DNA from: Alphaproteobacteria bacterium
Lineage (GTDB): Bacteria; Pseudomonadota; Alphaproteobacteria; TMED109
NCBI GenBank assembly: GCA_022824395.1
Contig: JAJDZX010000002.1
Location: forward strand, 1-36,710
Direction: 5' to 3'
DNA: 36,710 nt
Position 1 is the first letter of the stretch, and every line of letters starts with the position of its first letter. A program made the position numbers and the translations under genes. Positions 1 through 36,710 of the stretch are shown in pieces. The notes beneath the pieces are model-generated. The model was not told where the DNA came from, did no database searches, and worked only from the letters and a program-made list of their open reading frames with translations.

Positions 1-159
1 ACCGGGCTCACACACTCCGGAGCGCGAACCGGAGGTGAAAGAACGCAGCCGCGACGACGGGCTCGGCCTGTAGCGGTCGGGATCCGGGGCCGGAATGCCT
101 GAAGACGCAGGGCGGCGAGGTGGTCGCACACGCGCGGAAGCGAGCCTGGGAGGATGGCG

Positions 160-525
160 ATGAGCCAGAAACTGCCAGGGCGCCCGGTCGATTCAGACGG
201 GAACCGGGAGAAACAGACGCCGCGGACGATCCGTTTCCACGATCGCGACTGGGCCCGGATCGAGACTCATGCGGTCATGCAGGGGATCACGGCAGCCGAA
301 CTCGTGCGGACTGCGGCCATCGCGGCGGTCGGGGACCGGCCCGCGCTGGCCGATTCCGATGGCCATCTCATCGCCCAGGTCGAACAGATCTTCCGCTACG
401 TGCACGTCCTGGCGACCGCCAAGCGGAACGAGATGCTCAAGAATGGCCGTGACGAAGAGCTGGAAGAGCTCATCCGCTCCGCCCAGGCACTGCAGGGCGA
501 GCTGAAAAAGCGTCGGCCGGACTGA
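160..525 (+). CDS. Small ribbon-helix-helix-like DNA-binding protein
   Basis: 121-residue basic/acidic protein. After a polar N-terminus comes a segment reading TPRTIRFHDRDWARIETHAV and then an Ala-rich helix pair (QGITAAELVRTAAIAAV), which is the strand-helix-helix pattern of ribbon-helix-helix proteins found as mobilisation accessory factors and plasmid or island regulators. The C-terminal half (EQIFRYVHVLATAKRNEML...) is predicted helical. I chose ATG 160 over ATG 154 because GGGAGG ends at 153: that leaves 6 nt to 160 but none to 154. Coding bias fits the local G+C. Four palindromes at 798-915, about 270 bp downstream, are candidate binding sites, but that link is inference. No partner relaxase is visible. 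The family assignment rests on pattern only. Confidence 0.6.
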   Translation: MSQKLPGRPVDSDGNREKQTPRTIRFHDRDWARIETHAVMQGITAAELVRTAAIAAVGDRPALADSDGHLIAQVEQIFRYVHVLATAKRNEMLKNGRDEELEELIRSAQALQGELKKRRPD

Positions 526-797
526 GCCGACCAAGGGCCAACCACGCGCAAGAATGCCGCTCGAACCCCGCCCGATCGGGCACGGGAAGGGCAGCGGGCA
601 CCACGGAAACTCCCATCACGGTTCCATTGGACCGGGTGGAACGGGCCGCACGGCCACGAAAAGCGGTGAAAAGGGGACGCGATTCACAGCGGCCGGCGTG
701 CTGCTCGTCGGCGATTCCGGGTGGAGGACAGCCCGGATTACCGGTAGATATCGTGTCAAGTCCGCACGGCTTGCCCGCTTCCCGGGCGCTGATACCG

Positions 798-915
798 GTA
801 TGCGGTCGCGCATACATTCGGTATGCGGTTGCGCATACAACGTATGCTCTCGCGCATACATCCGGAAAGAAAGCCAACCGCTTCAGTGTCTTGGGAGGTA
901 TGCGCCGGAGCATAC
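798..915. promoter_or_regulatory. Array of four GTATGC-N6-GCATAC palindromes
   Basis: Four copies of an 18-bp inverted repeat occur at 798-815, 821-838, 842-859 and 898-915. All 6-bp arms are perfect (GTATGC / GCATAC). The 6-bp centres differ: GGTCGC, GGTTGC, TCTCGC, GCCGGA. Start-to-start distances are 23, 21 and 56 bp, so the first three lie about two helical turns apart. This is the layout of an operator or iteron array bound by a dimeric protein. The binder is unknown; the ribbon-helix-helix-like protein at 160-525 is a candidate by proximity only. Confidence 0.7.
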
Positions 916-1156
916 ACGCGCCCCTCATAGCCATGTCGCCGAAAGGCGTCCACCGTGCAGCTAAGCGCACGCCAGCGCGCTCACGCGCGCGCTGCACCGT
1001 AGGTGCGTGTGGTGTAAGCCCGAAACGCCGAAGGGCGTCCCCATCCTGCTTCCTGGCCGCTTGAACGATCAGGCGAAGCAAACTTACTTGTTGTCGGTAG
1101 TTAGCCCGAGCGGCGCTTGAGCGACAGCGCCCACCACGCAACTCCGGAAACAGAAT

Positions 1157-1191
1157 CCAGACTGCCGCGCGGCTTCCGGGCGGCAGTCTGG
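1157..1191. other. Perfect 11-bp inverted repeat
   Basis: CCAGACTGCCG (1157-1167) is the exact reverse complement of CGGCAGTCTGG (1181-1191), with a 13-nt loop. It lacks a T-tract, so it is not a standard intrinsic terminator. It could be a structured end of a lost mobile element or a binding site. Confidence 0.45.
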
Positions 1192-1309
1192 GAAGCAGGA
1201 GGCAACAACGCGATGCGGAAGGACGCACACCCCTGCGGGGGCGTTCACCGGGTCAAGTGCCCGCCGCTGCTGCGCGCTCGTTGCTACTCGACCGGGAAGT
1301 CCGTCGCTA

Positions 1310-1924
1310 TTACGGCGTGGCGATCTGTGACAGCGTGAAACGCCACGCGTTACGAAAAGCCGTGAGCATCCGGCACTGGGACTGCGGGTGCTGCACGAGC
1401 AGGGCGGTCCCGCGCAGCTGCGGGACGGCGGCGTGCAGTCGAGATTGAACGCTCAGCGCTTCGTCAATTAGGTCCCCGGCCTGCTCCATAGCTTCGAAAA
1501 GGTGCGCGTTGTCGAAGTCGCCCGAGCATCGGACAGCGGAGTCAGGCGGCACGATGCTTTGCAGAAACAAACATTCCGCTTGGACGCATGCCGTCAGACC
1601 ACCGTCCCACGGAAGACGCCAACGCTTGGATACCACCGGATTTGCGCGCCAAGCGGCACGCAGACCTGCAGACGGCAGATGCGTGGCGGCGCTCCCGCCG
1701 ACGGCGCCGCATTGAGATTGCTGCCGCAATCCCCCTGCTCGCCCGTCACTCCCGCTGCCTGCTCCGTAGAAGTCGCCATCGGGCGGGACAGCGCCAAGGA
1801 AATCCGGACAGCCGAAGCAGAATCCGTTGGCATGATGCTGCCGGAATGAACATCCATCGGGCACCGGTGGTACCTCGCCGCCTCCGAAGGCGGTGAGCAG
1901 GAGATCGGGGTCCGGTTCGCGCAC
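1310..1924 (-). CDS. Unrecognised ORF beside integrase remnant
   Basis: A 204-codon open frame. Only the C-terminal third, from an internal ATG at 1489 (MEQAGDLIDEALS...), has coding-like composition: G/C-rich third positions and a helical heptad-like pattern. The upstream two thirds read like non-coding sequence. I do not recognise the family. It lies directly downstream of the integrase pseudogene on the same strand, so it may be a leftover of the same element. The real gene, if any, may be just 1310-1489 (59 residues). Confidence 0.22.
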   Translation of the reverse strand: MREPDPDLLLTAFGGGEVPPVPDGCSFRQHHANGFCFGCPDFLGAVPPDGDFYGAGSGSDGRAGGLRQQSQCGAVGGSAATHLPSAGLRAAWRANPVVSKRWRLPWDGGLTACVQAECLFLQSIVPPDSAVRCSGDFDNAHLFEAMEQAGDLIDEALSVQSRLHAAVPQLRGTALLVQHPQSQCRMLTAFRNAWRFTLSQIATP

Positions 1925-1941
1925 CTGGACGGGGTTCGTAA

Positions 1942-2617
1942 TCAGGTCCGATTGTCCTGCTCATGGCAAGCGCGGAGGTAGGACGGTGACGCACAGTCGA
2001 GGTCAAGCGCCTCCGCAATGAGGCTGCCGACCCGTTCCGCCACCGCGACCAGGTGCGCATCGACAACACTTGCGTAACTTGCGGTCGTCCGGTGCCGTCG
2101 ATGACCGAGCAATTTCCCGACCAGCGGCAGGTTCTCGCCGCCCATGACGGCCTGCCCTGCGGTGGTATGGCGCTGATCGTGGAGCCGCAGCCTGCCCAGC
2201 CTCGCATCGGCGCACACCGTCCGCCAGCGGTCAATCAACGCTGTTGGTGCGCGTTTCCCGGCGTAGTGCGGAAACAGGTACGCGTCCGGTTCCCGCGCGC
2301 CGGGCAGCGCCCCGATGTTCCAGCGTGGCCGCACCGAGGGGCGCCGCGCGCGGGCCAGTTTTCGAGTCACCAAGGCGCGCGCCGGCGCCCTCCTCCGACT
2401 GCTCCCCGATCTCCTCCCATCGCAGGATGAGGGCTTCGGACAGCCGCGCACTGTTCAGCGTCAGCAGGCGGATGGCGGCGACCGGCCACGGATGTGCCTC
2501 CCGGCGCCGGTCCAGCGCCGTGCTGAGACGTTGGAGCTCTTCACGGGCCGTAGGCGACGGGCGGGGAACCGATCTATCGGCAGCTATTATGAAGATGAGA
2601 GGAATACTCTCCATCAA
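1942..2617 (-). pseudogene. Tyrosine recombinase (phage-type integrase), frameshifted and truncated
   Basis: The catalytic half of a tyrosine integrase is readable in two frames. From 2617 downward, frame one gives the first active-site arginine box (NSARLSEALILRWEEI) and the lysine strand (RLGDSKTGPRAAPLGAATLE). Near 2313-2325 the reading shifts and frame two gives DAYLFPHYAGK, the H-x-x-R box (RLHDQRHTTAGQAV), LLGHRRHRTTASYA with the second His and the catalytic Tyr, and a C-terminal helix ending at 1942. One indel therefore separates Arg-Lys from His-Arg-His-Tyr. The arm-binding and core-binding N-terminal domains are missing. Family knowledge: such integrases insert genomic islands by site-specific recombination; this one cannot be functional as read. 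Confidence 0.85.
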
Positions 2618-2926
2618 TCACATTCGTTCCCCATACGATGGATGTCATTCGGCGGCGGCGTCTGGCAGACTCCGCTGCTGAACCGTTCCCCGGGCCTGGC
2701 TCCGGTGCCCGTCGGCGGGCGCGGCCCGGATATGCGGATGTGGAATACGTGAATGGTGGGTATTGGCGTCGTCCGTGCCGTGATCCCAGTTGTTGCCGAG
2801 TTCCGACGCCTCGACCACGAACGGGAGCGGGACGTGCCGCAGTACCTGTTGCAGAACCGGCCCGGACGACGGATCAGTGCGACTTTCGAGCTGTTGGTTT
2901 ACTCGGGCTCCACGGTAAGAACGAGA
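2618..2926. other. Intergenic region, no gene seen
   Basis: About 310 bp between the 5-prime end of the integrase pseudogene and the metalloprotease lipoprotein gene. Open frames continue into it, but none resembles a protein family. The first 80 bp should hold the missing integrase N-terminus and do not. No clear promoter was found by eye. Confidence 0.4.
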
Positions 2927-5900
2927 ATGCGTCCCACTCAGGGAAGCAAGGCCACGACTGCCATGTCGAGCTCCATGTACTGGCCGAGCAGTGCGATGTT
3001 TGTTGTTCTCATGCTGGCCCTGTTTGGCTGCGTGAGTGACTTGGATGGCCGTCCCGCAGGCTTCGCCTCCGAACAATTCCAACAGGCCCTGCCTCGCCCT
3101 TTGAGCAGCAGCGTCGGTGCCGCTGATGCTGCAGCCAGCGTCGACCATCCATCGTCACTGGGACAGTTCATCCCCCCGAAATCGGCGGCGCCTCAAGGCC
3201 GGCCGGCTGTTACTGCGTCCCCACTGAACTCGGCATCTGGCGCCGGGCCGCCGCATGACGGCCGAACCGCGGCAGGCCTGCTCGATCATTGGGGGCACCG
3301 GCGCGTCCAGAGCATCGTGGAAGGCCTTTCCCTGGGCACTGCCGACCCTGAAGCCGATGGGGCCGACTTCAGGGAGCTTCGCTCGGCGGTACAGGCGGGT
3401 GGGGGGCAATCGCTCGTTCCAGACCTCCACGCTGACGACGATGTCGGGCTCCTGGGCGCCCGCCGGGGCATCACCTACGGGCGCTGGACGGGCGGACCGG
3501 CAGACACGCTGCAGATCGAGTTTGACCTCTCGCAGGCGGGACCGATGCTACGCAACGATCCCGCGTTCCGCGCCGTGCTCGAGCGCGCGGGTGCGCTATG
3601 GAGCCGGCGGATTGCTGACACGTGGGCGTCGTGGGAGCGAGCCCCCGGAGACCTCAAGGGCTGGCTCCATCGCGAGGACGATGATCCCGCCGAGGTCAGA
3701 GTCGGGGAGGAGCGTGAGACAAGCTCCGGGTTGACGATCCATGTCTGGGATGCCGATCTTCCGGATGATGTCGCCGGCCGCGGCGGGCCGGGCGTTCTGC
3801 CACCGCTCGGCAAATGGGAATCCCATTTCGGACAGGTACTGATCGACAGGGGGCATCGGTTGCAGGCCGGTGACCGCGAGCTCCTCGATATCCTCGCACA
3901 CGAGATTGGTCACGTGCTGGGTGCCTGGTACGGCGATCCCGAAACCACAGGGGGCTACGCCGCCTACACGGATGTCACGGCAGGCACCTGGACCGGACCG
4001 AACGTGGTCGCCCTCCATGGCGGCCCCGCGCCGTTCCAGGATGATGCCGATCCGCTCGCCTGGGTTGATGGTGAACGTGATCCGAACGCCTCGGAGTTCG
4101 ACTTCCATCACAGCGGTGTGTGCAGCTCGATCATGGCCTACTGCAATCGGCGGCCGGCGGTTCCCCACGCCATCGACTTCGCCTTCCTCACCGACCTCGG
4201 GATGACCGTCATCGAGGAAACCGACCGACCTGAGACTTACGGCCTCGCGGGCTGGACGGACTACGCCGGTTTCTCGCTCACCGTGTCCCGCGACCAGCCT
4301 GATGAGCCCTCGGCGACCAGCCGCTACGTAGCTTACGCCGCTGGCCTGGGCGTCCCTGACTTGCCGCGAGCGGCAGTCGACGTGTTCGGCTATCGCAGTA
4401 CCGCAGACCTTCACCAGTCCTGGCCGGCCCAGGGTCCGCAGGGCGCCGTCCGCTATTCGGGCGGGCTGCTGGGTGCCGCGATCGACCGGACGGGGCTGCC
4501 TCCCGTGACCGGCGCAGCCAGCTTGGCCGTGGACCTGGGCACCCTTGACGGCGAGGCCAGCTTTACCTCGCTCAAGGTCCATACATGGGGGACCCCCGAG
4601 ATCTTCGCCGGCGGGAGCCTGCTGTACCCGTTCGAGCTGTCGGCCAACGCCATCCTGGGAACCCGGGCCGGCTCGACCCTGCGGGGGGACTTCTACGGGC
4701 CCGGCCACGAGAATGTCGCCGGCGTGCTCCGCGACCCGGGCATCGGCCTGATGGCGAGCTTCGGAGCGACCCGCGACGACCGGCCAGGCGACGAGGACCG
4801 AACGGCTTCTTCCGACCCGGTGACGGATCCGGCAGCCACGACCTCACCCGTCTTCGACCGCGAGGACGATGGGCAGGTGGGCGCCAACGTGCCTGCGGCG
4901 CTCGATCGGCTGGCGGTCGGCGGCGACTACGGCGGGGTCACCGTTTCGTCGGGCTATGTGCAGGACGGTGCGGGTGCAGACCGGGTTCTCGAGTATCTCG
5001 AGCGGCACACCCGTGAAGACTACAAGGGCTGGCGCGCACCTGCTCCCGGTCTCGCAACCTTTGCGGACCGGCCGGTCGTCCGCCTGGCGGAGGGGATGAG
5101 CGACGAACTGGCCGCAGCAGTGGAGCAGGCTGTTCGACAGATCAATACGGCCCTGCCCCGCGAGCAGCGGATCGCGCTGGGCCGCGATCCGGTGCCTCCC
5201 TTGTCCGCGATCGAGGATGTTCCTGCCGGCGAGATCTTCGTCGATTTCGCTCCCTCGGCAGGCCACTGGAACGTCGAGGGGGTCACGGTTCAGCCAGGCG
5301 TGCTGATCTGGGCCCAAGTCGACCCGGTATCCGAGTTCGATGCTGCAACCCAGCGGCTGGAAGACCGCCGCATGCGGGCTGCGCATGTCTGGTTGGATGA
5401 AGGAGTGATCTCGAACGCTGCCTGGGTGTTGAATGCGGACGAGGAACGTTGGGAATACACGCTCTTCGATCACCCTGTCGTCGAGAGCGATACCGTGATG
5501 AAGGTCTATGAGGGGGCCCGACTTCGCCGCGCGATCGTCGTCGGCATACTCGAGTCGCTTGGGTTGTTGGGCGGCGTTGACGCATCCAAGTTCCCGGAAT
5601 CGATCTTCAACGATGGTTCAAGCAGCGTCCTTTCGGATATCGACAGCGAGGCACTTCTGGCCGCCTACACGCGACTGCTGCCCGGCACGCTGCCCGAGGA
5701 CCTGTCGGCCGAGGGTCTGGGCTCCTGGACCGCCACATCCTTCCACCTCGCGGGAGAACTTGGGTTTTCGGGCGGAGAGGCTGCGTTTGGCGTCGCATTG
5801 CGTAACGGCCTGGCGCGGCCGTGGGCCACGGGCCCCACACCGTTGGCGGCCCTGGAGAACAATTCGGCCTTGTTCGGAACCGTCAGTTGGAACGGGGCGC

Positions 5901-6220
5901 TGCTCGGCTTTACGCCGTTGGGCGAAACGGTCTCCGGACACGCGCAGCTGGCCGTTGAGGTCGCCACTCTTGACGGTCACATCGACTTCGTCGGCCTGGA
6001 GCGCTGGAACGTGGAAACGGCGCCCGGAAGGCTCGGCACCGGTACGACGTGGGGCGACGGTGATCTGGGGTATTCCATTGTAGTAGAGGACAATTCATTC
6101 CATCGAACCGGTGGAGACGATGGGGAGGTCGTCGGCGAGTTCTTCGGTGGTGCCCACGAGGCGATGGCCGGCGTGCTCGAACGGAATGATCTGACGGCGG
6201 GCTTCGGCGGCCTGCGCTAG
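2927..6220 (+). CDS. Surface lipoprotein with active plus degenerate metalloprotease domains and two TbpB-like barrels
   Basis: 1097 residues from ATG 2927; ATG 2963 is the alternative. I prefer 2927 because it gives the signal peptide a charged n-region (Arg2, Lys8) before the hydrophobic run and lipobox ALFGC (Cys35). Domain order: zinc metalloprotease with HEIGHVLG (about 325-332) and a Met-turn-like CSSIMAY (about 400); TbpB-like barrel closing with FYGPGHENVAGVL and MASFGATRD (to about 618); Asp-rich linker; a second protease-like domain (about 640-900); a second barrel ending FFGGAHEAMAGVL and TAGFGGLR. In domain two the position aligning with HEMLHAVGLMGH of the relative at 12316-13566 reads GILESLGLLGG, so zinc ligands are lost. 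Predicted outer-membrane lipoprotein, possibly acting on host or matrix protein. The substrate is unknown and function is inferred from motifs only. Confidence 0.8.
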   Translation: MRPTQGSKATTAMSSSMYWPSSAMFVVLMLALFGCVSDLDGRPAGFASEQFQQALPRPLSSSVGAADAAASVDHPSSLGQFIPPKSAAPQGRPAVTASPLNSASGAGPPHDGRTAAGLLDHWGHRRVQSIVEGLSLGTADPEADGADFRELRSAVQAGGGQSLVPDLHADDDVGLLGARRGITYGRWTGGPADTLQIEFDLSQAGPMLRNDPAFRAVLERAGALWSRRIADTWASWERAPGDLKGWLHREDDDPAEVRVGEERETSSGLTIHVWDADLPDDVAGRGGPGVLPPLGKWESHFGQVLIDRGHRLQAGDRELLDILAHEIGHVLGAWYGDPETTGGYAAYTDVTAGTWTGPNVVALHGGPAPFQDDADPLAWVDGERDPNASEFDFHHSGVCSSIMAYCNRRPAVPHAIDFAFLTDLGMTVIEETDRPETYGLAGWTDYAGFSLTVSRDQPDEPSATSRYVAYAAGLGVPDLPRAAVDVFGYRSTADLHQSWPAQGPQGAVRYSGGLLGAAIDRTGLPPVTGAASLAVDLGTLDGEASFTSLKVHTWGTPEIFAGGSLLYPFELSANAILGTRAGSTLRGDFYGPGHENVAGVLRDPGIGLMASFGATRDDRPGDEDRTASSDPVTDPAATTSPVFDREDDGQVGANVPAALDRLAVGGDYGGVTVSSGYVQDGAGADRVLEYLERHTREDYKGWRAPAPGLATFADRPVVRLAEGMSDELAAAVEQAVRQINTALPREQRIALGRDPVPPLSAIEDVPAGEIFVDFAPSAGHWNVEGVTVQPGVLIWAQVDPVSEFDAATQRLEDRRMRAAHVWLDEGVISNAAWVLNADEERWEYTLFDHPVVESDTVMKVYEGARLRRAIVVGILESLGLLGGVDASKFPESIFNDGSSSVLSDIDSEALLAAYTRLLPGTLPEDLSAEGLGSWTATSFHLAGELGFSGGEAAFGVALRNGLARPWATGPTPLAALENNSALFGTVSWNGALLGFTPLGETVSGHAQLAVEVATLDGHIDFVGLERWNVETAPGRLGTGTTWGDGDLGYSIVVEDNSFHRTGGDDGEVVGEFFGGAHEAMAGVLERNDLTAGFGGLR

Positions 6221-6400
6221 CAGGCCTGTGCGCGGTTGGAAGTCCGGAACGCTGGACCTAGGTCGGGCAAGCCGTAGTCCGGAGCGTATGTGTCGAAGTG
6301 TGCGATCAGCAGCCCGCCTGCGTCGGGGTGTCAGGTTCCGGTCGCAGTTGCCGAAGGGATGCGGCGCCAGGCCCCCGGTCGTTGCGTCCGGAACGGTTGT

Positions 6401-6610
6401 CCGGTGGTGAGGCGGCCGGCAGTGTGCGGGCGGCGGTTGCGTCGAGACCGGCCCGGAGATGGCCGTTCGCGTGTCCGGCACCGATGGAGCCTGCCGGCAT
6501 GAAAGCGTCCGCGAGTCCGCCAGGAGCCATGAACGCTCCGTGCTCCAGGACACGTCAAATGAGTGGAATCACCCGGCCCGCCGCGCCGGCAGCGGCAGTT
6601 GGCGGCGTTC
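6401..6610. repeat. Dispersed repeat, copy A
   Basis: About 210 bp, roughly 80 percent identical by eye and in the same orientation as 21173-21380. Shared blocks include GAGATGGCCGTTCGCGTG and CAGGAGCCAT(C/G)AACGCTCCGT. On the minus strand both copies contain the same stop region and a GHANGHLRAG-type open frame. It is probably the conserved end of an unidentified mobile or cassette-like unit. Confidence 0.65.
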
Positions 6611-6808
6611 GGGGAGCCGTTCCTCAAGCGGGGTCTTGATGGTGACCAGGCGTTCGGTGTTCCCGCCGACGCGCGAACTGACCGCGCCGGTGCGGTCCCG
6701 GTTGACGTGAATGGCGGCGCGGACCTGACCGACATCGCTTTTCACTCAGCCGACGCCGGCGGCAAGCGGACCGGACCCGGCGAGCGCGGCGCCAATAAGG
6801 ATCGACAT
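6569..6808 (-). pseudogene. Small membrane-anchored helical protein, interrupted
   Basis: Read leftward from ATG 6808, the frame gives a short hydrophobic segment (MSILIGAALAGSG...), then an in-frame TGA at codon 21, immediately followed by GTG (6745) and 58 further codons (KSDVGQVRAAI...ERLVTIKTPLEERLPERRQL) that look like a helical, polar tail. Small membrane-plus-coil proteins commonly have this layout. The 3-prime end lies inside dispersed repeat copy A. Either the gene is broken by the TGA or only the distal part is translated from GTG. No family is recognised with certainty. Confidence 0.3.
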
Positions 6809-7145
6809 CGACGGCGGGCCGCCGCCGCGCTCGAGTCGCCGCGCGATCTCCAAGGCCGGAACTTCGGGCCAGCCCTGACGAGAGCGTCCTGCACGTCGGG
6901 GATCGTGGTGGCCATGAGCCTACGCTACGGGCGAGACGGGGGACCGGGCTCGATGTCAGCCCCACCGGCGTTTGGCTGCATCTGACTCAGCCGCCAATTG
7001 GTCAAACGATGCGCCCCGGCGGGCGGAGCTGGCGAGCTGACCCGCCCAGGTCAGAATTGGGCAGAGGATCAAGGCCCGGCGTCACGACCGGTGATGGGAA
7101 CGTGGCCGAGCTTCCTGCCGCTGGCCCGGATCCCGGCCTGCCAAC
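6809..7145. other. Non-coding region before CRISPR remnant
   Basis: About 340 bp with no supported gene. It would be the leader or flank of the repeat array at 7146. The segment near 7062-7100 has a CCCGG-rich motif vaguely like the repeat but is out of the 73-nt phase, so I do not count it. Confidence 0.4.
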
Positions 7146-7327
7146 GCTCCAATGAGGCCGGGGCTTGCATGCCCCGGATGTTACTCGACGACCTGGAGGC
7201 CGACGGCACCGAGAACGGGCTTCAATGAGGCCGGGAGCATGAATGCCCCGGAAATCACCCGGCGCTGTGCCCACTCTACCATCATGCAGATGCTCGAATG
7301 AGGGTGGCGCACAATGGCATTCGCGTG
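7146..7327. CRISPR. Remnant CRISPR array: three repeats, two spacers
   Basis: Repeat starts fall at 7146, 7219 and 7292, exactly 73 nt apart twice. Repeats begin GCTCCAATGAGG, GCTTCAATGAGG and GCTCGAATGAGG. Repeats 1 and 2 continue into a palindrome (CCGGGGC-TTGCAT-GCCCCGG in repeat 1, positions 7158-7177) and are 36-37 nt long; repeat 3 keeps only the first 12 nt well and is decayed after that. The spacers are about 36-37 nt (7182-7218 and about 7256-7291). The array lies 166 bp beyond the stop of csb2, so it belongs to the type I-G locus. Repeat 3 looks like the degenerate terminal copy, which would put the leader at the 7146 side, but orientation is uncertain. Confidence 0.75.
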
Positions 7328-7493
7328 GTGGGGATGCCACGTGCCCGGCTCGCTCACGATCAAGGACCTGCACCTGTCCAACGAGCCTTTCTGCATGTCG
7401 TGACGCCGGGCTGCGTCACACGTGGATCATTGCGTCGGCCACGGGGACCCGGCCGCTTGGCGGGCGGGCAAGCTGTCCGCCAGTCCACAACGC

Positions 7494-9671
7494 CTATGTG
7501 GGAGCCGCAAACAGGCCGCCTCCCTTATGCGCCGTGCGACCGATCACGAGCGGTCCTTCCTGCGCTGCGGTGAAGGTAAGCTGCAGCCGGCCCGACAGCC
7601 CGCCCCGCCCCCCGCGTCGCACCGTCAGGACCTTGACACCCGCCGGGGCGGGCCAGCCAATGCGATCCAGCTCGGCGACGGCGTCGGCTCTCAGCGCCTC
7701 GTCGTCGCCGAGGCGCCGGCGATGATTGGTCACTCGATAGTCGCTCACGCTCTGCCATTCCCGCGATGGAGCAAACAGCGGATCACTCTCCTCCTCGACC
7801 GTCGACGGCGCGAGGGCCAGGCGGCCGGCCCGGCCGGCGCGCAGCACCGCCATTCCTGCCAGCGCGCCTTCAACCTTGGTGTGGTCGCCGCTCGCCTCTT
7901 GCCAGCTCACGCCTACGCGCTGCAGCCTGCTCGGAGCTATGTAGAGCAGCCGTCGACGTGGGAGGTCAGGGACGACAGCGATGTGCCGGTGGGTGCCGCT
8001 CCGTGCGGGACTGCCATCGTCCGCATGGCCGGTGACGTAGGTCGGAAGGCTTCGCCCAGGCGGGAGTGCGGCCTGCGCCCGCGCGAGCATGGCACGGCGC
8101 GCGGCGCGGGCAACGAGAGCGGGATCCGCCGCGGCGAGACCCCCTTCGATCGAGAATGCCAGCACGCCGGGCGTCCGGTCGACGGCGCGCATGAGGCCGA
8201 GGCCGAGGTAGCGGCCGTCTCCCAGCACCAACGGCCCGGACACCGGCGCGGCAAACGTCAACGCGACATGCCACAGGGATTCCCCGGGGAAGCGCGAGCC
8301 GGCCGAGAAGCACTCGGCCCGCGCGCCCCGCTCGTCGAACGGTTCGCGCTGCACGGCCACGGCCGTTGCCGGCACGGCGACTGCTGCGTGACGCAGGGCC
8401 TGGCGCACGGCCTGGATCGCTTGAGCCCTCTCGTCCGTCCGCCCGCTTGCGTCTCTGGCGTTCAGGCCCGCGCGCGCGGGACGGGTGCGTCGTCGCCGCG
8501 CGTCCGCAAGCGCCAGCGGAGTCACGCTCCGCCAGTGCCGCCCTGCGGTCTCGCAGCGCGACGCCATGGCGTCGTCCTCCGCCGGCCGCAGTTCAGTGAC
8601 GACCGCGCCGTCAGCGGCGGTGCGAGCCACCTGCGCGAAGGCCCAGGCAAGATCGTCCGTCCGCACCGGACAGGGCTGCGGAACATAGACCGCGAGCCCC
8701 CGGATCATCATGTCGGAATGGGGGTGGCCGATCGACGGGACCGGCACGATCGTCACCCGCGCCGCCTTGTCGGTGTCCGTCGCCCCCCGCCCGACCAGGT
8801 AGCGCGTGACATCCTCCGCCCGCGCCGGCGTTCCCGCGCACAGGCGCTGCGCCGCCGCGTCGCGGACCTCGAGGGTCAGGGCCGCCGCCTCGGCCAGACG
8901 CCGGGGGGCGAAGCCGCCCTCCGCGTCGCCACGATGCAACGTGAAGACAAGGCGGTCGGGAGGCGCGTTGTACGCGACGTTCGCCAGGAGCGGCTTCGGC
9001 GGCTGGACGAAGAGGCGGACGGTGCCGCGGCTGCCGCCGCGGCGGAAGCGGGTACGCATGCCCGCAAAGCGGTTTGCGAGGCTGTGTCGCGTTCCCGGCC
9101 GCGGGCAGAGCAGCTTGCTGCCGGAACTGCCGCCCGCACTTGGGCGGTAGACGATGCCGCCGTGGCTGGCCAGAAGCTGTTTCGCCGTTTCGGACTCGAG
9201 CACGGCCGCGTCGGCCCAGGCCGCGTCGATCCCCCGACCGAGCTGGTAGAGCCGCCCTGCCGTCTCGCACAATGCCGCCGCCGGCGCCCCGTCGCCGTCG
9301 AAGCGCCAGCAGTAGAGCAACGGAGCGGAAGCATCGAACAGGGTCGGACAGACGGTTTTCCCGACGCGAACAGACGCCACTGCATCCTCGATATCTGCTG
9401 GCGGCTTCCCGGGAAGCGCGGCGTCGAGGTCATTGTTGGGCACGAACACCGTGTGGCCCTGGCCCGGTTCTCCGCGTGGCGCCACGATCACCGGGGGCGG
9501 CAGCTGCTCCAGCCAGTCGAGCGCAGTCCGCGCCGCGCCCGGGATCACCGCTCCCTCGGCCGCACCCGCCATCAGCGCCTGGAACAGCCGCGCGGGCGCC
9601 GGCGGCCAGCCGCCGGCGCCGTGGTACCTGCCCTCGTGAAACCGCACGGCGATCAGGAGCGTGCGTTCCAC
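7494..9671 (-). CDS. csb2: Type I-G (I-U) CRISPR protein Csb2, a Cas5-Cas6-type RAMP fusion
   Basis: 725 residues from GTG 9671, which lies just past the TGA of csb1 (9675-9677). The N-terminus (ERTLLIAVRFHEGRYHGAGG, then PPAPARLFQALMAG) is the Cas5-like start of the GSU0054/Csb2 family. Glycine-rich RAMP loops appear in the middle (GPLVLGDGRYLGLGLM) and at the extreme C-terminus (GPLVIGRTAHKGGGLF). Known role: in type I-G, Csb2 acts as Cas5 and crRNA-processing Cas6 in the Cascade complex, binding and cutting the repeat RNA. It looks longer than I remember for the family, but no second gene is evident. Last gene of the csb3-csb1-csb2 operon and the one nearest the array. A 1161-codon open frame on the other strand is a high-G+C shadow. 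Confidence 0.88.
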   Translation of the reverse strand: MERTLLIAVRFHEGRYHGAGGWPPAPARLFQALMAGAAEGAVIPGAARTALDWLEQLPPPVIVAPRGEPGQGHTVFVPNNDLDAALPGKPPADIEDAVASVRVGKTVCPTLFDASAPLLYCWRFDGDGAPAAALCETAGRLYQLGRGIDAAWADAAVLESETAKQLLASHGGIVYRPSAGGSSGSKLLCPRPGTRHSLANRFAGMRTRFRRGGSRGTVRLFVQPPKPLLANVAYNAPPDRLVFTLHRGDAEGGFAPRRLAEAAALTLEVRDAAAQRLCAGTPARAEDVTRYLVGRGATDTDKAARVTIVPVPSIGHPHSDMMIRGLAVYVPQPCPVRTDDLAWAFAQVARTAADGAVVTELRPAEDDAMASRCETAGRHWRSVTPLALADARRRRTRPARAGLNARDASGRTDERAQAIQAVRQALRHAAVAVPATAVAVQREPFDERGARAECFSAGSRFPGESLWHVALTFAAPVSGPLVLGDGRYLGLGLMRAVDRTPGVLAFSIEGGLAAADPALVARAARRAMLARAQAALPPGRSLPTYVTGHADDGSPARSGTHRHIAVVPDLPRRRLLYIAPSRLQRVGVSWQEASGDHTKVEGALAGMAVLRAGRAGRLALAPSTVEEESDPLFAPSREWQSVSDYRVTNHRRRLGDDEALRADAVAELDRIGWPAPAGVKVLTVRRGGRGGLSGRLQLTFTAAQEGPLVIGRTAHKGGGLFAAPT

Positions 9672-9674
9672 GGT

Positions 9675-10721
9675 TCAGCCCTTCTTCGCGGCATCCGCCC
9701 GGGCCCGCGCCGCTTCGAACCGGACGGATCGGCTCTCCCGCACGCCGAAGTCCGCCGCCGCGCCTTGGGCGAAGCTGAGCGCAGCATCGTGATCCAGGGC
9801 AATCGTCTCCCGCGCGCCGTCGCGGCTCACCGCCGTCCACGACGCCGGCGCCGCCGGATCCGGGGTGAGGAGACAGCCCTGCCGCAGAAATGTCTCCGGC
9901 GGCGCGCTCGCTGCGACCAGCGCCAGGCCGAGCACGTAGCGGCGCAGGACCGGACCGTCGTCACCTCCGAGGCGGCGCAGCGCGACCAGGTTGACGTTGA
10001 CGGTCCGGCGAATCTCCCCATGGACCACCATCCCTCCGGGCTCGCCCGTCGCCGGCACGGGCACGAAACCGCGCTGCGCCAGGGTGTTCCTGGTCCCGCC
10101 CCGCGCGCCTTCCTGCGCCGCCTTGTCCTGCTGGGATTCACTGAAGACGCCCTCCCGGGCGTAGTCGAGTGGCGGCAGGTATTGCGCAGACTGCTGCAGG
10201 TCGCTGACATCCCAGGCACGGATCACGGACTGCACGATGCGCGGCAACCGGGCCCCCGTATCGCGCGAATCCCAGACACCGAACACGAGGGAGGTCGGTG
10301 CCAGCCGGGCGATCGGGGCAGCGTCACCGGTGTCGAGAAAGGTCACGAAGGCCGCGCTGGCCTCCTCTGCGAGGGCCGTGGAGCGGATGAGCGCATCGCC
10401 CAGCCGGTGCCCGACCCGGAGAATGGAAACGGACCTGGCGTTGCCGTAGCTGATCGTGACCTGCGGCACCAGGGCGGCGTAGGGGGCCTCCTCGAAGACC
10501 GGCTCCATGCGGTTGGCCTGGGCGCCCACGCTGTCGACGGTCGCGACCCTGGTGCCGTCGGCCAGCGTGTCGATGTTGTAGCCGAGCCCGGCGTAGGTCG
10601 GCGGGAAGATCACGGCATCCCTTCCTTCCGCCGGCACCAGCGTCTGGCACAGTGTCAAGGCAACGGGACCGGCGCGGTCATTGGCACAGCGCTCGGCGAA
10701 TGCGGCGTCGAACTCGGTCAC
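9675..10721 (-). CDS. csb1: Type I-G (I-U) CRISPR protein Csb1 (Cas7 backbone)
   Basis: 348 residues from GTG 10721. This start is chosen because its GTGA overlaps the TGA stop of csb3 (10718-10720), the usual coupling inside cas operons; an upstream ATG at 10757 would overlap csb3 by 40 bp. Family features: QTLVPAEGRDAVIFPPTYAG near the N-terminus, DSVGAQANRMEPVF, a segment on expressing and naming alleles of crRNA (SLVFGVWDSRDTGARLPRIVQS), and a C-terminal Lys/Arg-rich tail. Known role: Csb1 (GSU0053 family) is the Cas7 subunit that polymerises along the crRNA spacer in the type I-G Cascade. Downstream csb2 starts 3 nt after its stop, so the two are co-transcribed. Confidence 0.88.
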   Translation of the reverse strand: MTEFDAAFAERCANDRAGPVALTLCQTLVPAEGRDAVIFPPTYAGLGYNIDTLADGTRVATVDSVGAQANRMEPVFEEAPYAALVPQVTISYGNARSVSILRVGHRLGDALIRSTALAEEASAAFVTFLDTGDAAPIARLAPTSLVFGVWDSRDTGARLPRIVQSVIRAWDVSDLQQSAQYLPPLDYAREGVFSESQQDKAAQEGARGGTRNTLAQRGFVPVPATGEPGGMVVHGEIRRTVNVNLVALRRLGGDDGPVLRRYVLGLALVAASAPPETFLRQGCLLTPDPAAPASWTAVSRDGARETIALDHDAALSFAQGAAADFGVRESRSVRFEAARARADAAKKG

Positions 10722-11605
10722 GGCGACGGGGTCTCCTCGATGACTTCGGTGATGCATCGGGCGTGGCCTTCCTGCGCGGGCCAGCCCAGTCGCATGGTGA
10801 ACAGGCGGAACGGCATGCCCGGCACCGGCGGCTGTTCCGCGCCGAGCGCTGCGCGCACGAAGATCGGGTCGTACAGCTCCTCGCCGGCCAGGCCAGCCAC
10901 GCCGTAGCGGTATTCCAGCCGCGTGCGCCGGACGGGCCGGGCATGGGTCAGGCCGATGGCCGCGAGCAGCTCGACGACAGGGTATCCCTGCATCGTCAGG
11001 GTGGACCTGTGCTTGTAGGGCGAGAAGCCGGTATCGATCGGCACGTAGTCGCGCCGCCAGTCGAAGCGGAAACTGCCGCTCTGCGCGGCGCTCAGCGAGA
11101 ACGGGTCATCCGCACTGTCGGCTGCCCGCCCCCCCACCAGGTCGAGGGCGTCCTGGGCCAGTCTGGCGCCGGGCTTGCCTTGCATGCCTGCCCAGAACTT
11201 GACCCGGTCGCGCCCCGCCCGCCCCTGATCGCCCCAGTGGTCGATCGTGATGCACGCGCCGGTGCGGTCGCGCAGGCGCGCCGGCAGGACGTCGGTTCCC
11301 GTGTACCTGCAGGGGAACGTGCCGGCGGCGTCTTCCTCCGCCCTGATCTTCCATTTGTCGATGGGGCGGGGTGAATCCGCCGGCGCGACGCACGTCACGG
11401 TGGCCTCATCCAGAAAGCGCAGCACGCGGCGCACCGGGTCGTCGCCGCCGCGGGCGGCGAGCCGGAAGCACGGGTTGCCGGGACCCCGCCAGATGAAACC
11501 GCCGCCGGCGCCGCCCAGGAGGATCTCCGCGGCCTCGAGGAAGCCCAGGCAGGCGAATACCTGGCCAGGATTGGTCAGGTCGACGGGGACCGACGCGTTG
11601 GCCAT
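10718..11605 (-). CDS. csb3: Type I-G (I-U) CRISPR protein Csb3
   Basis: 295 residues from ATG 11605, preceded by a GGAGGAGGCGGAG ribosome-binding region. The sequence (DLTNPGQVFACLGFLEAAEI, KFWAGMQGKPGARLAQDAL, FDWRRDYVPIDTGFSPYKHR) matches my memory of the Csb3 family of type I-U loci. Its role is less well defined than csb1 or csb2; it may supply the large-subunit (Cas8-like) function where csx17 is absent, and csx17 is absent here. First gene of the csb3-csb1-csb2 operon. Its promoter region, 11606-11660, contains the palindrome-like TTTGGCCATTTGGCCA. It is separated from cas3 by 2.3 kb of inserted sequence. Confidence 0.78.
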   Translation of the reverse strand: MANASVPVDLTNPGQVFACLGFLEAAEILLGGAGGGFIWRGPGNPCFRLAARGGDDPVRRVLRFLDEATVTCVAPADSPRPIDKWKIRAEEDAAGTFPCRYTGTDVLPARLRDRTGACITIDHWGDQGRAGRDRVKFWAGMQGKPGARLAQDALDLVGGRAADSADDPFSLSAAQSGSFRFDWRRDYVPIDTGFSPYKHRSTLTMQGYPVVELLAAIGLTHARPVRRTRLEYRYGVAGLAGEELYDPIFVRAALGAEQPPVPGMPFRLFTMRLGWPAQEGHARCITEVIEETPSP

Positions 11606-11844
11606 GGCTCCGCCTCCTCCGTTTGTCGGTATCGCGGTAGTTTGGCCATTTGGCCACGTACTGCGTTTACCTGGGCATCGGCCAAGATATGGGTTATCCG
11701 GTCACCGTGTGCGCCGGCGCTGTCTTGCGATTTGCGCAGGCAGGCGTATCCGGATCCGGAGCGAATTGATGCGGACTGGCCGCGTGCCTGCGGCTTTGCG
11801 CCAACTGACGAACGCATTCCCTGCGCATCGGCCGCGCACCGGGG

Positions 11845-12135
11845 ATGGCCCGCCAAACCGGCTCACTTCTACAGGAATCCCGTTTGGCACCGAATCATCA
11901 ACCTGTACTGGTGGAATCCGGCCCTGAACGCATCGTTCGACACCCTGTCCACGACCTTGAAAAAGCCGGCTTCGACCGCCATAAGGCCGAAGCCGTTGCA
12001 GCCGCCCTCGGGAGAGCATCCCTACCCGGCCGAGACCAACCTGCAACCGAAGCTGACCGGTAAAAAGCCGCTCCCGCAATCGTCGCCATCAATTCAGGCG
12101 TCACGTTCGGGCTCCTCAAACTGCTTCTTCCCTGA
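11845..12135 (+). pseudogene. DUF1640/CCDC90-like coiled-coil protein with internal stop
   Basis: The frame from ATG 11845 reads HDLEKAGFDRHKAEAVAAAL, the characteristic N-terminal helix of DUF1640-like proteins, then reaches TAA at 12061-12063. The same frame continues past the stop with AAPAIVAINSGVTFGLLKLL to a TGA at 12133-12135, which is the usual C-terminal membrane helix of these proteins. One nonsense change therefore separates the coil and the membrane anchor. Compared with the intact gene at 17155-17469, the middle coil is short, so a deletion may also have occurred. It lies in the insertion that separates csb3 from cas3. Confidence 0.6.
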
Positions 12136-12315
12136 CGTCAGAAAGCAGCGGTGTTTGCCCACAGTGAGCCCGACGACGATTACCAGTCAAACGAAGGGAT
12201 TTATATACGTAATTTTCCGAATGAACGGATTACCCTCGGCAGAGCTTTAGATCTGAACTCTCAACTTCCCTCACGCGTAGACGGCTCAAGAAACTACATA
12301 TTCCTTCACCATCAC

Positions 12316-13566
12316 TCAGATCCCAGATCGTGAACCCCAATTACGTTCGGCACCGAACGCCGCCGTGATCTCCGGACGCTGGAGCGTTCCTGCAGCTACC
12401 TCCGCCCCCAACCCATAAAACGCCCCGACCACATCCGAAATGGCATCCTCATCGACAGAATCGAAATACGTGCCATTCACGAACAAGTCATAGCTCCAAC
12501 CCGCCCGGTTCCACATGCCTCCATCCCAATTCCGGATAGTGTGAAACTCAGCCGAACCCCAACTGGTCCCGAAATCAAACGTCAGGTTCGCCTCGCCATA
12601 CACAACCGCCAATCCGCTGGTATACCCGACAAGACCGCCTGACCAAGTCGCCGTTCCCCTCAACGCCGCCTCAGGGGGCGGAGGCATGAACCCGCCATCC
12701 ACCCACGGAATCTCAACCGATCGAAGGCCATACGTGTGCCACACCCGATGGACACCGAACTGCACTCCCTCCGACCAATCGAACACGGTATCCACGCTGC
12801 CCGTCCAATCGCCCCACCCATACATATCGAACAAGACCGCCGCATCGATCAGAGGCACGTTATCGAACACTCTGGACGATTGGTGCTGATACGACAGCAC
12901 CGACGTGTGCGTGTGGTGCGGGTGGCCCATAAGACCCACCGCATGCAACATCTCATGCACCATCGTCTGCACCGCGTATTCCTGCCCATGCTCCATCAAC
13001 GACTCCTGCACCAACGCATAGCCGAACTCACCATTCGTCCATGCAACTCCCTGCGCATCAATGCTCTCAATGTTCCGGATATCCGCGTAAATCGCCGGTT
13101 CCCAACGCCCCATATCCGGTCCAACCTGCTCAGACACCTGCCGGATCGCCACATCTGCAGCCGATTTGAATTCAGCGTTGGCATACTCTGTCCGAAGCCT
13201 TTTATCCGCAGGCAACACCCGATTCACGATTCCCACCGCTCGAAGAATCACCAGCGCCTCATCCACAGTGCTGTCGTTCGGGATGACCACCAACTCAGGC
13301 ATCACAGGCCACTCGTTAAACCAGCCCGTGCCGAGAGTGGAGCAAATTGCAAAGTAACCTCCCTCCGCCTCACAATCCGCCACCATTGCCTCTTTGTAAT
13401 CCTGACGTCCCCTCCACGAGATGTCCTGACGAGAGCCGCCTGTGGCCCGTATCGCCTCCTGCGGAGGAATCGTCGACGTCGCTTCATAGCCGGATATCGG
13501 TGCACCGCCGCCTCCACTGCAAGCTGATACGCACACACCCACCATCAGCATTGCTGCAAGACGCAT
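12316..13566 (-). CDS. Lipoprotein zinc metalloprotease with TbpB-like barrel
   Basis: 416 residues from ATG 13566, chosen because GGGAGGAAGTT lies just upstream and because it places a signal peptide (MRLAAMLMVGVCVSAC) with lipobox Cys at the start. The N-terminal half holds a metalloprotease domain with VHEMLHAVGLMGH (HExxHxxGxxGH, a metzincin-type zinc site with three His ligands). The C-terminal half is a single TbpB-like barrel (GTATWSGGLVGYTS, NLTFDFGTSWGSAEF, VVGAFYGLGAEVAAGTL, ITAAFGAERN). It is a single-unit version of the 2927-6220 protein. Third positions and overall composition are clearly lower in G+C than the flanking cas genes, suggesting separate acquisition. It interrupts the cas locus on the same strand; no CRISPR role is implied. 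Confidence 0.82.
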   Translation of the reverse strand: MRLAAMLMVGVCVSACSGGGGAPISGYEATSTIPPQEAIRATGGSRQDISWRGRQDYKEAMVADCEAEGGYFAICSTLGTGWFNEWPVMPELVVIPNDSTVDEALVILRAVGIVNRVLPADKRLRTEYANAEFKSAADVAIRQVSEQVGPDMGRWEPAIYADIRNIESIDAQGVAWTNGEFGYALVQESLMEHGQEYAVQTMVHEMLHAVGLMGHPHHTHTSVLSYQHQSSRVFDNVPLIDAAVLFDMYGWGDWTGSVDTVFDWSEGVQFGVHRVWHTYGLRSVEIPWVDGGFMPPPPEAALRGTATWSGGLVGYTSGLAVVYGEANLTFDFGTSWGSAEFHTIRNWDGGMWNRAGWSYDLFVNGTYFDSVDEDAISDVVGAFYGLGAEVAAGTLQRPEITAAFGAERNWGSRSGI

Positions 13567-13911
13567 AACTTCCTCCCGGAACTTGACTGCGACGATATAG
13601 ATTCTCTTCCCGAACATCCCTCGCGCGTAGATATGCCGAAAGACTGCGCAAACTCCTTCAATTCCAGATCGTCTACGTCGTTAACGCAGGCAAATTACGG
13701 ACCAGTGGGCGAGCCACCGTTCAGGGTGGAGGTTATCAGATGGCCTGCGCCTCAAAATGAACTTGGACAATTACATGTAGACCCCCAAACGAAGCCCATC
13801 GATTGGGCCAATTGGGCCGTCTGACGGCCACATTACGGGCTCATCCGCGGTCGACAATCGACAATACCGACACTGTTCCGGTCCCGGCACGGCGCTGCGG
13901 CTCCCGCGCCG
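13567..13911. other. Spacer between cas3 and the inserted lipoprotein gene
   Basis: 345 bp with no supported gene, part lower in G+C. It contains TTGGGCCAATTGGGCC at 13804-13819, which resembles TTTGGCCATTTGGCCA at 11641-11656 on the far side of the insertion. Confidence 0.4.
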
Positions 13912-16767
13912 TCACAGGGCCAGGCGCTCCGAAGCAGCTTGGTCCGCGGCGCGGAGCAGCGCCTCCCACCAGGCCAGGCCCCAGGGACCCCACTGCCGCT
14001 GCAGCCGTGCGAAGCGCACCGCGATCGCGTGCGCGCCGGCTTCCGCCGCGCTCGGCGGCAGGCCGTCGTGGCCGTCGATGCCGATGGCAGGCCTGGCCAG
14101 GCCGTGGTGCGCGGCGATCAGGTGCAGCGCGAGCATGAAGCGCGGGTCGTCGCGGTCAAGGCCGGCGAGGCCGTTCTCCTCGGCGTCGAGCGTCGACTTG
14201 AACTCGTGCCGGAAGCCGTTCAGCCGAAGGCGATCGACGGGCCCCGCCGTCTTGGCGTAGGGACCGTCCCTGCGCCAGTCGGGCGGGGCGCCGAAGGCCC
14301 GCTGCCAGCGCCGGGTGGCCTTGCCGTCGTCGTGATGCCGGGCCGCCGCGACCAGCATGGCCCGGTCCGCCGCCTCGAGGCCGAGCGCGGTGGCGATGCG
14401 GGCCGCTTCCTCCCCTGCCCACCGCTGGTGCGCATCGAGACGCTGCGCCGTGCGGGCCACCGCCCGCGCGTCCTCGTCATCGCCCTCGCCGGGGAGGGTC
14501 CGGACCACGAGCCATGAAGAGACCGCGCCGTCCGGCGATACGGCATACGGTGTGTGCAGCACGTCCTGCCAGGGGCCACGCTCGGTATCGCCGTCCCCGA
14601 TTGCCTCGCCGCGCAGGCGCTTGCCGCGCTCGGCCCCGGATCTTGCCACGACCTTGATGGCGCCTCGGCAATCGCCCGGACTGTCGCCATCGGGGCTCCA
14701 GCAGTCCTCGATGGTGCGCGGCGGCCCGTCGGCACCGGCGTCCAGGAGGCCGTCCCGCAACCCTCCGAGCCGGGCATCCACGACGACGCGTTTGCCCCGG
14801 AGGATCTCCGAGAGCTGCCGGGGCGGCCAGCCGTTGATGTCTGCGAGGGACAGGGCGCCGGCCGGCTCGTTGGCATCGTCGAGCAGGAAGGCGATCGGGG
14901 CGCGCCGGGTCAGCGGAGCGAGCGGAGGCCCGCGGGTAACCGTCCCGCCCCCAACCCCGCCGTCGTCCTCCCCGGGCTCGTTCTCCTGCCTGGTCGCCGT
15001 CCAAAGCTTGGCCCCCCGCTGGCGAAGCCAGTTCACGACGCGTCGTGTCTCCGTTTCCAGGAGTTCGGTCGCCCGTGGCGCCGCCGCTGCAAAGAAGGCC
15101 CGGACCTCCGACATCCCGGCCGGTGCCGCGTCGCCGCCGCGCGGCGAGAAGCGGAGCGGGAGGTACCAGCGCCAGATCACGGCGGTCTGCGGCTCGTCGT
15201 CCGCCCCCCACCCGCGCAGCCAGGGGGCCGCCGCCGGCCGGCCGGCGTGGTCCGGGAGCGAGGTCATGGCCCAGGCATCGACCACAGGACGCGAGAGCGC
15301 CGGGTAGAGCGGCAGGGGCGTGGAGGCCGCGGCGATGCGCGCACGCCGGGCCGGGTCGACGGCGAGGGCGGCTAGGGCGCCCGGTCCGGCCTGGCGGCCG
15401 CCGGCACCGTCGGACGGCAGCGTTTCGAGAAGGCCGCGCACAGCCCGGTGGCGGGCGGCCGCGTCCTGGTCCGCCTTCCGGTCGCCGGCCGCGCCCGCGT
15501 CGATCACGTGGACGCGCGCCGTGCCCGACCCGCGCCGGTTCACCCGGCCAAGCCGCTGCACCATGCGCTCCCAGGCGATGAGGTTGCAGACCAGGTGGTC
15601 GGCATCGAGGTCGATCCCGGCCTCGCCGGCGGCATCGGCGACGAGGAACACGGGCGCGCTACGCGCGGGCCGGCCTTCGCCGACCAGCCCGTGCGCCTCG
15701 AGCTCGGCGCAGGCCGCCTGCCGTTCGCGCACCCGCCCGTCGCCGGCCAGCAGGACCACATGCGGCCGGCGGTCGTCCCGGTCCGCGCGCTTGCGCAGGT
15801 CGGCCGCCACCCTCTCCGCGTCGGCGCGCCGGTCGCAGTAGACCGCGATGCCTGGTGGCCGCCCCCCGGGCGGGGTCACGGCCGCCAGCAGGCGCCACGC
15901 CCGCCCGACCAGCGCGTCCGCGAGACTTGAAGCGGCGCCGGGCGCTTCGACCGTCAGGCTCTTGCGCGCCTCCAGCCGCGTGCGGACGACCGCGTTCCCC
16001 CGGTCGGCATCGTCCAGGCGGAACGGCGGCCCGCCGGAAGCGGGGACCGGCGTGGCCGACAGGGGCAGCACCCGGAACGGCGGCGGGAGCGCGCCGCGCG
16101 CCGCGGGGCCGGTGAAGACGCCCGCCCCGGCGTCCGCCCCGCCGGGCGGGGGCGGGCGTTGCCCCCGCTCGATCGCCCGGAGCAGGCGCGCGAACGGGTC
16201 GGCGGGATGTGCCTCGTCGAGGATCACCAGCGTGTCGCATCCGAGCAGCCCCGCCATGTAGGGCCGCAGGTGCCGGGACAGGCCGCGGCCCTGGAACAGG
16301 AGGCGCGACCCCACCGTGTCGGCGGTGCCCACGATGATCGCCGGCGCCGCCGGGTTCGCCATCCACTCCCGGTTGTCGGCGTGGGGTCCGCGCAGGGTGG
16401 AGACCGGGAGCGGCCGTCCGCCGAGCCCGAGGGCGCGCCGCACGGCTTCGAGCCCGTCCGCTTCCTGCAGGGTGTCCCGCAGCCGCTGGGCGAGCGCGCT
16501 CGCGTGGTCCGCCACTGCTCGCCGGTCGACGACGTGGACGAGGCGGCGGGGCAGGGCTGCCCCCGCCGCCCGCGCCAGCAGCCAGACCGCCATGACGGCC
16601 GTCTTCCCCATGCCGGTGGGAATGTCCACCGCCGCTGGCACCTGGCCGCGCGCGAAGTACGCGTCGAACAGCCGCCGCTGCCACGGCAGCGGCGCATGCG
16701 AGGTCAGCGCCTTGAACGCGCTGGCGAAGCCGGCGGGCGCCCACTGATCCCCCGCCCGGCCCTTCAT
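13912..16767 (-). CDS. cas3: Type I-G CRISPR helicase-nuclease Cas3 (C-terminal HD)
   Basis: 951 residues from ATG 16767; an in-frame ATG at 16848 would add 27 Pro/Gly-rich residues without family resemblance. Superfamily 2 helicase motifs: Walker A PTGMGKT (about 50-56), DEAH (184-187), LSATP (about 236-240), and the motif VI region QRLGRVNRRG. The HD nuclease domain follows rather than precedes the helicase: RHHDDGK (about 810-816), RHEF (about 853) and AHHGLARP (about 885-892). Known role: Cascade recruits Cas3 to unwind and shred target DNA; the helicase-then-HD order is typical of type I-G. All catalytic motifs are present, so it looks functional. The effector genes lie 2.3 kb downstream on the same strand, beyond an insertion. 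The long plus-strand frame here is a shadow. Confidence 0.9.
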   Translation of the reverse strand: MKGRAGDQWAPAGFASAFKALTSHAPLPWQRRLFDAYFARGQVPAAVDIPTGMGKTAVMAVWLLARAAGAALPRRLVHVVDRRAVADHASALAQRLRDTLQEADGLEAVRRALGLGGRPLPVSTLRGPHADNREWMANPAAPAIIVGTADTVGSRLLFQGRGLSRHLRPYMAGLLGCDTLVILDEAHPADPFARLLRAIERGQRPPPPGGADAGAGVFTGPAARGALPPPFRVLPLSATPVPASGGPPFRLDDADRGNAVVRTRLEARKSLTVEAPGAASSLADALVGRAWRLLAAVTPPGGRPPGIAVYCDRRADAERVAADLRKRADRDDRRPHVVLLAGDGRVRERQAACAELEAHGLVGEGRPARSAPVFLVADAAGEAGIDLDADHLVCNLIAWERMVQRLGRVNRRGSGTARVHVIDAGAAGDRKADQDAAARHRAVRGLLETLPSDGAGGRQAGPGALAALAVDPARRARIAAASTPLPLYPALSRPVVDAWAMTSLPDHAGRPAAAPWLRGWGADDEPQTAVIWRWYLPLRFSPRGGDAAPAGMSEVRAFFAAAAPRATELLETETRRVVNWLRQRGAKLWTATRQENEPGEDDGGVGGGTVTRGPPLAPLTRRAPIAFLLDDANEPAGALSLADINGWPPRQLSEILRGKRVVVDARLGGLRDGLLDAGADGPPRTIEDCWSPDGDSPGDCRGAIKVVARSGAERGKRLRGEAIGDGDTERGPWQDVLHTPYAVSPDGAVSSWLVVRTLPGEGDDEDARAVARTAQRLDAHQRWAGEEAARIATALGLEAADRAMLVAAARHHDDGKATRRWQRAFGAPPDWRRDGPYAKTAGPVDRLRLNGFRHEFKSTLDAEENGLAGLDRDDPRFMLALHLIAAHHGLARPAIGIDGHDGLPPSAAEAGAHAIAVRFARLQRQWGPWGLAWWEALLRAADQAASERLAL

Positions 16768-17154
16768 CGCGCGCTTGTCATGGCCTCCGGGCGGCGACGG
16801 CCCGCGCGGACAGGTTCCGAGGATGCGGGGATCATCCGGGGGGAACACGGAGGCGGGCTGACGCCTGTCGGAGAGAACGGGGCCCGGAAGCCGTTCGCCG
16901 GGCCGCGGCGCGGGCGGCGGTTCCCGTTCGTCGCCGACCCGAAACGCCGTCGCAGGGGCAGCCGGGTCCCGTACCGGCGTCGCGTGGACGGCGCTTCCAT
17001 CCGTCGCCCTGGTCCCGGTCCCGCCCTCCGTGCCGGGGCACGCAGCGGCGGGACGCCGGCCGGAATCTCCGCGGGCGGCCGCGAAGCGCGTGCCGGAGGA
17101 CGAGTCAGGCGTGATCGCCGCACCCCTGCGCGTCTCTCGCCGGCGGGCCCGCCG
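16768..17154. other. Upstream region of cas3, no gene seen
   Basis: About 390 bp of very high G+C. Open frames exist on both strands but are Arg/Pro-rich and unlike proteins. It should hold the cas3 promoter, which I could not pinpoint. No CRISPR repeats are seen here. Confidence 0.4.
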
Positions 17155-17469
17155 CTACAGCTTGATCAGGGCGACGATCAGGCCGCCCTGGGCGGCCATC
17201 GCCCCGAACAGCCATTTCAGGAGGTCGGCCATGACCGCCTCCATCCGCGCCTCCATCCGCGCCTCGGTCTGGGCAATCGCAGCCTTCGTCTCCTGCCGCA
17301 GGGTGCCGATCCCGGCCTCGATCCGGGCGATGTCGGCCGTGGTCGCCAGGTTGGCGTTGAGCAGGGCCACCTGCTCCTCGGCCAGGGTCTCGGCCTGCTG
17401 CTCGGTGAAGCCGCCCTCCGTCAGCCGCTTGACGAACCGGTGGGTGTCGAATGCAATAGCCTCGGACAT
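17155..17469 (-). CDS. DUF1640/CCDC90-like coiled-coil membrane protein
   Basis: 104 residues from ATG 17469. Layout is typical: FDTHRFVKRLTEGGFTEQQA at the N-terminus, an amphipathic coil (ARIEAGIGTLRQETKAAI...RMEARMEAVMADLLKWL), then a hydrophobic C-terminal helix (FGAMAAQGGLIVALIKL). Proteins of this type are short coiled coils anchored in a membrane; no enzymatic role is established. It is the best preserved of about six such genes or remnants in the window. It stands alone just upstream of cas3 on the same strand, with 387 bp between them. Confidence 0.75.
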   Translation of the reverse strand: MSEAIAFDTHRFVKRLTEGGFTEQQAETLAEEQVALLNANLATTADIARIEAGIGTLRQETKAAIAQTEARMEARMEAVMADLLKWLFGAMAAQGGLIVALIKL

Positions 17470-17758
17470 GCCCCGATCATAGGAACCTCGCCGGAACCGG
17501 CCAAGGGCCGTTGCGCGAGACCGTCCCCCCGCGGCTTGGACGGCGCGGGGCGCGTGCCGCCGCGGAGAGCCTGGCGGCGCCAACGCGCGGGAGCGCTGCG
17601 GGGCAGGCCCCGCCCCGCCCGCCCGAGCGCCTGCGCTTCGCCGGACGGCAGTCCATTGCGACAGTCCGGGACGCATGCCGGCTGCAGGGATATCCGGCCC
17701 CTGACGCGCCGCCATTTCCGGTGCTGCGGCCGGTTCGGGGCTTCTCCTCGGCGGTGCG

Positions 17759-18234
17759 GTGACGCGGGTCCAGGTGCGGCCGGTCACGGCAGACCGGGCC
17801 ATCGACTGGACCGCTGTCCGGCGCTGCGGCCGCGCGGCTGCGCGACAGGATGCCCTCGGCGTACGATTCACGCGCTTCCTGGCGCCGGTGTCGGTGCTGG
17901 AGGCGGAAGAGGGGCTGATCGCGGCGACCTGGGGGCGCTGCTGCCCGACTGCGGGCGGCACCTCGGCAATGACGGCGACGGCAAGGCACAGCTGGCCGAT
18001 GCGACCGGGCGCGACACGCCGGTGATGGGGGGCCGGCGGACGAGGACGCCGACTGGGGGCAGTTCGAGAGAGCGGGGAAGCCGGACAAGGTCTGGTTCAG
18101 CTATCGCATGCAGGTGATCGCCGACACCGCGTACGAGATCCCGGTGGCCTTCCGGCTGACGAAGGCCTCGACCTCGGAGGTGAAGATTCTGGAGGCGATG
18201 GCCGCGCACCCGTTCCGGGCCCCCGGCCCGTGAG
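17759..18234 (+). pseudogene. DDE transposase remnant (IS1182/IS4-like), several frames
   Basis: Pieces of one transposase are spread over frames: RFTRFLAPVSVLEAE, then LGALLPDCGRHLGNDG and TGRDTP, then DADWGQFERAGKPDKVWFSY followed by RMQVIADTAYEIPVAFRLTK. The Asp-x-Asp-x-Trp-Gly stretch and the helix after it are typical of DDE transposases with a DUF772-type N-terminus. Several frame changes, and a large gap where a catalytic Asp and linker should be, mean it is dead. Family placement is tentative. Confidence 0.6.
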
Positions 18235-18419
18235 CCGGTGTTGTCGTCCGCGGCGGCGCTGCCTGTCGCCATGCCTGCCGCGCTCCCGTACCACCGTGTC
18301 CCGGAGAGCAGATTTGACGCCGTGCTTCGGCTTTGTCAAACCCCCCTGCATCGTGAACGTCAAAGCAAAATCAAACTCTTGACCCCTGGAGGATGATCGA
18401 AGAAATGTCGCAGGGCAGG

Positions 18420-18672
18420 CATCGTGCCGGCCGTTGACGTCAGCACGCGGAGCGCGGTCTCCGGCGTCTTGTCGCGCACCCGCAACAGGGCACGCGCCCC
18501 CTGCCCCCCCAGCCGGACAACGCTTGCTCTGTTCCCGGTTGCGGATCGTTTCGCGCGGCACGTCGATGCGTCGGGCCAACCCGGTCCGGGAAAGCCCCAG
18601 ATGCCGCCGGACCCGTTGCCCATATCGCGCCGCAAGCTTGCCCGGGGGCACCCACCCCCAAACATCAAACAA
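18420..18672 (-). pseudogene. HigA-like helix-turn-helix antitoxin, frameshifted
   Basis: From 18672 leftward: RVRRHLGLSRTGLARRIDVP and ETIRNREQSKR, the helix-turn-helix of HigA/XRE antitoxins. A frame change near 18510-18540 is followed by GARALLRVRDKTPETALRVL, the conserved C-terminal helix of the same family. The two halves sit in different frames, so the gene is broken unless translated by slippage. No toxin gene adjoins it. Confidence 0.65.
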
Positions 18673-18890
18673 ACCGAGCAGAAGCCGGCGGCTCCCCGTC
18701 AGATCGCGCGCGCTCTCAGTGACCGCCGATGGACGCCCTCACCCGTCATAAAGGACGACAATCCACGATGGTTCGCGGTGGGTGGGAAGGGTGTCGCCCG
18801 AACTTCCCGCTCCATGCTCCGAACCGCTTCCATGAAGGCGCGGTGCTCCGTATCGGGACGGCACGCCGGGATCAGCGCCCGGAGTGCGCG

Positions 18891-20069
18891 CTACCATTCC
18901 CCGGCACATTCCCCGTAGACATGGGCGGGCAATCTGAAGTTGATGCCGTCCTTGTCGTAGGTCGAGCCCGCAAGCAGGTATCCGAACCTGTTGAAACTGC
19001 TTTTGTGGCGGTGTCCCGGCAGCACCTTGTCGAGCAGCTGGCCGAACCGCATCTGCAGCCTGAACCACGCGACGGCCCCGAAGGCGGACACGTCCGGATA
19101 CCGCAGCGACTCTGCGGTCCGATCGCCGATGAGGCCGCGCGACATGCGATAGACATAGCGCGCCAGCTGGCGGCGCTCCCCCGAATTGGCCGCCCCGGCA
19201 ATGACCGGGGCGGAGTTGACCAGGGCGTGAGCCATGCCGATCGATTCCAGGCCCGGTTCGGGCTCGCACACGAGACCGATATCGTAGAGCTGCAAGGCTT
19301 CCTCCGCATCGCGGAACAGGATGGTCTCGGGGATGCCCATCAGGTAGCCGGAGTAGCGCCAGATGTCCATGAAGCTCTTGTGCTCTTCCTCGTTGTAGTT
19401 GGCGCCCAACGTCTTCATGTGCTTCAGCAGCCTGGCGGAAAACGCGGCGATCGAAAAACCCAGATGGGCGGCGCTGATCGGCGTGCCCCAAGCCTCGGCG
19501 TCCCATTCCCCGGACCGGCTCAGAAGGTGCCTCAACCGCGCGTGGATCAACCGGATGCGGACCGACAGCTTCCAGCCGTCCGAATGCTGGTCCAGGCCGC
19601 CGGGAAAGAAGATCTCGGTCATGTGCCGGTTGTTCTGACCCAGGCGCCTGACGCCCTTGTCGCGCACCCGCCCGGTGAGCATGAAGGATTGCGCGATGTT
19701 GGTGGCGAACCCCTCGATCAGGACGCCCGCCACGAACGCCACCAGCACCACGTACGAGTTCCTGTGGAACATGCGGATGCCGGGGCGGAACGTCTTGTAG
19801 TCGAGCCATTCCGGCTGGACTTCCGCATTCTCGAAAAATGCCCGCAATGTCGCGGGCGCGGCGTCCAGCGCGCCGTCGGGGTCACCGCTCATCCCGGTCT
19901 CGATGAAACGTGCCGCCTCTTCCTGGCCGAGCGCCGCAAGGTCGTCTGCCGCCGCTTCGGCCAGGGGGTCTCCGATGACCGTGTGCTTGACGTAGAGAGC
20001 CGCCCGCTCCGGGTCGACGGCCCGCGCCTTCTCGTAGCCGGCCAGATAATCGGTGGGGATATCGTTCAC
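18891..20069 (-). CDS. MpaB / latex-clearing-type oxygenase (DUF2236)
   Basis: 392 residues from GTG 20069. Homology to DUF2236 oxygenases (fungal MpaB, bacterial latex-clearing protein) shows in FFENAEVQPEWLD near the N-terminus, the conserved R-x-x-H-A-x-x-R motif (RLIHARLR, about 173-180, with the probable heme-ligand His176) and the surrounding hydrophobic helices. Members of the family are b-type heme proteins that oxidise or cleave isoprenoid-like or other apolar chains; the substrate here is not predictable. No signal peptide, so presumably cytoplasmic or peripheral. It is the only metabolic-looking gene in the window and appears complete. It stands alone, flanked by decayed mobile DNA, with no obvious operon partner. 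Confidence 0.82.
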   Translation of the reverse strand: MNDIPTDYLAGYEKARAVDPERAALYVKHTVIGDPLAEAAADDLAALGQEEAARFIETGMSGDPDGALDAAPATLRAFFENAEVQPEWLDYKTFRPGIRMFHRNSYVVLVAFVAGVLIEGFATNIAQSFMLTGRVRDKGVRRLGQNNRHMTEIFFPGGLDQHSDGWKLSVRIRLIHARLRHLLSRSGEWDAEAWGTPISAAHLGFSIAAFSARLLKHMKTLGANYNEEEHKSFMDIWRYSGYLMGIPETILFRDAEEALQLYDIGLVCEPEPGLESIGMAHALVNSAPVIAGAANSGERRQLARYVYRMSRGLIGDRTAESLRYPDVSAFGAVAWFRLQMRFGQLLDKVLPGHRHKSSFNRFGYLLAGSTYDKDGINFRLPAHVYGECAGEW

Positions 20070-20168
20070 TGTGGACCGTCCATCTCGGAAGTGACAAGCA
20101 CATTCAGGATCAAACGGCAGCCGCCCCCTGGTGCCGGCACCGCCGTCATGGGCGACACACCTTGAAAC

Positions 20169-20320
20169 TTGACCGGCTCAAATATTGGCAGTGCGAATAT
20201 TGGCAGCGCGGGGTCGCCCGACCGCAACGACGCGATTCGCCGCCTCGTGGCGGCGGGCGCAGAACCGAAACTTGCCCAGGCCATCGCCTCCTTGCTGACG
20301 ACGGCTGCGAACTCTGGAGC
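20169..20320 (+). pseudogene. DUF1640-like N-terminal fragment
   Basis: The frame contains NDAIRRLVAAGAEPKLAQAI followed by ASLLTTA, close to the N-terminal helix of the gene at 21435-21743 (HAAIQDLKAAGADPKLTEAI). After about residue 48 the similarity is lost, with no coil or membrane helix. The ATG at 20169 precedes a low-complexity SNIGSANIGSAGS leader that may not be native. Confidence 0.4.
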
Positions 20321-20642
20321 TACGTCCACCAATCGCGCCAGCACGGAAATACGGCCAGACGCCCGTCGGCCCATTGGCCATTGTGTGCAGGCGAAGCCGA
20401 GGCCGATGCCAAGCGTCGATTTGCAGGCCGTGTCGGAACGCCGGGACCGGAGGGCGGGGACGCCTCCGGAGCCGATATCGAGACCCCGCCTGAGCGTGCG
20501 GACGCCCCGTTCGACACTGCACGCATGGCATTCTCCCTCAATATTCCTGCCGGGAGCCACACTGCCGACACGCGGATGCCGGCTCCCGGCGGGGCCGCAA
20601 TGTACCAGAAGCGCCGCCGAACAAAGCCCCTTTAAGACAAGA
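20321..20642. other. Unassigned stretch
   Basis: About 320 bp; open frames on both strands but none resembling a family. Likely remnant DNA between the DUF1640-like fragment and a transposase fragment. Confidence 0.35.
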
Positions 20643-20899
20643 TTAGATGTGATTACCGGATTTATCCGCTCTCGACAACATAAGATCCCGGATTAACGGA
20701 TAAGCGACCGAGGGGCCGCCGCGTCCGCTCGGCGAGCACGCCCTCGTCCCCGGGGAGCGGCATGCAGGTGGCCTCGTGCTTGAGCCATGGCCCGTAGCGC
20801 CCGGTCCCACGGCGCGTACCGGTGCTTCACCGCCTGGGGCGCCACGGCGCGCGCGATCCGTTGCCTGCCGTGCGCAATCGCCGCTTGCGCCAAGACATG

Positions 20900-21089
20900 G
20901 ATGCTCACCAAGTTCGGCAAGACCACGGTAAATCGTCGAGCGCGCAATCCCAGTCACCGTCGAGACCAAGGTCACACCTCCACGGCCAAGCGGCAGCGTC
21001 TCGGACGCAGCAAACAAACGGAGGCTCTTCTCATCAAGGTGCGGCGACAGCGCCTCGAAACGCCGCCGGAGGTGATCGATCGTGTCCAT
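20900..21089 (-). pseudogene. ISAzo13-type transposase, N-terminal fragment
   Basis: The first 60 or so residues (MDTIDHLRRRFEALSPHLDE, then LRLFAASETLPLGRGGVTLV and IARSTIYRGLAEL) match the start of ISAzo13-family transposases, including the helix-turn-helix. After about 20900 the resemblance ends in Arg/Gly-rich sequence and the frame runs to 20643 without catalytic residues. It is truncated by deletion. Confidence 0.6.
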
Positions 21090-21172
21090 GCCGACAGTGA
21101 ATCATAGTTCGATTCCAAGGGGAATCCCCCAATGACAAATCGATTCGCCTTGTTTCGCAACAAGCCCTTTGC

Positions 21173-21380
21173 CCGGTGGCGAGGCGGCCGGCCGTGTGCG
21201 GGCGGTGGCGGTGAGACCAGCCCGGAGATGGCCGTTCGCGTGCCCGGCACCAGCGGTGCATGCCGGTACGAGAGCATCCGCAGGTCCGTCAGGAGCCATC
21301 AACGCTCCGTACTGGCGGGCACGTCACGTGCGTGGAATCACTCGCGCGGTGCGCAGGCAGAGGCAATTGGCGGCGTGCGG
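21173..21380. repeat. Dispersed repeat, copy B
   Basis: Second copy of the sequence at 6401-6610, same orientation, with small indels. Its left neighbour differs from copy A (no similarity upstream of about 21170), so one repeat boundary lies there. Confidence 0.65.
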
Positions 21381-21434
21381 TGCAGTAGCTGCGTGACGCG
21401 AACGCCGGAGCGCCGGGCGATTAAGCAGGCGGTT

Positions 21435-21743
21435 TCAAGAGCGACGCCCCGACGACCGGGGATGTTCGAATCGTCCAGATGGCGGGCCTACGCCGGCAGG
21501 ATGAGCTTTCAGGAGCCCGAACACGATCGACGCGTTGACGACGACCACCCCGAGCGCAAGCCGGCAGCCGGCCGCTGTCAGGCGATGCTCGAGCGAGTCG
21601 ATCCGTCCCTCGAGGGCTGCGAGGTCGGCCTTGGTGGCCGGTTGGGCATCAGCTCGGCTGACGGTCTTGACGATCGCCTCGGTGAGCTTCGGGTCGGCGC
21701 CGGCCGCCTTGAGGTCCTGGATTGCCGCGTGGGTGTCGATCAT
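21435..21743 (-). CDS. DUF1640-like coiled-coil membrane protein
   Basis: 102 residues from ATG 21743. IDTHAAIQDLKAAGADPKLT starts the family helix, then ATKADLAALEGRIDSLEHRL forms the coil, followed by a hydrophobic helix (LALGVVVVNASIVFGLLKA). About 20 extra polar residues follow the point where relatives usually stop, suggesting a lost native stop. Its ATG overlaps the TGA of the 50-codon ORF upstream (ATGA at 21740-21743), so the two may be translationally coupled. Confidence 0.6.
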   Translation of the reverse strand: MIDTHAAIQDLKAAGADPKLTEAIVKTVSRADAQPATKADLAALEGRIDSLEHRLTAAGCRLALGVVVVNASIVFGLLKAHPAGVGPPSGRFEHPRSSGRRS

Positions 21744-21892
21744 GATGATCCTGGGCGGGAGCTACCTGCTTCCGGCAGGAAACGCAGCGCGCCGAGCAGG
21801 ATGCCGCTGACGATCGCTACGAAGGTCTCGATCCGGAGCGTCGGCCATTGCTTGAGCCGGGCCAGTTCCCCGGGCCAGCGGGTTCCGGTCAT
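21740..21892 (-). CDS. Small predicted membrane protein coupled to DUF1640-like gene
   Basis: 50 residues from ATG 21892: TGTRWPGELARLKQWPTLRI, then a hydrophobic stretch (FVAIVSGILLGALRFL) and a short polar tail. Its TGA shares bases with the ATG of the next gene. A partly open frame upstream ends in a TGA that also overlaps this ATG (CGATGACC). No homologue is recognised; support is the overlap, composition and membrane-segment pattern. Confidence 0.4.
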   Translation of the reverse strand: MTGTRWPGELARLKQWPTLRIETFVAIVSGILLGALRFLPEAGSSRPGSS

Positions 21893-21981
21893 CGGGGCCC
21901 GGGCCGGCGCTCCTCAAGGTCGGTCTCTATCCGGGTCAGCCGCTCTGACACGCTGGTTTCCAGGCCGGACCGGCGGATGTG

Positions 21982-22215
21982 CTAGAGGTACTTGATCGCG
22001 GCCAGGACGATGACGACCGTCGCGACCAGGTAGCCGATTAGGCGCCGCTCGAGGCTGGCGATCGTCGCGTGCAGTTCGGCCTTGAGGTCGGCTTTCGTCA
22101 CCAAGTCGGTGTCCGCGCGGCTGACGGTCTTGACGATGGCCTCGGGATGCTCCGGCTTGATGCCGGCCGCCTCGAGGTCCCGGATCGCGGCATGGGCATC
22201 GATCGTGATCGTCAT
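21982..22215 (-). CDS. Short DUF1640-like coiled-coil membrane protein
   Basis: 77 residues from ATG 22215: ITIDAHAAIRDLEAAGIKPE, VTKADLKAELHATIASLERR, then the membrane helix LIGYLVATVVIVLAAIKYL directly before the stop. Coil and anchor are both present and it looks complete though short. It is closely related to 21435-21743 (shared AIVKTVSRAD), so the two probably arose by duplication. No strong ribosome-binding site is seen. Confidence 0.6.
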   Translation of the reverse strand: MTITIDAHAAIRDLEAAGIKPEHPEAIVKTVSRADTDLVTKADLKAELHATIASLERRLIGYLVATVVIVLAAIKYL

Positions 22216-22244
22216 GGGCGGAGTCTACCAGTTGCGGACCGGGC

Positions 22245-22405
22245 GTGATGAACGCGGCCCTGCAGCTCGCCGACGCCGCGCCGCGGCCAAGCCGGTTCGA
22301 CCAGACGTTCATGCTCACGCTCGCCGGCACCGGCGCCCGGGTGAGCGAGGTTCTGGCGATCCGCGCGGTGCACGCCGACCCGGACGCAGCGCGGCAGCCG
22401 TGCTC
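22245..22405 (+). pseudogene. Tyrosine recombinase fragment
   Basis: The text DQTFMLTLAGTGARVSEVLA is the first catalytic-arginine box of tyrosine recombinases. It is followed by IRAVHADPDA, after which the next frame continues with AAVLNR, implying an indel near 22390. Neither the Lys strand nor the His-Arg-His-Tyr boxes follow. Confidence 0.6.
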
Positions 22406-22519
22406 AATCGGTGCAAATGCTGGCTTTACGCCGGCGCTAGTTCTCCGCGTTTCGGGTGCTGACGTGCGCACCGGGGCACGGACAGGCCGGCCGCCCCGCC
22501 GGGGCCGATCCCGTGGCGG

Positions 22520-23500
22520 CTACGGCGGGGTCATCGCCTCACTGAGCACATTGAAGATGCCCCACAGCAGCACCTCGCTGCCGTCTTCTTCCAGGAACTC
22601 GGCATCGCTGAAGCCGCTGACGAGTCGCGGGTGCCCGCTCGGATCGTCGACGTTCGAGAAGCTCCCGCCCCAGAAGCCCTCGGCCTCCGTAATCGTGCGC
22701 GTCGGGTGCGTCACGCGCGCCTCCGTGCTCTCGAACGAGCCGTCGGCGTTATATGCGGTGGGCGCAAACCGGATCTCGTACCCGGCCACCGGGGCCAGGC
22801 GGTCAGGCAGGTCGATCCCGAGAACGTCCTCGTAGACGCCCGCCAAATGCCTTCGTTCCGGCAGGATGTCGCCCACGCACCCCAGGCACCCGGTGATCGT
22901 CCCGCTGCCGAAATCGGCCACCGCCGTCATGGTGGCGGTGTACTCGCCGAGGGCGAATGCACCGGCCAGATCACCCCAGTCGGCGCCGTACACGTACTGG
23001 ACGACTCCGCCGGCACTGCCGGTGTAGCGGGCCTGGCCCGTCACCGGCATCGTGGGCGGATGGGCCGGGTCGATCTCCGGTCCGTCGATGAAGATCGCGC
23101 GTTGAATGTTCGCCGGATCGGGGTCTTCCTGCAGAACGTGCACCCACCAGCCCGCGGCCAGGTAGTCGGTTGGATCGTCGTTGTCCCAGCTCACGAGGGC
23201 GTAGACGAGCGAAGTACTGTCGTGGGCGGCGTTGCGGAGCACCCAGGAGCGGCCTGAATGGTTGGGGATCGGGGGACGGTACTCCTCCGTGGCAATCGCA
23301 TCGCGCAACGTGTTCAGTTTCAGGATGGCGTCGCCCGAACCCACGTCCACCGTCAGCACGTTGCCGTCAAACGATGTGTTCCGCGAGAAGTCGATGTGCT
23401 CGCCCTCTGTCGTGGCTGCCCCGCTGTCCATCGATGAGCTGCCGCAGCCCGCGAGCGCACCCAGAAGGACAACACCGAGCAGTGTCCGAATCGGGTTCAT
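22520..23500 (-). CDS. Lipoprotein with TbpB-like barrel
   Basis: 326 residues from ATG 23500, with GGAGGG about 9 nt upstream. Signal peptide MNPIRTLLGVVLLGALAGC with lipobox Cys19, then Ser-rich linker. Features shared with the heads of the big lipoproteins: AAGWWVHVLQEDPDP, a Y-T-G-S-A-G-G barrel entry (ARYTGSAGGVVQYVYGADWG), EYTATMTAVADFGSGTITGC, and a second sheet ending in FWGGSFSNVDDPSGHPRLVS and LLWGIFNVLSE. Predicted outer-membrane lipoprotein; ligand unknown. No helical stalk, no protease motif. It stands alone, transcribed away from the HicA remnant. Confidence 0.78.
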   Translation of the reverse strand: MNPIRTLLGVVLLGALAGCGSSSMDSGAATTEGEHIDFSRNTSFDGNVLTVDVGSGDAILKLNTLRDAIATEEYRPPIPNHSGRSWVLRNAAHDSTSLVYALVSWDNDDPTDYLAAGWWVHVLQEDPDPANIQRAIFIDGPEIDPAHPPTMPVTGQARYTGSAGGVVQYVYGADWGDLAGAFALGEYTATMTAVADFGSGTITGCLGCVGDILPERRHLAGVYEDVLGIDLPDRLAPVAGYEIRFAPTAYNADGSFESTEARVTHPTRTITEAEGFWGGSFSNVDDPSGHPRLVSGFSDAEFLEEDGSEVLLWGIFNVLSEAMTPP

Positions 23501-23749
23501 GGCACAGATCCCTCCGCCGCGGGTTCAGTATTTTAGGCGCCGTGCCGATGGGTGGAAACCGATGCACGGATCAATTCCATGACGGTCGCTCCGGCGGAAG
23601 GTGGAGGATCGTAGGTGAACGGCGGCAACCAGGGCAACTGCATGGGAGGCCGGTGTGCGCGTCGCGCGAACGGGCGGGCGCTGCGGTGATTCCCGCTGCA
23701 GGAGCGGCCCGCGGCGCCACGCCCGTGTCGGCGCTTCGCTGATTGGGTA

Positions 23750-23941
23750 TTGGGTTACGAGAGTATGCGTCGGCACGGCTCGCACGTGTGGGTCACGACA
23801 CAGGAAGGCGGTGAGCACCGTGAGGCGATCCCGCCGGACGATCCGTTCCGCGCGATGACGCTTTCGAGCACCCTGAGAAGCGTCGCCAGCCAGCACGCAG
23901 TCGGCGTCCCCGAGCTTTTGCGCAGGCTCGGCTTGCGGTAG
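23750..23941 (+). CDS. hicA: HicA-family toxin, probably N-terminally truncated
   Basis: 63 residues from TTG 23750: GYESMRRHGSHVWVTTQEGG then EHREAIPPDDPFRAMTLSST and SVASQHAVGVPELLRRLGL. This is the HicA mRNA-interferase fold with its catalytic histidine in G-S-H. Typical HicA starts with a helix of about 20 residues before GY; that part is missing or in another frame here, and the TTG start is inferred. There is no hicB partner on either side. Likely a decayed toxin. Confidence 0.6.
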   Translation: MGYESMRRHGSHVWVTTQEGGEHREAIPPDDPFRAMTLSSTLRSVASQHAVGVPELLRRLGLR

Positions 23942-23979
23942 TCGCGCGCCCGTCAAAAGGGACTTCGCCATCGCGGTGT

Positions 23980-24127
23980 GCGGCGATGCACCATCCATGG
24001 TTTGCGTCCGTTCGGGCGCAGTCGCAGTCCGAACCCCGGCGCGAGGCTGGCACACAGGACGGCCTCGCGGCCGTCGGCAGGCATGAAGGCGCGCGCGCGC
24101 CGTTGTGATTGTCGTTCTGTCGGCCAT
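23980..24127 (-). pseudogene. Integrase N-terminal (DUF4102) fragment, module copy 1
   Basis: From ATG 24127 the frame reads ADRTTITTARAR; then one CG dinucleotide fewer than copy 3 in a (CG)n tract shifts it, and the next frame continues AFMPADGREAVLCASLAPGF and GLRLRPNGRKPWMV. This is the arm-type DNA-binding N-terminus of DUF4102 integrases. No catalytic domain follows. Its ATG lies 273 nt from the divergent lipoprotein ATG at 24400. Confidence 0.7.
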
Positions 24128-24273
24128 GTCCCGCCCCTTTCCGTTCGTTCCGGGCACGACCGGCGCGGCCCGGGCGTTCCGCCTATCGGGGAACGCTCAG
24201 GACACGCCGGGTAACGGATCAATTCTCGAGGACCGGAAGAAGCGGCACGGTCGCGCGCCGTCACCGCGCGGGC

Positions 24274-24288
24274 TGCAGCCCCCTGCAG
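24274..24288 (+). promoter_or_regulatory. Conserved TGCAR direct repeat, module copy 1
   Basis: TGCAG-N5-TGCAG, start-to-start 10 bp, at 112-126 nt before the lipoprotein ATG. The same position holds TGCAA repeats in the other two module copies. It may be an operator or a promoter element for either divergent gene. Confidence 0.4.
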
Positions 24289-24399
24289 CGAACGGGCTCC
24301 CGGAGCGTCATGGAGGCACCGGTGGTCAGGTCGGTGGCCACTCCCCTCGCCGGCGGCGGGTCACACCGCCGCACAGGCGAACACGGGGAGAAAGCCCTC

Positions 24400-26643
24400 A
24401 TGACACTTTGGAGAAACCTGGTGGTTGCGCTTGTGGCCGCCTTCGCGCTTGCGGCGTGCAGTAGCAGCAGCGATACCCCCGAAATGACGCAGGAGCCGGA
24501 TCCGGGGCCGTCGGCATACGAGATGGCGGTTGCGGCCATCGACACGGCCGCGACGGCGGCCGAGGCTGAGGCGGCGGTCGCGACTGCGGTGGCAGCCGGC
24601 ATCACCGGCGCGGAGCTGCAGCGCCTGAACATGGCGGTCCAGGCGCGCATCGACGAGCTCGACGCCGCGGCGGCGGCGGAGCAGCGCCAGGCGCTGGTTA
24701 CCGCCGCCGAGTGCGACGATGCGACAGCCGCTTGCCTAATGGCACATGAGGCATTGGTCACCGCACTCATGGAAGATTTGGCCGCACTGCAGGCGGACGA
24801 CGACGCGACCAACGCCGAGGAGCAGGCCGCGCAGATGGCCATTGACGACGCGGAAGAAGCGCGTGACATGATCAGGATGGCGCTGAACGACGCCACGCGC
24901 GACACCGACATCGGCATGAAGGTCACGGACGCCGAGATGAAGGCGGCCGGTCTGGAAGACGAATTCTCCGCCGAGTTGATCGAGGCCGCCAAGGAGGCCA
25001 TCGAGGCCGCCAAGGAGGCGATCGCGGGCGGGGACGATCCGGATGCCTTCAGCGAAGAGATTTCGACGGCGGAAAGGCATGTCGCTCGGGCCGAAGAGTC
25101 CTTGATGATCTACGAAGCAATCGATGCGGCCGAGATGGCGGCCGACGGACTGGCCGACGATTCGAGCGTCGAGGCGGTTGCTGCTGCGCAGAAGCTGATT
25201 GACGACGCACAGGCGCTGATTGACGGCAACGAGCACCTCACGGACGAGGAAGAAGCCGCGGACAACAGCTACCTCGCTGGCCTCCAGAGGACCGTCACGG
25301 TGGCGAAGAACAACAACGACGCCGCGGCCGAGGCGAAGCGTCTGGCCGACGAGAAGGCCGCAGCCGATAAGGACAAGGCGGATGCAGCCGCCATGGCCGC
25401 CACGGCCGCGAAGCTGTATGCGGGGATTGACGTTCCCAGCGATACCGCGGGTGCCAACGAGAGGGATGCCGAATACTCCAGCACTAATGACAGCCAGATC
25501 ACCGTGACGATCGGCGAAGGCTCGGGCAACGAAGTGGCCCTGTCGGAAGACAAGAAGACGATGGTTCCCGCGAACCATGGTTGGGCCGGCAAGCGCTTCG
25601 CCGATCCGGTCGGTGGCGACGAATACGAGGCGATGGTCTATTCGAACGTCGAAGCGCCGACGCCAGGCAAGAAGTTCGGCAGCGCAGTAGCAGGATCAGG
25701 CGCGGCAGACAGTCCGTACCAATATCTGCTGGCTGCCACAGCTACCGGCACCACCGTCTTGGTTGGAGAGTTGGCGATCACAGGCGACGTTGCGACGGCG
25801 ACGGTCCGCATCGACAGCCCGTCCTTTGACCATACGGCCGGGACGAAAGAGTTTGAGAAGGGGGACAATCTTGAACGCGTGGTCATAGCCGGCAGCTACC
25901 ACGGCGTGTCCGGCACCTACTACTGCACGCCAGCGGCCGCCAGCACATGTGCGGCCGAGGCTGCCGCAAACGGGTTCACTCTTGGTGGCACCGCGAACGA
26001 CGGCAATGCGTTCACGACGGGTGCCGGCACTTGGGCGTTCAAGCCCGGCAACCCGGAAGCCAGGGTGATGAGCGCGATGGACACCGCCTACTCGTCCTAC
26101 GGGTGGTGGATCCGCACCGCCACGGACGGCAAGGTGACCGTCAGCGCGTTCCACGACCACAAGGATGGGGCTACTGCACCGCCCGCTGCCAACCTTCCCG
26201 AGGCCGGAACTGCCACGTATGTGGGCGGAGCGGCCGGCAAATACGCCCTCAGCAGCGCCACCGGCGGAACCAACGACTCTGGTCACTTCACTGCCAGGGC
26301 GACGCTGGAAGCTGAATTTGGTGTGAACGACGCCAACACCATTTCCGGCACCATCGACCAGTTCGTCGGCGCGGACGGTGAGTCGCGCGACTGGTCTGTC
26401 AAACTGAATGAGACGGACATCACCGATGCCGGCGTCATCGACGGCCTTGGCGGCCCCGACGACACACAGGTGGGCACCGTCTGGACCATCGGCGACAAGG
26501 CAGCGGCCAAGTCGGGCCTGTGGTCCGGCGCACTGCGCGAGCAGGGTGACGACAACGTGCCGCAGGCCGCGACCGGCGCGTTCTACAGCGAGTACGGCCC
26601 TGCCGGAAAGATGGTCGGCGCGTTCGGTGCCAACAAGCAGTAG
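24400..26643 (+). CDS. Stalked TbpB-like lipoprotein, module copy 1
   Basis: 747 residues from ATG 24400 (GGGGAG 9 nt upstream; the frame is open upstream to 24109, but the conserved signal peptide MTLWRNLVVALVAAFALAAC fixes the start). Lipobox Cys20, short Ser/Pro linker, then an Ala/Glu-rich helical stalk to about residue 335 (includes AAKEAIEAAKEAIAGGDD). The head (about 337-747) has SGTYYCTPAAASTC with a probable disulfide, GWWIRTATDGKVTV, an AKYALSS-type barrel entry, FTARATLEAEF, SGTIDQFVG, and ends FYSEYGPAGKMVGAFGANKQ, the TbpB barrel closure. Predicted surface lipoprotein with a stalk that lifts a ligand-binding head; the ligand is unknown. Copies 2 and 3 share the signal peptide exactly for 15 residues. 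Intrinsic terminator at 26703. Confidence 0.83.
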   Translation: MTLWRNLVVALVAAFALAACSSSSDTPEMTQEPDPGPSAYEMAVAAIDTAATAAEAEAAVATAVAAGITGAELQRLNMAVQARIDELDAAAAAEQRQALVTAAECDDATAACLMAHEALVTALMEDLAALQADDDATNAEEQAAQMAIDDAEEARDMIRMALNDATRDTDIGMKVTDAEMKAAGLEDEFSAELIEAAKEAIEAAKEAIAGGDDPDAFSEEISTAERHVARAEESLMIYEAIDAAEMAADGLADDSSVEAVAAAQKLIDDAQALIDGNEHLTDEEEAADNSYLAGLQRTVTVAKNNNDAAAEAKRLADEKAAADKDKADAAAMAATAAKLYAGIDVPSDTAGANERDAEYSSTNDSQITVTIGEGSGNEVALSEDKKTMVPANHGWAGKRFADPVGGDEYEAMVYSNVEAPTPGKKFGSAVAGSGAADSPYQYLLAATATGTTVLVGELAITGDVATATVRIDSPSFDHTAGTKEFEKGDNLERVVIAGSYHGVSGTYYCTPAAASTCAAEAAANGFTLGGTANDGNAFTTGAGTWAFKPGNPEARVMSAMDTAYSSYGWWIRTATDGKVTVSAFHDHKDGATAPPAANLPEAGTATYVGGAAGKYALSSATGGTNDSGHFTARATLEAEFGVNDANTISGTIDQFVGADGESRDWSVKLNETDITDAGVIDGLGGPDDTQVGTVWTIGDKAAAKSGLWSGALREQGDDNVPQAATGAFYSEYGPAGKMVGAFGANKQ

Positions 26644-26702
26644 CCGATACGGGACGGGGGCAGGCTCGTATGACAGCCTGATCCCGGTTCCCTGACACTG
26701 AC

Positions 26703-26735
26703 GGGGCGGCGGTCGCGTGACTGCCGCCCCTTTTT
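26703..26735 (+). terminator. Intrinsic terminator of lipoprotein copy 1
   Basis: Stem GGGGCGGCGGTC / GACTGCCGCCCC (one G-T pair) around a GCGT loop, followed by TTTTT. The same hairpin with the same GCGT loop follows copies 2 and 3. Confidence 0.85.
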
Positions 26736-26739
26736 CTTG

Positions 26740-26870
26740 TGTGCCGAGCATGACTGACAGCTTGGAGGCGCAAGTCCTGTATTGCCCAGTCTGATGGCGG
26801 CCATGGATTAGCGAAGCGCAAGGGCGTCGTTGGGAGGCGGGGTCTGAAGGAAGCGTGGAGCAAAGCCGCG
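26740..26870 (+). mobile_element. Group II intron domain I-like fragment, copy 1
   Basis: GCTTGGAGGCGCAAGTCCTG, then GCGCAAGGGCGTCGTTGGGA and GGGTCTGAAGGAAGC...AGCAAAGC. These blocks resemble domain I of bacterial group II introns as I recall them. It is nearly the same as 35803-35932. The remainder of the intron RNA does not follow. Confidence 0.5.
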
Positions 26871-26959
26871 ACTTGATGGACAAGAACCGAATACGAGGCC
26901 TACCCGGGCGGACGAGCGGGCAAATGATCGCGAAGTCCATGGCCATCAAGGTCCGGGGT

Positions 26960-27154
26960 GGTAAATCCGGCAGGTGCGCGGTGAAGGCGGCTGGTCTTAC
27001 CTCGGGAGGTCTGCGCGGTGTCCGGAAGCTTCCGGACCGAGCGTTTCCGCAAGGGCCGTCATCGCGGCGCAGAAGTCAGCAGAGGGCATAGTAGTCGGCG
27101 TGCCTGCCGACGAAGGCCCGAACGATGGACAAGGGTCGGTAGGGCGGCATGCTC
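26960..27154 (+). mobile_element. Group II intron RNA fragment upstream of reverse transcriptase
   Basis: GGCTGGTCTTACCTCGGGAG and AAGTCAGCAGAGGGCATAGT, with CGAAGGCCCGAACGATGGAC, match the RNA domain (III/IV) region that precedes the maturase gene in many bacterial group II introns. The inverted copy is 36390-36575 on the minus strand. Confidence 0.6.
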
Positions 27155-27654
27155 ATGTTGACCAGGCGGCAGAAGATCCAGTTGGAACTGGCCTTGGAGC
27201 CGGCGGCGAAGGGTGAAGCCCGGAGCGCCGGAGACCAAGGGACCGAAGCCTGTGTGGCGCGCGCCGTGCCCGAACGCCCGGCGACCGGGCCGGGGCCGTC
27301 GATGGAGGCGGTCGTCCAGCCCGGCAATCTGAAGAAGGCGCTGGCGCGTGTCCGGCGCGACAAGGGGGGGCCCGGCCTCGACGGCATGACGGTCGAGGAG
27401 CTGGGTGCTCACCTGAAGGACCACTGGCCCGAGATCCGGTCCCGGCTTCTGGGCGGCACCTACGAGCCGCAGCCGGTGCGGCGGGCGGAGATACTGAAGG
27501 CATCCGGCGGGGTTCGCCCGCTCGGCGTGCCGACGGCGCTCGACCGCTTCATCCAACAGGCGGTGATGCAGGTGTTGCAGAAGGACTGGGACCCCGGCCT
27601 CTCGGAGGCGAGCTACGGGTTCCGGCCTGGACGCTCGGCGCATCAGGTGGTGAG
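27155..27654 (+). pseudogene. Group II intron reverse transcriptase/maturase, 5-prime fragment
   Basis: Starts ATG 27155; the ATG at 27149 is absent from the other copy. It reads TRRQKIQLELALEP, then NLKKALARVRRDKGGPGLDG (RT0/1), EEIRSRLL-like WPEIRSRLLGGTYEPQPVRR and ASGGVRPLGVPTALDRFIQQ (RT1/2), and ends around EASYGFRPGRSAHQVV. RT domains from the catalytic YADD motif onward, the thumb, maturase and endonuclease are gone. The junction with the distal end of module copy 2 lies near 27654. Confidence 0.85.
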
Positions 27655-27760
27655 CTTCAGGAAGGCGACCAAGACACCTGCGACCAGCAGCTGGGCGAGG
27701 ATGATCTGGACGAGGGAGTCATTGGCCTGCTCGTCCGCCCGGGTAGGCCTCGTATCCGGT
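27643..27760 (-). pseudogene. DUF1640-like C-terminal membrane tail
   Basis: The last residues of a minus-strand frame read NDSLVQIILAQLLVAGVLVA then FLKLTT before the stop at 27643, matching the membrane-anchor end of DUF1640-like proteins. The upstream part (PDGQEPDTRPTRADEQ) does not look like the family. Probably the tail of a gene that lies at the outer end of module copy 2. Confidence 0.35.
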
Positions 27761-27859
27761 TCTTGTCCATCAGGTCGCGGCCCCGCTGGTCCTTCGCCGC
27801 CATCAGGCTGGATAGAGGACTTGCGTGTTCCGGGCTGTCGATCATGCCCGGCACGCAAG

Positions 27860-27892
27860 AAAAAAGGGCGGCGGTCGCGTGACCGCCGCCCC
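27860..27892 (-). terminator. Intrinsic terminator of lipoprotein copy 2
   Basis: On the minus strand, a GGCGGCGGTCGCGTGACCGCC-type hairpin (11-bp stem, minus-strand loop ACGC) is followed by six T. It is the counterpart of 26703-26735. Confidence 0.85.
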
Positions 27893-27951
27893 ATCAGTGT
27901 CAGGAAACTGGGATCAGGCCGTCATGCGAGCCTGACCCCGTCCCGTTTCGG

Positions 27952-30675
27952 CTACTGCTTGTTCACACCGAACGCGCCGATCATCTTACCGGCCGTGCCG
28001 TACTCGGTGTAGAACGTGCCGGTCCCGACCTTCGGAACGCCGTCGTCGCCGTTGTCGTAGAGCATGCCGCTCCACTCGCCGGAGGCGTCAGCGGCGTCTT
28101 CGCCGATGGTCCAGGCCGTGTCGTTATCGGTTTGATCAGTCCCTGTGCGGGTAATGCCACCCGTAGCGGCGATGGCAGCTTCCTTCAGTTCAACTGACCA
28201 GTCCCGGCTCATGCCATCGGCACCCATGAATGTGTCGATGGTGCCGGTGATCGAGTTGTCGCTGAAATCGGCGTTAAGCGTTGCCCTCGCGGTGAAGTGG
28301 CCGGCGTCGTTCGTGCCGCCCGTGGAACTGGAGAGCGCGTACTTGCCGGCCGCGCCGCCCGTGTAGGTCGCCGTGCCCTGCAAGGTGTCGAGAGCTGCGG
28401 CGGCCGGGACGTCACCCTTGACATCCGCGAACGCGCTCGCGGTGTAGGCGTTGCCGTCCTCGGACCTGTGGATCCACCAGCCGTAGGAGGCGTAGATGGC
28501 GTCCGGCATGCTCTCGACCTTGGCCGTCGCGGTGCCGGGCTTGAACGTCCAAGTGCCGCCGCCTGCCGTGAACGCATTGTCGGCATCGGCTGTCCCACCA
28601 AGAGTGAACCCGTCTGCGGCTACCTGAGCTGCGCATGTGCTGCTGGCTGCAGGCGTGCAATAGTAGGTGCCGGACACACCGTGATAGCTGCCGGAGAGCA
28701 TCACCCGGACCGCATTGGTCGGCAATTTGAACTCTTTCGTTCCGGCACTCTGGTCGAAGCTCGAACTGGCGATTCTCGCCGTGGCTTTCGCCACGTCACC
28801 CGTGATGGGAAGCTCACCGGGATTGGCGGCATCCGCGGCGTTCAACGTGTACTTCTCATTGAACGGGTCGCCCTCGGTCGGCTCGCCGACATTGGAGTAG
28901 ACCATCGCCTCGTACATGCCGTCATCGTCGGGCTCGGCCGTGTACCGCTTGCCTTCCCAGCCATGGAGTTTGGCGTCCGGCGCCTTCTTGTCTTCCGACA
29001 GGGCGACGGGATCAGCGGTGCCGACGCCCACCATGATGCGCGTGTCGATGGCTACGCCGCTTTCGGGGACGTCAACGTCGTTGTACGCGGCGGCCCGTTC
29101 ACCGCCGGCGGCCAGAGCGTTATCGGCAGCCGTAGTTGTGGGGTTGCCATTCTGCGCAGCGATCCCCTTCCACAGCTTCGCAGCCGTTGCCATCATGGCC
29201 GCATTGTCGGCCTTCCGCTTGTTGTCGATCGCCGTCATGCGGTTGGTCTTGGCGCTGGCAAGCTGGGTTTCCAGCGTTTCCAACGTGCCCTGGGCCATGG
29301 CGACGTCGGCATCGCCTTCGGGAAGGTCGTCCGCACCGTCGATCGCCGCCTTGAGCGCGGCAACCGCGTTGTCGGCAGCCGTCACCTGAGCATCGGTCGA
29401 GTCGTTGTTGACGGCGTTAACCGCTGTCCGGGCCATCGTCACGGCATCCGTGATCGCCGTGCGCTGGGCCATCATGCGACCGTCGCGGTCCATGCCGGTC
29501 TGCGCCGTTCTCACGGTCTCCGTTGCCGTGTTCAGATCGGTCATGGCCGCGGCCTTCTCAGCATCGCTCAGATGGGTCGCCCCATCCAGCGCCGCCTGAA
29601 GCGCCGTGATGGCGGTGTTCGCCGCGGCGATCTTTTCCGCCGTGTCCAGATCGTCGAGGTCGATCATGCCGAGAGCCGCGACGGCTTTCATCAGCGCCGT
29701 TCTCTGACTGTCGACGTTGGCGGTGAGAGTTTCCTCCGCCCGGTCGACCTTCCGCTGAGCCACTGTCACGTCGACGGTGGCGTCAAGCTTCTCGGCGTCG
29801 GTCAGATTGGTCGCCGCCGCCAGAGCCAAATTAACCCCGGTGATGGCTGCCACGGCCGCATCGATCTGCTCTTGCGTCATCAGATTGTCGAGGTCGAGAG
29901 CAGCAAGGGTAGCAACGGCTTCGTCGAGCCCCGTCTTCTGGGCGGCGGTGTCGAAATTGCCCTGCGCGGCCATCACGGTCCGATCGGCTGTCGCCACCTC
30001 GGTCATGGCTGCGGTCTTCTCGGCAGCGCTCAACTCCGTCGCCGCGGCCAGCGCGTCGCGAACCGCCGCGATGGCGGCCTCGGCCGCATCGATCTTTGCC
30101 TGCGTCGACAGGTCGGTCAGGTCGATGGCTTGAAGGTCACCAACCGCGTCCGAAAGCGCCATCGTTTGGGAGGCGTGGTCGAGAGTGCTCTGCGCGTTCG
30201 ACACGAGAGTCTCCGCCGCATCCACCCGCGCCTGATACATCGACGTGTCGTCGACGTCGACCGCGTCAGCGATCGCCGCCTTGAGGCCCTCGATGGCCGC
30301 CTCGGCCGCGTCAACCAACGCCTGGGTCGACAGGTCGGACGTGTCGATCATGCCAGCAGCCGTCATCAGCGCCGTTCTCTGCATGTCGGCACGGTCCATC
30401 GTCGCCAGCGCCGCCACGCGCATGTCGACCGCATCCTGCAGCATCGCGCCCTGCGCAGCGGTAACGTCGTCCTTCACCGCGTCGTAAGCCGCCTGGGCTG
30501 CCGCCGCCGTGGTGGCCGCCGCGATGGCCGCCTTCGCCGTCTCGTATGCCGAAGGCTCCGGGTCCGGGTCTGGCATCGCCGTAGGTGGATCCACCGGCGC
30601 ATCGCTGCTGCCGCCGCAGGCCGTAAGCACGAAGGCGGCCACGAGCGCAACCACCAGGTTTCTCCAAAGTGTCAT
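27952..30675 (-). CDS. Stalked TbpB-like lipoprotein, module copy 2 (chimeric)
   Basis: 907 residues from ATG 30675 with the shared signal peptide (lipobox VLTAC, Cys20) and GGGGAG upstream. The stalk to about residue 498 contains repeated helical units of roughly 80 residues, recognised by LSTQAKIDAAEAAIAAV, LMTQEQIDAAVAAITGV and LDTAEKIAAANTAITAL. The stalk matches copy 3 closely and copy 1 hardly at all. The head (about 500-907) instead matches copy 1: VALSEDKK, GWEGKRYTAEPDDDGMYEAM, SYHGVSGTYYCTPAASSTC, GGTNDAGHFTARATL and the end GKMIGAFGVNKQ. Predicted surface lipoprotein; ligand unknown. The reverse orientation relative to copies 1 and 3 makes it a substrate for inversion. Confidence 0.83.
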   Translation of the reverse strand: MTLWRNLVVALVAAFVLTACGGSSDAPVDPPTAMPDPDPEPSAYETAKAAIAAATTAAAAQAAYDAVKDDVTAAQGAMLQDAVDMRVAALATMDRADMQRTALMTAAGMIDTSDLSTQALVDAAEAAIEGLKAAIADAVDVDDTSMYQARVDAAETLVSNAQSTLDHASQTMALSDAVGDLQAIDLTDLSTQAKIDAAEAAIAAVRDALAAATELSAAEKTAAMTEVATADRTVMAAQGNFDTAAQKTGLDEAVATLAALDLDNLMTQEQIDAAVAAITGVNLALAAATNLTDAEKLDATVDVTVAQRKVDRAEETLTANVDSQRTALMKAVAALGMIDLDDLDTAEKIAAANTAITALQAALDGATHLSDAEKAAAMTDLNTATETVRTAQTGMDRDGRMMAQRTAITDAVTMARTAVNAVNNDSTDAQVTAADNAVAALKAAIDGADDLPEGDADVAMAQGTLETLETQLASAKTNRMTAIDNKRKADNAAMMATAAKLWKGIAAQNGNPTTTAADNALAAGGERAAAYNDVDVPESGVAIDTRIMVGVGTADPVALSEDKKAPDAKLHGWEGKRYTAEPDDDGMYEAMVYSNVGEPTEGDPFNEKYTLNAADAANPGELPITGDVAKATARIASSSFDQSAGTKEFKLPTNAVRVMLSGSYHGVSGTYYCTPAASSTCAAQVAADGFTLGGTADADNAFTAGGGTWTFKPGTATAKVESMPDAIYASYGWWIHRSEDGNAYTASAFADVKGDVPAAAALDTLQGTATYTGGAAGKYALSSSTGGTNDAGHFTARATLNADFSDNSITGTIDTFMGADGMSRDWSVELKEAAIAATGGITRTGTDQTDNDTAWTIGEDAADASGEWSGMLYDNGDDGVPKVGTGTFYTEYGTAGKMIGAFGVNKQ

Positions 30676-30786
30676 GAGGGCTTTCTCCCCGTGTTCGCCT
30701 GTGCGGCGGTGTGACCCGACGCCGGCGAGGGGAGTGGCAACCCGCATTACCGCCCGTGCAACCGTGACGTTCCGGGAGCCCATTGT

Positions 30787-30801
30787 TTGCAGCGGTTTGC
30801 A
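30787..30801 (-). promoter_or_regulatory. Conserved TGCAR direct repeat, module copy 2
   Basis: On the minus strand TGCAA-N5-TGCAA, start-to-start 10 bp, at the same 112-126 nt from the lipoprotein ATG as in the other two copies. Confidence 0.4.
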
Positions 30802-30947
30802 GCCCGGCGCGCCGATGGTGCGCGACCCTTCCTGTCCTTCCGAACTCCGATCCTCGTGCCGTTACCCGGCGTGGCCTGGGCGTTCCCCGATACGCGGAAT
30901 GCCCGGGCCCGCCGGCCGTGACCGGGACCAACGGAAGGGGTCGGGAC

Positions 30948-31090
30948 ATGGCCGACTGAACGACAATCACAACGGCGCGCGCACGCGCCTTCATGCTTGC
31001 GGCGGCCGCGAGGCCGTCCTGTGGGACAGCCTCGCGCCGGGATTCGGACTGCGGGCCAGCGGGCTTGCCGCTGCAACACCGCGCCGAGGG
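30948..31090 (+). pseudogene. Integrase N-terminal (DUF4102) fragment, module copy 2
   Basis: From ATG 30948 the frame is MAD-stop (TGA at codon 4) and then TTITTARARAFML; a later indel shifts it so that the ALRPADGREAVL-type region is scrambled (nucleotides still align: GAGGCCGTCCTGTGGGACAG). The ATG lies 273 nt from the divergent lipoprotein ATG. Confidence 0.65.
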
Positions 31091-31477
31091 ACACAACTGG
31101 GCGGTTTCCGCCGGCTCAATGGTTGTCGGACGCTGAACACCAGCGCTCGGCCCGGCGGGAGCGGGTGAACTGATCAGCCCTGATTGATTGGTCCAGACGC
31201 AATGTCAGTGCCGAGCCCTGGCGGAAACCGTGACCTAGATGGCGGAGTTGATCATTGCCGTGCGGAGCTGGCTGCGACCGAAGCGGTCGTATCCGCAAAC
31301 GATCGTTGGAGCCGCGCAACCAGTGGTGGAGAGCGGCGCACACTGCGGCGTAATCCAGCTGCCGCTATGCCGGAGGCTAGGCCATCCCCATCCCAAGATG
31401 ACGACTCGTTAAGGAAACGACGCCGAACCGTAAAGGAAACGCCATCGTACGGCCGCCGGAATGACCTCCGACCGGGA
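31091..31477. other. Unassigned stretch between module 2 and toxin gene
   Basis: About 390 bp without a recognisable gene. Lower G+C in part. A near-duplicated AAGGAAACG motif occurs at 31410-31441. Open frames on both strands are short or lack family resemblance. Confidence 0.35.
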
Positions 31478-31735
31478 CTACCGGTAAGCCTCGTCGCGTC
31501 GCCGGACACGCAGCAGATGGATCTCCCGCAAGTCGCCGCGGAAGCGGAAGAACACCCGCCGGTCTCCCACTCGCAATCGCCACTCGGGCGGTCTGGCGTC
31601 CGTGAGCCTGGCGACGTCGCCGCGCCCGGCATCGGCCAACTGGATCACGGCGTCGCGAATCCGCGACGCTGATGCGCGGTCGAGCTTCCTCATGTCCCTC
31701 AGCGCCGGACGGGTCCAGACCAGCGTCCATGTCAT
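31478..31735 (-). CDS. ParE/RelE-family toxin
   Basis: 85 residues from ATG 31735: MTWTLVWTRPALRDMRKLDR, RIRDAVIQLADAGRGDVARL, then EWRLRVGDRRVFFRFRGDL and IHLLRVRRRDEAY. This is the typical RelE/ParE fold: an N-terminal strand, helical pair, then the W-R-L-R-V-G-D-x-R-V strand. RelE-type members cut mRNA on the ribosome and ParE-type members poison gyrase; I cannot tell which. The ATG shares ATGA with the stop of the upstream antitoxin gene, so the two are coupled. Both are intact. Confidence 0.85.
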   Translation of the reverse strand: MTWTLVWTRPALRDMRKLDRASASRIRDAVIQLADAGRGDVARLTDARPPEWRLRVGDRRVFFRFRGDLREIHLLRVRRRDEAYR

Positions 31736-32013
31736 ATCCCGAGTTCGGCGCGCAGTGCGCTGTCGGAGACCGTGTCGCCCGCTTCCAGGGCGAGGCGGCC
31801 CTCGTCGAGCGCTTCCCGGTCTGCATCGCTCAGCGGCTCCGGGTCCCCGGGTGCGTCCATGAGCGCTCGGACGAACGGGTGTGCGTGTAGGGACAGGAAC
31901 TCGAGATAGCGTTCGGCGGCCTGGAGTTCGCCCGCGGGAAGGGCGTCCACCAGAAGGTGCAGCCTCTCTTTGAGTCCGGTTTCCATGGCAGCGAGCCGGT
32001 TAGCGGATGTCAT
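31732..32013 (-). CDS. Antitoxin of the ParE/RelE-type pair
   Basis: 93 residues from ATG 32013, with GAGG about 8 nt upstream. Helical N-terminus (TSANRLAAMETGLKERLHLL), then LQAAERYLEFLSLHAHPFVR and an acidic C-terminus (DPEPLSDADREALDEGRLAL), as expected for an antitoxin that wraps its toxin. An in-frame extension upstream to 32328 is open but not family-like; I take 32013 as the start. Its DNA-binding type is not clear. The antitoxin-first order with ATGA overlap is the usual one. The pair lies between lipoprotein module copies 2 and 3. Confidence 0.78.
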   Translation of the reverse strand: MTSANRLAAMETGLKERLHLLVDALPAGELQAAERYLEFLSLHAHPFVRALMDAPGDPEPLSDADREALDEGRLALEAGDTVSDSALRAELGI

Positions 32014-32409
32014 CGCGGAACCTCGTGAGATTATGGGGTTTCGGTTTCTTCGTCTACACGCGGGAGGCGGCGGTCGGGATCGGGCCGCGATCGTCGCGTC
32101 GACGTAGACTGTCGTCCCGAACCCCGTTACTTCCCGCGCCGGGCCGCCAGCCGAACGATCTGCCACCGTGCGTATGAGCACCGGATAAAGGCTCCCCAGC
32201 GTGCCGGCGCGATTTCTCACCGGCAACGGGTCGCGCCCTGCAGCGACCCCGAGGTTGCCGCGATCAACGACGAGATCGATATCCTCCGAAGCTCTTGCAA
32301 ATTTCCTCTGCTTGACCGTGCGCGGCATGCGGGCGGCATCCGCCTCAGGGGATCAGCCGCACAACTGCATCTGGTCGCCGGCACGCCCGGAAACAAGCAC
32401 GGCAAGCTA

Positions 32410-32603
32410 CACCCGCCTATCCCTGCCCTCGTACTTCCGTAGACCTGATTCTTCAACAGTCCGACGATCCATGTCTTGCGTCCGTTCGGGCGCACCCGCA
32501 GTCCGAACCCCGGCGCGAAGCTGTCCCACAGGACCGCCTCGCGCCCGTCCGCAGGCATGAAGGCGCGCGCGCGCGCCGTTGTGATCTTCGTTTTGTCGGC
32601 CAT
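32410..32603 (-). pseudogene. Integrase N-terminal (DUF4102) fragment, module copy 3
   Basis: Best preserved of the three. From ATG 32603: ADKTKITTARARAFMPADGR, EAVLWDSFAPGFGLRVRPNG and RKTWIVGLLKNQVYGSTRAG in one frame, the arm-type DNA-binding N-terminus of DUF4102 integrases. Similarity ends near 32430; the frame stays open to 32217 without the core or catalytic domains. The ATG lies 273 nt from the lipoprotein ATG at 32876. Confidence 0.75.
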
Positions 32604-32749
32604 GTCCCGACCCCTTCCGTTCGTCTCGGTCGCGACCGCCGCGGCCAGGGCATTCCGCGTGCCGGGGAACGCCCAGGACATGCCGGGTAGCGGATCGAGT
32701 CTCGGGGACCGGAAGCAGCGGCACGGCTGCGCGCCGTCGGCGCACGGGC

Positions 32750-32764
32750 TGCAAGCCCATGCAA
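32750..32764 (+). promoter_or_regulatory. Conserved TGCAR direct repeat, module copy 3
   Basis: TGCAA-N5-TGCAA, start-to-start 10 bp, 112-126 nt before the lipoprotein ATG, same place as in copies 1 and 2. Confidence 0.4.
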
Positions 32765-32875
32765 ACTACGGGCTCCCGGAACGTTCAGGAAGCGCGTAGG
32801 GCCGGCTTGGTCGCCACTCCCTTCGTCGGCGTCGGGTCACACCGCCGCACAGGCGAACACGGGGAGAAAGCCCTC

Positions 32876-35704
32876 ATGACACTTTGGAGAAACCTGGTGG
32901 TTGCGCTCGTGGCCGCCTTCGTGCTTACGGCCTGCGGCGGCAGCAGCAGCACCGATACGGCGATGCCGACGCCTGATCCGGAACCCGAGCCCACGGAGCA
33001 AGAGACGTGCGAGGGTGACGGCGGTCGGTGGAATGCCGACATGACGTGCACCTCGGCCGGGGATCTCGTGATCGAGATGGCCCTCGCCAAGATTGCGGCG
33101 GCCACCACGGCGGCGGACGCCCAGGCGGCGTACGACGAGGTGAAGGCCGATGTCTCCGCGTCGGATGGCGACAGGCTGCAGGCAGCGGTCAACGCGCGGA
33201 TCGCGGCGCTGGCGACGATGGGCCGTGCCGACACGCAGAGAACGGCGCTGATGACGGCTGCCGGCAATATCGACACGTCCGACCTGTCGACCCAGGCGTC
33301 GGTTGACGCGGCCGAGGCCGCCATCGCCGCGCTCAAGGCGGCGATCGCCGCCGCGGTCGACGTTGACGACACGTCGATGTATCAGGCGCAGGTGACTGCG
33401 GCGGAGACTCTCGTGGCGGCAGCGCAGAGCACGCTCGACCACGCGGCCCAGACGGCGGTGCTGACGAGCGCCCTTACGGATCTTCAGGCAATCAACCTGA
33501 CCGACCTGTCGACGCAGGAAAACATCGACGCCGCCCAGGCCGCCATCGACGCACTTCAGGGGGCACTGGACGCAGCGACCGAGTTGAGCGCTGCCGAGAA
33601 GACCGCGGCCATGACCGAGCTGGCAACAGCCAATCGGACCGTGATGACCGCGCAGGGCAATTTCGACACCGACGCCCAGAAGACGGCGCTCGCCAGTGCC
33701 GTTGCCACCCTTGCTGGTCTCGACCTCGACAACCTGATGACGCAAGAGCAGATCGACGCGGCCGTGGCAGCCATCACCGGGGTTAATTCGGCTCTGGCGG
33801 CGGCGACCAATCTGACCGACGCCGAGAAGCTCGACGCCACCGTCGACGTGACAGTGGCTCAGCGGAAGGTGGACCGGGCGGAGACAACTCTCGCCGAGAA
33901 TGTCGGTAATCAGCGCACGACGCTGATGACGGCCGGCACCGCCCTTGCCGCCATCGACCTCGACGATCTGGACACGGCAGAAAAGATCGCCGCGGCCCAG
34001 ACCGCCGTTGACAACCTCAAGGCGGCGCTGGATGGCGCGACCCACCTGAGCGATTCCGAGAAGGCCACGTACCAGACCCAACTGAGCACGGCCACGGAAA
34101 CCGTCAGGATGGCGGACACCGGTCTCAACCGCGCGCAGCGCATGATCGCGCAGCGCTCGGCGATCACGAGTGCCGTCACGATGGCCCGGACGGCGGTCGC
34201 GGGTGTGAACGACGACTCGACCGATTCCGAGGTGAGCGCCGCGGACAGTGCGATTGCCGCGCTTAAGGCGGCGATTGACGGCGCGGACGACCTTCCCGAA
34301 GGCGATGCCGACGTTGCCAGCGCCCAGGGAACGCTCACCACGCTTGAGGGCCAGCTTGCTTCCGCCAAGACCAGCCGCACGGCCGCGTTGGAAGACAAGG
34401 CCAAGGCGGACAGGACGGCCAACGCGAAACTGGGCAAGGCGCTGCGCGCGGCGCTGGGAGGGCCCGACACGGCTCCCCCCACGTACGCGCTGGCCAACAT
34501 TGGCCAACCTACGTTGGACGCGGATGGCCTCGAGGTTGATGCCGCTACCGGCGCCGGCGCACTCGCGACTACCGCTGGAGATCCTCCCTCCGTGACACTT
34601 GAGGCTGGCGCTTCCGCCAGGTCGCTGGACGGTTGGGCAGGGACGGACTACGCCCTTACCACGGGTACCGGTGACACGATGGTCACCAACGAGGCCAGGG
34701 TGTACACGAACCAGGGGCCGAGGACGCAGGTTTCGTTCGCCGATGCGGGCATTACCGTTTTCACGGGGGATACCGCGGGTAATGACCGCAAGGGCTATGT
34801 GACCTTGGACGAGACTGACGCCACCACGCTCGGGCGCATCAGGGGCGCTGCCTTCGAGCACTCTGGAACCCAGACCTACGAACCGGCCTCGGAGGCGGAT
34901 GCAGTTTACCTTTCCGGCACCTTCGCTGGCGCGCCCGGGCGGTACCGCTGCACGGGGACTTGCACCGTTCAAAATGACGGCGAGGATGGCCCGGGCGCTT
35001 TGGGCGGGGTATGGCACTTCAGGCCCGACGCCGGTGTCAATGCGATGACTCACCAGCCCGATGCCCACTACCTGTATTACGGCTGGTGGGTGAGGAAGGA
35101 CAGTGACGACATGCCGACGGCGGCCAGCGCGTTCAGCGGTAGAGTTGGAAACGAGACTGACGTTAGCACTGATGGTCTCAATCCGGGCTGGACTGGTGCT
35201 TACACCGCCGGCACCACCCTCACCGGCTCGGCGACCTATGAAGGCAACGCCGCGGGCAAATACGCCATCGACAATGTGCTCGACGGCACGGGCCATGGCG
35301 GCCACTTCACGGCGGATGCCATGCTGGAAGCCACGTTCAGCGGCGACGCTGACGATGTGGGTATCACTGGCACGATCGACAACTTCCGGCTCAACGACAG
35401 ATCCGAGGATGCGGGCTGGAGCGTGTCGCTGCACCAGGCCACTTTTGGGGAGGGCGGGGAGATCACAGCTCCTGCTGATGACACCGGTACCGCCGATGTT
35501 AACGAGGGGCTGGGCACGACGTGGTCCATCAACGGCAACAAGGCGCTGGCGACCGGCACCTGGAGCGGTGATATGTATGACGAGGCGGTAACCGGCGACG
35601 CGGACGATGGCAGCAACCTCCCGACCACGGTGACCGGCACGTTCTATTCCGAGTTCAGCACCATCGGTCGCATGGTCGGTGCCTTCGGAGCGGAAAAGGA
35701 GTAG
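32876..35704 (+). CDS. Stalked TbpB-like lipoprotein, module copy 3
   Basis: 942 residues from ATG 32876, shared signal peptide with lipobox VLTAC (Cys20), GGGGAG 9 nt upstream. A short insert with two Cys (EQETCEGDGGRWNADMTCTS) follows the linker and is absent from copies 1 and 2. The stalk to about residue 515 carries the same repeated helical units as copy 2 (LSTQENIDAAQAAIDAL, LMTQEQIDAAVAAITGV, LDTAEKIAAAQTAVDNL). The head is divergent from copies 1 and 2: GRYRCTGTC in place of the longer Cys pair, YYGWWVRKDSDDMPTAASAF, GHGGHFTADAMLEATF, ITGTIDNFR, and the closure FYSEFSTIGRMVGAFGAEKE. Predicted surface lipoprotein whose head may bind a different ligand. Terminator at 35764. Confidence 0.83.
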   Translation: MTLWRNLVVALVAAFVLTACGGSSSTDTAMPTPDPEPEPTEQETCEGDGGRWNADMTCTSAGDLVIEMALAKIAAATTAADAQAAYDEVKADVSASDGDRLQAAVNARIAALATMGRADTQRTALMTAAGNIDTSDLSTQASVDAAEAAIAALKAAIAAAVDVDDTSMYQAQVTAAETLVAAAQSTLDHAAQTAVLTSALTDLQAINLTDLSTQENIDAAQAAIDALQGALDAATELSAAEKTAAMTELATANRTVMTAQGNFDTDAQKTALASAVATLAGLDLDNLMTQEQIDAAVAAITGVNSALAAATNLTDAEKLDATVDVTVAQRKVDRAETTLAENVGNQRTTLMTAGTALAAIDLDDLDTAEKIAAAQTAVDNLKAALDGATHLSDSEKATYQTQLSTATETVRMADTGLNRAQRMIAQRSAITSAVTMARTAVAGVNDDSTDSEVSAADSAIAALKAAIDGADDLPEGDADVASAQGTLTTLEGQLASAKTSRTAALEDKAKADRTANAKLGKALRAALGGPDTAPPTYALANIGQPTLDADGLEVDAATGAGALATTAGDPPSVTLEAGASARSLDGWAGTDYALTTGTGDTMVTNEARVYTNQGPRTQVSFADAGITVFTGDTAGNDRKGYVTLDETDATTLGRIRGAAFEHSGTQTYEPASEADAVYLSGTFAGAPGRYRCTGTCTVQNDGEDGPGALGGVWHFRPDAGVNAMTHQPDAHYLYYGWWVRKDSDDMPTAASAFSGRVGNETDVSTDGLNPGWTGAYTAGTTLTGSATYEGNAAGKYAIDNVLDGTGHGGHFTADAMLEATFSGDADDVGITGTIDNFRLNDRSEDAGWSVSLHQATFGEGGEITAPADDTGTADVNEGLGTTWSINGNKALATGTWSGDMYDEAVTGDADDGSNLPTTVTGTFYSEFSTIGRMVGAFGAEKE

Positions 35705-35763
35705 CCGAAACGGGACGGAGTCGGGCGCGTATGGCAGCCTGATCCCGGTTCCGTGACACTGAC

Positions 35764-35794
35764 GGGGGGCGGTCGCGTGACCGCCCCCCTTTTT
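35764..35794 (+). terminator. Intrinsic terminator of lipoprotein copy 3
   Basis: Perfect 11-bp stem GGGGGGCGGTC / GACCGCCCCCC with GCGT loop, followed by TTTTT. Confidence 0.88.
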
Positions 35795-35802
35795 CTTGGT
35801 GC

Positions 35803-35932
35803 CGTGCCGAGCATGAACAGCTTGGAGGTGCAAGTCCTCTGTCCAGCCTGATGGCGGCGAAGGATTAGCGGAGCGCAAGGGCGTCGTTGCGAGGCGGGGT
35901 CTGAAGGAGACGTGGCGCAAAGCCGCGACAGC
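35803..35932 (+). mobile_element. Group II intron domain I-like fragment, copy 3
   Basis: GCTTGGAGGTGCAAGTCCTC, GCGCAAGGGCGTCGTTGCGA and GGGTCTGAAGGAGACGTGGC: near-identical to 26740-26870 and with a better G-G-A-G-G/C-C-T-C pairing. It stops where the opposite-strand reverse-transcriptase fragment begins. Confidence 0.5.
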
Positions 35933-36389
35933 TCGCGTCCGAAAAGCTACCGTTCCAATTCTCCTGCAACACCTGCATCACCGCCTGCTGGATGAAGCGG
36001 TCGAGCACCGTCGGCACACCGAGCAGGCGAACCCCGCCCGATGCCTTCGGTATCTCCACCCGCCGCACCGGCTGCGGGTCGTAGGTGCTGCTCAGGAGCC
36101 GGGACCGGATCTCGGGCCAGTGGTCTTTCAGGTGAACACCCAGCTCCTCGACCGTCATGCCGTCGAGGCCGGGCCCCCCTTTGTCGCGCCGGACACGCGC
36201 CAGCGCCTTCTTCAGATTGCCGGGCTGGACGACCGCCTCCATCGACGGCCCCGGCCCCGTTGCCGGGAGTTCGGGCACGGCGCGCGCCACGCGGGCTTCG
36301 GTCCCTTGGTCTCCGGCACTCCGGGCTTCACCCTTCACCGCCGGCTCCAAGGCCAGTTCCAACTGGATCTTCTGCCGCCTGGTCCGCAT
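35931..36389 (-). pseudogene. Group II intron reverse transcriptase/maturase, 5-prime fragment (inverted copy)
   Basis: From ATG 36389 leftward: TRRQKIQLELALEP, NLKKALARVRRDKGGPGLDG, ASGGVRLLGVPTVLDRFIQQ, and then NWNGSFSDAS where the frame leaves the family. About 90 percent identical to 27155-27654 but ends roughly 15 residues earlier. No catalytic YADD or later domains. Confidence 0.83.
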
Positions 36390-36575
36390 GAGCGAGCCGC
36401 CCTACTGACCCTTGTCCGTCCTTCGGGCCTTCGTCGGCAACCCGACTACGACGCCCTCTGCTGACCTCCGCGCCGCGCGCACGGCCCTTGCGGAACCGCT
36501 CGGTCCGGAAGCTTCCGGACACCGCGCAGACCTCCCGAGGTAAGACCAGCCGCCTTCGCCGCACACCTGCTGCCG
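36390..36575 (-). mobile_element. Group II intron RNA fragment (inverted copy)
   Basis: Reverse complement carries GGCTGGTCTTACCTCGGGAG, AGGTCAGCAGAGGGCGTCGT and CGAAGGCCCGAAGGACGGAC, the counterpart of 26960-27154. Similarity begins near 36570, directly beside the tandem repeats at 36585. Confidence 0.6.
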
Positions 36576-36584
36576 AATCTCACG

Positions 36585-36664
36585 AAAGTAGCCACCGATT
36601 CTCATTCAAAGTAGCCACCGAATCTCACGAAAGTAGCCACCCCGTTCTCAGCTAAGTAGCCACC
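36585..36664. repeat. Four tandem AAGTAGCCACC repeats, IS21-family-like end
   Basis: AAAGTAGCCACC at 36585-36596, 36608-36619 and 36630-36641, and TAAGTAGCCACC at 36653-36664. The period is 23, 22, 23 bp, with partly conserved ATTCTCA/AATCTCA spacers. IS21-family elements carry such multiple transposase-binding repeats at their ends, and a GGTGGCTACTTT-type sequence is familiar from them. The element itself would extend beyond the window or be lost. Confidence 0.55.
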
Positions 36665-36710
36665 CCTGCCGGCGCTGGATGTTGATGCGGCGGACAGGAT
36701 GCCGTTCTAC

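Follow-up and report, generated by a model that had tools for sequence, protein, structure and literature searches.

The 36,710-nt stretch of alphaproteobacterial DNA analysed here (the window) contains three lipoprotein genes, each divergent from the 5' stub of an integrase gene, int1 (Table 1). The stubs are homologous to the first 148, 108 and 139 nt of intact int1 in copies 1, 2 and 3, respectively. As the preliminary description of the window had stated, each copy keeps the same terminator and related flanks: a near-identical hairpin with a T run, followed by the 5' region of a group II intron, is present in all three. The segment which separates copies 2 and 3 is 91% identical to a sister-species segment flanked by two head-to-head cores.

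Table 1. Features of the lipoprotein modules (positions in the window)
Feature	Position	Strand	Remarks
Lipoprotein, copy 1	24400..26643	+	747 aa, MTLWRNLVV...AACSSSS; C-terminal part predicted barrel-like (last 330 aa modelled)
Lipoprotein, copy 2	27952..30675	-	907 aa
Lipoprotein, copy 3	32876..35704	+	942 aa
Conserved core, copy 1	24361..24465	+	39-nt UTR from TCACACC + first 22 codons
Conserved core, copy 2	30610..30714	-	variants common to copy 3, absent from other listed copies
Conserved core, copy 3	32837..32941	+	
Type a spacer, copy 1	24128..24360	no strand	int1-proximal end of tandem-integrase element
Type a spacer, copy 2	30715..30947	no strand	holds cancelling -1/+1 indels
Type a spacer, copy 3	32604..32836	no strand	
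int1 5' stub, copy 1	23981..24127	-	
int1 5' stub, copy 2	30948..31055	+	
int1 5' stub, copy 3	32464..32603	-	
Segment separating copies 2 and 3	31449..32158	-	includes ParE toxin-family gene 31478-31735
Terminator-like hairpin, 3' of copy 1	26703..26730	+	
Terminator-like hairpin, 3' of copy 2	27865..27892	-	
Terminator-like hairpin, 3' of copy 3	35764..35789	+	
Group II intron 5' part + reverse-transcriptase N-terminal fragment, 3' of copy 1	26826..27614	+	RF02001 26826-26995, RF01998 27039-27118
Tail of copy 2	27719..27951	-	shared 3' region + intron 5' fragment; tail-to-tail with copy 1
Tail of copy 3	35705..36570	+	shared 3' region + intron 5' fragment (to 35929)
Inverted intron/RT fragment, end of copy 3 tail	35930-36570	-	

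The translations begin with lipobox signal peptides (ALAACSSS or VLTACGGS, found by eye and with a simple pattern). When the last 330 residues of copy 1 were modelled (pLDDT 68.8), the first Foldseek matches, all with low TM-scores, were an fHbp complex entry (E 1.7e-4), then TbpB and NHBA; in their predicted fold the lipoproteins may resemble fHbp and TbpB. The PF01298 profile did not match the three window lipoproteins and matched a lipoprotein from elsewhere in the genome, lipoB of contig C100, only below the cut-off. PF04575 (SlipAM, Slam) has five matches in the genome, all over the cut-off and some of them partial, and one Slam gene lies 4.5 kb from the core copy on C75. Slam-dependent lipoproteins are described, in the available text of PMC5449769, as having a lipobox, a variable N-terminal part and a C-terminal barrel-like domain. 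The lipoproteins studied here share the lipobox and the variable N-terminal part and may share the barrel-like C-terminal domain, in a genome with Slam genes. The word "integrase" occurs 0 times in the main text of that paper.

The 273-nt spacing and the conserved core

The lipoprotein ATGs (24400, 30675 on the minus strand and 32876) do lie 273 nt from the ATGs of the integrase fragments (24127, 30948 and 32603), as first noted. The spacers of copies 1 and 3 are about 83% identical and show no indel when aligned, and the decay of the integrase fragments is borne out by frame-breaking indels in the stubs of copies 1 and 2. Is this spacing kept constant by a function? The proposal of a mobile lipoprotein–integrase module with a functionally fixed distance accounts for the exact 273 nt in all three window copies and in C30_92. 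However, copy 2 carries a 1-nt deletion and a 1-nt insertion which cancel, an outcome that the preliminary description had itself named as a refutation, and the spacing could be measured in ten of 20 core copies, i.e. those with a recognised int1 start, where it spans 264 to 282 nt: 273 in four (three in the window), 274 in two, and 275, 271, 264 and 282 in one copy each. In view of the cancelling indels and this range we reject a functional constraint on the length. Six of the ten measurable copies thus deviate and the int1 start is wholly absent from several others, and we consider a functionally fixed spacing very improbable. The lipoprotein and the integrase 5' end are indeed repeated as a pair, which occurs in either orientation and in two species. 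The stub within this pair is, however, not constant. It varies from about 800 nt with a gap (C20 of genome G002) through 108–148 nt in the window to none, and because of its variable length and broken frame we dismissed it as a constant functional part.

We interpret the 273 nt instead as the layout left by a single ancient DNA joint, in which about 234 nt of an element end and 39 nt of lipoprotein 5' UTR would meet at TCACACC. Since most copies keep the element end and at most part of int1, the distance would be a fossil of that joint. The three window lipoproteins carry an integrase tip because they are members of a larger family built from the same joint. Common to these lipoproteins is a core of about 105 nt which runs from TCACACC through the signal peptide, and it is this core, to which the preliminary description had drawn no attention, and not the spacer, that is conserved: just upstream of TCACACC, copies differ pairwise by 23% on average (pi 0.233, 11 copies) as against 0.5% in the 39-nt UTR (pi 0.005, two of 39 sites variable, 20 copies). 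Its signal-peptide part varies at 23 of 66 sites (pi 0.08, 19 copies), and the mean identity of the bodies is 0.47 (11 copies).

A search of 20 relatives with the 119-nt core region gave full-length matches in the window's own genome (G000) and in G002 only, and a weak 26-nt match in G031. Among GTDB-220 genome contigs, a set which possibly does not include the window's own genome, the core occurs on seven, five from what seems to be the MAG of G002; the other two come from bins with the labels Chloroflexi and Dehalococcoidia and are, we assume, misbinned. An exact 23-mer of the core had no match in viral_contigs.

The core could also be conserved for itself, its 5' UTR and signal peptide being regulatory through RNA or translation control, in a family spread by ordinary duplication. 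It does span the UTR and the signal peptide, and the latter part is under protein constraint as well. This explanation seems improbable to us: we found no unusual RNA structure in the core (z -0.10), which leaves a structured RNA unsupported, and it does not explain why two unrelated upstream regions, types a and b, join the core at the same base, or why upstream and body relationships disagree.

Is TCACACC also the end of an integrase element where no lipoprotein is present? Four loci of the int1 lineage, L096, L144, L012 and L146, counted as lipoprotein-free because the stretch fetched holds no barrel ORF, match the window spacers; their mutual match stops just past TCACACC, which sits 229–230 nt from the int1 ATG in each. 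At L096, chromosomal homology to G003 and G006 picks up again just past TCACACC. Both putative junctions of the L096/C32 island carry the 13-nt direct repeat CACACCCGACGCA, equally oriented (a shared word of this length was found in 0 of 2000 random 70-nt pairs), and the sequence in the lipoprotein core is CACACCGCCGCA. The attachment site of L096 is nevertheless only inferred, because the matching site in G003 and G006 has no CACACC, about 100 nt are lost there in G002, G006 has about 1 kb extra, and each junction is on a contig of its own. These matches point to TCACACC as a candidate crossover site of the recombinases. Searches turned up no core-bearing lipoprotein that has an upstream region from before the insertion, and in ten genomes the type b upstream region matched only at the two intact loci described below.

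The intact recombinase pair

The integrase of the window is the tip of a tandem pair which survives in full elsewhere in the same genome, on C100. There, int1 and int2, the only integrase ORFs found on the contig, lie between the two arms of a perfect 107-nt inverted core repeat, with one outward-pointing lipoprotein gene on each side and about 520 nt from int2 to the core. C41 of G002 also has the pair and the type b region, with 92.5% identity to C100 over 2,914 columns as far as the contig edge. These are the only intact loci found, one per genome. Between them, the dN/dS values of the two recombinases are 0.11 and 0.10, so by this measure the pair is under purifying selection at the intact locus. 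The motifs TG.R..E, HDLRH and LGH and a tyrosine were found in both recombinases, and in a profile search PF00589 and PF13356 were both matched by int1 from C41 and by int2 from C100. No promoter was detected in a scan of C100.

On the type b side, the lipoproteins of C100 and C41 have 28% amino acid identity in their C-terminal half. On the int1 side, lipoA of C100 is 56% identical over the C-terminal ~430 residues to the lipoprotein of C50, a contig whose join to C41 is ambiguous since C16 ends in the same sequence. This is only slightly more than the 51% and 53% that window copy 1 shares with lipoA and C50, so that divergence instead of replacement is possible on the int1 side. At the DNA level, the bodies of lipoA and C50 showed shuffle-level identity in windows that were out of register.

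Integrase pairs are not general partners of lipoproteins. Two neighbouring integrase ORFs are accompanied by a barrel or Slam gene in five of 16 stretches from the genus (L011, L053, L085, L095 and L092) and stand without one in the other 11 (L086, L087, L088, L089, L090, L091, L093, L094, L096, L097 and L159). Outside the genus one of nine such stretches has a barrel or Slam gene (L160). These counts are rough because the stretches are of unequal length, some of them run to a contig edge and the loci include two orthologous pairs. Stretches L085, L095 and L092 belong to a second recombinase lineage with a similar layout, at 324, 325 and 330 nt; in L141/L142, also of this lineage, the lipoprotein 5' end is conserved and the bodies have diverged.

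Exchange at the core and its possible catalyst

In all 13 copies with both flanks, the closest relative by upstream region is not the closest by body. This disagreement persists when only these 13 copies are compared, with some nearest-relative margins of only 0.01–0.02, and it makes the core look like a recombination seam. Spacer and body distances are uncorrelated (r -0.002, p 0.46), which says less than it appears to because the two halves of the spacer do not correlate with each other either (r 0.06, p 0.31). The coding bodies appear to have changed places at a start segment that hardly varies; the benefit may be variation of the cell surface.

What would catalyse such an exchange? We favour the following explanation, to which we give a probability of roughly 0.58. 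The starting point would be a mobile element carrying int1 and int2, two P4-type tyrosine recombinases in tandem, with its int1-proximal end at TCACACC, some 230 nt ahead of the int1 ATG. At this sequence the end would have been fused with the 5' UTR of a gene for a TbpB/fHbp-like surface lipoprotein. The hybrid unit, made up of the element end as upstream region, the ~105-nt core, the lipoprotein body, the terminator and the group II intron tail, would then have multiplied in two sister species, so that each genome has at least 7–8 different genes of the family; in most copies no less than about 190 nt of the element end, and of int1 at most a part, were kept. The core, from the recombinase end motif through the signal peptide, would serve as the seam where upstream regions swap their bodies. 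Lastly, the pair would have survived at one locus, between inverted cores with an outward lipoprotein on each side, where it may act on CACACC in the cores and invert its own segment, trading upstream regions, which would carry the promoters, between the two lipoproteins.

Six head-to-head pairs lie on single contigs: window copies 2 and 3, C30, C15, C20 (where one core is a stub), L165 and C100. All but C100, the only a/b pair, have type a on both sides, and inversion would therefore leave the upstream type unchanged in those five. C45, which has a second type a end, may be a seventh pair.

The same facts can be read in another way: the lipoprotein gene beside an integrase was copied by segmental duplication, RecA-type recombination or gene conversion homogenised the 5' ends, and the recombinases have no part in the lipoprotein family. 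Such a history fits with the core variants that the inverted copies 2 and 3 share and the other listed copies lack, with the repetition of both the core and the terminator/intron tail, either of which could act as homology, with int1 being a mere stub in most copies and with the uniform upstream type in five of six head-to-head pairs. By itself, however, it leaves unexplained the sharp onset of near-invariance at TCACACC, where the element ends at lipoprotein-free loci, dN/dS values of about 0.1 for both recombinases in two species and the inverted cores around the pair in C100. We hold it to be a real but clearly lesser possibility. Hardly more probable, in our opinion, is the boldest form of our favoured, recombinase-driven explanation: a self-encoded switch in which Int1 and Int2 recombine at CACACC in the UTRs, invert their own 3.1-kb segment, which the 107-nt inverted repeat encloses, and also swap bodies elsewhere in the genome. 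That inversion is occurring now, and that the recombinases catalyse the exchange, we infer.

The arrangement resembles the Vpma and Vsp systems of Mycoplasma agalactiae and M. bovis. According to the available text of PMC2268961, these have a clustered locus, one promoter and one Xer-like recombinase (Xer1), their putative recombination site lies in the UTR, from -1 to -72, and switching was demonstrated experimentally. As far as that text goes, both cases involve a multigene family of surface lipoproteins (putative ones here) whose bodies diverge behind a conserved 5' UTR and signal peptide, an intact tyrosine recombinase gene adjoining lipoprotein genes (here on C100 and C41) and a candidate site in the UTR; here the conserved UTR begins where the element putatively ends. 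Unlike Vpma and Vsp as described there, our family occupies several loci, with two tandem P4-type recombinases between inverted cores, in an alphaproteobacterium and with fHbp/TbpB-like lipoproteins, and its switching is conjectural. The GInts islands carry, in the available text of PMC5385486, three integrases and a small ginD protein, with imperfect direct repeats at their ends. They share with our loci several tyrosine recombinases at one island end, and a 13-nt direct repeat is likely for the L096 relative; they differ, on the same text, in that here there are two integrases and the repeats at the lipoprotein locus are inverted and border lipoprotein genes. The Arm-DNA-bind_3 and Phage_integrase domains are those of P4-type islands. 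Unlike in such islands, the end repeats of C100 are inverted and not direct, whereas L096/C32 has its 13-nt direct repeat at junctions on separate contigs. S-layer switching of Campylobacter fetus (sap) inverts the DNA that separates a pair of surface-protein genes which point outward and have conserved 5' ends, much like the inversion proposed here; it is RecA-dependent and the segment is not known to have a recombinase of its own, while on C100 the recombinases lie inside.

Among literature titles we found none describing integrase pairs with fHbp/TbpB-like lipoproteins. The self-encoded switch, if it exists, would be Vpma-like variation that evolved independently from integrative-element machinery in an alphaproteobacterium. 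If our explanation is true, it shows how a system for surface diversity can capture the integrases of a mobile element, with the recombination site within the leader of the varied genes, in a Gram-negative lineage beyond the well-studied pathogens. The analysis provides a defined 107-nt site and two candidate recombinases, so that this can be tested directly.

Spacing and surroundings of the window lipoproteins

In this work we have compared three lipoprotein genes of the window with their relatives in the same genome (G000), in a sister species (G002) and elsewhere. An integrase fragment had been described 273 nt from each of the three, in divergent orientation. These coordinates and distances were correct, as was the report of repeated flanks: each copy is followed by a near-identical terminator-like hairpin and by the 5' region of a group II intron. 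Across the spacer, between the ATG of int1 (with int2 one of two tandem P4-type tyrosine recombinases) and the lipoprotein core, copies 1 and 3 align without indels, as had been noted, but copy 2 has one nucleotide deleted and one inserted, which cancel out. The core comprises about 105 nt, from TCACACC through the signal peptide (a 39-nt UTR and the first 22 codons). We examined 20 core copies, nine from G000, eight from G002 and three on two probably misbinned contigs, excluding a 26-nt stub at a G002 contig end; as several contig-edge copies could be opposite ends of a single gene, the number of distinct genes is at least eight in G000 and at least seven in G002. The proposed invariance of the spacing was not borne out, since 273 nt was found in only four of the ten copies with a recognisable int1 start, the others having 274 (two copies), 275, 271, 264 and 282 nt (one each).

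No Pfam match over the cut-off was found for the window lipoproteins. The C-terminal 330 aa of copy 1 were modelled with AlphaFold2 (pLDDT 68.8), and the first PDB matches of this model were fHbp, TbpB and NHBA entries, at low TM-scores. Slam-dependent surface display is plausible, because G000 has five SlipAM matches, some partial, and on contig C75 roughly 4.5 kb separates one of them from a core copy.

Features of the window
Feature	Coordinates	Strand	Remark
Lipoprotein copy 1	24400-26643	+	
Lipoprotein copy 2	27952-30675	-	
Lipoprotein copy 3	32876-35704	+	
Repeats, N-terminal half of copies 2 and 3	28900-30500; 33000-34400		several related, about 70 aa, helical-looking, by eye from translations
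Further lipoprotein	22520-23500	-	barrel-type match (E 1e-7 to a profile built in this analysis), no core
ORFs	2753-6220; 12316-13617		C termini resemble the further lipoprotein, by eye
ParE-family toxin gene	31478-31735	-	between copies 2 and 3, which are head to head
Group II intron 5' parts (RF02001, RF01998)	26826-27118	+	just past lipoprotein terminator-like hairpin
Group II intron 5' part	36426-36502	-	past lipoprotein terminator-like hairpin
CRISPR repeat match (RF01330)	7219-7256	-	
Large ORFs adjoining the CRISPR repeat	7494-16848		resemble a type I cas locus by eye

Truncated reverse-transcriptase ORFs accompany the intron parts, and no complete group II intron was seen in the window. 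A position just past terminator-like hairpins is expected of class IIC-like introns.

The proposed joint at TCACACC

Integrases of the int1 lineage are also present in G002 (contig C21, L096), G313 (C93, L144), G000 (C23, L012, with a distant second integrase) and G381 (C43, L146, partial), in each case with no barrel ORF in the stretch that was fetched. Upstream, these loci match the window spacers, and they match each other up to and including TCACACC, where the similarity ends; the motif starts 229-230 nt from the int1 ATG. The cores of all 20 lipoprotein copies examined begin with TCACACC and continue with GCCGCA. Because the lipoprotein-free loci match through the very motif that opens the lipoprotein cores, we read the 273 nt as an element end of about 234 nt plus the 39-nt UTR. 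Separately, in four copies (L010 331, L049 3538, L165 287, L170 2634) the resemblance to the element end stops at almost the same place, some 195 nt upstream of TCACACC, as if there were a second boundary.

At C21, homology with the sister genomes G003 and G006 picks up directly past TCACACCCG. Contig C32 of G002, the other chromosomal flank, carries CACACCCGACGCA again in the same orientation; a word of this length was common to none of 2000 random pairs of 70-nt windows. This is not a clean before-and-after pair, because the two junctions are on separate contigs, G003 and G006 have about 100 nt at this place that are absent from G002, G006 has a further 1 kb or so, and CACACC is absent from the corresponding site in G003 and G006. 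Drawing on all the observations given here, we propose that CACACC in the lipoprotein UTR is the site of Int1/Int2 and that the family would have been founded when an integrase element joined a lipoprotein gene there.

Among GTDB-220 genomes, an exact 23-nt core pattern was found on seven contigs, five in the alphaproteobacterial MAG JAJDWH01, one in a Chloroflexi bin and one in a Dehalococcoidia bin, the latter two (L165, L170) probably misbinned from the alphaproteobacterium. The window's organism is assigned to the genus of G002 and is on that ground called an alphaproteobacterium. A second lineage of integrase pairs (L085, L095, L092, L141, L142) is likewise oriented divergently to barrel lipoproteins, next to Slam genes, with its own spacing of 324-330 nt, a conserved lipoprotein 5' end and, by eye, a common CCGTNATCA-like motif; L085 and L095 have an inverted Slam 3' fragment beyond int2.

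Upstream regions and bodies on either side of the core

The 39-nt UTR has two variable sites among the 20 copies (pi 0.005), the adjoining spacer differs by 23% on average (11 copies) and the lipoprotein bodies, past the core, by about half. The core is joined at one and the same base to either of two unrelated upstream regions, type a (the int1 end) or type b (from downstream of int2). In all 13 copies having both flanks the nearest upstream relative is not the nearest body relative, with or without single-flank copies admitted, some margins being just 0.01-0.02. For example, C100_8886 resembles L165_3907 more closely in the early body (81%) than in the spacer (75%), whereas its spacer is 92% similar to that of C50_346, with which it has nothing but the leader in common N-terminally and 56% aa C-terminally. 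Two upstream variants beside TCACACC and two leader variants past it occur in all four combinations. As a caution, two parts of the body are correlated with each other (r 0.70, p 0.0008) but the two spacer halves are not (r 0.06); the spacers may be mosaic or carry too little signal. Contigs C30 and C75, with different upstream regions, end in the approximately 135 nt that begin C100 (positions 1-135 of L009, L010 and L011); this would mean either that two genes start identically or that a single body has been joined to two upstream regions.

Could this pattern arise without the recombinases? The main rival, homologous recombination acting on the core and intron-tail repeats, accounts for much of it. 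According to the site-specific model, later exchanges at the core would reassort the bodies.

The intact recombinase locus

On contig C100 of G000, int1 (376 aa) and int2 (415 aa) both carry the expected recombinase motifs, and Arm-DNA-binding and Phage_integrase domains were found in int2 of C100 and int1 of contig C41 of G002. The C100 pair lies between the two cores, a perfect 107-nt inverted repeat (5611-5717 and 8847-8953), with an outward-pointing lipoprotein on either side. The same pair recurs on C41, where type b and a lipoprotein adjoin it on the int2 side; identity to C100 is 92.5% overall and 77-90% over most of the type b region, and dN/dS is 0.11 for int1 and 0.10 for int2 (first 1,149 nt). 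The int1 side of C41 is a contig edge that shares 91 identical nt with C50, and their junction is likely but ambiguous because C16 ends in the same sequence. The int2-side lipoproteins of the two species have 28% aa in common in the C-terminal half.

The head-to-head pair of window copies 2 and 3 has a counterpart in G002 (contig C15): the parDE-centred 710-nt interior (on C15, L047 4226-4935) is 91% identical and in the same orientation, the spacers 82-86%, and the bodies 34-38% aa in the barrel half.

Of the six head-to-head pairs contained in single contigs, five have type a on either side, which speaks against a general promoter switch. An inversion at the intact locus would give each of the two lipoproteins the upstream region of the other, exchanging type a and type b.
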